Source of the DNA: a virus
Length of the DNA stretch: 43,421 nucleotides
Reading direction: 5' to 3' (one strand)
Virus record (IMG/VR): IMGVR_UViG_3300008267_000239
Coordinates: 1 to 43,421 of that record
Under the pieces are notes generated by a model. It was not told where the DNA came from. It saw nothing but the letters and a program-made list of their open reading frames with translations, and made no database searches. This document shows, piece after piece, positions 1 to 43,421 of the stretch (its first letter is position 1; each line of letters opens with the position of its first letter). The position numbers and the translations under genes were made by a program.

Positions 1-102
1 ATTCGCAATATTGAGCAGTGGAGAGCTAAAGGTGGTATTGGTATTCATCACACAGATATAAATAAAACCTTAGCAGAGTTAGCTAAGTTAGGGCTAATCT
101 AA
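1..102 (+). CDS. C-terminal fragment of an unidentified protein
   Basis: The window opens inside a reading frame that runs 33 codons to a TAA at 100-102. The visible tail contains the stretch GGIGIHHTDINKTLAELAKL. This is too little to identify the protein. The next gene starts one base after the stop, so the fragment is probably the end of an operon partner. Confidence 0.6.
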   Translation: MRNIEQWRAKGGIGIHHTDINKTLAELAKLGLI

Positions 103-103
103 T

Positions 104-337
104 ATGTTAATCGATCCAAATAGGTTAGTGTCTTGGCAGGAGTTTGTACAAATTCCTCATGTTAAGAGATTGTCTATAAATGAGCAAGTCGCTCAGTATA
201 ATCAGTATACAATCCAGTTTAATATAATCAGAGCTCAGATGCTTAATAGAGGTTCTGGACCTTTTGGATATTTATTACAAGAAAATCTTGCGTATTTGAC
301 TCAAGAAAATAGCGCTAAAATAATAATAAAAAAATAA
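104..337 (+). CDS. Small hypothetical protein (77 aa)
   Basis: ATG at 104 lies one base after the previous stop, and the TAA overlaps the next ATG by one base, so this is a tightly coupled operon member. The protein is soluble-looking, Gln/Asn-rich, and has no signal peptide or membrane segment. The N-terminus begins MLIDPNRLVSWQEF. I do not recognise a family. Its position just before a fibre-like gene suggests a small virion or assembly protein, but that is inference. Confidence 0.6.
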   Translation: MLIDPNRLVSWQEFVQIPHVKRLSINEQVAQYNQYTIQFNIIRAQMLNRGSGPFGYLLQENLAYLTQENSAKIIIKK

Positions 338-933
338 TGTCAGCATACCCAGATTTACCAATATCTCAATTACCTGCAGCAGGTGCTTTAGATGGAACAG
401 AGTTATTTGCAGTAGTTCAGGATGGTGTAACAAAGTATACCTCAGCTGTTGGTGTATTCAGTGGTTACCAAAGTTTACACACTAATTATGGAGCTTTCTG
501 CTCGACTGGATCTCAAACAAACCCTAGTCCAAATGTATCTCGTTCAATGCAGCTGGAGACAACTGAACATACCAGCGGTGTGTATGTTGTTTCTGGTAGT
601 AGAATAACAGTCGCTAATCCAGGAGTGTATAATCTACAATTCTCAGCCCAATTAGAAAAAACAGACAGTGGTGCTGATACTGTTTATATTTGGTTTAAGA
701 AAAACGGAACAAATGTTCCTCGTTCAAACACCGCAGTGGATGTATTGAAACAAGCGGGTGGTCGGGGTAAGTTTGTTGCTGCTTGGAACTACGTAGATAC
801 TTTTAATGCTGGAGACTATATCGAAATTATATGGCAATCTGATGATACCAATATGCAACTAGCTTATGACCCGGCAGCAGGTAATTTCCCATCAATCCCC
901 TCAGTAATAGCAACAATGACTCAAGTAGCATGA
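337..933 (+). CDS. C1q/TNF-like virion fibre protein
   Basis: This 198-residue protein has two visible parts. Residues ~5-35 (ISQLPAAGALDGTELFAVVQ) match the short N-terminal segment seen in many phage tail-fibre and virion proteins. Residues ~70-198 resemble a C1q-like jelly roll: an ITVANPGVYNLQFSAQL strand pair, a WFKKNGTNVP turn, then AGDYIEIIW and a C-terminal PSVIATMTQV strand. Such domains trimerise and sit at receptor-binding tips or as head decoration. There is no signal peptide. The stop overlaps the next gene's ATG (ATGA at 930-933). The fold call is from pattern only, with no alignment run. Confidence 0.7.
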   Translation: MSAYPDLPISQLPAAGALDGTELFAVVQDGVTKYTSAVGVFSGYQSLHTNYGAFCSTGSQTNPSPNVSRSMQLETTEHTSGVYVVSGSRITVANPGVYNLQFSAQLEKTDSGADTVYIWFKKNGTNVPRSNTAVDVLKQAGGRGKFVAAWNYVDTFNAGDYIEIIWQSDDTNMQLAYDPAAGNFPSIPSVIATMTQVA

Positions 934-1490
934 TCAAACTCAGAGACATATTAAACGAAATTGCAAAACCTTTTGGCGATCGTTTTGGCAAGAAGCGTTG
1001 GGTAAACCTATCCACATCAGACATTGACGCTTATGCGGATGAGATTGCTGAACTTATAGTTGGTGCATACGCTAGTAAGGGAGGGAACTTTGAAGTTTCT
1101 AATGGTGATGATCTTAGAAAAAGCGATGTGAAATATTGGATTGCTGACGATGTTGATGAGGATCCAAATGCAGATGCTGCACTAGGTGGTAGAGAGACTA
1201 CATATGGAGTTAAAATGACTATGATGGGGCAGGATGGTAGTCCTGAAGGAAAGCAAGCGGCAATGTTTAAAATGCTACAGCTGATGAAGACGCGAGGATT
1301 TTACGCTGAGTTAGATTTAGTGTTAGCTCAAAAACTAAACATACCAACTATTAAGGATCTTGATACGATTAAGCAGGTTTTAGCTGGTAAGGAGCTTAAA
1401 GACTATAATGCAAGCACTGGTGAATATACTCGTCTAGTGTCTGGTGCACATATGCATAAGAAAGTACTTGTGGGGGTTCCCAAAGTATAA
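930..1490 (+). CDS. Hypothetical protein with capsid-targeting-like N-terminus
   Basis: This 186-residue protein starts MIKLRDILNEIAKP. The first eleven residues resemble the T4 internal-protein capsid-targeting sequence (MKTYQEFIAEA), including an (I/L)-x-E site of the kind cut by the T4 gp21 prohead protease (ILNE at residues 7-10). The same style of N-terminus occurs on the gene at 11199-11951. The body is acidic and unrecognised, with an AALGGRETTYGVKMTMMGQDG stretch near the middle. It starts in a 4-base overlap with the fibre-like gene and is followed by a terminator hairpin. Packaging into the head is inference. Confidence 0.6.
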   Translation: MIKLRDILNEIAKPFGDRFGKKRWVNLSTSDIDAYADEIAELIVGAYASKGGNFEVSNGDDLRKSDVKYWIADDVDEDPNADAALGGRETTYGVKMTMMGQDGSPEGKQAAMFKMLQLMKTRGFYAELDLVLAQKLNIPTIKDLDTIKQVLAGKELKDYNASTGEYTRLVSGAHMHKKVLVGVPKV

Positions 1491-1524
1491 AGAGACGGCT
1501 TAGGACCGTATAGCTTCGGCTATT

Positions 1525-1565
1525 GAAACCATTCAAGTGTCGCTACCTGGATGGTTTCTTTATTT
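1525..1565 (+). terminator. Rho-independent terminator after the first operon
   Basis: GAAACCAT (1525-1532) pairs with ATGGTTTC (1551-1558) and is followed by TTTATTT. It lies 35 bases after the stop of the 930-1490 gene and just before a TATTTATA promoter candidate. It therefore separates two transcription units. Confidence 0.75.
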
Positions 1566-1571
1566 GCGGCC

Positions 1572-1579
1572 TATTTATA
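1572..1579 (+). promoter_or_regulatory. Late-promoter candidate TATTTATA
   Basis: TATTTATA sits 15 bases upstream of the ATG at 1595, directly after a terminator. It belongs to a recurrent set of TATTTAT(A/T) octamers at unit starts across the window. Confidence 0.6.
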
Positions 1580-1594
1580 TATAAAGAAGCTTTA

Positions 1595-2002
1595 ATGAAA
1601 AAGAAACTCAAAGAAGGTGCAATGTCTGAGCTAGATATCCTGGCACAAGAATCATCTACATTCGAATCATTTTTACAGCGTGTTAAAGAGGACTTCCCTC
1701 AGATCGCTGCTGATCTTAACAACCCAAATGTTCGCAGTTTCTTGGAAAACTTATATGAAGATTCCAAAGATATGATGGAATCAAAGCTAGACATTAAAAG
1801 AATGATCCGTGAGGAGTTAGCTGCTGCGCTAGGCGAAGCTGCAAATCCAGAGTTAGATAAGATGGTTGATCGCTTTGTAAAGGGTTTGGCTACCAAGTAT
1901 TCTTACAAAGATTCAGACGCTGTTATGGCGATTTTTGAAGCTCTAAAGCGTCTAAATCTAATTGATAACACCGTTAATTACAAGGCCGGTACTCGTCTAT
2001 AA
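1595..2002 (+). CDS. Alpha-helical hypothetical protein (135 aa)
   Basis: The protein begins MKKKLKEGAMSELDILAQES. I chose ATG 1595 rather than an upstream in-frame ATG at 1523, because a terminator (1525-1565) and a promoter candidate (1572-1579) lie between them. ATG 1622 (MSELD) is also possible. The sequence looks almost entirely helical and charged, with no membrane segment. I do not recognise the family. The next gene begins one base after its stop, so the two are probably translationally coupled. Confidence 0.6.
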   Translation: MKKKLKEGAMSELDILAQESSTFESFLQRVKEDFPQIAADLNNPNVRSFLENLYEDSKDMMESKLDIKRMIREELAAALGEAANPELDKMVDRFVKGLATKYSYKDSDAVMAIFEALKRLNLIDNTVNYKAGTRL

Positions 2003-2003
2003 C

Positions 2004-2795
2004 ATGCCTGAAGTTAGAGGATATTTTCACCCCGAATCTTGTTTCGCTACTATAGCGGAGTGGGAAGCTGTTGCTAAAGAATTTCTAGCTTTACAGAAAA
2101 AGGGTAAAGATGTTCGTGGAGGTATCTTGGATCAAGATCCTAAGTTAGCTGAGTTAATTATGAAGTATTTTAGCTTTCAGCTTTATACTGAAACACAGCG
2201 TTGGGACTTATTAACACAAAAAAATGTTCTTGACTTTATAGAAGACTTTGTCAATCATAGGGTGTGGGGACTTCGTAGAGAATACGAAACTTATTTCTTT
2301 AATGATGGTGACGATCGATCTTTTATCGATACCGTTAAAATAGCATATTTTTACTCGAGAGGCGATATGGAGCCCTATGTGTTGCTGGACGATCCATTTG
2401 TCACAGCTGTCTATGGATCGACAACACAACGAGTAGTAACCCTGCATTGGACAGACGAGCAGGGTTTAATAAATCTTCAAGATAGCATCAATCAAAACCA
2501 CACATATGCTATCAGCACATTCACCAAACAATGGAAACCTTTTTTCAGAAAGGAGAGTAATATTCTATTAAAACTTGAAGGTGAATTGCGTGGTGCTTTT
2601 AAGAGTGATGTAAAGAGTTATGCAACCGATCGTGGCAATAGAGCTGTGAATATGTATCGTTTGGCTTATCCTGGTGGTAAGACTAATATGTGTTTAAATG
2701 CTGAGGATTGTACGGGTGGAGCAACTTCTTTATGGAATGAGGTTATAGTAAAACCAACTAAACTATTATCGTTTAAACGCATTCAAAAATACTAA
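2004..2795 (+). CDS. Hypothetical protein (263 aa)
   Basis: ATG 2004 (MPEVRGYFHPESCF) lies one base after the preceding stop. An in-frame upstream start at 1962 would overlap the previous gene by 41 bases and is less likely. The protein is soluble and rich in aromatic and charged residues, with a Cys-containing C-terminal segment (PGGKTNMCLNAEDCTGG). I see no recognisable catalytic motif. It is the last gene before a hairpin and a tandem promoter. Function unknown. Confidence 0.6.
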   Translation: MPEVRGYFHPESCFATIAEWEAVAKEFLALQKKGKDVRGGILDQDPKLAELIMKYFSFQLYTETQRWDLLTQKNVLDFIEDFVNHRVWGLRREYETYFFNDGDDRSFIDTVKIAYFYSRGDMEPYVLLDDPFVTAVYGSTTQRVVTLHWTDEQGLINLQDSINQNHTYAISTFTKQWKPFFRKESNILLKLEGELRGAFKSDVKSYATDRGNRAVNMYRLAYPGGKTNMCLNAEDCTGGATSLWNEVIVKPTKLLSFKRIQKY

Positions 2796-2810
2796 CCAAC
2801 GTCGTTGGTT
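2794..2810 (+). terminator. Terminator-like hairpin
   Basis: AACCAAC (2794-2800) and GTTGGTT (2804-2810) form a 7-bp stem with a GTC loop, overlapping the stop codon of the previous gene. The U-tract is poor, so termination may be partial or factor-assisted. Confidence 0.45.
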
Positions 2811-2813
2811 GCA

Positions 2814-2847
2814 TATTTATAGGCAAGTTTCTAGTTTTGTATTTATA
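2814..2847 (+). promoter_or_regulatory. Tandem late-promoter candidates
   Basis: There are two TATTTATA octamers, at 2814-2821 and 2840-2847, each followed by GG. They precede the long secreted-protein operon starting at 2891. This is the only unit in the window with two copies, which would suit strong or double initiation. Confidence 0.6.
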
Positions 2848-2890
2848 GGGTTACGCATGAGGTTTCGTGTGAATATTCAAATTACAAACT

Positions 2891-4807
2891 ATGAAAAAAT
2901 ACTTACTTTCCCTTGTCCTCGCCTTTGTAAGCGTATTCGCAATGGCGCAATCAGGACCGCCAGCTCCCGGTAGTGGCATTTACGCATTATTAGACACCAC
3001 CTACGATGTAGGTACTTTTACTCAAGGCGTTTCTCATGCTAGAATCACATTGAAAAATTCAACAGCTACTAAATACACAGCTGTTCAATTTCGTGTTTTC
3101 TACGATAAAAACGCATTCTCTAACGCTTCAGTTGCATTGGTTGGATCCTCAACTAACTTGGATCTACAGCAAGTAGTTAACACAACTCAAGGGTATGTTA
3201 CCATTACTTTGGTATATACTGGTTCGAGTTCTACCTACACTTTAGCTGATGGAGAAACTTTTGATATCACATTCACTCACGTAACTGGAACTTCGTTCTA
3301 TGCTTTAGGTGCAATTGCAAACCTAACCTGGACTCCGGTAGTTGGATACTCATATCCACAAGTTGCAGCTGAACAAAGCGGTGCAGATACCACACTTACC
3401 TTATACAGCTACGGTGGTCAATGGGTTCAACCAGAGCTTAACTTCCATGGTACATTTACTAACGTAACTGGTACAGCTGCTAAAAACCTAACTCTAGCTT
3501 TAGAAAAGAAGGTTAAAACTGGATCAACTTGGTCTACTCACGACACATATGTAACAGATATTAACGGAGACTTCTCCTTTACAGAGATCATTGATACCAC
3601 TTATTACGATGTGCGCTTAGCAATTAAAGGTGATACAATGGGTGTAGGAAACGTTATTTCAACAGCCGATGCACAGTTAGTTAATCAATGGGTAATTGGT
3701 GGTGCGACTCCATCAGGATGGAATTACTATTCTGGAGATGTTAATGGTGATAACAACTTGACTATCTCAGATGCTTGGGGTGTATTTGGTAGAATTTCTG
3801 GTAGATTCTCAGTATGGCCAAACAGTGTTAAGGATGTTAAATTCTTTACAGTATCTGAATACAACACTATCACTGGTACTCCTGCGACAAACTACACTTC
3901 AACAATTGCCGGTGTAACTAACTTCTACTATCCAATTTTACCAGGTCAACCTGACTCAGTAACCTACTACGTTCTTGTACCTGGTGATGCTAATGGAACA
4001 GGATATCATATGGCACGTACGACTCCAATCGAAGTACTTATCACTCCACAACCTGGTATCGAACACCAAATCTATAACGTGATCGATAACAGAGTTCAAT
4101 ACGATTTTCCAGCTCCAACTATCGAAATCAATGTACCTAGATTATCTGTGCAAGAGGGTAATTTGGTGAACATTCCAGTTAAATTAATGTCGAATGGTAT
4201 TAGCTTATCTGCGATGCAATTCGGATTAGAATATAATGACACTCTATTAGAATTTAAAGGTATCGTTGCCTCACAAGCTGCTCAAAAATGGTTGACATAC
4301 GTTAACCCAATGGATAGCAGAGTTGATTGGGGTGGCTTTGATAAAACTAACAATGAGAACCCAATCAACGATGGATCTACTGTAGTAACAATGCAATTTT
4401 TGGCTTTGAAACCCCAACTAGATTGGGGTGTAAGCCCACTTTGGACAACTGAAAAGTTTGCTGGTGATATATTGTCTAAAGACCTAAACATCACACCTGC
4501 AAACGGAGTACTGCAAGTGTATAAGATGATTGGTGGTACTATCTTAAATGCAAACACAATGGAAGTATACCCTAACCCAACTACTGATAAAATTGTTATT
4601 GGGTTTAAGGTAACTGAGCGTACTAGAGGTTCTATTAAAGTGTACGACTTAAACGGAAAGCTTTATATGACTGTTATGGATTCAGATATTCCAGAAGGTC
4701 AATACAAATACTCAGCTGACTTAGGACAATTATCAGCTGGTGTATACTTAACAACTTTGGTTATGGAGAATGGAAAATTTATTTCAAAACAGGTAATTAA
4801 ACAATAA
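2891..4807 (+). CDS. Secreted cohesin/dockerin-like protein with T9SS C-terminal sorting domain
   Basis: This 638-residue protein has, in order: signal peptide 1-19 (cleavage near AMA-Q); a cohesin-like beta domain ~30-170; a beta module ~180-250; a dockerin-like calcium loop ~283-296 (DVNGDNNLTISDA); a linker module ~310-400; a second cohesin-like domain ~409-545 (VNIPVKLMSNGISLSAMQFGLEY is typical); and a Por-type T9SS sorting domain ~557-638. The last begins MEVYPNPTTDK, contains IKVYDLNGK and LSAGVYL, and ends in a Lys-rich tail. Such a tail routes proteins through the Bacteroidetes type IX secretion system to the cell surface. It is first in an operon with CsgG-like, barrel and lectin genes. 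A phage gene with a T9SS signal is unusual. It probably acts on the infected cell's surface rather than in the virion. Confidence 0.85.
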   Translation: MKKYLLSLVLAFVSVFAMAQSGPPAPGSGIYALLDTTYDVGTFTQGVSHARITLKNSTATKYTAVQFRVFYDKNAFSNASVALVGSSTNLDLQQVVNTTQGYVTITLVYTGSSSTYTLADGETFDITFTHVTGTSFYALGAIANLTWTPVVGYSYPQVAAEQSGADTTLTLYSYGGQWVQPELNFHGTFTNVTGTAAKNLTLALEKKVKTGSTWSTHDTYVTDINGDFSFTEIIDTTYYDVRLAIKGDTMGVGNVISTADAQLVNQWVIGGATPSGWNYYSGDVNGDNNLTISDAWGVFGRISGRFSVWPNSVKDVKFFTVSEYNTITGTPATNYTSTIAGVTNFYYPILPGQPDSVTYYVLVPGDANGTGYHMARTTPIEVLITPQPGIEHQIYNVIDNRVQYDFPAPTIEINVPRLSVQEGNLVNIPVKLMSNGISLSAMQFGLEYNDTLLEFKGIVASQAAQKWLTYVNPMDSRVDWGGFDKTNNENPINDGSTVVTMQFLALKPQLDWGVSPLWTTEKFAGDILSKDLNITPANGVLQVYKMIGGTILNANTMEVYPNPTTDKIVIGFKVTERTRGSIKVYDLNGKLYMTVMDSDIPEGQYKYSADLGQLSAGVYLTTLVMENGKFISKQVIKQ

Positions 4808-4811
4808 ATCT

Positions 4812-5138
4812 ATGTCAGAAGAAACACAAGACCACAACGAGGGAACTTGGTCAGGGTTAAAGAAAACAATTGTAGGAACACTATCAACCGCTGTTTTAGC
4901 TGGTGGAACGTGGGTAACGACCACTCTATTTAGTGGTCACGATGACTCAAAAGAAGAGACAAAAACTGAGCAATCAGCTCCAGCTGCAGCTCCGGTTGTT
5001 ATCAACCTTGAGAACAACAACACCAATCAACAAAAACAATCAGGTGGTACTAATACCGTTATCAAAGAGCGTGTAGTAGAAAAACCAGCTGAAAAGAAAG
5101 AAGAGAAAAAATCAGAATCTGAGGATGCTCCTTGGTAA
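4812..5138 (+). CDS. Small single-TM protein with acidic/Lys-rich tail
   Basis: This 108-residue protein has a short charged N-terminus and one hydrophobic segment at ~18-40 (IVGTLSTAVLAGGTWVTTTL). It continues with an Ala/Pro- and Asn/Gln-rich stretch and a Glu/Lys-rich C-terminus. It precedes a two-TM holin candidate and could be a lysis accessory (holin-like or spanin-like) or a membrane anchor for the surface cassette. I cannot assign a family. It begins 4 bases after the T9SS gene. Confidence 0.6.
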   Translation: MSEETQDHNEGTWSGLKKTIVGTLSTAVLAGGTWVTTTLFSGHDDSKEETKTEQSAPAAAPVVINLENNNTNQQKQSGGTNTVIKERVVEKPAEKKEEKKSESEDAPW

Positions 5139-5167
5139 TTAAATTAAATAAACAAAAAACAAAAGCT

Positions 5168-5473
5168 ATGAAATTTTTAAAAAATCTATTTAGTGACAAC
5201 AACGACATCAACGAAAAATCAGTAGTTGGTTTCTTATCATTTGCATGTATGGTAGCAGCCTTAGTGGTTGATTTGATTACCGGTTGGATGGGTAAAGAAT
5301 TACTTATCAACGAGTATATCTTCGACGGCTTCCTAGTAATCACTCTAGGTTCATTTGGTATTGCTGCTGTAGATAAGTATGTAACTAAAAAAGCAGATAA
5401 CGACAAGCATAAGACTGAAGTTGAAAACGGTCTTCACGAAGAGCCACTACCTTACGACGAAAACGAAGGGTAA
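5168..5473 (+). CDS. Two-TM membrane protein, holin candidate
   Basis: I chose ATG 5168 (MKFLKNLFSDNNDINEK, 101 aa), preceded by an A-rich leader, over an in-frame TTG at 5132 that overlaps the previous gene. It has two predicted TM helices, ~20-41 (VVGFLSFACMVAALVVDLIT) and ~49-71, with a short turn and an acidic C-terminal tail. This topology, small size and a nearby endolysin fit a class II-like holin, as in small two-helix proteins of Bacteroidetes phages. The role is inferred. The stop overlaps the next start by one base. Confidence 0.6.
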   Translation: MKFLKNLFSDNNDINEKSVVGFLSFACMVAALVVDLITGWMGKELLINEYIFDGFLVITLGSFGIAAVDKYVTKKADNDKHKTEVENGLHEEPLPYDENEG

Positions 5474-6192
5474 TGAGATTCTTAATCCTATTTTTTGCAT
5501 TTGCATTAAACTTTAACTTGGCTATTGCTCAGGTCGGTACTATTAAGACCGAGCAATACCAAGCTGAGTTTGAAAAGAAGCAGGCAATAGACGCTCTGCC
5601 AGAATACACCGATACAATCCAAATTCCTATCCAACTTCTGAAGATTGGTATCAATGAGGAGTTGTATACAATGTATCCTGAGTTAAAGGACAAGCGTGTT
5701 GGTCTAGGTGTTACAAACATTGTACTTGAGTATCTTGAGTATACTAATCGTTTTGTATTCACTGAAGATAAGCTAGAGATCAAAGAGCGAATGGTTCAGC
5801 AATTCAAAGCCTCCGATAAAGGTTTTACAGAAAACAAAGTAGATGGAAGAGGTAAAATTAAACTAGCTAAGTACTTTGTTTATATCGAGGTTTATGATTT
5901 TTCTGTGAGTGAAGATGAGATCATTCGTGTTGCGGGTGAATCAAAAGTAACTCAAACAACAAGACTCGGTTTGCAGGTAAAGTTTGTAGATGCGGAGACG
6001 GGAGAGGTTATTGTCGGATCTGGATTGGGTGAAGCTACTACAGTAAAAACAGCTTCTATCCTTGATGGTGTAGATGATACGGAGATTAAATTTAACCAAT
6101 CTACAATAGGAATAACTACGAAGAAGTCTCTTGAGACAGCTTCATCTAGAATCGTAAGTAGATTAATAAAGAAGGGTGTATTCAAGAGTTGA
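5473..6192 (+). CDS. CsgG-like secreted/outer-membrane protein
   Basis: This 239-residue protein has a signal peptide at 1-19 (cleavage near AIA-Q) and a CsgG-family pattern over ~72-235. It shows RFVFTEDKLEIKERMVQQ, the LAKYFVYIEVYDF strand ('AdYll.g.v' in the family), LGLQVKFVDAETGEVIVGS ('lrlvDv.tGeil') and a final helix (ASSRIVSRLIKKG). CsgG forms the nonameric outer-membrane pore for curli export, and related proteins occur widely in Bacteroidetes. It lacks an obvious lipoprotein Cys after the signal peptide, unlike E. coli CsgG. It sits in an operon with three other exported proteins and a shortened paralogue at 8653. Assignment is by motif only. Confidence 0.65.
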   Translation: MRFLILFFAFALNFNLAIAQVGTIKTEQYQAEFEKKQAIDALPEYTDTIQIPIQLLKIGINEELYTMYPELKDKRVGLGVTNIVLEYLEYTNRFVFTEDKLEIKERMVQQFKASDKGFTENKVDGRGKIKLAKYFVYIEVYDFSVSEDEIIRVAGESKVTQTTRLGLQVKFVDAETGEVIVGSGLGEATTVKTASILDGVDDTEIKFNQSTIGITTKKSLETASSRIVSRLIKKGVFKS

Positions 6193-7745
6193 AAATAAAA
6201 ATACTAATACTGATTTCTATTGTATTAGGTGCCTTAACGTCTGTTAGCGCGCAGTCATTTTCCTATAGCTATACCGACCCTTGTACTGGTATTACAAAAA
6301 GCATAGCAGTGCCTTCTAACGGAGTCACTGTTTCTTATTATGGGCAAGTTAATACATTTGCACCTGGTGATTTTTATAGTGGGGTGTTTGAGTCTTGGAC
6401 AAACACAGTGTATGCTTCCTTTGGTGGAGTGAATCCGTGTGCTAGTGTTGTAGGCATGCCAACAGCAACTAATGTAGCTCAATCCACAGCTATAAACTTT
6501 ATCGGTCAAGTAAACTCGCTCTCAGCAATTGCAGACTTATCTTCTAGTCTGAGTGCTGTTGGCGGAACAAATATGTTAGGTGGTGTTGCAGGAAGTGCAA
6601 CAAATTCTAGCGGTAATGGTGGTGATAATAAATCTAATAATAGGAATAATAATGGAAGTAATAACAGCAATTCTGGTAGTGGTACCTCTGGCGCTAATAA
6701 TAACAATAGCGGTAGTACAAGTGGTAATGGATCTAATGGTGGGTCTCAGGGCCAAGAAGGTTCGCAAGGCTCGTCTGAAACATCTCAAGGAACTAACGGC
6801 TCAAGCGGAAGCGGAGGAACTGGAACTGGAAGCGAAAGCGGAGGTAGTGGTTCAGGTTCTGGAGAGGGTACCGGTACAAGCGGAAGTGGAAGTACTACAA
6901 GCGGCTCAGGATCCGGATCGGGTAGCTCGAGTGGCTCGTCTGGTAGCGGAACAGGAACGGGGACACAAACAACAGAAACGTCGTCGTCAGAGGGTGGAGG
7001 TAAAACAAACATCTTAGGAGGTTCTGTTAGTTCGGTTGGTGGATCGTCAGGAACTAGTGGTGGATCTGGAGGAAGTAAGGGTGCTGCTGCTACTGCAAAG
7101 AATGGTAATAGACCATCCATTCTAGCTTCAAGCGACTTTGTTGGATTCAATTTCAAGAACTCAGATGTCACCTTTGGAAGTAAAGTCACTGGTGGTTATA
7201 CCGCCATGAGATGGGATGGTAAGAGAGCTAGTGGTATTACAGCGGATTACACTAGTGCTCTTAAAGGACCTAACTTTACTGGCTTCTACGCAAACATAGC
7301 TAAGAAAAGAATTGATCTAATATCTGGTACAGTAACTCTAGGTTTTGATAAGCAGAGGTCTGCATATGGAACCTTAGCGTTAGGTCAGATGTGGACACTT
7401 GGTAAAAAGAAAAAAGCTAAAGCTGTTTATATGCTTACCGGATCATGGGGTAATGTGTATGGTACGCCATTTGTTGGTACAGCTGTGATAACTGGTGGAA
7501 TGTATGACTTAAAAATCGGTAAAAGGATCGATATTAAGTTAATGGGATTATACGTATATGCGCCGTATGTTAGCTACTATAATGATATCTTACTCAAATC
7601 GCCACACGTAGTGTTGCCGATTGTTGGTACAAACATTGGTGTGACTAAGAGGTTTAAGATTAATATAAATGGTGGTGGAGCTTGGGCAATTGGTGAAAGT
7701 ACTTTGAATTACACAGTAATGATGGGTACAAGATTATTGCTATGA
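6189..7745 (+). CDS. Secreted protein: Gly/Ser/Asn linker plus predicted outer-membrane beta-barrel
   Basis: This 518-residue protein starts at a TTG overlapping the previous TGA (TTGA at 6189-6192). It has a signal peptide at 1-21 (SVSA-Q) and a short N-terminal domain with two Cys (DPCTGIT and NPCASVV). A low-complexity Gly/Ser/Asn/Thr segment covers ~135-300. The C-terminal ~200 residues have alternating hydrophobic/polar strands with aromatic ends, ending TVMMGTRLLL, as expected of an 8-stranded outer-membrane barrel. The likely picture is a barrel anchor in the host outer membrane with a flexible tether displaying the N-terminal domain. I do not recognise a named family. It is flanked by CsgG-like and lectin genes in the same operon. 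Confidence 0.7.
   Translation: MKIKILILISIVLGALTSVSAQSFSYSYTDPCTGITKSIAVPSNGVTVSYYGQVNTFAPGDFYSGVFESWTNTVYASFGGVNPCASVVGMPTATNVAQSTAINFIGQVNSLSAIADLSSSLSAVGGTNMLGGVAGSATNSSGNGGDNKSNNRNNNGSNNSNSGSGTSGANNNNSGSTSGNGSNGGSQGQEGSQGSSETSQGTNGSSGSGGTGTGSESGGSGSGSGEGTGTSGSGSTTSGSGSGSGSSSGSSGSGTGTGTQTTETSSSEGGGKTNILGGSVSSVGGSSGTSGGSGGSKGAAATAKNGNRPSILASSDFVGFNFKNSDVTFGSKVTGGYTAMRWDGKRASGITADYTSALKGPNFTGFYANIAKKRIDLISGTVTLGFDKQRSAYGTLALGQMWTLGKKKKAKAVYMLTGSWGNVYGTPFVGTAVITGGMYDLKIGKRIDIKLMGLYVYAPYVSYYNDILLKSPHVVLPIVGTNIGVTKRFKININGGGAWAIGESTLNYTVMMGTRLLL
6597..7090 (+). repeat. Low-complexity Gly/Ser/Asn-coding tract
   Basis: Imperfect GGN/AGN codon repeats encode an Asn-rich stretch (about 6630-6720) followed by a Gly-Ser-rich stretch. 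The tract gives long open frames on the other strand and frame that are composition artefacts. It is likely prone to length variation by slippage. Confidence 0.7.
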
Positions 7746-8650
7746 GAAAGTTAATTATATTAGTGCTGATGTGTCTACCTCTACTTGTAGAGGCACAATT
7801 TACATATTCGGGCTATATAAGGAATGCTGATGGAACTGGAGCTGTAAACTTTCCTGTGAAGCTCTATAGAAGAACAAACTCAACTATTACTGGATTCACA
7901 AATCAACAAAACTACAACGGTCACTCTTACTATAGATCGACTGGTTCAGCGTTTTGGTTAACAGCTAAAGCAAACTGTGATGCGATGGGTGGACATCTAG
8001 TTACTGTAACAACTTCAGCTGAGAATAATTTTATATACAATCTTTGGCCTTCCGGATGGATTGGTTTAACAGATGAGGTAACTGAGGGTACTTGGAAATG
8101 GGTTACTGGAGAAACCTATTCTTACACATCTTGGAATCCAGGAGAACCTAACAATGCCGGTAATGAGGATTATGTTATAGTAACAACATCGTCTTGGACT
8201 TTATATAAAACAGCATATACAAACTCATCAGGATACTATTCGTTTAGCGAACCATACGATCCATCTAAGGAATATTATATTCAACTAGATGTTGCTAATC
8301 CAGTTACCACAATAACAAACACTGATGTCATTGCTCCAACGGATGTGATTCTGTCTAAGATTGTTAGAAAGTCAATACACTTCAATCAATACGATGTGAA
8401 TAATGATGGTGCAATCACAGTATCGGATGCATACTACATTAATAAAAAGAGAAACTTAACTGCTCCAACTTGGCCAGCTCTTAGATTATATACACCAGCT
8501 CAGTATACATCGCTCACAACTGGTACAACAGACCTACGAACAACAATACCTGGCGTTGCTAATATAACAATAAACACTCCAGTGTCAGGAACCACAAACG
8601 CAAACTATTATTTGATCGCCCCAGGATACAAAGGGCAAGTAAGCTATTAA
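7742..8650 (+). CDS. Secreted C-type-lectin/dockerin-like protein
   Basis: This 302-residue protein has a signal peptide at 1-18 (VEA-Q) and the first part of a small beta module (~20-52). A C-type lectin fold covers ~58-150 (WLTAKANCDAMGGHLVTV, WIGLTDE, WNPGEPNN). The rest of the beta module follows (WTLYKTAYTNSSGYYSF), then a dockerin-like loop at ~218-231 (DVNNDGAITVSDA) and a C-terminal segment paralogous to residues ~310-370 of the 2891-4807 protein. EPN is the Ca2+/mannose-type motif of C-type lectins. The usual second half with WND and the paired Cys is missing, so the lectin looks truncated within its host module. There is no T9SS tail. It starts in a 4-base overlap with the barrel gene. 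Confidence 0.75.
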   Translation: MRKLIILVLMCLPLLVEAQFTYSGYIRNADGTGAVNFPVKLYRRTNSTITGFTNQQNYNGHSYYRSTGSAFWLTAKANCDAMGGHLVTVTTSAENNFIYNLWPSGWIGLTDEVTEGTWKWVTGETYSYTSWNPGEPNNAGNEDYVIVTTSSWTLYKTAYTNSSGYYSFSEPYDPSKEYYIQLDVANPVTTITNTDVIAPTDVILSKIVRKSIHFNQYDVNNDGAITVSDAYYINKKRNLTAPTWPALRLYTPAQYTSLTTGTTDLRTTIPGVANITINTPVSGTTNANYYLIAPGYKGQVSY

Positions 8651-8652
8651 TT

Positions 8653-9105
8653 ATGAAATCACTATTATTTTTATTATTGATCATCCCATCTTTTTTATTT
8701 GCTCAAGAGACTTGTGTTAAAGTTGACTCTGTATTCGTAACCGCAAAGGTTAGAGAACTGGGAAGCAGGGATATTAAATTTGGTATCAAGCAAATTGCAG
8801 AAGATTACCTTTCTGAGAAATACTGTCTATCACCAGAGGGTGCTTCAATTTGGGTTGAGGTTTACTACTTTGGTATTCCAAAAAACACACTAAGAATTGC
8901 TGGTGTAGAAAAAACAGAACAGATTACTCAAGTCGGCGTTCGTCTTCATTACAAAGGATCTAAGTACGATGGTATTGGTGAATCAGCAACAGAAGTTAGA
9001 ACTATGTTATTGGAGGTTCAAGAGGGACAAATGCCTTTTGAAAAGATGACAGTATCGTCAGCATTAAAAAAGGGACTAGCAGAGGCTATTCTTAAGCTTC
9101 CGTAA
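8653..9105 (+). CDS. Short CsgG-like paralogue, secreted
   Basis: This 150-residue protein has a signal peptide at 1-17 (LFA-Q). Residues ~78-150 parallel residues ~150-232 of the CsgG-like protein at 5473: TLRIAGVEKTEQITQVGVRL against IIRVAGESKVTQTTRLGLQV, then an IGES strand and a final helix. The N-terminal half of the CsgG-like protein is shortened. It could be a partner subunit, a regulator or a decayed duplicate. It is the last gene of the surface operon, two bases after the lectin gene, and is followed by a new promoter candidate. Confidence 0.6.
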   Translation: MKSLLFLLLIIPSFLFAQETCVKVDSVFVTAKVRELGSRDIKFGIKQIAEDYLSEKYCLSPEGASIWVEVYYFGIPKNTLRIAGVEKTEQITQVGVRLHYKGSKYDGIGESATEVRTMLLEVQEGQMPFEKMTVSSALKKGLAEAILKLP

Positions 9106-9106
9106 C

Positions 9107-9114
9107 TATTTATT
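9107..9114 (+). promoter_or_regulatory. Late-promoter candidate TATTTATT
   Basis: TATTTATT lies only 3 bases before the ATG at 9118. If transcription starts a few bases downstream, the mRNA would be leaderless. Confidence 0.55.
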
Positions 9115-9117
9115 AGC

Positions 9118-9567
9118 ATGAGATGGTTATTTGTTGTTTTAACTTGCTTAATATCGGTCAACCTATCTGCTCAGATTAAGGTGGATGATGTCGGTGATGG
9201 CTGGAAAGCGAAAGTTGATTCAGCTCTGTCGATTATCCAACAATATGACATACAACGATACAATCTCCTAGTACAAAACTGCAATCAAGTACAATACTGG
9301 AATGGAAACTTCAGCACTACTGAAGGGTTTTCTATAATGATATCTACTCGTGAAATGAGAGCAGGCAACATCAATAACATAGCAGCTATACTCGTTCATG
9401 AATCGCTTCATTTATATTTTAAAAAAGGTAACTGCTCTCTATCCCCTAACGATGAGGAAGCTTCTTGCTATGCGTACGAGTTGGACTTTTTAAACCACAT
9501 ACCTAATGTTGAGCCATGGCTGATTCAACATGCTAAAAATCAAATCAAATTCTATTGCAAGTCATGA
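9118..9567 (+). CDS. Secreted small zinc-metalloprotease-like protein
   Basis: This 149-residue protein has a signal peptide at 1-19 (LSA-Q) and a compact domain with HESLH (HExxH zinc motif) at ~99-103. A downstream EEASCYAYELDFL helix supplies candidate third-ligand acids (gluzincin-like spacing). It has four or more Cys, consistent with a periplasmic or extracellular location. It begins a unit that continues into the endolysin, so a role in envelope breakdown is plausible but inferred. Confidence 0.65.
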   Translation: MRWLFVVLTCLISVNLSAQIKVDDVGDGWKAKVDSALSIIQQYDIQRYNLLVQNCNQVQYWNGNFSTTEGFSIMISTREMRAGNINNIAAILVHESLHLYFKKGNCSLSPNDEEASCYAYELDFLNHIPNVEPWLIQHAKNQIKFYCKS

Positions 9568-9749
9568 GTATACAGAATGAAGAAATATTAGAAGAGTTAA
9601 TGTGGATTGCTTACGAGAACGATAAAGCTATTGAGCTAGTTGAACTTGCAGGTAGTTTCATTATGAAGAATGGTTTCTCGAGAATCCAAGCTTATGAGAA
9701 AGCATTCAATGAGTTAGGTTTAGTAATACCAGATAACATTCAAATTTAA
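9564..9749 (+). CDS. Small helical hypothetical protein (61 aa)
   Basis: ATG 9564 overlaps the previous TGA (ATGA). An in-frame TTG at 9555 is possible but less likely. The protein is acidic and all-helical (ILEELMWIAYENDKAIELVE), with no signal peptide. It is sandwiched between the metalloprotease and the endolysin. Unrecognised. Confidence 0.6.
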   Translation: MSIQNEEILEELMWIAYENDKAIELVELAGSFIMKNGFSRIQAYEKAFNELGLVIPDNIQI

Positions 9750-9752
9750 CAT

Positions 9753-10607
9753 ATGCTACTAAAAAGAGGATCCACTGGAGAGGACGTAAAAAAACTCCAA
9801 GAAAAGTTGGGCGTAGAAGCCATTGGTACATTTGGACCAAAAACAGAAGAAGCTGTAAAGGCTTGGCAAAAAGCTAACGGATTAAAGGATGATGGTATCG
9901 TTGGTGATGGTACTTGGGGAAAGATGTTTGGAACATCAGCACCCGCTACACCTGCACCTGCTCCTGCAACACCAGTTGCTGCTCCGGTTGTTATTCCAGC
10001 GTCTAGCTTTAAATTAGATGCGTTGAAAGGACACATTCCAGATGCAGTAATTGCTCAGATTCCTGACACAGCAGCTAAATTCAACATCACAAACACTTTA
10101 CGTCTAGCACACTTCTTGGCACAATGTGGTCACGAGTCTGGTGGATTCAAAGCTGTTAGCGAAAACTTAAATTACTCCTCCAAAGGACTAATGGGTATTT
10201 TCAGAAAGTACTTCCCAACTGCAGTATTGGCTGAAGCGTACCAACGTCAACCAGAAAAAATTGCAAATCGTGTTTATTCATCTAGAATGGGTAATGGCGA
10301 TGAAGCTTCTGGAGATGGCTATAAATACCGCGGTCGCGGATATATTCAATTGACCGGAAAGTCTAACTATATGGCTTTTGATAAAATGGTCGAAGAAGAC
10401 TTGTTAGCTCATCCAGAACTTGTTGCTAGTAAATACCCTCTAATGTCAGCTGCGTTCTTTTTCAATAACAATAAGCTTTGGGCTATTTGTGATCAAGGTG
10501 CTACTGATGCAGTTGTTACATCCGTTACAAAAAGAGTAAATGGTGGTACTATCGGCTTGGCTGATCGTATCAAGCATTTTAAAGAGTACTACAATCTATT
10601 AAAATAA
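9753..10607 (+). CDS. Endolysin: PG-binding domain plus GH19-type catalytic domain
   Basis: This 284-residue protein has a peptidoglycan-binding PG_binding_1 repeat at ~1-58 (GSTGEDVKKLQEKLG, GIVGDGTWGKM) and an Ala/Pro linker at ~62-84. A GH19-family (chitinase/lysozyme-like) domain covers ~88-284 with HFLAQCGHESGGF (catalytic Glu near 128), YRGRGYIQLTG and an N-N-K loop. The enzyme would cleave the glycan backbone of murein at lysis. It has no signal peptide, so it needs a holin, and a two-TM candidate lies at 5168-5473. Family assignment is strong from motifs. Confidence 0.9.
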   Translation: MLLKRGSTGEDVKKLQEKLGVEAIGTFGPKTEEAVKAWQKANGLKDDGIVGDGTWGKMFGTSAPATPAPAPATPVAAPVVIPASSFKLDALKGHIPDAVIAQIPDTAAKFNITNTLRLAHFLAQCGHESGGFKAVSENLNYSSKGLMGIFRKYFPTAVLAEAYQRQPEKIANRVYSSRMGNGDEASGDGYKYRGRGYIQLTGKSNYMAFDKMVEEDLLAHPELVASKYPLMSAAFFFNNNKLWAICDQGATDAVVTSVTKRVNGGTIGLADRIKHFKEYYNLLK

Positions 10608-10611
10608 AGTA

Positions 10612-11202
10612 ATGGCTTATACAAGAGAACAAATTGAAGCCGCTGTTAAAGCTAAGGGGTATGCTTGGTTTGAAGGCGCAAAAGATTTCGATGTTAACAT
10701 CGTAGGAGTTAGAAACTCTGCAACTGGTAATGTTGTAACAAACGTGTTTGATGACACCATGACAGTCTCATATAAAGAGGGTGGTGAATGGAAGTTTCAT
10801 CAATGGACTTGCACAACCGATCCAGGTAAGAAGGGTGTTAAAGAGTATCATAACGCTGCTGGTGTAGCACGTCTAGTGGAAGGACAATACAGAGGTTCAC
10901 ATACATTAGGATTACACCAAGGTAAGTACGAGGCTCTCAAACAACAAAAACCAGTTAAAGTTTATCGTGATGCAAATCGTGATATGACTTATGACGAAAA
11001 TAAAATTGCAGAAGGAGTATTTGGAATTAACATTCATAAAGCAGGTGCTGACTCTACTTATGTAGAGAACTGGTCTGAAGGATGTCAAGTATTCAAGAAA
11101 GCTGCAGACTTTGAATCATTCATGGCTATTTGTAGAAAGGCTGCTGCTATTCATGGTAAGTCTTTTACATATACCCTAATTGAATCAGCTGATATTAAAT
11201 GA
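10612..11202 (+). CDS. L,D-transpeptidase-like peptidoglycan-active protein
   Basis: This 196-residue protein is adjacent to the endolysin. The C-terminal half carries a GINIHKAG segment followed by WSEGCQVF, resembling the H-x-(A/T)-G ... S-x-G-C nucleophile arrangement of YkuD-type L,D-transpeptidases and carboxypeptidases. The N-terminal half has WTCTTDPG and SHTLGLHQGKYEAL. There is no signal peptide. It probably acts on peptide stems of murein as a second lysis enzyme. The similarity is motif-level only. Its stop overlaps the next start (ATGA). Confidence 0.6.
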   Translation: MAYTREQIEAAVKAKGYAWFEGAKDFDVNIVGVRNSATGNVVTNVFDDTMTVSYKEGGEWKFHQWTCTTDPGKKGVKEYHNAAGVARLVEGQYRGSHTLGLHQGKYEALKQQKPVKVYRDANRDMTYDENKIAEGVFGINIHKAGADSTYVENWSEGCQVFKKAADFESFMAICRKAAAIHGKSFTYTLIESADIK

Positions 11203-11951
11203 TAAAACTATCAAGACTATTAATTGAAGGAGCTTACGATAGAGTAGTAGGCGAAGTAAATAAAGCCATCTTCAAAGTAATGAAAGATGCCTTTGCCGCT
11301 GCCGGTACACCAGAGAATCCAAAAACCTATAATGGTTATGAGATTTTCAAAGATCCTATTCCTGGTCAAACACTGCAAGATGTTTTTGAAGACGAAGACT
11401 ATGGAATAGAAGTGGGTGAATTTGAAACTCCTGAAGGTAGTTTTGAGGTTGAATTAAAATTAGCAATATCCGTTGATGCCGTAGAACCTGGCAAACATTT
11501 TATCGATGGTGGTGCAGAAGATGATTCTGACTTTCCAAAGATTGAGGTTCATATTGGATTAAACTCTATAGACGAAACAATGTACTCCAAGCTGCAACCA
11601 TGGTTGCGTGATTTGATGAGACATGAGATTGAACACCTTACCCACGGAAAAGATTCTGACCTATTAAAACCGTCAAAGCTTATCCGTGGGGATAAGGCTC
11701 TTCGTAAGAAGATCCAGTCTAATCCAGAAATGTATTACAAGTACTTTCTATTACCCAAAGAGGTTGATGCTAATATCCATGGCTTATATGCCAAAGCAAA
11801 GACTATAAAGCAACCGTACCAAAAAGTGGTTGATGATTATTTGGATAGTCTAGTTGATGATGGAGTCATTAAACCAAACCATCGAGCTGAAATATATAAT
11901 AAATGGAAAGCTCGTATTCCTAAGATCGGTGGTCTACCAACACTAAAATAA
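11199..11951 (+). CDS. Metallopeptidase-like protein with capsid-targeting-like N-terminus
   Basis: This 250-residue protein begins MIKLSRLLIEGAYD. The LLIE-G segment matches the (L/I)-x-E cleavage pattern of T4 gp21 in capsid-targeting sequences, and the whole resembles the start of the 930-1490 protein. A zinc motif HEIEH lies at ~142-146 (LMRHEIEHLTHG), and a downstream LLPKEVDANIHGLYAKAK could provide a third ligand Glu. Similar HExxH plus LLPxE proteins are common in T4-like phages of aquatic bacteria. It may be a packaged or assembly protease, which is inferred. It is followed by a hairpin and a new promoter. Confidence 0.65.
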   Translation: MIKLSRLLIEGAYDRVVGEVNKAIFKVMKDAFAAAGTPENPKTYNGYEIFKDPIPGQTLQDVFEDEDYGIEVGEFETPEGSFEVELKLAISVDAVEPGKHFIDGGAEDDSDFPKIEVHIGLNSIDETMYSKLQPWLRDLMRHEIEHLTHGKDSDLLKPSKLIRGDKALRKKIQSNPEMYYKYFLLPKEVDANIHGLYAKAKTIKQPYQKVVDDYLDSLVDDGVIKPNHRAEIYNKWKARIPKIGGLPTLK

Positions 11952-11954
11952 ACC

Positions 11955-11972
11955 AAGCAACTGTTGCTTTTT
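11955..11972 (+). terminator. Short terminator overlapping the next promoter
   Basis: AAGCAA (11955-11960) pairs with TTGCTT (11964-11969) around a CTG loop, followed by TTT. The right arm contains the TTG that serves as the -33 element of the promoter at 11964-11994, so terminator and promoter overlap. Confidence 0.5.
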
Positions 11973-11994
11973 ATGTGAGTTTATACTATATTTG
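11964..11994 (+). promoter_or_regulatory. Bacteroidetes-type promoter
   Basis: TTG (11964-11966), a 20-base spacer, then TATATTTG (11987-11994) closely matches the Bacteroidetes housekeeping consensus (-33 TTTG, -7 TAnnTTTG). The predicted start of transcription (about 11998-12000) coincides with the ATG at 11999, implying a leaderless or near-leaderless mRNA. Confidence 0.75.
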
Positions 11995-11998
11995 TCTC

Positions 11999-12511
11999 AT
12001 GGAGACAACTTTATATAACTCACGACAGATCGAGCAAGCGGTTCTACGCATTGCCGATGTGGTTAATCAAAACTGTCGCAATCGTAGCGATGTTGTTTTG
12101 ATGCCTATATTACAGGGTGCTGTTCCCTTATTTGCTGATGTATGTAAACATTTGGAGTTTGATCCTTATGTTGAATACATTGGTGTTAGCTCTTACGTAC
12201 AGCAACAGCAAAAGCAATTTAACTTATATAAATGGGTTGAGCCAACTACAGTCCAGGATAAGTGTGTATGGCTGTTTGATGACATTGCTGATTCTGGAAA
12301 CACGTTAAACTTTCTAAAGTCTATGCTTATGCAGATGGGTGCTAAAGAAGTTCACACGTGTGTGTTATTAAAAAAACGAACTTGTCCAGTGGAAGTGGAT
12401 GTAGCCGGTTTTGTTATGGGTGACGAGTGGGTATGGGGCTATGGTATGGATGCTTCAGATGGACGCGGTAGAATTCTTGACGAAATCGTATGTAAAAATG
12501 AAAAGAACTAG
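11999..12511 (+). CDS. Hypoxanthine-type phosphoribosyltransferase
   Basis: This 170-residue protein (METTLYNSRQIEQ) has the type I phosphoribosyltransferase signature. VVLMPILQGAVPLFADV forms the PPi loop region, and VWLFDDIADSGNTL (~97-110) is the PRPP-binding motif. The C-terminal GYGMDASDGRGR resembles the hypoxanthine/guanine enzyme's purine-site segment. It would salvage purine bases to nucleotides in the infected cell. I chose ATG 11999 over an in-frame start at 11975 because the -7 element lies at 11987-11994, inside the longer version. Substrate specificity is not provable here. Confidence 0.85.
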   Translation: METTLYNSRQIEQAVLRIADVVNQNCRNRSDVVLMPILQGAVPLFADVCKHLEFDPYVEYIGVSSYVQQQQKQFNLYKWVEPTTVQDKCVWLFDDIADSGNTLNFLKSMLMQMGAKEVHTCVLLKKRTCPVEVDVAGFVMGDEWVWGYGMDASDGRGRILDEIVCKNEKN

Positions 12512-12854
12512 ACAAATGAATATGTTAATTGTAGCTTCTATAGTTGTATTCTTTATAGCACAATCTTTAGCATGGCTACAGATTAACGGTCAGTTTGTTT
12601 GGCCTTGGATGAAAGATCATCGCTTATTAATTAGTCTTAGTGGTGTACCAATCAGCTATCTACTGATGGTTGCTACTGACTTAGCTTACGAAGGAATGGA
12701 AGGTAAGATATGGCCAGGACGCTTGATGGCGTTTGCTGTTGGTATCTTAGTTTTTACAGTGTTTACAAATTTATTGCTGGGAGAGGGGATGACTCCTAAA
12801 GTTGGAGTCAGTCTTGCATTAGCAACTATACTATTAATAATTCAGCTACTATGA
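12498..12854 (+). CDS. Multi-pass small membrane protein
   Basis: This is a 118-residue protein from ATG 12498 (MKRTRQMNMLIVAS). ATG 12516 is an alternative, and the longest frame from 12411 would overlap the transferase by 100 bases. It has four predicted TM helices, including ~9-27 (LIVASIVVFFIAQSLAWL), a middle GVPISYLLMVATDLAYEG segment and a C-terminal LALATILLIIQLL. A positive N-terminus suggests a cytoplasmic start. Role unknown. It ends in an ATGA overlap with the next gene. Confidence 0.65.
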   Translation: MKRTRQMNMLIVASIVVFFIAQSLAWLQINGQFVWPWMKDHRLLISLSGVPISYLLMVATDLAYEGMEGKIWPGRLMAFAVGILVFTVFTNLLLGEGMTPKVGVSLALATILLIIQLL

Positions 12855-13054
12855 AAATAATTTTATGGATACACAGAGAGCGTCTTGAAGACCTCCACAA
12901 ACGCATTGTTGACTGGGTTAATTATATCGAGTCTGGAGAACCTTCACCTCTCAACCTTAGTGTTAGTCAAGTCGGCCATCACTGGATTCAGGTTACGCTC
13001 GATTATCATACGTACATTGGTTTATTGGATAACGATGCTATTAAAATAATTTAG
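12851..13054 (+). CDS. Small hypothetical protein (67 aa)
   Basis: ATG 12851 overlaps the preceding TGA. The protein (MKIILWIHRERLEDLHKRIVDW) is soluble and mixed alpha/beta, with a His-rich centre (GHHWIQVTLDYHTY). I do not recognise it. It is the last protein gene before the RNA island. Confidence 0.6.
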   Translation: MKIILWIHRERLEDLHKRIVDWVNYIESGEPSPLNLSVSQVGHHWIQVTLDYHTYIGLLDNDAIKII

Positions 13055-13060
13055 TATCTG

Positions 13061-13093
13061 TTGCCTTTTTCAAATAAAGGTAGTATATTTATT
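13061..13093 (+). promoter_or_regulatory. tmRNA promoter, combining both promoter classes
   Basis: TTG (13061-13063), a 20-base spacer and TATATTTA (13084-13091) form a host-type promoter. The same -7 region also contains the phage octamer TATTTATT (13086-13093). The mature tmRNA 5' end (13103) lies 9 bases downstream, which fixes the spacing expected for either class. Confidence 0.75.
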
Positions 13094-13102
13094 AAACGCT
13101 TT

Positions 13103-13447
13103 GGGGCTGTTATGGCTTTCGACAGGCAGAAGAAGTTCTTTGAGATGATGCAGGCAGGGTTAGATGGAAACCCTTAAACACCTATCAAAACAATAAACGC
13201 AAACGTAGATTATTCTACGGAGTATTACGCAGTAGCTGCCTAATCTCCCCCGTATTACTCATGGGATTAAAAAGAAGTAAAACGAAACGCGTTTTTGTAA
13301 TTTGTACCTTAAACAAATAGCCTACAGTTTACGAGTGGGAGTAGCAATACAAACTCGATAGTTTGTCTGTTTAGAAAAATAGACTAAGCCTGTGAATGAG
13401 TCCTTTGGCTCACTGTTTGGACACGGGTTCGACTCCCGTCAGCTCCA
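13103..13447 (+). ncRNA. ssrA: Transfer-messenger RNA
   Basis: This is a 345-nt one-piece tmRNA. The 5' end GGGGCTG (13103-13109) pairs with CAGCTCC (13440-13446), with discriminator A at 13447 and CCA not encoded. The D-loop GGCTTTCGACAGG and T-arm ACGGG-TTCGACT-CCCGT are canonical. The tag frame starts at GCA 13199 and reads ANVDYSTEYYAVAA, then TAA at 13241. The start GCAAACG matches E. coli, and the YAVAA end resembles the bacterial YALAA degron. It rescues stalled ribosomes with SmpB, and no smpB is visible here. It is carried inside a phage gene block with its own promoter. Confidence 0.95.
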
Positions 13448-13468
13448 CAAAAAAAATTAATAAAGATG

Positions 13469-13499
13469 TTGCCTAATTGATAAAAAGGTTGTATCTTTA
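13469..13499 (+). promoter_or_regulatory. Promoter of the giant non-coding RNA
   Basis: TTG (13469-13471), a 20-base spacer, then TATCTTTA (13492-13499). The element starts GTTGCC, as does the tmRNA promoter. It sits 22 bases after the tmRNA end, so the following RNA is probably transcribed on its own. Confidence 0.7.
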
Positions 13500-13504
13500 T
13501 AGAA

Positions 13505-14436
13505 ATAAAGGGTCACAAAGGTGACGACGTTCTTTGAAAAATATTATTATCCGTTCAGTAGTTGATTATGAGACCTTCGGGTTGATTATGAGACATTTAA
13601 TCTGATAAATGATGATCGGCCGCCTATGGTCGTTAAATAAACTGGGAAACCAGGCTAAAGTGAATTACATTTTGTCAATGTAGTTTGCGGCTTCGTAAGG
13701 AGCTCGAGTAGGCAAGTAGGATATCATTAAACCTTGAGTACCGAGGGTAACACTGTAGGGGAACTGGTTTGATGACTAGGTGATGCAGGTCATTTAGTTG
13801 AGCTCGGAAGAGCAATAAGAATAACCTATAGGAATCAATTTATTGCAAGAAGCATTCTTATCCGAGTTTGTTATTGCGGTTTCCAATACAAGAGGGATCT
13901 TAAAGCCGAAAGGCAATGTCAGTGTACAAGTGGTGTTGTTACTGCACCGTAAATGAACCCACCAAGGTTTGTTTATGTAGAACTCTTAAAGTATGGAGGT
14001 AGGGATATCTCAGAGAGTAGTTGAGTATTGACTCGTTCAAAAGATGGGTCAGCTTAGTGGTAAGCCACTACTTTCATAATCTGCGACTAATACCTTAATT
14101 TGCTCTATGATACGCAAATATCACTAAACAGTTAAGCAAAAGCGCTTACCAGCTACCGACGAAAGGTGCCTACCTAGTACTGGGCTGTCCAGTGCCACCA
14201 ATGATCGCAAGTCAAAGGTGATTCGTCCGAAAGGTCTGTAGTCCCGCAAGGATTAATCAGTTCGGCAGAGTTGAACAGAATAAGTAAGACGAGAGTAGTC
14301 GAAACACGTAGCTCCAAGAGTGGTGTACTTAAATCACCGGCATTGATGGGATACTTCTCAAAAGGAAGTGGACAAGAAGGGAATCAATAATCCAACAAAA
14401 GATCCATCACTCAAACGTATAGTCTCAGCGTTTTTT
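13505..14436 (+). ncRNA. Giant structured non-coding RNA (GOLLD/ROOL-type candidate)
   Basis: About 930 nt lack a plausible coding frame but are dense in local hairpins. Examples are GTCAC-AAAG-GTGAC (13512-13525), CATTTA/TAAATG (13594-13611), CTGG-GAAA-CCAG (13642-13653), a 9-bp stem at 13663-13685 and AGCTCGGA/TCCGAGTT enclosing GCAATAA/TTATTGC (13801-13868). Others are GCC-GAAA-GGC (13905-13914), TAGTGG-TAAG-CCACTA (14055-14070), ATTTGC/GCAAAT (14098-14119), a 7-bp stem at 14177-14195 and ATTGAT/ATCAAT (14342-14388). TGAGAC, present twice at the 5' end (13569 and 13589), can pair with GTCTCA (14422-14427), closing the molecule. GNRA tetraloops suggest tertiary contacts. Size, phage context and a tRNA next door match the known GOLLD and ROOL classes, but the family is not proven. 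Ends are approximate. Confidence 0.8.
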
Positions 14437-14444
14437 AACTAGAT

Positions 14445-14517
<73 letters not shown>

Positions 14518-14535
14518 CAAAAATAATTTTCTTTT

Positions 14536-14552
14536 GCTATGTTTTTCATAGC
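14536..14552 (+). other. Hairpin downstream of the tRNA
   Basis: GCTATG and CATAGC form a 6-bp stem with a TTTTT loop 18 bases after the tRNA. It may be a processing signal or part of the termination region. Confidence 0.4.
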
Positions 14553-14566
14553 TTGTGTGTGTGATG

Positions 14567-14597
14567 AAGGGCTGGTTTTTACCGGCCTTTCTCTTTT
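14567..14597 (+). terminator. Terminator closing the RNA island
   Basis: AAGGGCTGGT (14567-14576) pairs with ACCGGCCTT (14581-14589) with one bulged G, followed by TCTCTTTT. It lies 50 bases after the tRNA and directly before a promoter octamer. Confidence 0.7.
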
Positions 14598-14603
14598 GCA
14601 AAC

Positions 14604-14611
14604 TATTTATA
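14604..14611 (+). promoter_or_regulatory. Late-promoter candidate TATTTATA
   Basis: TATTTATA lies 29 bases before ATG 14641 and just after the RNA-island terminator. The A/C-rich leader (AACAACACATAACAACAC) lacks a Shine-Dalgarno sequence, as is common in Bacteroidetes. Confidence 0.6.
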
Positions 14612-14640
14612 GTCAGTAACAACACATAACAACACTATCT

Positions 14641-14784
14641 ATGGCAAAAGCAAAAGTTAGCACCGTTTCTGCATTCAAGAAGAAACCAAAAGTAAAGAGA
14701 CCTGGGATTCATGCTAAAACTAAACAGAGCAAGAATAAGAACAGTAAGAACTACACAAAGGTGTATGTCGCACAGGGACATTAA
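14641..14784 (+). CDS. Small highly basic protein (47 aa)
   Basis: An ATG frame of 47 codons ends at TAA 14782-14784 (MAKAKVSTVSAFKKKPKVKR). About a third of the residues are Lys/Arg, and the C-terminal part reads SKNYTKVYVAQGH. The pattern K(R)-x-G-[IV]-H-A-K-[TS]-K-x-S-K-x-K recalls a small basic protein seen in Bacteroidetes and their phages, which I know only as hypothetical. It could bind nucleic acid, possibly RNA or ribosomes given the adjacent RNA island. A promoter octamer precedes it and no other gene follows closely. Confidence 0.75.
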   Translation: MAKAKVSTVSAFKKKPKVKRPGIHAKTKQSKNKNSKNYTKVYVAQGH

Positions 14785-14813
14785 AATTATTTTCAATTAT
14801 TTTTCCCAAACTG

Positions 14814-14846
14814 TTGGATTTCTGGTTTTTTTTCCTGATATTGTAA
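14814..14846 (+). promoter_or_regulatory. Possible promoter (GTTGGATTTCT class)
   Basis: TTG (14814-14816), a 22-base T-rich spacer, then TATTGTAA (14839-14846). The upstream element GTTGGATTTCT is repeated before the gene at 15750. The spacing is slightly long for the host consensus. An A/T-rich stretch including ATTATATAC (14861-14870) lies further down, so the exact start is uncertain. Confidence 0.4.
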
Positions 14847-14909
14847 AGGTACAATAGTACAATTATATACTTTAAACTTTATTAATTTAAAAACAAAAAC
14901 AAAGAAGTT

Positions 14910-15269
14910 ATGTTAACAGTAACAATTTCAATCGGAGCACTTTTAGCAGTAGGTGTTTTGGCTTATTTCAACTATGAGAATAAGAAAGAAGCTGCGGACT
15001 ACAAAGCTAAATTCGAATCTACTAGAGATTTTGCGGAAGAATCGGCTAAGACTATTCTTAAACTTGAGCAAAGAGGTAAAGACCTTTCAAGCAGCATTAT
15101 CATGCTAAAAGCCGAAGTAGCTGCATTACAAGCAACTAAGGTTGTAAAACAAGAAACAGCAAACAAACCTGTGAATCCTCAAATCACTGACGCTGTAACA
15201 GCAAATACTCCAAACAAGATGAATGGCAAGAAAAGAGGTCCAAAGCCAAATCGTCACAACAATAAGTAA
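14910..15269 (+). CDS. Membrane-anchored coiled-coil protein with basic tail
   Basis: This 119-residue protein has one N-terminal TM segment (~3-21, VTISIGALLAVGVLAYF) and a predicted coiled coil (~27-80, KFESTRDFAEESAKTILKLE). The basic C-terminus contains GKKRGPKPNRHNNK, reminiscent of an AT-hook core (RGPKP/RGRP). A possible role is tethering DNA or a protein complex at the inner membrane. I recognise no named family. The leader AAAAACAAAAACAAAGAAGTT precedes the ATG. Confidence 0.65.
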   Translation: MLTVTISIGALLAVGVLAYFNYENKKEAADYKAKFESTRDFAEESAKTILKLEQRGKDLSSSIIMLKAEVAALQATKVVKQETANKPVNPQITDAVTANTPNKMNGKKRGPKPNRHNNK

Positions 15270-15272
15270 TAA

Positions 15273-15695
15273 ATGGGATGTTTTGAGAGTCTAGTTAAAT
15301 CAAAGTTTTTAGCTAACGTCTCAAGCGAATTGAGTTTGGCTCGTCAGGCAATACGCTCGATGAGCCAAACCTTATTCCCGTCAATTTACTACGCAGATAA
15401 GCGTGATCAGAAAGCTCTTTACGATGAATATGTGTTTCAATACTATATAATCGAAGAGATACGAGATACGCTGAATGAGTCTGTGGATCCGGATATGATT
15501 TACTTTTTACAGTATGATCATATGATGTGTTTATACAGCCTCAAAAAGAGTCAAGTAACCGATGCTACAATGTATAACTATAATATACATGGCTACATTC
15601 CAATTTATAGAGGTCGTCATAGGGTAGACGGCTTCACAATGTACACAGTTCTCTTTGACACTAGAATGTCACACATACCCTTCTCTCCAAATTAG
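15273..15695 (+). CDS. Hypothetical protein (140 aa)
   Basis: ATG 15273 is 3 bases after the preceding stop. The protein (MGCFESLVKSKFLANVSSE) is soluble, with a helical N-terminal half and a Tyr-rich C-terminal half (ATMYNYNIHGYIPIYRG). No known motif. It is cotranscribed with the coiled-coil gene and followed by a promoter. Confidence 0.6.
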   Translation: MGCFESLVKSKFLANVSSELSLARQAIRSMSQTLFPSIYYADKRDQKALYDEYVFQYYIIEEIRDTLNESVDPDMIYFLQYDHMMCLYSLKKSQVTDATMYNYNIHGYIPIYRGRHRVDGFTMYTVLFDTRMSHIPFSPN

Positions 15696-15697
15696 CG

Positions 15698-15728
15698 TTG
15701 GATTTCTCTTTTTTTATTTGTATGGTTA
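15698..15728 (+). promoter_or_regulatory. Host-type promoter
   Basis: TTG (15698-15700), a 20-base spacer, then TATGGTTA (15721-15728). It is preceded by the same GTTGGATTTCT string as at 14813. The ATG at 15750 lies 21 bases downstream. Confidence 0.6.
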
Positions 15729-15749
15729 TACTTAGTAGAAAGTTACTTT

Positions 15750-16172
15750 ATGAGCAAAACATTAGAATGTAAAGTCTGCGGTACATTTGTACATAACGTC
15801 GGTGATAGCGTTGTAGCTATTACTTGCCACGAATGTGTTTCAGATATGATGAGACAGTATGATGAACCGTTAAAGAAGAGACAAGTTGCAGCTCAAGGTT
15901 ATCCAAAGGGATGGCGCTTTATGAAGCAATTTGTACACGCAAATGGTACAGTCTACTTCAAGGGTGTAGAACAACCTGATCTGAAAGGGAAGTATGATGC
16001 TACACCAATAGTTGTTAAGCCTAAGAAGTCAAAAGCTCAGAAAGCTCAAGAAAAAGCTGATGCAATGAAGCGTTACTCAGAACTAAAGAAACTCTTGAAG
16101 AAAGAAACTCGTAAAGGAGCTACTAAGAAAATTGAAAGTGAATTAAAAAGGTTACAAAAACAAATATCATGA
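15750..16172 (+). CDS. Zinc-ribbon protein with C-terminal coiled coil
   Basis: This 140-residue protein has an N-terminal CKVCGTFVHN ... CHECV pair of CxxC motifs (~7-10 and ~27-30), which would form a treble-clef or ribbon zinc site. A Lys-rich middle and a Lys/Glu coiled coil (~90-140) follow. It probably binds nucleic acid or RNA polymerase, possibly as a transcription modulator because a putative late sigma lies in the same operon. Its stop overlaps the next ATG by 4 bases. Confidence 0.65.
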   Translation: MSKTLECKVCGTFVHNVGDSVVAITCHECVSDMMRQYDEPLKKRQVAAQGYPKGWRFMKQFVHANGTVYFKGVEQPDLKGKYDATPIVVKPKKSKAQKAQEKADAMKRYSELKKLLKKETRKGATKKIESELKRLQKQIS

Positions 16173-16924
16173 ATCTAACAGCAGAACAGTTACAGCAAAA
16201 CTACGATGAGCTTATTGGCTATATCGATAGTTACATCAAAGGAGATAGAAAAGAATCTCTAAAACAATTATATACAGATCACGCAGAGCGTCTTATGCTT
16301 ATGCCTGCATCTAGTATTGATCACCACCACAATGCATTCCCAGGTGGTTATGTGGATCACGTTAATCGTGTTATCAAGTGTGCTTTAAGTTTGAAAGAGT
16401 TATGGTCATCTATGGGTGCCTATATTAACTACTCAGAAGAGGAGTTAGTGTTTGCAGCAATGAATCACGACTTAGGTAAAATTGGTACAGAAGAAGCTGA
16501 GCAGTACATTCCAAATGACTCTGATTGGCATCGCAAGAATTTAGGTAGAATGTATAAGTACAATCCTGAAAATGCATTTATGCCAGTACCCGATAGAAGT
16601 TTATTCTTATTACAGCAGAGAGGTATTTCAGTAAGCTTTAATGAGTATGTTGCTATCAAGACACATGATGGATTGTATGATGAGGGTAATCGTCCTTACT
16701 ACATCTCTAATAGTCGTGAGTCTAAGTTGAGATCAAATTTACCAATCTTACTACATCACGCTGATCATATGGCATCACGTATTGAGTTTGAGATGTGGGA
16801 TAGAAATAACGAAGGCTCTTCAAAACCAATAACATCTGAAAAGAGAAAGCCAACAATTCCAACCGATATGTCAGAATCTCAAAAAGACGATCTGATGAAT
16901 GTATTTAACAACTTATTCAAATAA
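16169..16924 (+). CDS. HD-domain phosphohydrolase
   Basis: This 251-residue protein has an HD superfamily metal-binding pattern: HHHNAFPGGYVDH (candidate His at 52-54 and 64), NHDLGK (His100-Asp101) and a late HHADHMAS (Asp199). HD proteins hydrolyse phosphomonoesters or diesters such as nucleotides, cyclic nucleotides, ppGpp or tRNA ends. Phage versions may recycle nucleotides or destroy defence signals. The substrate cannot be told from sequence. It sits between the zinc-ribbon gene and the sigma-like gene. Confidence 0.8.
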   Translation: MNLTAEQLQQNYDELIGYIDSYIKGDRKESLKQLYTDHAERLMLMPASSIDHHHNAFPGGYVDHVNRVIKCALSLKELWSSMGAYINYSEEELVFAAMNHDLGKIGTEEAEQYIPNDSDWHRKNLGRMYKYNPENAFMPVPDRSLFLLQQRGISVSFNEYVAIKTHDGLYDEGNRPYYISNSRESKLRSNLPILLHHADHMASRIEFEMWDRNNEGSSKPITSEKRKPTIPTDMSESQKDDLMNVFNNLFK

Positions 16925-16929
16925 TAAAC

Positions 16930-17244
16930 ATGGTTACAGCAGTTATAGTATTCCTACTGATCCTGGTAGGTATTCTGGGTTATTTAACTTATATTAACTA
17001 TAAGCGCGCAGAAAAAGCTGAAGACTACTGCGAAGCTTATGTTAGATTTATCTCGGCGTTGTATTTTCGCTTTTACGATACTAGAGATCGTATGAAGGAA
17101 ATAGATAGACTTGGAGCTTTCCAAGCTGATGATGAGGTGGGTGTAATATTTAGAGAATTAGACGAATCAATCGAAAACCTTTATGATTTCATTACAAAGT
17201 ATGTCAACACAGAAACCGAAGAAGACAAGAAAGCCAAAGACTAA
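16930..17244 (+). CDS. Single-TM hypothetical protein (104 aa)
   Basis: The N-terminal TM helix at ~3-22 (TAVIVFLLILVGILGYLTYI) is followed by a soluble helical domain (AYVRFISALYFRFYDTRDRM) and an acidic tail. It overlaps the next gene by 44-62 bases depending on that gene's start. Unrecognised. The layout resembles the 14910 protein (TM then helical cytoplasmic domain) without clear sequence similarity. Confidence 0.6.
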   Translation: MVTAVIVFLLILVGILGYLTYINYKRAEKAEDYCEAYVRFISALYFRFYDTRDRMKEIDRLGAFQADDEVGVIFRELDESIENLYDFITKYVNTETEEDKKAKD

Positions 17245-17926
17245 GCGATTATATTTCGGACCTGAAGTTGATATTAGCATCGTTAAATACAATAGTACAG
17301 AAGACGATTTTGAGCGCAGCTTAATTTACCAGAACGAAATAAAAGCAGCTTTTGAAAAATTAGTAGAAAACATTATTCACACTTTTAAATTCTACTACAC
17401 GGATGGGCAAACTATCCAACAAATGCAACACGAAGTGGTTAGCTTCTTAGTAGAGAAGCTTCCTAAGTTTAAGCAGAATAATGGAAAAGCGTTTAGTTAT
17501 TTTAGTATTGTTGCTAAAAACTATTGCATTCTCAAAAACAAAAACAACTATAAGAAGTTAACCAGTCACGATCGTATTGACTTATCTTCAGAAATTAATT
17601 TAGAGGCTATTCCAGATTCAGAAGATCATGAAGCTAATCTGATTGAGTTTGTTGATAAGTTTGTTAATTACTGGGACGATAATTTAGAATCAATATTCAG
17701 TAAAAAGAATGATCGAATATTAGCTGGAGCTATTGTAGAGTTGTTTCGTAAAAGAGAAAAGATTGAGTTATTCAATAAGAAAGCTTTATACATCTACATA
17801 CGAGAAATGACTGATGCAAATACTCAGCAAATAACGAAGATGGTTAAGATTATGAAGGATAAGTATAAAGCTATGTATATGGATTATCTGACTTATGGAT
17901 CAATCCAAAAAGATAGGTTGTACTAA
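17183..17926 (+). CDS. Probable late-transcription sigma factor, T4 gp55-like
   Basis: This is a 247-residue protein; ATG 17201 (MSTQKPKKTRKPK) is an alternative start. The central part has the sigma region-2-like pattern of T4-type gp55 proteins. It shows helices IYQNEIKAAFEKLVENIIHT and QHEVVSFLVEKLPKFKQ, then NNGKAFSYFSIVAKNYCILK, which parallels 'NPFAYFTQIA.NAI' of gp55, and a basic KNKNNYKKLTSHDRIDL. The N-terminus is Lys/Arg-rich. In T4, gp55 directs RNA polymerase to late promoters made only of a -10-like octamer. Here a recurrent TATTTAT(A/T) octamer is the natural partner. Assignment is by pattern, with no profile search. Confidence 0.65.
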   Translation: MISLQSMSTQKPKKTRKPKTKRLYFGPEVDISIVKYNSTEDDFERSLIYQNEIKAAFEKLVENIIHTFKFYYTDGQTIQQMQHEVVSFLVEKLPKFKQNNGKAFSYFSIVAKNYCILKNKNNYKKLTSHDRIDLSSEINLEAIPDSEDHEANLIEFVDKFVNYWDDNLESIFSKKNDRILAGAIVELFRKREKIELFNKKALYIYIREMTDANTQQITKMVKIMKDKYKAMYMDYLTYGSIQKDRLY

Positions 17927-18174
17927 TGTTAGTAGTATTCTCAAAGGAAAAGTTGCAGTCAGTATTAGAAGAAGAAATCAAATGTTGGGAAAGCGTTAGT
18001 GGTGGTCCAAACCTTAACGCTTTTTCTTTTGATCCAAAAACAACTGACCCACAACAGCTTAAGGATCTTGGTTATTATGAAGATCGAGAAGCTTGGATTG
18101 CAGGAGCTCGTATAAAGGAGTTACGAGCGTTTATAGCCGAGTTGGATGAACTTCCTCAATTCACAGGCAGATAA
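17926..18174 (+). CDS. Small hypothetical protein (82 aa)
   Basis: ATG 17926 overlaps the sigma-like gene's stop by one base. The protein is acidic, with an N-terminal helix (SKEKLQSVLEEEIKCWESV) and a C-terminal helix (WIAGARIKELRAFIAELDE). Unrecognised. It is the last gene before a strong hairpin. Confidence 0.6.
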   Translation: MLVVFSKEKLQSVLEEEIKCWESVSGGPNLNAFSFDPKTTDPQQLKDLGYYEDREAWIAGARIKELRAFIAELDELPQFTGR

Positions 18175-18187
18175 CAATTTGCCTTTC
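18165..18187 (+). terminator. Terminator before the tail operon
   Basis: AGGCAGAT (18165-18172) and ATTTGCCT (18177-18184) form an 8-bp stem with an AACA loop, followed by TTC. The left arm overlaps the end of the 17926-18174 gene. A promoter octamer follows 5 bases later. Confidence 0.65.
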
Positions 18188-18191
18188 TAGC

Positions 18192-18199
18192 TATTTATT
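18192..18199 (+). promoter_or_regulatory. Late-promoter candidate TATTTATT
   Basis: TATTTATT is followed by AGAAAC, exactly as at 32661. It lies 12 bases before ATG 18212 and directly behind a terminator. It would drive the tail-spike operon (18212-25611). Confidence 0.65.
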
Positions 18200-18211
18200 A
18201 GAAACAAGTTT

Positions 18212-18556
18212 ATGGATAAGGATAGTTTACTGTTTGATGATAAGTCCTTTAGCGACTTACTCAGAGATGTGTACAACAACACAAAGAAGAAAGAAACACA
18301 GATCAATGGTCTTATCGATCAGCTTAAGCCATTGATTAAGAATATGACTGATGCATCTTTAATGGTACCTCTTATCAAGGAGTACTTAGAGATATCGGTT
18401 AAGAATGATGATAACCTAGTGAGATTGACAGCAATCATTCAGCGTCTACTTGTTGTAGGAGCTAAATCTGAGAAAGGCGATGAGTTAGGTTTATCTGAAG
18501 CAGAACGCGCACAATTGTTACAAGAAGCACAAACAATATTAGACGAAACTAAGTAA
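18212..18556 (+). CDS. Hypothetical tail-operon protein (114 aa)
   Basis: This is a soluble, mostly helical protein (MDKDSLLFDDKSFSDLLRDV). It is first in the tail operon, and its stop overlaps the ATG of the OB-fold gene by one base. No motif recognised. By position it could be a small baseplate hub or assembly chaperone. Confidence 0.6.
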   Translation: MDKDSLLFDDKSFSDLLRDVYNNTKKKETQINGLIDQLKPLIKNMTDASLMVPLIKEYLEISVKNDDNLVRLTAIIQRLLVVGAKSEKGDELGLSEAERAQLLQEAQTILDETK

Positions 18557-19560
18557 TGTCATTCTTTAAAGATTTAGGCGGATTATATACTGGTCACCAG
18601 ACAGGAAGGGAAAACGGCTTACAACAGCTAAAAACCTTTCCGGGTCATGTTATGGAGGTTTGTATGGATAGTAATTCGCCAATGTACGAATCTACTAGAG
18701 ATGTTGGTAAAATTAAGTTTCGCGACTTAGTAACTGAATACAATAGATCGGAGGATCTTGTTGTTAAGGTTGCATATCCGTTAGATAGATCAATTGCTCG
18801 ATATCCATATCCAGGTGAGGAAGTAATCATTTATAGAGCTTTCGGAGAAACTACATCACCACTGACTAGAACGATGGTCAACATCTACTTCTATTCATTT
18901 GTTGTGAGTGCACTCCATAACCCATCATTCAATGCTCATCCATTTATTGGAACGGATAAGTATCACATAGATAAGTCCAATCCGTTTATATCATACGATA
19001 CAGCAAAGAAGCGTTTTGATAAACGTATTAAAGAGATTGGTTCTGTAAAGGAGAATGGTGATAAGATTAAAGTCTATAAGCAGCTACAACCTTATGAGGG
19101 AGACTTTATTCTTCAAGGTCGTTTTGGTAATTCAATCCGCTTTGGATCAACATCACAAAAGGAAGACAATGCTTGGAAGCAATCTGGCTTGAATGGTGAT
19201 GGTATAATGGTTCTGCGAGTTGATAGAGATAGTACGACTAACGAAAAGGATATGCTTGTAGCTGAGGATATCAATAAAGATGATGCATCAATATATTTCT
19301 GTACAGCACAAAAGGTTGAATTAGAATTGGCATGCTCACCAGCATTAAAGACTTGGATATATAACTTTGATGTTCCTGATAAAGGATCTAAGGAGATGGA
19401 AAAACTTCTTAATAGAGATTCTGATACATCCGGTCTATGGCAAAAAGCTGTTGAGAGTAATAAGCCGGTTGACGAAGCGTATCAAACACCTAAGAGTGAT
19501 GGAGTACCTTTAGAACCAACACCAACAACTCCAGCACCAAACACAACAACGCAACAATAA
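18556..19560 (+). CDS. gp5-type OB-fold baseplate hub/spike protein
   Basis: This 334-residue protein has a core (~165-265) resembling the OB-fold region of T4-like gp5 proteins. It includes LQPYEGDFILQGRFGNSIRF, a GDGIMVLRVDRD strand and VAEDINKDDASIYFCTAQ. The early segment YPLDRSIARYPYPGEEVIIY is also typical. The C-terminus is a Pro/Thr-rich tail. The protein would sit at the tail tip joining hub and spike. T4 gp5 fuses OB, lysozyme and spike modules; here the next two genes supply the other modules. Confidence 0.75.
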   Translation: MSFFKDLGGLYTGHQTGRENGLQQLKTFPGHVMEVCMDSNSPMYESTRDVGKIKFRDLVTEYNRSEDLVVKVAYPLDRSIARYPYPGEEVIIYRAFGETTSPLTRTMVNIYFYSFVVSALHNPSFNAHPFIGTDKYHIDKSNPFISYDTAKKRFDKRIKEIGSVKENGDKIKVYKQLQPYEGDFILQGRFGNSIRFGSTSQKEDNAWKQSGLNGDGIMVLRVDRDSTTNEKDMLVAEDINKDDASIYFCTAQKVELELACSPALKTWIYNFDVPDKGSKEMEKLLNRDSDTSGLWQKAVESNKPVDEAYQTPKSDGVPLEPTPTTPAPNTTTQQ

Positions 19561-19561
19561 C

Positions 19562-20491
19562 ATGGCAGATTATACTACACCACCTTCAGTTAGCCCATCA
19601 CTAAAAAGTGATCTAGACTCTTTCGTAAGTGTCGTGAATGCCAATGCACCAGCGATACAAGAAAAATTATTATTTAAAGGTATCCAGAACTCAGGGGTGA
19701 CTCCTAAGGTTAGTCTACCACCACTAATTCAATTGGTTAATAAGTTGTTGATACCAACTGTATTGCGTTGGGAGGGTACTTGGGCAGATCATCCAAAAGA
19801 TAGTGGAGGTGCTACTATGAGAGGTGTAACTCTTAACACATTTAAAAATAGTTTCGACTATCTGTTTATTAATACAGAGGTACCACAAGTTAAGACTGCA
19901 GCACAGGCATTGAATAAAAAACACACCAACTGGAAAAACGATAATGCAAAAGCAAAACAATTTTTGTATACAATTTGCAGTAGTGAATTGGTGATGGCAA
20001 TATTCTTCTCAGGATACTTGTCAAATGAAAATCTTAGATATCCAATAGCTGTCATGGCCGAGGATCCTTTTTTAGGATACTTTCTTGCTAATGCGTGTTG
20101 GTGGACTGGTGGATCAGTATACGATACATCACACTTTGACGATACGGCTAAGAAGATGGGATGGAGTGGTAATGAATCTAAGTGGGCGTCATGGATACAA
20201 AGCTTAGGAAACAAAACGCCAGAACTTACAACAAAGTTCTTAGTATCGAGATGTAACCGACTACTAGCAATCACTAGTGATAAAGGTAGTCCTGGACCCG
20301 ACTTTAGAAAGGGTTTTATGAATAGAATGCTAAACGATGAAAAGGATTCAGATTTGATGGTGCTTGTAAAGGTTAATGAATTGTTTAATCTCAATGCAGG
20401 AAACACGTTTCAATTAACTCCTGCAGAACTTGAGCATTTAAAAATTAAAGCTGAAATCTATAAAACCCTATCAATAGAATTTCCGGTATAA
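19562..20491 (+). CDS. Tail-associated lysozyme, GH108-like
   Basis: This 309-residue protein contains LRWEGTWADHPKDSGGATMRGVT (catalytic Glu near 71), matching the E-G-(G)...D...GG.T..G(I/V)T signature of glycoside hydrolase family 108 muramidases. A C-terminal ~100 residues could be a substrate-binding or dimerisation part. There is no signal peptide. Sitting between the OB-fold and spike genes, it probably digests murein locally during tail penetration, in place of the T4-lysozyme domain of gp5. Confidence 0.8.
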   Translation: MADYTTPPSVSPSLKSDLDSFVSVVNANAPAIQEKLLFKGIQNSGVTPKVSLPPLIQLVNKLLIPTVLRWEGTWADHPKDSGGATMRGVTLNTFKNSFDYLFINTEVPQVKTAAQALNKKHTNWKNDNAKAKQFLYTICSSELVMAIFFSGYLSNENLRYPIAVMAEDPFLGYFLANACWWTGGSVYDTSHFDDTAKKMGWSGNESKWASWIQSLGNKTPELTTKFLVSRCNRLLAITSDKGSPGPDFRKGFMNRMLNDEKDSDLMVLVKVNELFNLNAGNTFQLTPAELEHLKIKAEIYKTLSIEFPV

Positions 20492-21393
20492 TGAAAGTAA
20501 CGTACGATCAACTCAAACAGAAGCTTAGTAGTGCTGGTGGATTAACTTCACCAAACGAAGGTGGTGTGCCTCCTGGTACACCCGTCACTGGTACGTTTAC
20601 TGGTACTGTGACAATTGATGTACCACAGCTACCCAAGATAGAGTTTCCAATGGAGGATTATACATACTCCTCAAATTTGGAATCAGGAGCTGCTCAAGAT
20701 ATTAATAAACTACTAGGCTTGTCTGGTAACGCAGGAGGTAGAAAAAACAACTATGCAGGAAGTCAAATATTAATCAATTCGGATCGAGTTATTTTAAACT
20801 CTAAGAGTGATTATTTAATGTTGTTTGGACAATCTGGTGTAGCAATTTCATCGCCAGGTAATGTTAATATCGATGCGGGTGATGGAGTTACTTTGTATGG
20901 TGAGGACGGTGTATTTCTGGGTGTACCAGGAAAGGGTGATACAAAAGATAAAAATACAAAACCACCAAAAAATAAAGCGCAAGCTACTTTAGATAATGAA
21001 TACGAACCGGTAGTGTTAGGTACAAAATTGGCAAACCTTATTGAGGATTTGCTTGTTATACTCAAGAACGCTACACTACTAACTCCAGTTGGTAAGGGTT
21101 ATTTTAGAGAGGATGTAATGTATGAGTTTGCATCACTACAAGCTCGTATTCCAGAAATACTGAGTACGTTTGCTTTTGTAGATGGTATTAGTCACGAGGG
21201 TGTTGATCCAGAACCAGAAGCTCCTAAGACGGTAACCGAACCGCCAACAACATTGGTTGGTACTGTGACTGGAACATTTACTGGTACAACTGGCGCTGTG
21301 GATCCAAACGCACCTTCAAACGTGGTGACAAACCCACTAGCAGATCAACCAGACTTTTTTGAAGCAGAATCTTTATACGGAGACACACTATAA
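20491..21393 (+). CDS. Tail-spike protein, gp5 C-terminal-type repeats
   Basis: This 300-residue protein has a central region (~85-150) with short strand repeats (ILINSDRVILNSKSDYLMLF, GVAISSPGNVNIDAGDGVTL) like the spike or beta-helix domain found in gp5 C-termini of T4-like phages. The N- and C-terminal Gly/Thr segments both contain a V-T-G-T-F-T-G-T motif (about residues 32-40 and 251-260). The stop of the lysozyme gene overlaps its ATG by one base. It would be the needle of the tail tip. Confidence 0.7.
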   Translation: MKVTYDQLKQKLSSAGGLTSPNEGGVPPGTPVTGTFTGTVTIDVPQLPKIEFPMEDYTYSSNLESGAAQDINKLLGLSGNAGGRKNNYAGSQILINSDRVILNSKSDYLMLFGQSGVAISSPGNVNIDAGDGVTLYGEDGVFLGVPGKGDTKDKNTKPPKNKAQATLDNEYEPVVLGTKLANLIEDLLVILKNATLLTPVGKGYFREDVMYEFASLQARIPEILSTFAFVDGISHEGVDPEPEAPKTVTEPPTTLVGTVTGTFTGTTGAVDPNAPSNVVTNPLADQPDFFEAESLYGDTL

Positions 21394-21394
21394 T

Positions 21395-22702
21395 ATGGCA
21401 AGTTTAAAAGATAGAGTATACCAAATACAACAAGCAATCGTATTACAAGAAGCATACGATAAATACCAACTTTTAGCAGGAGCTCTGCAAGTAGATAAGG
21501 GTATTGCATTGAGCTTGGATCAAAGCTATATGTCAAAGTTTGATGTTGCAGATGAGTTACGTAAATTTGTAAAAGACAAAACAAACAAACCACCTGCAGA
21601 GATTAAACCATTACTTGATCCAGCAAAAACTATTACGGATATTGTGAAGGAAGGTAATTTTGATAAGTTGCAAGACTATCTAAACAACTTATCGGCAGCA
21701 GAGTATGAGCCACCAATCCAATCACCATTCAAATCAGCTAGCGGTGTTGATGTCATTCCATTACCAAACAAGACTACACAAGACCCAAGACGAACAGGTC
21801 GTGTAATAAAACCAGGCCCGGTAGATGTATTAAAGGGTACAGAAATACAAAAGTGGTTAATTAATAATAGTGTGTTATATGGGTTTGTTCCATATGCAGA
21901 CAACGCATTGTATTACATAGGTGTTGATCAAATTAAAAACCAACTAAAGTCGGCTGGAGATAAAGAAGCAGAGCTAAAGAAGATTGTGGGTAAGTTTCTT
22001 AAAAACGCAAGTGCTTTATCACAATTATCACTCACAGCTCAGAAGGTTATTGAAAATAAATTACCAGATGCTAGCAACTTCCCAGATCCAGGTAACTTAG
22101 AGGCTATACCAAATCACAACGTACAAAATAACTCAGGCAAAATACTAGACCTAGTTGTTATTGGTGGTCAGGCTGTATGGCGTCCAGTTGCACTAGCATT
22201 CCTAGCTATGCAAGCTGATGCTAAAAAGTCAGGTATAAACTTAAAAATCAATTCAGGCTTCAGACCAGCATTTGGTAAAAATGCAAAAGTCGTAAGTTCT
22301 AAGGGTAATACAATTACACTAACAACGCAAGAAACACTTCGTCGAGATAAGAGTAGATGGGTTGGTAGAAGTGGCTTTAGTGGGTCGGATGAGGACTTCG
22401 TGTTCAAAGCGGGATCTAGTAAGTATAGTGCAGCAACTGCACCTCCAGGATCATCAAACCACGGTAGTGGTATTGCTATCGACTTAAACATTGGTGGTCG
22501 TGATAATTTTCAACCACTTAACACAGCCAATTATGTTTGGTGTTGCAAAAATGCTCATAGGTTTGGGTTTGTGCGTACTGTGGGTAGTGAGGAATGGCAT
22601 TGGGAGTACTTACCAGAAAAAGCAAAACTTGGACCATACGCCGTACTCAAAACTAAAACTAAATTCTACGCCGATCTTGGATTGACTAATTTGACTGTGT
22701 AA
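21395..22702 (+). CDS. Tail-associated M15 peptidase (VanY-like)
   Basis: ATG 21395 (MASLKDRVYQIQQ, 435 aa) follows the previous stop by one base; an in-frame upstream start at 21359 overlaps it. The C-terminal ~180 residues carry the M15 D-Ala-D-Ala peptidase signature: SGFRPAFG, SSNHGSGIAIDLN (metal His and Asp) and EEWHWEY (catalytic Glu and metal His). The N-terminal ~230 residues are helical and may anchor it in the tail. With the GH108 gene, the tail tip has both a muramidase and a peptidase. Confidence 0.85.
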   Translation: MASLKDRVYQIQQAIVLQEAYDKYQLLAGALQVDKGIALSLDQSYMSKFDVADELRKFVKDKTNKPPAEIKPLLDPAKTITDIVKEGNFDKLQDYLNNLSAAEYEPPIQSPFKSASGVDVIPLPNKTTQDPRRTGRVIKPGPVDVLKGTEIQKWLINNSVLYGFVPYADNALYYIGVDQIKNQLKSAGDKEAELKKIVGKFLKNASALSQLSLTAQKVIENKLPDASNFPDPGNLEAIPNHNVQNNSGKILDLVVIGGQAVWRPVALAFLAMQADAKKSGINLKINSGFRPAFGKNAKVVSSKGNTITLTTQETLRRDKSRWVGRSGFSGSDEDFVFKAGSSKYSAATAPPGSSNHGSGIAIDLNIGGRDNFQPLNTANYVWCCKNAHRFGFVRTVGSEEWHWEYLPEKAKLGPYAVLKTKTKFYADLGLTNLTV

Positions 22703-25611
22703 TGCCATATAACTTTGAAGCAACCTTTGTTCAGCCTTTATTGCTACAACTAGATAACGGAGTTATCAAGGGGGCTGACTCATGGGCAGATGCTATCACA
22801 AAGGCTTACATAACAACAATTAAAGCAGGACTTCCACAAGGAGCACCTCCAACACTTCCGGCACCTGGATTAAACCCAACTGCTCCACCACCATACCCAC
22901 TAGGCGTCTCTGGATTCATTACAGCTGATTCTCGTAGTCGAGCTTTTTACACATTAGTGAGAGCTTATTTCTTGGCTAAGGAGGTTAGTTTGGATAAGGG
23001 ATCAATTGAGAGTTTGGTTCAATCTGTTAAGCAGCTTATACAAAAGCTCAAAATACGTACAGCAAAGGTTAAGAGTCTACTCGAAAGAATAAAACAAGTT
23101 CAACAACAGCTTATAGAGCTTCCAGGCTTGATAATTGATATTGTTGCTGGTATAAAGGAGGAGGTAAAAAATCTAATTGAAGAGGTGAAGGGTATTTTCT
23201 CTAGTGTATTTGATGAAGTACAAAACAATCTAAGTCCAGTTGACTTTGCTGATGTGTTTAAGGAGGAGATAAGCTTATTTGAAAGCATTAAGAAGTTTGA
23301 TCCAACAAACATTGCTGGGTTGCGTGATATTGCTTTATTTGTTTCTGAATATGGAAAGCGAACTAATAATGTTCTTGCATCTGGTACTAGTGAGCAACTC
23401 TTGAAAAAGTATTTTCGTGATCGTGTTTTTGGCATAGCTAAGACGTTTATTGAATTTGCTAATGGTGTAATTGATCCTAGTAAGATTCTTGATCTTATGA
23501 GTCAGTTAGCTAGCAAGCAACCACGACTACAAAAACTTGTAGATCAGATTAAGCGCTTTGATTTGTTTGTGCGTTTTGTGCAACCTCAACTCAAAAAACT
23601 AAAAAAGCGTAAGGATGACTTAATTAAGCAGATTAGAGAAATGTTGCAACCAAAGATTGTAGAGTTGCAAAAAAAACTAGCTCAAAAACAAGCTGAATTA
23701 GTTAAAAAGCTTAAAGATAGTAAAGCTGCGAGTTTATATGCCTCTGCGGCAAAAAAAATAAATGCCTTAAAACAAAAGAACGAGAAGAAGATAAAAAAAT
23801 CAAGAACAAAGGTACAACAGCTTACAAAAGCCTACAAACTAAGCCGAGATATAATTGGTAGAGTTACCACTCTAATTGAGGGTGTGAAGCAGGAGTTTGT
23901 AACTATGTCCGATGAGATTAAGTCTATGCAAAAAAGCGTAGAACAAACTTTCAATCAAAATACAACCTTTGATTCAATCGATACGATTCAACCAGGACCT
24001 GGACCATTATCGGTTAATGATCTTAAAGCCGAACTCATAAAGATGCGCGGTTATGTCGACAGTCTTGGATTAGGAGAGTTTGGAGAGGCTGCTGCTTTAG
24101 TTTTGACTCAAACAAAGTGTAACTTTCAAACCTTCAAGTTATTCTTTGAAAAGAGAAACTTAAAGATAAAACAATACGTTCTTGAGATTGATATGTTAGA
24201 GTCTTTAATTAAGAGTCTAATAAACACAATCCAGGAAATTCGATCAGGTAAGAAACGTGCTAATGAAAATAAAAGTATTGCAAGCAAATGGTTAGTTGAT
24301 CGTATAAAGTCTCTTAAAGACTTACTCAATCGGCTTGTGATTAAGATAAGACCATTAGTAAGAAAGATATCAAAATTTATTAAAGATCAAATTGAAAAAG
24401 TAAAGGATTTTATCAAAAAGGATCTTAAAAAATTTCAAGAGGATCTGAAAGTGTTTGCAATCAACTTAATACCAATAAAGAGCGATGTGCAGGATGTTAA
24501 GGATAAAAAAGCTGCAGCCGAAGATAAAATGAGAAAGATTCGTGATAAGATTAATCAACTCAAAAAATTGATCGAATTAGGAAAGTATACGGCAGATACT
24601 GTTAGGGGATTGGCTGGTTTGATATCTAGTGTTGCTGCAGGAAACTATAAGTTCTCAGAAAACCTAAACCACATCAACAAATTGTTAGATGGAGTTTACA
24701 ATATCAGAGGTTTTAATAAGAGTGCTGCAGTAAAGAGTAGTTTGCAAAAGGAGAAAGAAAAAGCTCGTCGACAGTTTAAAATGATGCTTGTTATAGAGGC
24801 GTTAGTTATTGGTATAATTGAAACTGTTAAGGATATCAAAGAGACAGACTTTAAAAAAGAGTTGCAGGAAACTATTGATAGATTGTCAAATAACTATCCT
24901 GGAAAGCAAACACTACAGACTATTGCTAGCTTAGCTGATAATCCACCAAAAAGTTTAAATGAAATCAAAAGTGTTTTAGACCAATTAGCTACTGGTGCAT
25001 TGATGGATGCTAGCGTTGTCAATAATCTGATCAACTTAGAGCGAAAGTACTTGCGTAGAAGTAGGGAGTTGGTTAAAGTACTGTGTGATGTAAAAAAACT
25101 AGAAGGGACTGCTGCAGAGAAAAAACTACTTAAAATTAAAACTTATCTAGATAAAGACCAGTCGTTTTTAGCCATTGCATTTGATATGCTAGCTGATGAA
25201 TTGAAGCAGTTTCAAAAATTTATAGCTAAAAAGTTTAAGAAACTGGTTGATGAGGTTAAACAAAAAATAGCAATAAAAAGAGTTAAAGTCGAAGCTCAAG
25301 CTCAGCTTGCGTTAAAAAAGATAACGGAAAAGAAAATCAATCCGGATGCAGCAATCATGTCTATTATGTTTGGTTTAGCAGCTCGTGCTTTTTGGACTGG
25401 AGCAACTTGGACTGGTCCAACTGGCACAAATCATGTAACACTTAACATAGGCATCTTCAAACAAATAAAGGCTAGATCAACTGATGGAGCATCAGCTATG
25501 ATACGACAGATAGCCAAAAGCTTTGAGACTCAGCTAACAGCTATGACTGGTTTAGTTATACCACCAGCAAATACTGGTATACCACCCGTACCATTCTCAG
25601 GGTACAAATAA
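22702..25611 (+). CDS. Long coiled-coil tail protein (969 aa), tape-measure or hub candidate
   Basis: The stop of the M15 gene overlaps its ATG by one base. The protein is mostly Lys/Glu-rich helix from ~95 to ~880, with many heptad-like runs. Both ends are globular. The N-terminal ~90 residues (GLPQGAPPTLPAPGLNP) and the C-terminal ~85 (TWTGPTGTNHVTLNIG, GLVIPPANTGIPP) share a Pro-rich 'G-x-P-P' plan and may contact each other or neighbouring subunits. Length and composition fit a tape measure, but position in the spike operon also allows a hub or fibre-core role. Confidence 0.6.
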   Translation: MPYNFEATFVQPLLLQLDNGVIKGADSWADAITKAYITTIKAGLPQGAPPTLPAPGLNPTAPPPYPLGVSGFITADSRSRAFYTLVRAYFLAKEVSLDKGSIESLVQSVKQLIQKLKIRTAKVKSLLERIKQVQQQLIELPGLIIDIVAGIKEEVKNLIEEVKGIFSSVFDEVQNNLSPVDFADVFKEEISLFESIKKFDPTNIAGLRDIALFVSEYGKRTNNVLASGTSEQLLKKYFRDRVFGIAKTFIEFANGVIDPSKILDLMSQLASKQPRLQKLVDQIKRFDLFVRFVQPQLKKLKKRKDDLIKQIREMLQPKIVELQKKLAQKQAELVKKLKDSKAASLYASAAKKINALKQKNEKKIKKSRTKVQQLTKAYKLSRDIIGRVTTLIEGVKQEFVTMSDEIKSMQKSVEQTFNQNTTFDSIDTIQPGPGPLSVNDLKAELIKMRGYVDSLGLGEFGEAAALVLTQTKCNFQTFKLFFEKRNLKIKQYVLEIDMLESLIKSLINTIQEIRSGKKRANENKSIASKWLVDRIKSLKDLLNRLVIKIRPLVRKISKFIKDQIEKVKDFIKKDLKKFQEDLKVFAINLIPIKSDVQDVKDKKAAAEDKMRKIRDKINQLKKLIELGKYTADTVRGLAGLISSVAAGNYKFSENLNHINKLLDGVYNIRGFNKSAAVKSSLQKEKEKARRQFKMMLVIEALVIGIIETVKDIKETDFKKELQETIDRLSNNYPGKQTLQTIASLADNPPKSLNEIKSVLDQLATGALMDASVVNNLINLERKYLRRSRELVKVLCDVKKLEGTAAEKKLLKIKTYLDKDQSFLAIAFDMLADELKQFQKFIAKKFKKLVDEVKQKIAIKRVKVEAQAQLALKKITEKKINPDAAIMSIMFGLAARAFWTGATWTGPTGTNHVTLNIGIFKQIKARSTDGASAMIRQIAKSFETQLTAMTGLVIPPANTGIPPVPFSGYK

Positions 25612-25620
25612 AATCTTAAC

Positions 25621-25628
25621 TATTTATA
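25621..25628 (+). promoter_or_regulatory. Late-promoter candidate TATTTATA
   Basis: TATTTATATAAAAACA lies 10 bases before ATG 25639; the same 16-mer recurs at 35096 and 39579. It starts the wedge operon. Confidence 0.7.
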
Positions 25629-25638
25629 TAAAAACAAC

Positions 25639-26118
25639 ATGAAAGGAACCGAGTTTATCAATTTGATGCGAAAAGTAATTCGCGAAGAGGTGAGGGCTGT
25701 TGTAAAAGAAGAGCTTAAATCATTTAAGCCCGTTATTGTTGAATCAAAACAACAATCAGTTACAAAATTGGAAGCACCAAAAAGAAAAGCAGTGCAACCA
25801 GAACCCTTAATAAAAAGACAAACGCCTGTGTTTAAAGGACCGTTGGCAGACATACTGCAAGAGACTTACACAGCAATGCAAAACGAGCCACCAGTAGAAG
25901 ATCCAGAAGCAGCTTGGCCTGATATGAATGGTGGTGTTGTTACTATGGATAATATGCCTGGAGGGATGGGTATGTCAATGGCAGCAATGATGGATGACGA
26001 CTTTGGATCAAAACTCAATCCACCAAGCTCAAACACACCTACAAATACACCACCACTGATGCGTGACTATTCTGCGTTACTAAGGAAAGCTGACGACATT
26101 GCAAATAACAAACGATAA
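25639..26118 (+). CDS. Virion-associated hypothetical protein with charged N-terminal helix
   Basis: This 159-residue protein begins MKGTEFINLMRKVIREEVR, a charged amphipathic helix of a type common in structural genes of T4-like aquatic phages. A Pro/Gln-rich middle and a Met/Gly-rich, low-complexity segment (NMPGGMGMSMAAMMDDD) follow. It is probably disordered outside the helix. It is the first gene of the wedge operon, and its stop overlaps the gp25-like gene by one base. Function unknown. Confidence 0.65.
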   Translation: MKGTEFINLMRKVIREEVRAVVKEELKSFKPVIVESKQQSVTKLEAPKRKAVQPEPLIKRQTPVFKGPLADILQETYTAMQNEPPVEDPEAAWPDMNGGVVTMDNMPGGMGMSMAAMMDDDFGSKLNPPSSNTPTNTPPLMRDYSALLRKADDIANNKR

Positions 26119-26546
26119 TGGCTATTGAAATTAAAGTACATCCGCTAGACTTCGAACCTAATATTGCTATTGGGGTTGATCTGCCTATGATGGCTGGAGC
26201 TGGTGCTGCTTTTAAATTGAACTACACTACACTAGATCAGGCAGTAGCTAACGCAAAAAACCTTTTATTGACAAATAAGGGTGAAAGAATAATGCAACCT
26301 GAATTTGGTTGTGACTTACGAAACTTCCTTTTTCAGAATATTACAGAACAAACTTTAATAGATATAGAGAACTCAATTCGAAGCAGTTTTGAATATTGGT
26401 TGCCGTACATATTTATTAATGATCTGCAGGTGGTACCTAGCGAAGATAATAACCGAATCAACATCTCTCTTAGCATTAGCTTAGAGGGTAATAAATTTGA
26501 TACAAGGTCTATTCAGTTAGAACTGCAAGTAAATAACGCATCATAA
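26118..26546 (+). CDS. Baseplate wedge protein, gp25-like
   Basis: This 142-residue protein has the W/gp25 lysozyme-like fold pattern: DQAVANAKNLLLTNKGERIM, then QPEFGCDLRNFLFQNITEQT, the conserved 'E-R-x-x-x-P-x-F-G-(C/S)-x-L' core. In T4, gp25 joins the wedge to the sheath initiator. It lies immediately before the gp6-like gene, the usual order in contractile tails. Confidence 0.9.
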   Translation: MAIEIKVHPLDFEPNIAIGVDLPMMAGAGAAFKLNYTTLDQAVANAKNLLLTNKGERIMQPEFGCDLRNFLFQNITEQTLIDIENSIRSSFEYWLPYIFINDLQVVPSEDNNRINISLSISLEGNKFDTRSIQLELQVNNAS

Positions 26547-26547
26547 C

Positions 26548-28440
26548 ATGGCAAACATATCTAAGACAACATCAAAGGATATCCAGTATTTTGGTAGGGA
26601 TTTTGACTCACTAAAGAAGGGTCTTATTGATTTTGCTAGAATTTATTATCCAAACACATACAACGATTTCAATGAGTCGTCTCCAGGTATGATGTTTGTT
26701 GAAATGGCTGCGTATGTCGGTGACGTTCTCAACTACTACATAGACTCTCAGTTTAAAGAAAACCTATTATTACACGCTACAGAAACTAGAAGTGTAATGT
26801 CAATTGCAGCTGCAATGGGATACAAACCAAAAATTAGTGTGCCATCTATAGTTGACATTGATGTATTCCAGCTACTACCTCCATCAGGAAGTGGAGCAAA
26901 TGTTGTTCCAGACACACGCTATGCTTTACAAATTCAACCAGGCATGCGTACTCGTAGTTCGGTTGGTGCAATAGAGTTCATGATTCAGAACAAAGTTGAT
27001 TTCTCAATCAATAACGTATTTGATCCAACAACATATTCTGTATACAGTATTGATGCCAATGGCGCTCCTAATTACTTCTTAGCTAAGAAGACGGTTAAGG
27101 CAGTATCGGCTATGCCAACAACGGTTGAGATTCCTGTAACTGGTGTGACTAAGTTTTTTAAATTCTTAGTGCAGGATACTAATTTAATAGGAATACAATC
27201 TATTACAGACTCTGACGGAAACACTTGGTATGAGGTTCCTTATTTAGCACAAGATACAATCTTTGAAAGAGTTGAAAACACAGCCTTTAATGATCCAGAT
27301 GCAGCAACACACAGCCAAGACACACCATACCTACTAAAGTTAAAAAGAGTACCTCGTCGATATATAACACGTGTGACTGAGGATGGTATTGAGGTTCAGT
27401 TTGGTTCTGGAGTTAGCTCGTCACCAGACGAAGAATTATTAGCAACTCCCGAAAATATAAGCTTATCTCTTCCAACCGGAAAAGAGGATATTGATTGGTC
27501 AGTTGATCCTGCAGCACCAGTATTTACTGGAGCTTATGGTGTAGTACCATCAAACACTACGCTAACAGTAACCTATCTAGTAGGTGGTGGAATTTCTTCT
27601 AATGTACCAAGTAACACTATCACAGAGGTTATTGGTATTGATACAACCGGTACAAACTTACCATCAGCGAATCCAACATTAAATACAACTATACTAAACT
27701 CGATTGCCATTAATAACCCAACTGCGGCAGCGGGTGGAAGAAGCGCTGAAAGTTTGGAGGAGATTCGTCAAAATGCAATTGCACAGTTGGCATCTCAAAA
27801 TAGAGCTGTAACTAAAGAAGATTATATCATAAGGGCTTATGCAATGCCAAATGCCTATGGTAGCGTATCTAAGGTATTCATAACACCAGACGAACAGAAT
27901 AACATCGAATCATCAGAAGTTAATGATAAGGTTGCGAATCCATTAGCATTGAATATGTACGTGCTAGCTTACGATAATAATAAAAATCTAACCACAGCTA
28001 ATAGGGCGATAAAAGAAAATCTTCGTACCTATCTAAGTCAGTATAGAATGCTTACGGATAGTATTAATATCCGAAACGGTTATGTTATTAATATAGGTGT
28101 TGATTTTGATATTATACCACTACCAAATTACAATGCTAATGAAGTTATCTTAAACTGTGTAAGTGCATTGAAGGATTTCTTTAACATAGATAAGTGGCAA
28201 ATGAATCAACCGCTAGTTTATAGTGATGTGTTTAATGAGTTATTAAAGGTGAATGGTGTTCAAACTGTAACAAGTGTGAAGTTTAAAAACCTAAACGACG
28301 AGCTTAGTGGTTATAGTACTGTTGTATATGATTTAGCAGAAGCGACTCGTAATGGTATAGTGTATCCAAGTTTGGATCCAGCTATTTTTGAAATAAAGTA
28401 CCCAAACAACGATATTAGAGGACGTATTGTAACATTCTAA
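26548..28440 (+). CDS. Baseplate wedge protein, gp6/J-like
   Basis: This 630-residue protein starts with the gp6-type N-terminus (DIQYFGRDFDSLKKGLIDFA, SSPGMMFVEMAAYVGDVLNY). It continues with the central baseplate_J region (PTAAAGGRSAESLEEIRQNA, NRAVTKEDYIIRAY). This protein forms the inner ring of the contractile baseplate. It follows the gp25-like gene by one base. Strong assignment by motif and gene order. Confidence 0.9.
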   Translation: MANISKTTSKDIQYFGRDFDSLKKGLIDFARIYYPNTYNDFNESSPGMMFVEMAAYVGDVLNYYIDSQFKENLLLHATETRSVMSIAAAMGYKPKISVPSIVDIDVFQLLPPSGSGANVVPDTRYALQIQPGMRTRSSVGAIEFMIQNKVDFSINNVFDPTTYSVYSIDANGAPNYFLAKKTVKAVSAMPTTVEIPVTGVTKFFKFLVQDTNLIGIQSITDSDGNTWYEVPYLAQDTIFERVENTAFNDPDAATHSQDTPYLLKLKRVPRRYITRVTEDGIEVQFGSGVSSSPDEELLATPENISLSLPTGKEDIDWSVDPAAPVFTGAYGVVPSNTTLTVTYLVGGGISSNVPSNTITEVIGIDTTGTNLPSANPTLNTTILNSIAINNPTAAAGGRSAESLEEIRQNAIAQLASQNRAVTKEDYIIRAYAMPNAYGSVSKVFITPDEQNNIESSEVNDKVANPLALNMYVLAYDNNKNLTTANRAIKENLRTYLSQYRMLTDSINIRNGYVINIGVDFDIIPLPNYNANEVILNCVSALKDFFNIDKWQMNQPLVYSDVFNELLKVNGVQTVTSVKFKNLNDELSGYSTVVYDLAEATRNGIVYPSLDPAIFEIKYPNNDIRGRIVTF

Positions 28441-28442
28441 AT

Positions 28443-29537
28443 ATGATTTTAAGATTTTATCCAACCAAAGACGCTACAATATACGAGCAGTATCCTGAGA
28501 AGAATACTGGCTTGGATGCTATGCTTGAAATCAAAAAGACCTTAGTAGGTAGTTCAAGCTACAACTCCAGAATATTATTGGATTTTGATTATTCTAGTAT
28601 GTCTGCTAGTATTGCCTCTTTAGGATATAATCCAAACCAATTTCAATACTCATTAAAATTATATACATCAGACGCTAACGAAATACCATCTAACTACACA
28701 CTATATGCTTATCCTGTGAGTGGTAGTTGGAATATGGGTATTGGTCGTTATGGAAACAGCCCAGAAACTAAAGTTGGTGTAAGTTGGTATTACAAACAGA
28801 CAGCAGATGACGTTGCTACATCATGGTCAACAGCATCTTTTGCAGCGACTGTGACTGCATCATGGCTTTCTGCTCCAGGTGGTGGTACTTGGTATACATC
28901 GAGTGTTGCATCACAATCGTTTAGCTACACCACGTCCGATCTTGATATGGATATCACATCCATTGTTAGAAAGGTACAATCAGGATCCTTAGATTTTAAC
29001 GGTCTTGTTATCAAGAAGAGTGATACAGATGAATCATCTACAAATGTATTCAATAGTCTTAAATTTTTTAGTAAGGATACGCACACAATATACTTACCGG
29101 TTATTGAAGCAAAGTATGATGATAGTACTAGTTTAGGCACCTTATCTGCAGTAAATGTTAATGAAGAGATCACTATAACACCAATCGACTTAAAACCATC
29201 ATACGCAGAATCGTCAACACCAAGAATAAGATTCTCAGCGCGATCAAGATATCCAGTAGCTACATTTGCTACATCTTCAGAATATCTAACTAGATACAGA
29301 TTGCCAGCTGGAACTCAATATGCTGTCTACAGCGCTCATAATGACGATGTTGTTATTAACTTTAGCAATTACACTAAGATTAGTGATGATGCTACTAGTA
29401 ACTTCGTAAAATTACACTTGGACAGCTTTCAGCCAGAAAGATATTATAGATTGGTATTGAGAGTTCCTAACTCAGGATCTTATGCATCTTACGATGTGTA
29501 TGATGATAAGTGGATTTTTAAAGTTACTAGAAACTAA
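28443..29537 (+). CDS. Virion protein with DNRLRE-like N-terminal domain
   Basis: This 364-residue beta-rich protein begins MILRFYPTKDATIYEQYPEK, resembling DNRLRE-type modules (xxPxxDxxI...N.G....L). The following NSRILLDFDYS and DLDMDITSIVRKVQSG also fit. The C-terminal ~140 residues form another beta domain. In T4-like phages of aquatic bacteria such proteins follow gp6 in the wedge cluster. Its exact baseplate position is unknown. The stop overlaps the next ATG by one base. Confidence 0.65.
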   Translation: MILRFYPTKDATIYEQYPEKNTGLDAMLEIKKTLVGSSSYNSRILLDFDYSSMSASIASLGYNPNQFQYSLKLYTSDANEIPSNYTLYAYPVSGSWNMGIGRYGNSPETKVGVSWYYKQTADDVATSWSTASFAATVTASWLSAPGGGTWYTSSVASQSFSYTTSDLDMDITSIVRKVQSGSLDFNGLVIKKSDTDESSTNVFNSLKFFSKDTHTIYLPVIEAKYDDSTSLGTLSAVNVNEEITITPIDLKPSYAESSTPRIRFSARSRYPVATFATSSEYLTRYRLPAGTQYAVYSAHNDDVVINFSNYTKISDDATSNFVKLHLDSFQPERYYRLVLRVPNSGSYASYDVYDDKWIFKVTRN

Positions 29538-32500
29538 TGAGATTTCCAGACCAATCATTGATAGGAGATTTGGGTGATGGCGTTACATCAAAAACGTCAG
29601 CAAGCATATCGATACTCGCTACTTCAAGTTTAGACGAGAATCAAACAACCTATGACCTATTACCAACTATTATCAATAGGCCTCCAGTTATTGTAGAGCC
29701 AATCGAGCTAGCTTCTACACCACAGATCAAACCTTATGAAACAGCTGACGCTAGTGGTAAGTATTTATACTACTTTCCAGATGGTACTGTTAAGATCAAT
29801 CTAGGAGCTAAGATTACATTAGCTGTTAAAGCAGAGCAACCACAAATTCTAAATGTTGAGAATGGAATATTAACGATGGTTAAACCATCTGTTGGATTAA
29901 CATACATTTGGAGAAAGAATGGTATCATGCTTAACTCCGATCAATCTTTTTCGCTACAATCTAAAGTGACTGTATCAGGCAATAGTGTTAGCTTTGATAA
30001 CATACAGCCTTCCGATGCAGGAACATACACTTGCGATATTAGTAATGATATAGGAACAGTCACTACAGAGCCTGTAATAATAGAAGTACTTAATTTGGAT
30101 TTTGATGCACTATTTTATAGAAACTTAATCAATAATCCATATGGTGCGAATGGAACAGACGGTTGGCAGGTTAATAACGACGATCTAACAACAAAGAGGT
30201 TTACTAAAATACCATCAACCGATCTAATAAAGCCAGATAGACCTGATTTATTTGGTTATACGATGGATACGTTACACCCAAGACCTTACCAATTAGATAC
30301 TGGTGTGATTCAAGGGTTTGATATGACGAAAGAGTTTCTTAAAGATAACGCTTCATACTTCACAAGAACACGATATAAGTTTTTAAAGCGTGGTGGTTCT
30401 TTTTTGGTTAGGGCTTATCAAGATATCGATTTGTCTGATATAGTATGGCTAACTAAGGGCGGTGTTTTTGGTGTGGAAGGTGTAAGAGCTATATTCAGCT
30501 GTTATATTGGAAACGCTCTGACAACATTCATGCCAGTGCAGGAGTTGGTGGATCCAAAAAACAGAAGATTGCCTCAAAACTATGTTTTAAATAAACCAAG
30601 AATCAGTAAGGAGAATTTTTTATTAGCAGGTCCTTCGCATGGCGTGCAAGAGCATGTTTATGTATCGTTTGAGGAGTATGATAATGAGACTAGATTGGCT
30701 AGTCATATATTACAAAAAGACGGCTCAGTAGTAAAACAAGAAAATAGAATAACACTAGCTGATCCATGGACAAGTAGGTTGTGGAAGTATTGGGGACAAA
30801 AATATTACGACAAGGATATATATGGACTTGGTGAGTTGTCAAGTGGTGATGGTAGAGATGCTGTACTGTTTGTTGCTGATGAATTGTATCCAGATGAGAG
30901 CGTACGATATGCTTATGGTCAGTATGCTGAGTTTAATAAGGTTGTATTAGATAGATTAAACCCAAATACTACAAAAGTTAGAGTAACCTTAAATTTTCAA
31001 ACTTCAGACTGGAGAATTTTTGAACAATGGAAAGAGGGTTTTGAAAATAGTGAAGAGGTTTTTGAGTTTGTTAGTTGGGAAAGTCCGTACGAAAGAAATC
31101 GCTGGACAAAGCCGCAGCTTGATTGGGGTAAAACTATAACATCACAAATAACAAAACTTCCTGGAAACGAAGAAAAGGGTGTAAAGGCTTTACCTACATC
31201 ACCAGATCCTCGAGGATTTGCTTCTGCGATCAACGTAACGCTACTACCGGTATTAACTCAACAAAAATCTAGCACAGAATACTATACAAATATATCACTG
31301 GTTAAAAATGATACACCTGAGTCAGTAGTACAAACTGGTCTGATAAAGAGTAGGCCATACGATCCTTATGGATTAGCTTCTAAAAAACTACTATTCACTT
31401 TCGATACTATATCGGACGGGAAACCAGTAGTGAATAATTTAGGTGTTATTGAAACAAAAGATAGGTTAAAAATAGGTTTAAAAATAAGACAGAAGGATAG
31501 TCAAACAAATACAGAAGTCGATAAAAATCTAGGAATTGATCCAATTCGAATTTTACCAATCCAACCCAACTCAACGGTTACGGTGGAGAGCTTACCAGAC
31601 TTTGTACAAAAAGATTCAGCATTGAACATCACCTTTAACGATTATGTTAGATATCGTTTTGTTGATAGCTACGAATCTTCTAGAGAAAAAGGAGTTATTG
31701 TAAGTGGAGTTCCATCGGCAAATTATGAGACTATCGCTCTAGAGATGAAAGATGCTGGCTTTACGGTTTCTAATATCACAGATAGAGTGCCAGAACAAGG
31801 TAACGATGTACCAACGTTATGGAGTAATAAGATCAGACTACAATTGTTTTTTGGACTGAAAGGATCGCAAATAACCCAAACCAAATTATCACCATCAAAA
31901 ATAGATAAAGCTGATCAAGGACGAGTTGTAAGACTTCAAAGCTATTATTTAGATATTGATTTCTCTGGCGCAGAATCCAAAGTCACATTGTCTAGACCAT
32001 CTGATCAAAATATGTACCCAGGATTTGGCTCTGGTACTTATGAACTAGAGCATAGTATTGATCCATACGGTAATCTGATATGCGATATACCATCGCAGAT
32101 GAAATTCTCTATGGCTCCTGGTTTAGGTTTTTCAAGATTGAAGGGTGAGGATATCATAATAAACGATACACCTATAAACTGTTTAAAAGCGTTGCATGCA
32201 AATGTAGGACAGTATGTTAGGGGTTCATATAAAACAAACGGATATTTTAATAATCTAGCGGATGGCATTTTGCAAGTTGTGAAAGAAGATGTTGCTAATA
32301 CGTCTTTTGCAGAAGCTAAGACTATTAAACAAGAATACCTTACAGCTTTAACAAACTACGTTAACAACGTTAATTCACTACCAACTGCAAAATATAATAC
32401 CATCGATAAAACTTACAACACAAGTTTGACTATCGATTTAGAGGACGAAGCGTTTACAGGATTGCTACCCACTGTCGATAAACCGGCACACCTGAGCAAC

Positions 32501-32647
32501 CTTAAAAAACCAGATGCATTACTCGAACTATTAGCTGTATACAATCCATCAACTACTCAAAACGGTATTGTTATTGGAACGCCATCTTACTTTGAAGATG
32601 AGAATGGCATAAGCTACACTATAGGATACGCTGCTCTTCCTCAGTAA
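29537..32647 (+). CDS. Large virion protein with Ig-like domain (1036 aa)
   Basis: An Ig-like (I-set type) domain lies at ~90-185 (LTYIWRKNGIMLNSDQSF, SDAGTYTCDISNDIG), followed by ~70 residues matching the 32679 gene (FYRNLINNPYG...DGW against LYKNLLRNGDG...DGW). The long remainder is beta-rich and unrecognised. Ig domains on virions commonly contact surface carbohydrates or stabilise fibres. It is a paralogue of the next large gene and probably a wedge or fibre protein. Length is close to T4 gp7, but I see no sequence basis for that name. Confidence 0.7.
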   Translation: MRFPDQSLIGDLGDGVTSKTSASISILATSSLDENQTTYDLLPTIINRPPVIVEPIELASTPQIKPYETADASGKYLYYFPDGTVKINLGAKITLAVKAEQPQILNVENGILTMVKPSVGLTYIWRKNGIMLNSDQSFSLQSKVTVSGNSVSFDNIQPSDAGTYTCDISNDIGTVTTEPVIIEVLNLDFDALFYRNLINNPYGANGTDGWQVNNDDLTTKRFTKIPSTDLIKPDRPDLFGYTMDTLHPRPYQLDTGVIQGFDMTKEFLKDNASYFTRTRYKFLKRGGSFLVRAYQDIDLSDIVWLTKGGVFGVEGVRAIFSCYIGNALTTFMPVQELVDPKNRRLPQNYVLNKPRISKENFLLAGPSHGVQEHVYVSFEEYDNETRLASHILQKDGSVVKQENRITLADPWTSRLWKYWGQKYYDKDIYGLGELSSGDGRDAVLFVADELYPDESVRYAYGQYAEFNKVVLDRLNPNTTKVRVTLNFQTSDWRIFEQWKEGFENSEEVFEFVSWESPYERNRWTKPQLDWGKTITSQITKLPGNEEKGVKALPTSPDPRGFASAINVTLLPVLTQQKSSTEYYTNISLVKNDTPESVVQTGLIKSRPYDPYGLASKKLLFTFDTISDGKPVVNNLGVIETKDRLKIGLKIRQKDSQTNTEVDKNLGIDPIRILPIQPNSTVTVESLPDFVQKDSALNITFNDYVRYRFVDSYESSREKGVIVSGVPSANYETIALEMKDAGFTVSNITDRVPEQGNDVPTLWSNKIRLQLFFGLKGSQITQTKLSPSKIDKADQGRVVRLQSYYLDIDFSGAESKVTLSRPSDQNMYPGFGSGTYELEHSIDPYGNLICDIPSQMKFSMAPGLGFSRLKGEDIIINDTPINCLKALHANVGQYVRGSYKTNGYFNNLADGILQVVKEDVANTSFAEAKTIKQEYLTALTNYVNNVNSLPTAKYNTIDKTYNTSLTIDLEDEAFTGLLPTVDKPAHLSNLKKPDALLELLAVYNPSTTQNGIVIGTPSYFEDENGISYTIGYAALPQ

Positions 32648-32660
32648 TTTATACTTCTAA

Positions 32661-32668
32661 TATTTATT
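32661..32668 (+). promoter_or_regulatory. Late-promoter candidate TATTTATT
   Basis: TATTTATTAGAAAC lies 10 bases before ATG 32679 and shares 14 bases with the unit start at 18192. Confidence 0.65.
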
Positions 32669-32678
32669 AGAAACGGCT

Positions 32679-35078
32679 ATGAAAAAAACCATAAGACTAT
32701 CATCCTTTGCAGAAGAACGAGCATTACGTGCTGGGGATTTCAGTCTTATGCCCAGGAATCCATCACCACCTTACATTCTATCTCAACCGATAAAAAACTT
32801 TCAACAGTTTACTTGGATTGAAGGTTTGATTGATGGCAATCTAAAGTACCAAAGTATTAGTCCAACATTTGATACTATCAATATGTTGAAAGGTACTTCT
32901 TTTAGTTTTGAGATTCGTGTAGCTGATCCATCAAATGTAAATAATCCAAACGACACTACAAATCTATCTTTCAAGTGGAAGCGTAATGAGGCTCCGATTT
33001 ACGATCTTAATAAATTAAATGGTGGAGTAGGCACTTCAGCCGCTTTAGTTGAAGAACAATCATCTACACCAAACCTATCAGGACGATATACTTGTGAAGT
33101 GTCTAATCAGTTTGGCTCTATTGAATCAGTACCGTTTGATGTGAATATAATTGATCCACTTAAACATCCACTATTATATAAAAACTTACTGCGCAATGGC
33201 GATGGGGATGGAGGTCTTGATGGTTGGACTGCTGATCCAGATATAAAGATTCAGCCGTTTGTAAATGATACATCATTAATTAAAGGCTTTGGTAGTTTTA
33301 GATTTGCAAACCTACCTTTGATTGATTTTAATAAAGAGACCTCTGGAGCAGTTGCAATGGAGTTCTTCTTCTCAAACGCTTCTCATTGGGGTTTATTCTT
33401 CAACTGGTATAATAAGCGTTTGAAGAGTGATCCAACAATGACTAATATCAATCTCACATCAACATCATTAGGTATTTTGGATGAGGGTGAGCGTTGGATA
33501 TCGGAAGGTGTAATTCCACAAATTGTACCTAATGAGGATTATGTAAGATCAGAATTTGCAGCTTTCTATCCTGGCATCGCTTGGATGGATCAGTACAATA
33601 AAAACAGTAAAACTATTGGACTTTATGCAGAGTTCAAGGATTTTACACCAACATACTTTACAAGAGATAAACTTAAATTTGCTAAGTTTGGTGGCAATGA
33701 TATATCAACGTTATCGCAAACTATAGATGTTAATGAATTAGCGGATTTTGTTGATGGTAATGTGTATGGAGTGAAATACTCCACAGCTCAGTTCTTTGCG
33801 TATGTAGGAGCTGGTATCACAGACTATAAGATAAAAGTTCAAACGGTTGATGGTGAGAAGGTATTTAATTACAATATTGCCGATTCAGAACAAATGTACG
33901 ATCATATTGTTCAAGAAAAGAATGCAGCGTTTCCTTTAGTGTTTGAAGAGTCTCAGGGTAAGATAAAATATAAACTAGTTCCTGGAACGCCTATTGAAAT
34001 CATACCACAATGCTATGATAAGACTACCATAAAGCTCTCTTTCATTGATGATAGAGGTTTTGTAAGAAAGGAGGAGGTTATCAATGGACCTAATGAATTA
34101 GACTTATGGGCCATCAAAGAAAAAGCATTCTTTCCAATAACCCTTTTTGGATTATACGAGTTCATTACACCTAGCAATAACGATATTATAGTATTTGGTC
34201 AAAAATACACAAATACAGATGCAATCGCTCTAATGTTTGACACTGAAAAGTCAGGTGTCTTTAGTAAGGGTGTAGATCACACACCATACACACAAACCAC
34301 TTTACGAGATGTAGCTGCTAGGTTTTTTGCAAACAAGTACGATTTCACAAGACATGGAACAGCGTATCCTGGTGACGTATGGTTTGGTAAAAAATACTCA
34401 CAAGATAATAAATTCTATTACAGAGCAATTCCAGATCACGGCGCAGCAGCGATGTTTGGTGTTGGTAAGGATATAATCATTCCAACGAAAACAAGATCGA
34501 TTCGCGTAGATGTTGTGTTTAAGCATACTTCAGATATTTTATTAGATGTTGATCCAAATTTGAAAGGTTGGACAGAGCAGGAGATTTATACAAATGAGTA
34601 TGGTCAGAGTACTGGTTTGAGTCGTCGTCTTGTTGAGTACGGAAATCCTCGCTGTGGTATTTCTAAAATGAAATTATTCATTGCTCCTAATGATATTGGA
34701 GTGTCTGAAGAGTTTGCTAGTTATAGAATACCGCCACAAGAGAGTACTGTATTAGGTTTACAAAAGCGTCGATATCAAAATCCGGCTGCATTTAACACTG
34801 CAGATGCTTCCACATTTACATACACACTAATACAACCTGATGGCATGCCAACAGCACCGGCTATAAACGATCCATTTATACTAGCTAAGAATCAGGAAAG
34901 TTATATTAATAGTATTCAAGAGCAAAACGATAAAGCAGCTCAACTGAACGCAGCAAGTGTGCCAGATGCTCTAATGGATGAAGCTGATATCCTAGCTAAG
35001 GAAGATGAGGATCGTGCAGCAGGTGATTACAGCTTAGGATTGTATATACCAGAGAATCTAGATGAGAGTAACTTGTAA
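32679..35078 (+). CDS. Large virion protein with Ig-like domain (799 aa), paralogue of 29537
   Basis: The N-terminus MKKTIRLSSFAEERALRAGD is charged. An Ig-like domain covers ~65-160 (LSFKWKRNEAPIYDLN, LSGRYTCEVSNQFGS), followed by the same LLYKNLLRNGDG...LDGW segment as the previous gene. A long beta-rich body and a helical, Asp/Glu-rich C-terminus follow. Duplication and divergence of a common ancestor is the simplest reading. Role likely in baseplate or tail-fibre network. Confidence 0.7.
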   Translation: MKKTIRLSSFAEERALRAGDFSLMPRNPSPPYILSQPIKNFQQFTWIEGLIDGNLKYQSISPTFDTINMLKGTSFSFEIRVADPSNVNNPNDTTNLSFKWKRNEAPIYDLNKLNGGVGTSAALVEEQSSTPNLSGRYTCEVSNQFGSIESVPFDVNIIDPLKHPLLYKNLLRNGDGDGGLDGWTADPDIKIQPFVNDTSLIKGFGSFRFANLPLIDFNKETSGAVAMEFFFSNASHWGLFFNWYNKRLKSDPTMTNINLTSTSLGILDEGERWISEGVIPQIVPNEDYVRSEFAAFYPGIAWMDQYNKNSKTIGLYAEFKDFTPTYFTRDKLKFAKFGGNDISTLSQTIDVNELADFVDGNVYGVKYSTAQFFAYVGAGITDYKIKVQTVDGEKVFNYNIADSEQMYDHIVQEKNAAFPLVFEESQGKIKYKLVPGTPIEIIPQCYDKTTIKLSFIDDRGFVRKEEVINGPNELDLWAIKEKAFFPITLFGLYEFITPSNNDIIVFGQKYTNTDAIALMFDTEKSGVFSKGVDHTPYTQTTLRDVAARFFANKYDFTRHGTAYPGDVWFGKKYSQDNKFYYRAIPDHGAAAMFGVGKDIIIPTKTRSIRVDVVFKHTSDILLDVDPNLKGWTEQEIYTNEYGQSTGLSRRLVEYGNPRCGISKMKLFIAPNDIGVSEEFASYRIPPQESTVLGLQKRRYQNPAAFNTADASTFTYTLIQPDGMPTAPAINDPFILAKNQESYINSIQEQNDKAAQLNAASVPDALMDEADILAKEDEDRAAGDYSLGLYIPENLDESNL

Positions 35079-35095
35079 TAAGTTTACAATCATCA

Positions 35096-35103
35096 TATTT
35101 ATA
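35096..35103 (+). promoter_or_regulatory. Late-promoter candidate TATTTATA
   Basis: TATTTATATAAAAACA (35096-35111) is identical over 16 bases to the sites at 25621 and 39579. The GTG start of the next gene is 9 bases after the octamer. Confidence 0.7.
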
Positions 35104-35112
35104 TAAAAACAC

Positions 35113-38100
35113 GTGGCTAAAAACATAATCAACATTCCGGCTAAAAATATTGAAGCTTCACAAGTTGAATCTTCACTAGGGAGTGCTATCAAAACAAAGT
35201 TAGTCAAGAGTTTGGAGGATCAGATATCTGAAAATGCTTATGTAACATTAGCAGAAAAGGAAAAGGAAAAGGATCCACAACAATTGGTGGTTAAGTCTTT
35301 TGGTTCTTACAGTAACGGAGTAGCTAACTATCCAAACGATGTTATTCGTTTAGATATAGAGAATGCAAATAATCAATACCTAGAATCAAACTATCGTATT
35401 GATGGTTTTGTACAATCTAATAATGAAATAACACTTGATCCAGAAAAGAATTTAAGCGACTTAAATTATATTTCGGGTAAGTACAGAGTTACATATGCCT
35501 TTCATCGTAACCTTTTAGGTTCTGGAGATGGTCATAAATTACAAATTCAAGAGATTAGTGCTGATGGATTAGAGATAAGAGTTATCCCTGCTATATCAAA
35601 TACTATATCTAATGTTGACTTTCTGGATTTTTTTGCTGATAGTTTCTTTAAACTTCCTAAGAGTCAAACATTAACAAACTTATTCTTATTTAAAGATGCA
35701 AATACATCAATGCGTGTATTTGACTATGTACAAGATAAGTTTACATTTTCAACAACTCCTTACAGCATAATCTTCAAACTAAATACTCCAGCTCCGGATG
35801 GTGTTAATATTGGAGATTTAATTTGGTTATCGCAGCAAGTTAGTGATAGTTTGGTTGATACAATCACAATTGTACCACCTAAACTCAAAACGAGAAAGAC
35901 CTTTATTGCAGGTCCAAACTGGGATGCAATAAATAAAGATCAAACAGCTGTAGGTACGCAGTATAAGGACTGGGATGATTTATTATCAACAACAACCCAG
36001 ACGTCTGAGGATATCATAAGAACCTTATTAAGTAGTTCTTTCTTAGAGGGTATCAATCTAAACATTGATTTTAGGCATTTTAGTAACCACATCCAGTTTG
36101 GATCTGCAACTGAACGCTTATTAAATTTCAAATATAAAATGCAGCTTATTGAATCCTATGATTCACGTATAGCAGCATTAACAACTGATTTAAGTGGCTT
36201 ACCTAGTAGTAGTGTTTCTAGTAGTATATACTTCCAAACAAACATTACAGACACTAAAACAAAAAAAGCTGCATTGCTTGGATCAATGGACTCTTACGAG
36301 AAGTATTTGTTATATCAATCCAGTAGCTATGTTACAAACAGCTTTGGTGAGTTTTACCCATCTACATGGCCAAAATCAAATAACACTAGGCCATACGTAA
36401 ATTACGCAGTAACTTCATCTCAGGTTGAGAGTTGGTTTGATGGCATTTATAGTAGTGCCAGTTTATATGATCAAAATAATCAATCAGCACTATATAAACT
36501 AATACCTGCACACGTTCTAGAGGATAGTACAAACGAAGAGTATGTATTATTCACTCACATGATTGGTCATTACTACGATCTCATGTTTGCTTATGTCAAG
36601 CATATGACTAAGCTGCACTCTAGAGAAGAATCAATTCTAGAAGGATTTAGTAAAGACTTGATATATCATGTTGGTAAGAATTTAGGTATAGATTTTGAGA
36701 ATGGAAACACTCTTAAAGAATTGTGGGACTATGCTCTAGGTACTAGTGTATCCGGATCTTTAGCATCAACATATAGCATAACGAGTGAGGATAAAACCAA
36801 AGAGACTTGGAAGCGTATTATCAATAACCTTCCTTACCTCCTAAAAACTAAAGGTACAGAACGAGGAGTTAGAGCGCTAATCAACTGTTTTGGTATTCCA
36901 CAAACAATTCTCAGAATCCGTGAATATGGCGGAGCTGAACCAGAGTTTGATACAAAAACTGATTGGGTTCATGAGCGTTTTAATTACTCAACTACAGTAG
37001 GCTATAACGGTCAAATATCTGGAAATCCAGTACAAACACTGAGAGCTGATTGGGATAGTATAGGATCACAATCTTTATATCCAAATGCAGTAGAGTTGCG
37101 TGTAAAGATGGCAGTAAGTCAATCGAAGATACAACGCTTAATGGAGAAATCCGGTTCGTGGTATTTAGAAGCTTCTAAATCTGGAGACTTTCAGTATTTA
37201 AAACTATACTTAGGTAATAATAATAACTCCACATCAACATGGGGATCCTCAACGACATGGGCTACAGCTAGTATTAGTTGTTCAATCTACGATGGCGACT
37301 GGTATCATGTTGCAGTTAATAGATCACAAGCTACTAACACAGATTCAGTTTCTCAAACATACTCACTCATTGTTAAAAAAGCGAAGTATGAAAAAGTAGT
37401 ATTTTCACAAAGTTCGTCAATCACTGTAACTGGATTAACTAGTGCCTCTTACAATAATGCCTGGACAACTTCCCATATATCTAGCAGCCATTTATGGCTA
37501 CCTGGAACAGGATCATATACCATTGCACAGAGTCATTCAATGTTATTGTGGACTGGTTCTATTCAAGAGCTAAGATATTGGAGTGAACCATTACAAGACA
37601 GTATTTTAGATAATCATACACTCGCACCAACAAGTTACCAAGGAAACTTATCTGATACATATACCGGAAGTACGTCTAGCTTCTATACATTGATGATGCG
37701 TCATCCATTAGGAGCTGACAATAAAAAGTTAGCAGTTACTGGTAGTAGTGGTTTAGTGGTTTCTTCATCACACCCAAACCAACAATATAAAACGGGTACT
37801 GATATTAGAGCTTACAACTTTAGTGGATCAATACACAAACCTAACGTGGAGATCCATTCGATGGAGTGGCCTGATTTAGGAGCAAATAGGCAGGTTGGTA
37901 ATAAAATAAGAATTGACGAAACTTTTTTAGCAGGGGATTCACAACTATATCGTGATAATAGCGCAGAAAGATCTTTAACAGACAACTATCCTGCCGATTC
38001 ACCACGACTAGGTGTTTACTTATCGCCAGTTAATGAGGTGAACCAAGACATTGCAGAACAGTTTGGTGGTCTTAGTATTGATGATTTTATTGGTACTCCA

Positions 38101-38295
38101 AGTGATTTGAGTAAAGATCATTATCCTGATTTAGAGAACTTACAATACGAGTATCTAAAAAAATATACATCTGGAAGATATAGACCACAAAACTATATGG
38201 ACCAGAAACATATATTACACCAGGTGGCTTTGTTCAAGATGGTGATGGCGAGCCATTCCGTGATGGATCGGGTTATGTTCAAGAAGGTAAAATAG
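35113..38295 (+). CDS. Tail protein-I-like/baseplate protein with LamG-like domain, 3' end apparently frameshifted
   Basis: The start is GTG 35113 (VAKNIINIPAKN); no nearby in-frame ATG exists. In this 1060-residue frame, ~570-615 (TWKRIINNLPYLLKTKGTER, then GVRALINCFGIPQTILRIRE) is the signature of phage tail-protein-I-like proteins. Residues ~650-820 look like a LamG/concanavalin domain (WYHVAVNRSQ). The final ~28 residues after ~38210 look non-native, Met- and Val-rich. From 38184 a different frame carries protein-like sequence with no start codon. I infer that the true product continues into the next entry, either by -1 frameshifting or because of a lesion or assembly error. Confidence 0.75.
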   Translation: MAKNIINIPAKNIEASQVESSLGSAIKTKLVKSLEDQISENAYVTLAEKEKEKDPQQLVVKSFGSYSNGVANYPNDVIRLDIENANNQYLESNYRIDGFVQSNNEITLDPEKNLSDLNYISGKYRVTYAFHRNLLGSGDGHKLQIQEISADGLEIRVIPAISNTISNVDFLDFFADSFFKLPKSQTLTNLFLFKDANTSMRVFDYVQDKFTFSTTPYSIIFKLNTPAPDGVNIGDLIWLSQQVSDSLVDTITIVPPKLKTRKTFIAGPNWDAINKDQTAVGTQYKDWDDLLSTTTQTSEDIIRTLLSSSFLEGINLNIDFRHFSNHIQFGSATERLLNFKYKMQLIESYDSRIAALTTDLSGLPSSSVSSSIYFQTNITDTKTKKAALLGSMDSYEKYLLYQSSSYVTNSFGEFYPSTWPKSNNTRPYVNYAVTSSQVESWFDGIYSSASLYDQNNQSALYKLIPAHVLEDSTNEEYVLFTHMIGHYYDLMFAYVKHMTKLHSREESILEGFSKDLIYHVGKNLGIDFENGNTLKELWDYALGTSVSGSLASTYSITSEDKTKETWKRIINNLPYLLKTKGTERGVRALINCFGIPQTILRIREYGGAEPEFDTKTDWVHERFNYSTTVGYNGQISGNPVQTLRADWDSIGSQSLYPNAVELRVKMAVSQSKIQRLMEKSGSWYLEASKSGDFQYLKLYLGNNNNSTSTWGSSTTWATASISCSIYDGDWYHVAVNRSQATNTDSVSQTYSLIVKKAKYEKVVFSQSSSITVTGLTSASYNNAWTTSHISSSHLWLPGTGSYTIAQSHSMLLWTGSIQELRYWSEPLQDSILDNHTLAPTSYQGNLSDTYTGSTSSFYTLMMRHPLGADNKKLAVTGSSGLVVSSSHPNQQYKTGTDIRAYNFSGSIHKPNVEIHSMEWPDLGANRQVGNKIRIDETFLAGDSQLYRDNSAERSLTDNYPADSPRLGVYLSPVNEVNQDIAEQFGGLSIDDFIGTPSDLSKDHYPDLENLQYEYLKKYTSGRYRPQNYMDQKHILHQVALFKMVMASHSVMDRVMFKKVK

Positions 38296-39560
38296 GTGGA
38301 GACGAGTCTGACTATATTAGATTCAGCGGTGAACAACAGAACGTTGCTGAGTTTAACGATGTAATATCGTATCCAACTTATGAATATGAATCACCACGTA
38401 GAGATATAGAGAGTTTACCTGGTTTTGAAAATACAGAAATTGATTTTGTAGTATTAGATGGAACAAACTTAGAAACTACTCCAGATTTTGCTTCAAGCTA
38501 TGCAAATGAATTTACTAGAGTTGGTGTTGATGATAATCCATCAACCAGTGGTAGTATGGCTGGAGAAGCTAAAACAAGAACTACTGCATACGGTAGGGAT
38601 TTGATAGCTGATGGATCTCAGTATGTGTTTACAAGCTATTATCAAAGTGGAAGTGGGGAAGGATTAACATGGACACCATACACAAGTAGTCGTTATGACT
38701 ATCATGAACCTTATAGTCCAGTTATCATGGATAACACTCCTAGTAGTGTTGCTAATGTTAGTGGTGATATATATGATATTGATATCTATGGTGGAAAAGC
38801 TTTCTCTAATCACACAGTATACTCTTCCACAGCCACAACCAGCACTATAACCAGAATCACATCAAGTGCAGCTTGGGATGAAAATGCGTGGTTATCTTCT
38901 TATGGTTTACAAGTTCGATCTTTATATTCAGCATCATTTGCTATAGATCCAGTAACTGGTTCAGCTGCAATTGGTTATTGGTCTCTTTATGGATCTACAG
39001 CATTGTATCCAGGCCTAGCATTCCAATTCAACACAGGAACAGGAGTTCCGGTAACAGGTTCAGTAAGAATACCAGCATTTTTCTATAAAAGTGATGATGC
39101 AGCGTCTAAAAACTTACTATACGAGATTACTATTTCAACCGACGAAAGTAATACAACACCCAATACTCTAGAGTTGCATTTTGGAGATTTGGATTGTGGT
39201 TTAACTGGCTCCATATCACCTACTACAACACAAACCGATATAGTCTTTACAACAACCGCATTAGGACCGTGGTTAGGTTTGAGAGTTTATGGAGTGGGTA
39301 TACCAGCAGCAAACGTTGTCTTTATACCAAAATTAAAAGTAAGATGCTTAAACTATCGAGCAGATGTGCAAGATTTTCACTTGCGTGATAGTTATGGTAT
39401 GAGGAATGCTCGCTACGATGGTTGCAAAATGTCATCAACAGACTGGAATATTAACAGCCCTGACACTACTGACGGAGGACCAGTGGTTCAAATTACAGTA
39501 GGTGGTGGTAAGCAACTAGGTGTAAAACCAAACGTCAAGGGAACTTTTGAAATAAAGTAA
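38184..39560 (+). CDS. Continuation of the tail protein in the -1 frame (no start codon for 370 bases)
   Basis: This frame opens after TAG 38181-38183 and runs to TAA 39558-39560. It encodes GPETYITPGGFVQDGDGEPF and onward, with natural composition throughout. There is no ATG, GTG or TTG before ATG 38556, so an independent gene would have to omit ~124 well-formed codons. The C-terminal ~330 residues are a beta-rich Ser/Thr domain (MAGEAKTRTTAYGRDLIADG). It is most simply the C-terminal part of the 35113 protein. If ATG 38556 is used, a 334-residue protein results. Confidence 0.7.
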   Translation, partial: TTKLYGPETYITPGGFVQDGDGEPFRDGSGYVQEGKIGGDESDYIRFSGEQQNVAEFNDVISYPTYEYESPRRDIESLPGFENTEIDFVVLDGTNLETTPDFASSYANEFTRVGVDDNPSTSGSMAGEAKTRTTAYGRDLIADGSQYVFTSYYQSGSGEGLTWTPYTSSRYDYHEPYSPVIMDNTPSSVANVSGDIYDIDIYGGKAFSNHTVYSSTATTSTITRITSSAAWDENAWLSSYGLQVRSLYSASFAIDPVTGSAAIGYWSLYGSTALYPGLAFQFNTGTGVPVTGSVRIPAFFYKSDDAASKNLLYEITISTDESNTTPNTLELHFGDLDCGLTGSISPTTTQTDIVFTTTALGPWLGLRVYGVGIPAANVVFIPKLKVRCLNYRADVQDFHLRDSYGMRNARYDGCKMSSTDWNINSPDTTDGGPVVQITVGGGKQLGVKPNVKGTFEIK

Positions 39561-39578
39561 GATTTACAAAACAAGACA

Positions 39579-39586
39579 TATTTATA
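39579..39586 (+). promoter_or_regulatory. Late-promoter candidate TATTTATA
   Basis: This is the third copy of the 16-mer TATTTATATAAAAACA, 15 bases before ATG 39602. Confidence 0.7.
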
Positions 39587-39601
39587 TAAAAACAAATAGC
39601 A

Positions 39602-40357
39602 ATGGGATACTTAGATAATTCAACCGTCACAGTAGACGCTATTCTTACGAATAAGGGTCGTGAGATTTTAGCAGGTGGAGGTAGATTAAACATCACAAAA
39701 TTCGCGTTATCTGACGACGAAGTCGACTACGACCTATGGAATCCAGCCCACACATTAGGTACAAACTATTATGGAGCTGTGATTGAAAACATGCCGGTAC
39801 TAGAGGCACTGCCAGATGAAACTCAAATGTTACGTTACAAACTTGTAACTCTTCCAAAAGATGTTATAGGTATTCCAGTAATTAGTGTTTCACCAACTGC
39901 AGTAAGCTTTACTTCATTAAAACAAGAGATTGTAGTTAGTCCAGCTACCCTTAACTTGGCAGGAGGAAACGATTCATTAGGCTATACAGCAATTTTAGCA
40001 GACGATACTGTAGCAACTCTAGAAGTTGCAGCAGACGGTGGTGTTTCTAAAGCACCTGCTAACACATCAGCTGTAGGACTTAATCCAGAAGTACTAGCAG
40101 CAAATGCTAATGCAGCAGGAGTAACTAGCTTCTTAGACGATGAGGTTACTAGTGTAACAACAGCTGGTAAAACAATCGTTAGAGTTGGTAAGAAGTTTGT
40201 ATTGAAACCTAAAGCTCAAGCAAACCTTTTAACTATCAAACGCACATTATTAACAATCATCGGTAACGAGACTGGTGGATTCAAAACTGTATCTGTATCA
40301 GTTGATCCTACAAACTTCGCTGCTCTTGATATTCAAGTAGGATTAGCAAATAAGTAA
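39602..40357 (+). CDS. Conserved T4-like virion structural protein (251 aa)
   Basis: The N-terminus MGYLDNSTVTVDAILTNKGR followed by NITKFALSDDEVDYDLWNP is a strongly conserved segment of a structural protein seen in many T4-like phages of aquatic bacteria. The rest is beta-rich with an Ala-rich middle, perhaps an inserted Ig-like or surface domain (VSVSPTAVSFTS, NLAGGNDSLGY). The exact virion location is not known to me. It heads a two-gene unit ended by a terminator at 41466. Confidence 0.75.
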   Translation: MGYLDNSTVTVDAILTNKGREILAGGGRLNITKFALSDDEVDYDLWNPAHTLGTNYYGAVIENMPVLEALPDETQMLRYKLVTLPKDVIGIPVISVSPTAVSFTSLKQEIVVSPATLNLAGGNDSLGYTAILADDTVATLEVAADGGVSKAPANTSAVGLNPEVLAANANAAGVTSFLDDEVTSVTTAGKTIVRVGKKFVLKPKAQANLLTIKRTLLTIIGNETGGFKTVSVSVDPTNFAALDIQVGLANK

Positions 40358-40363
40358 TAGACA

Positions 40364-41446
40364 ATGGCAGAAATATATAAAATCTTCACGCAAGACGATA
40401 TCGTACCAGGAGACGTTCAAACAATCTCCCAGCCAGTTTGGTCTGAAAACATTAACCCACTGTCAGCATCAGCTGCTTACTCTGGTGTAGGCTTCTTCAC
40501 ATCTTCTACTCAGATGTCTCAATCAGGAGACTACTACATGAATGTGTACCACAGAAACCCACAATCAGCAACCAATGCAGCAATTCAATTTGCAATTGCT
40601 TATGGCCATAGACAGGGTAGTGGTTCTTATGGTGATTCAAACACTGTAGGTAACAACTCAAATGATACACCAACAAGAGCTATTTACTCACAATATCGTA
40701 ATATGTTACTTCCTCCATCGGATAATGTATTTACAATCAACAGCTCTTCAGCAAACGAGATTATTGTACTTAACGTAGCTCGTTCAAGATTCCGTCAAAA
40801 AATTGATCCAGGAAACTGGGAATTGAGAATTGGATCTGGATCAAATGCTACCTATACTGGTAATAACTTTACATCTAGCTACCTTAGCTTTATCGATGCT
40901 AGTGGTCAAGGTGATTCACCAACAATTAACGAAGCAGGCCGTGTATTTGGAATCTACTCAGGTTCTGGTGGTGTGACTGCATCTAGTACTCAGTATGGAT
41001 TATTCTATCCAGACCAAGGTGTATTTGTATTCCATGCAGGTTTGTTAAGAGGTACTGGAGCAACTGGATGTGGTATTCCATTCAACAGTGCATCTGCAAC
41101 TACGCTAGCAGCAGCTGCAACACAACCAAGAAACCACGTAACAATGTCTTTCCGAATTTCAGGCTCCACATACTTTGCAGCTCGAAGTGAAGAAAAAGTA
41201 ACATCTACACACTACTTTGTTCGTGTAACCAACAAACAATTTAACTTCTCAAACAATCCAACATTTGTAACTGGAAGCACAGGAACATTCCTACATGCTA
41301 GCATGTTAAGAAATCCAAGTGTTTACATTACAACAATCGGAATGTATGACGATAGAAACCGTTTAGTAGCAGTAGCCAAGTTGAGCAAGCCATTGTTGAA
41401 ATCATTCAACCGAGAAGCTCTTATTAAGGTTAAATTAGACTACTAA
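40364..41446 (+). CDS. Conserved virion structural protein (360 aa)
   Basis: The protein begins MAEIYKIFTQDDIVPGD and contains YYMNVYHRNP, IQFAIAYGHRQGSGSYGD, TRAIYSQYRNMLLPP and KIDPGNWELRIGSGS. This pattern is shared by structural proteins that follow the 39602-type gene in T4-like phages. It is beta-rich with no signal peptide. Probably part of the baseplate or tail surface; location unknown. Confidence 0.75.
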   Translation: MAEIYKIFTQDDIVPGDVQTISQPVWSENINPLSASAAYSGVGFFTSSTQMSQSGDYYMNVYHRNPQSATNAAIQFAIAYGHRQGSGSYGDSNTVGNNSNDTPTRAIYSQYRNMLLPPSDNVFTINSSSANEIIVLNVARSRFRQKIDPGNWELRIGSGSNATYTGNNFTSSYLSFIDASGQGDSPTINEAGRVFGIYSGSGGVTASSTQYGLFYPDQGVFVFHAGLLRGTGATGCGIPFNSASATTLAAAATQPRNHVTMSFRISGSTYFAARSEEKVTSTHYFVRVTNKQFNFSNNPTFVTGSTGTFLHASMLRNPSVYITTIGMYDDRNRLVAVAKLSKPLLKSFNREALIKVKLDY

Positions 41447-41465
41447 TTTTAAATTAGCAAAAATG

Positions 41466-41498
41466 AACCCTCTACCTAAAGTGGAGGGTTTCTTTTTT
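41466..41498 (+). terminator. Strong rho-independent terminator
   Basis: AACCCTCTAC (41466-41475) pairs with GTGGAGGGTT (41481-41490) over 10 bp with a CTAAA loop, followed by TCTTTTTT. This is the clearest terminator in the window. Confidence 0.9.
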
Positions 41499-41503
41499 AG
41501 CCA

Positions 41504-41511
41504 TATTTATA
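41504..41511 (+). promoter_or_regulatory. Late-promoter candidate TATTTATA, leaderless arrangement
   Basis: TATTTATA begins 6 bases after the terminator T-tract and ends 4 bases before ATG 41516, so transcription would begin at or near the start codon. Confidence 0.65.
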
Positions 41512-41515
41512 TACA

Positions 41516-43075
41516 ATGGCAGGAGTTTTCAAAAGTTTAGACAAATCAGATGTACGAATCACACCATTCCGTACACATAAGCTGTGGTCGGAAAATGTGA
41601 GTTATACTAAGATTGAGATCACCGGATCAGTATCAAATAGCTCCAGCTTCTACGAATTACAAGCACCTTATTCAACAAAGATATACGATGCAGAACCAGT
41701 AACAGCTTATTACTATGTGAATGGTGATGACATATTAGGCTATGTTGAGGTTGATAGTGATACGTTTGAATTGCAGTATAATTCAGCAACAGTCACAAGT
41801 TTTGGTTCAACGCCATTAGTTGCAAATAAATACATTGCGGGAGTGTTGGATAATACTGATGGTAATGGTCCAAGTCGTGTCATAACAATAGAATCGGATC
41901 CAACCTTAGGAACAGGTGGCGGATTTAGAATCAAGCAAATGGATTACCAGATGTCAACCTTTATTGGCGGTGGTATGCCTTATGAAAATATCGGTTTGAG
42001 TGGAAGCTACATCAATAGAATCGATTATTATCCATTTGCGGGAGCATTACCAGTTATTAGACCAATGATTCTAGTATCCCACAATCAGAGTGGCTCTTAC
42101 TATGGTGGTTTGCTAGCTATAGAGTTAGAGCCCAATAACAAGCAATTTATAGCAACAACCGTAGTACCTTATTTAGAACCAACTCATCCAATATTACCTC
42201 CATACTGGGGTGCCGATAATGATTATCGTGGAGATTATTATGCAGCGATTCCTTCAACACAACCAGAACAGGCTAATAGGATTCTTGCTATTTACAAGGA
42301 CAGTACATCAAGACTGATGACTAGTAATATAGAGTTGCAAGGTTTTGGTGCAGCATACTCAGCATCATACTCAACTATTAGCGCAATGGGTGATCCAGGA
42401 GAGCACGCTACGACGGGTGTTGTGGATATTGTAGGTTCAAAGGGGTTTGCATATTTTACACTTAAAGGTCAGAATAATATTTACGCTTCAAGTTTTGATA
42501 TAAGTCTCAGCAACTACCTTAGAATAGATTCACCAATTGTGAGATTGTTGTGTGATAAAGATATGATTCGATACGATAGCGCAGTAGGTGCTATTAAGTT
42601 TCAAGCAAATAGTAGTGATGCGCAGATTAATGTTGTAGCTGTGTTAGAGGATGGTACAATACTAAATAACATTAATGCTAGTCAATTTTATGCACAATTC
42701 ACCTACGATGTTATTGATGCAAGACAGTATGTTGGTGCAAATAGTAAGATAACGGGCGCAGCTATTAATAAGAATGTGGATTTAATTAGCTCTGGTAGTG
42801 CTTCTTTATTATATGTTTGGGTAGAGCCAACAGTAAAAGGTAAGTCTTCCATGTTCGTTGTTAATCTAGATACTAACGAGATTCAAGATCCAATTCACGT
42901 AGGCTTCTTGAGTAATTCATCACAACCTTTATTTGGAACCCAACAGAGCGGTAGCAACATGCTTACTGCAGATAATAGAACAACCACAGTGTTAGGTTTT
43001 ACACAAAATATTTCTGAAATAAACCCAACTACAGGAGTACGATCACGATACCTATACAAGTTTGACGTGCAATGA
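41516..43075 (+). CDS. Virion structural protein (519 aa)
   Basis: The N-terminus MAGVFKSLDKSDVRITPFRT followed by HKLWSE resembles a family of T4-like structural proteins that start with a '(F)KSLDKSDV...PF..HK' segment. The body is beta-rich (propeller- or fibre-like repeats are possible, but I cannot prove them) and ends RYLYKFDVQ. The stop overlaps the next ATG (ATGA at 43072-43075). Confidence 0.7.
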   Translation: MAGVFKSLDKSDVRITPFRTHKLWSENVSYTKIEITGSVSNSSSFYELQAPYSTKIYDAEPVTAYYYVNGDDILGYVEVDSDTFELQYNSATVTSFGSTPLVANKYIAGVLDNTDGNGPSRVITIESDPTLGTGGGFRIKQMDYQMSTFIGGGMPYENIGLSGSYINRIDYYPFAGALPVIRPMILVSHNQSGSYYGGLLAIELEPNNKQFIATTVVPYLEPTHPILPPYWGADNDYRGDYYAAIPSTQPEQANRILAIYKDSTSRLMTSNIELQGFGAAYSASYSTISAMGDPGEHATTGVVDIVGSKGFAYFTLKGQNNIYASSFDISLSNYLRIDSPIVRLLCDKDMIRYDSAVGAIKFQANSSDAQINVVAVLEDGTILNNINASQFYAQFTYDVIDARQYVGANSKITGAAINKNVDLISSGSASLLYVWVEPTVKGKSSMFVVNLDTNEIQDPIHVGFLSNSSQPLFGTQQSGSNMLTADNRTTTVLGFTQNISEINPTTGVRSRYLYKFDVQ

Positions 43076-43421
43076 TAAACAGCATATACACAATATATAG
43101 AGCAGATTACAATCCTTTAGCCGCCTATAAGGAAGAGGATGTATTGCGCGTTAATTTTGATCAAGGCAATATTCAACTACACAATGATGAACCAATAACC
43201 GCTAACGGTAAGTTTCAACGTATAGTTCATAGATCGGTAGATCATTTATATTATAGGGACTTCTATAGTAACACTAAAGCTTCTTTTGGTAGTGGTAATA
43301 TTAATAAACAATTTCGCTCACTAGAAGATCAAGCTTACATCATAAGTATACCACAGTCAAAATTTGGTGAAGCTATAATGACCGATTCGGTTGTTGTAGA
43401 TATGGATTGTTATATGATACC
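43072..43421 (+). CDS. N-terminal part of a virion-like protein, cut by the window edge
   Basis: ATG 43072 opens a frame with no stop to the window end (116 codons visible). It starts MINSIYTIYRADYNPLAAYK. The sequence has the mixed beta character of the neighbouring structural genes. It is coupled to the upstream gene by a 4-base overlap. Function not assignable. Confidence 0.65.
   Translation, partial: MINSIYTIYRADYNPLAAYKEEDVLRVNFDQGNIQLHNDEPITANGKFQRIVHRSVDHLYYRDFYSNTKASFGSGNINKQFRSLEDQAYIISIPQSKFGEAIMTDSVVVDMDCYMI

Follow-up and report, generated by a model that had tools for sequence, protein, structure and literature searches.

Llp of phage T5 is a single, small surface exclusion lipoprotein, whereas the cassette described here, which may likewise block adsorption, is predicted to be a multi-protein, envelope-spanning set. 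The type IX secretion system (T9SS) is confined to Bacteroidota and their relatives. A T9SS type A cargo encoded by Cryophage has already been reported, with superinfection exclusion proposed (PMC7468147), and surface remodelling against superinfection has been proposed for large Bacteroidetes phages (PMC9723584). The Cryophage genes resemble ours in having T9SS type A tails and variable adhesive or enzymatic parts, but they are single variable cargo genes of a 76-kb phage, for which no partners like our proteins D, E, B and G are described (PMC7468147).

Other likenesses concern individual parts of the cassette. D has the fold of CsgG (curli) and PelC, but it has no PF03783 match, a membrane hairpin is not evident and the cassette has no recognisable curli subunit gene. 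E is similar to FapF and the 12-strand autotransporter barrels in its N-terminal domain, helix, long linker and 12-strand barrel, but not in sequence. An anchored cohesin protein with a dockerin-like cargo bearing a calcium loop recalls the cellulosomal cohesin-dockerin scaffolds; here, however, the dockerin falls below cut-off with one canonical loop, the cargo is a lectin rather than an enzyme, and the origin is a phage. Our literature searches found no described system of this kind, and a preliminary description of this DNA knew of no such phage system, but it is not wholly without precedent, given the T9SS cargo (PMC7468147) and the lectin and cohesin labels in the record of phage immuto. 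An exported adhesive, sugar-binding complex on the infected cell would appear to be viral machinery not described before.

Genes and products of the block

Positions 2891-9105 of the window (the whole stretch of 43,421 nucleotides that was analysed) code for the exported proteins A, D, E, F and G plus B and C, a block of six or seven genes, with an endolysin downstream. Its features are as follows.

2814..2821, plus strand: late-promoter-like motif TATTTATA, copy 1
2840..2847, plus strand: late-promoter-like motif TATTTATA, copy 2
2891..4807, plus strand: A, exported, putative anchor/scaffold, 638 aa, with N-terminal beta region, dockerin-like module, cohesin and T9SS type A C-terminal sorting domain
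4124..4402, plus strand: cohesin domain of A, residues 412-504 (PF00963, 2.9e-5)
4565..4798, plus strand: T9SS type A sorting domain of A, residues 559-636 (PF18962, TIGR04183)
4812..5138, plus strand: B, 108 aa, one TM and a periplasmic tail of ~65 aa with a conserved acidic ..W at its end, predicted from sequence
5168..5473, plus strand: C, two-TM, lysis-associated, facultative member
5473..6192, plus strand: D, exported, CsgG-fold, 239 aa, most conserved core member
6189..7745, plus strand: E, exported, 518 aa, with N-domain, helix, disordered linker and 12-strand beta-barrel
7116..7739, plus strand: predicted 12-strand outer-membrane barrel of E, residues 310-517 (structure model)
7742..8650, plus strand: F, exported, 302 aa, with glycan-binding head and dockerin-like module
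7955..8206, plus strand: C-type lectin domain of F, residues 72-155 (PF00059, 1.3e-13)
8315..8446, plus strand: dockerin-like calcium-loop segment of F, residues 192-235 (PF00404, 0.0097, below cut-off)
8653..9105, plus strand: G, short exported paralogue of D, 150 aa
9118..9567, plus strand: H, exported small HExxH metallopeptidase-like protein, a frequent neighbour outside the core

The preliminary description had listed five exported products behind tandem promoter candidates. The five open reading frames are indeed there, all of them start with a Sec-type segment that ends in AQ, and the copies of TATTTATA at 2814 and 2840 are genuine; its gene list omitted B, a core member, and C, both of which lie within the operon. 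Eight of the nine plus-strand copies of TATTTATA in the window are intergenic (intergenic DNA makes up 6% of it), and several sit 4-15 bp ahead of structural-region genes. Upstream of cassettes, ATATTTAT was found in 30 of 65 regions, against 2.1 expected. A T4-type TATAAATA promoter, present in 10 of these 65 regions, was set aside: the top one of 200 shuffles equalled this count, and the enriched motif is ATATTTAT/TATTTATA, its reverse complement.

The tail of A matches both PF18962 (1.3e-12; 48.3 bits, cut-off 27) and TIGR04183 (4.5e-9; 36.2 bits, cut-off 23) and is kept in 29/29 sampled A homologues, while a simple rule finds a Sec-like N-terminus in 41 of 43. The cohesin lies just above its cut-off (24.7 bits against 24.1) and recurs at E<0.01 in 26 of 29 homologues, at best 9.5e-14; the dockerin match is sub-threshold (0.085). 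The earlier reading of A as a T9SS-tailed cohesin/dockerin-like protein is borne out to that extent. A is a single protein in most phages and two adjacent proteins among immuto relatives.

F, which has no T9SS tail, carries a Lectin_C domain at 52.1 bits (cut-off 22.6) that is found in 23 of 28 homologues; across the family the heads include Lectin_C, LamG, PA14, GEVED and Ig. A and F have a homologous dockerin-like module in common, below the Pfam dockerin cut-off, in which one canonical calcium loop is conserved and the other degenerate (judged by eye), and the calcium-loop residues hardly vary within either family. Some close pairs have exchanged the head of F but retained its dockerin-like end; in the pair L050/L057, for example, identity is 96% for D, 88% for A2 and 83% for the dockerin, but 34% for the F head. 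These observations agree with the earlier view of F as a C-type-lectin/dockerin-like protein and with the proposal that cohesin-like and dockerin-like parts assemble, and suggest that F docks on A through a cohesin/dockerin-type contact. No similarity was found between the heads of F and the tail proteins of either the window phage or immuto. This gives no sign of a shared receptor, and an origin of the head from the phage's own tail adhesin was rejected for want of such similarity. Where immuto isolates differ, the changes lie in a patch over F and A that resembles recombination and alters few amino acids, which is uninformative as to diversifying selection.

The AlphaFold2 model of D (pLDDT 71) has CsgG (4uv2) as its best PDB match (Foldseek E 1.4e-7, prob 1.0), with a TM of about 0.5 and a high rmsd, which gives D a predicted CsgG/PelC fold. 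PF03783 is absent from the Pfam matches of 43 D/G members, hhalign of D against flavobacterial CsgG is not significant, and sequence searches with D and E against the PDB gave no match. The CsgG likeness of D is thus one of modelled fold, not of sequence, and D is not an ordinary CsgG, having no profile match. As for the pore suggested earlier, it is unproven, the extended hairpin of D not being clearly a membrane hairpin; a lipobox-like motif occurs in only 11 of 29 D homologues and not in the window copy. G, as previously proposed, is a true if distant paralogue of D (hhalign 97.5%). E, also rightly described as a linker-barrel protein, is modelled with an N-domain, a long helix, a 180-residue disordered linker and a 12-strand barrel (pLDDT mostly 80-93), and its top Foldseek matches are dominated by outer-membrane barrels, FapF, autotransporters and NanC among them. 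B, probably oriented N-in, is present at every complete locus. Among the first 85 loci, C occurs at 37 and H lies close to 55; the motif HExxH..E is found in 29/29 H homologues.

Conservation among phages and the isolate immuto

The block is near-invariant in large viruses of aquatic Bacteroidota. The complete A-B-D-E-F-G set was recovered in 65/65 distinct, adequately flanked contigs seeded with D, in 44/44 seeded with E and in 34 of 38 seeded with A, the remaining four failing only in detection of G. Since these independent seeds recover an identical set, chance clustering is ruled out. Only three gene orders occur among the D-seeded loci, and D could not be detected in one large record that is related (L239/G332). 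Three terminase lineages with about 30% mutual identity have the cassette in common, and the trees of cassette and terminase disagree, which argues that the cassette moves as a unit.

Flavobacterium phage immuto (NC_055915), a complete isolate, carries the cassette as gp13-gp19 at 10.5-16.4 kb, differing from the window in that A is split into gp14 and gp15, F comes first and C lies elsewhere. The immuto record already labels 'lectin C-type' and 'cohesin' proteins within the block without recognising a system, and none of the papers found describes gp13-gp19 as one. Immuto aside, the phage collection yielded no relative of A, D, E or F. Of 300 flavobacterial genomes only the seed MAG contained the cassette, and no sampled bacterial chromosome carried it. 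Together with the synteny in 65 loci and the complete immuto genome, this rules out a host insertion or chimera and upholds the earlier claim that the block is phage-borne. The immuto cassette adjoins genes of nucleotide metabolism, which counts against taking late timing for granted in this phage.

A surface complex proposed for infected cells

What the sequences show is the gene block, the domains of its products, their joint inheritance, the exchange of heads in some pairs and the promoter motif; from these we infer complex formation, topology, timing and function as follows. A would leave by the Sec pathway and then the host T9SS, remaining on the cell surface as an anchor on which F, with its swappable glycan-binding head, would dock via its calcium-loop dockerin-like end. 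E may form an outer-membrane barrel above a CsgG/PelC-like periplasmic or outer-membrane ring of D and G, connected by B to the inner membrane; this B-D/G-E assembly could stabilise the complex or assist export of F. Surface assembly appears well supported by sequence. The promoter motif common to cassette and structural-region genes was counted in favour of late production, and late in infection the lectin coat would most likely mask or change the glycan landscape to which phages adsorb; infected cells might then escape superinfection and progeny would not be lost on infected cells or debris. In favour of this reading we also count a sugar/LPS-type gene cluster in the immuto genome and the surface remodelling proposed for large Bacteroidetes phages (PMC9723584). 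That virulent phages carry one mobile trans-envelope organelle, through which host type IX secretion displays an exchangeable lectin and the phage rather than the host sets surface binding, has in our estimate nearly an even chance of being correct. We hold a little more tentatively that the window block is a phage-encoded, horizontally exchanged module building an adhesin complex whose lectin coat alters adsorption, with superinfection exclusion the likely result. If so, lytic phages would assemble, in the course of infection, a surface machine that is both dedicated and conserved, and would exploit the T9SS. Phage competition, the adhesion of infected cells and the ecology of particles would become linked in abundant aquatic Bacteroidota, and the pair of immuto and Flavobacterium sp. 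LMO8 would offer tractable genes for testing how large phages control re-adsorption. As the families of D, E and B lacked a usable assignment in Pfam or PHROG, the proposal would supply a hypothesis for hundreds of phage contigs.

The same lectin coat might instead attach infected cells to uninfected ones or to particles, and progeny would then be freed beside new hosts. The F heads are modules of general use in adhesion and glycan binding, the promoter motif is of late type, and the inferred hosts are aquatic Bacteroidota that degrade polysaccharides (PMC9723584), but masking fits the identical parts equally well, and we consider such an adhesin for spread unlikely, if still worth weighing. 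Improbable, in our view, is a role in breaching the outer membrane for lysis, with B as an inner-membrane spanin-like protein, D, G and E perforating or disrupting the outer membrane and C as holin. It would draw on the endolysin downstream in the window, the exported metallopeptidase-like H, and the two-TM C, which lies inside the window operon and beside the endolysin in immuto and many contigs. However, C is non-core, and in immuto its homologue, the endolysin and the holin lie at 43-45 kb, away from the cassette; C and endolysin thus travel apart from the cassette, which has no fixed holin/endolysin linkage, and lectin heads and a T9SS tail would have no part in lysis.

Flavobacterial T9SS and gliding mutants resist phages. 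This, with the tail's presence in all sampled A homologues, could favour a decoy by which A loads or diverts the host T9SS, leaving T9SS-dependent surface proteins, some of them phage receptors, undisplayed; the swappable F heads and D, E, G and B would then go unexplained, and we judge it distinctly improbable. That the proteins are virion components is highly improbable: the promoter motif is common to cassette and structural-region genes and lectin domains are common on tails, but five Sec signal peptides and the T9SS tail of A would be needless for virion proteins assembled in the cytoplasm, and the immuto cassette lies apart from the structural genes.

Gene content and genomic setting of the cassette

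The window covers bases 1-43421 of a virus fragment 51,161 bp long, and its cassette genes are closely packed on one strand.

Cassette ORFs in the window
2891-4807, +, A, exported anchor
4812-5138, +, B, one-TM protein
5168-5473, +, C, two-TM, lysis-associated protein (listed TTG start at 5132 probably too early)
5473-6192, +, D, exported, predicted CsgG fold
6189-7745, +, E, exported, predicted barrel
7742-8650, +, F, exported, lectin head and dockerin-like end
8653-9105, +, G, exported, short paralogue of D

As the preliminary description proposed, A, D, E, F and G are exported proteins, each with an N-terminal Sec signal peptide ending in AQ. The neighbouring H (9118-9567) encodes an exported 149-aa protein whose Sec signal peptide also ends in AQ. 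This protein matches no Pfam family, HExxH..E is present in 29/29 of its homologues, and its gene often adjoins the cassette, at times on the opposite strand. The DNA flanking the cassette is phage DNA, with a GH19 endolysin gene downstream and tail tape-measure and baseplate wedge genes farther along. The window also holds a phage-encoded tmRNA (13103-13448, tag ANVDYSTEYYAVAA) and a tRNA-Met (14445-14518).

A tblastn search of 50,697 phage records with A, D, E and F matched only isolates of Flavobacterium phage immuto, where gp13-gp19 are F, A1, A2, B, D, E and G in that order, two neighbouring genes (A1, A2) replacing the single A. In IMG/VR, one pattern set per query retrieved 365 relatives with D, 224 with E and 318 with A. 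Profile mapping of gene content revealed the complete A, B, D, E, F, G set at all 65 distinct D loci that had adequate flanks, in only three orders.

Gene orders among the 65 D loci
A-B-D-E-F-G: 37
A-B-D-E-G-F: 15
F-A1-A2-B-D-E-G: 13

The set was also complete at 44/44 loci seeded with E and 34/38 seeded with A (the other four lacked only a detected G within the searched distance), the three seeded sets overlapping because the same contigs are reachable from each. Since loci were picked for resembling the genes of the cassette itself, on contigs that are fragments, these figures describe the block rather than its frequency among phages. C, present at 37/85 loci, is a facultative member, often adjacent to the endolysin; its immuto homologue gp192 precedes endolysin gp191 and holin gp190. 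The largest carrier seen was a 434,509-bp virus contig (L418) with an A homologue.

Predicted envelope components

A carries a T9SS type A sorting domain, kept in 29/29 sampled homologues, and a cohesin, recognised in 26/29. The cohesin/dockerin pairing originally suggested would fit this cohesin and the near-invariant calcium loop of A's dockerin-like module, but dockerin scores are sub-threshold in both A and F. The C-terminal module of F is homologous to one in A and is kept across F homologues while the head, a C-type lectin domain in the window as first described, varies: Lectin_C occurs in 23/28 homologues, LamG in nine, Ig_7 in three, and PA14 and GEVED in one each. Among 396 close pairs (D at least 85% identical), the F heads are <45% identical in 124; many of these show divergence of the dockerin-like end too (median 38%), which leaves a subset as evidence of clean head swapping, such as L050/L057 (D 96%, A2 88%, dockerin-like end 83%, F head 34% identical). 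LamG-type lectin domains are also found in structural-region proteins at 35113-38295 of the window (weak, 6.6e-4) and at G000:C1:43072-44619 (strong, 5.2e-15), and immunoglobulin-like domains in large structural-region proteins at window 29537-32647 and 32679-35078.

Neither D nor E has a relevant family in Pfam, NCBIfam or PHROG, and their likely nature comes from single-chain structure predictions. The AlphaFold2 model of D (pLDDT 71) matches CsgG best in the PDB, followed by PelC and FlgT; in BFVD its closest match is a phage protein that carries the name CsgG. Because its hairpin tip is polar, D itself may not cross the membrane. The CsgG likeness proposed earlier thus holds for the predicted fold of D, to which G is homologous by profile comparison, whereas the profile comparison with flavobacterial CsgG was not significant (the profiles lack depth, and L427, among the seven reading frames chosen, is probably not CsgG). 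E, already described as a barrel, is predicted to have a 180-residue disordered linker and then 12 strands (residues 310-517), its top structural matches being outer-membrane barrels, including FapF and autotransporters. B has one TM, N-in to judge by its charge distribution, and a putative periplasmic tail.

Expression and possible function

TATTTATA, the reverse complement of the T4 late promoter box, has nine + strand copies in the window, eight of them intergenic by our own gene list (intergenic DNA makes up 6% of the window), mostly 4-70 bp before a gene.

Copies of TATTTATA upstream of genes
1572, 2814, 2840, 14604, 25621, 35096, 39579 and 41504, +, motif copies

The motif may serve as a late promoter in this phage group. 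Its presence before both cassette and structural-region genes, together with ATATTTAT in 30/65 regions upstream of A (2.1 expected), supports their joint and probably late expression.

A type A tail sends its protein through T9SS and attaches it to the cell surface, and cohesins pair with dockerins to build complexes outside the cell. CsgG and PelC assemble into outer-membrane rings, and barrels of the FapF type export polypeptides. We infer the complex formation, topology and payoff of the cassette proteins: A would be a surface anchor exported by T9SS, F a lectin docked on A, and B-D/G-E a support or export path spanning the envelope. As payoff we prefer superinfection exclusion or receptor masking, because the variable part is a glycan-binding head, phages with the cassette also carry surface-sugar genes (PMC9723584), and superinfection exclusion has been suggested for a phage with T9SS cargo (PMC7468147); the strongest rival is spread by adhesion. 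The combination was initially thought undescribed, and the open-access literature, where most subscription papers are missing, yielded no multi-gene system of this kind; single T9SS cargos of phages are nevertheless known, and the immuto annotation already lists parts of the block, as individual lectin and cohesin proteins.

Movement between phage lineages

The cassette is phage-specific and mobile. D was absent from 301 flavobacterial genomes except the seed MAG, which, with the complete D loci and the immuto isolate, upholds the original view of a phage-borne rather than host segment. A genome collection search found two contigs, one of 254 kb encoding terminase and one a 12.6-kb MAG piece where the endolysin adjoins the cassette. 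Large carriers (99-373 kb) form three supported clades in the terminase (TerL) tree, two with ~27-33% TerL identity to immuto, and the D proteins of these clades share 62-74% identity with that of immuto. Neither TerL clade 1 nor TerL clade 2 is monophyletic in the cassette tree (AU p 7e-6 and 8e-45), and therefore cassettes have moved between lineages. One wedge-positive 178-kb record had no detectable D, indicating that the module is not obligatory in its clade, though such records may be fragments. Immuto isolates 2-6A and 3-5A have the same B, D, E and G proteins, but a recombination-like patch covering F, A1 and A2 (L003:9500-13350) sets them apart.
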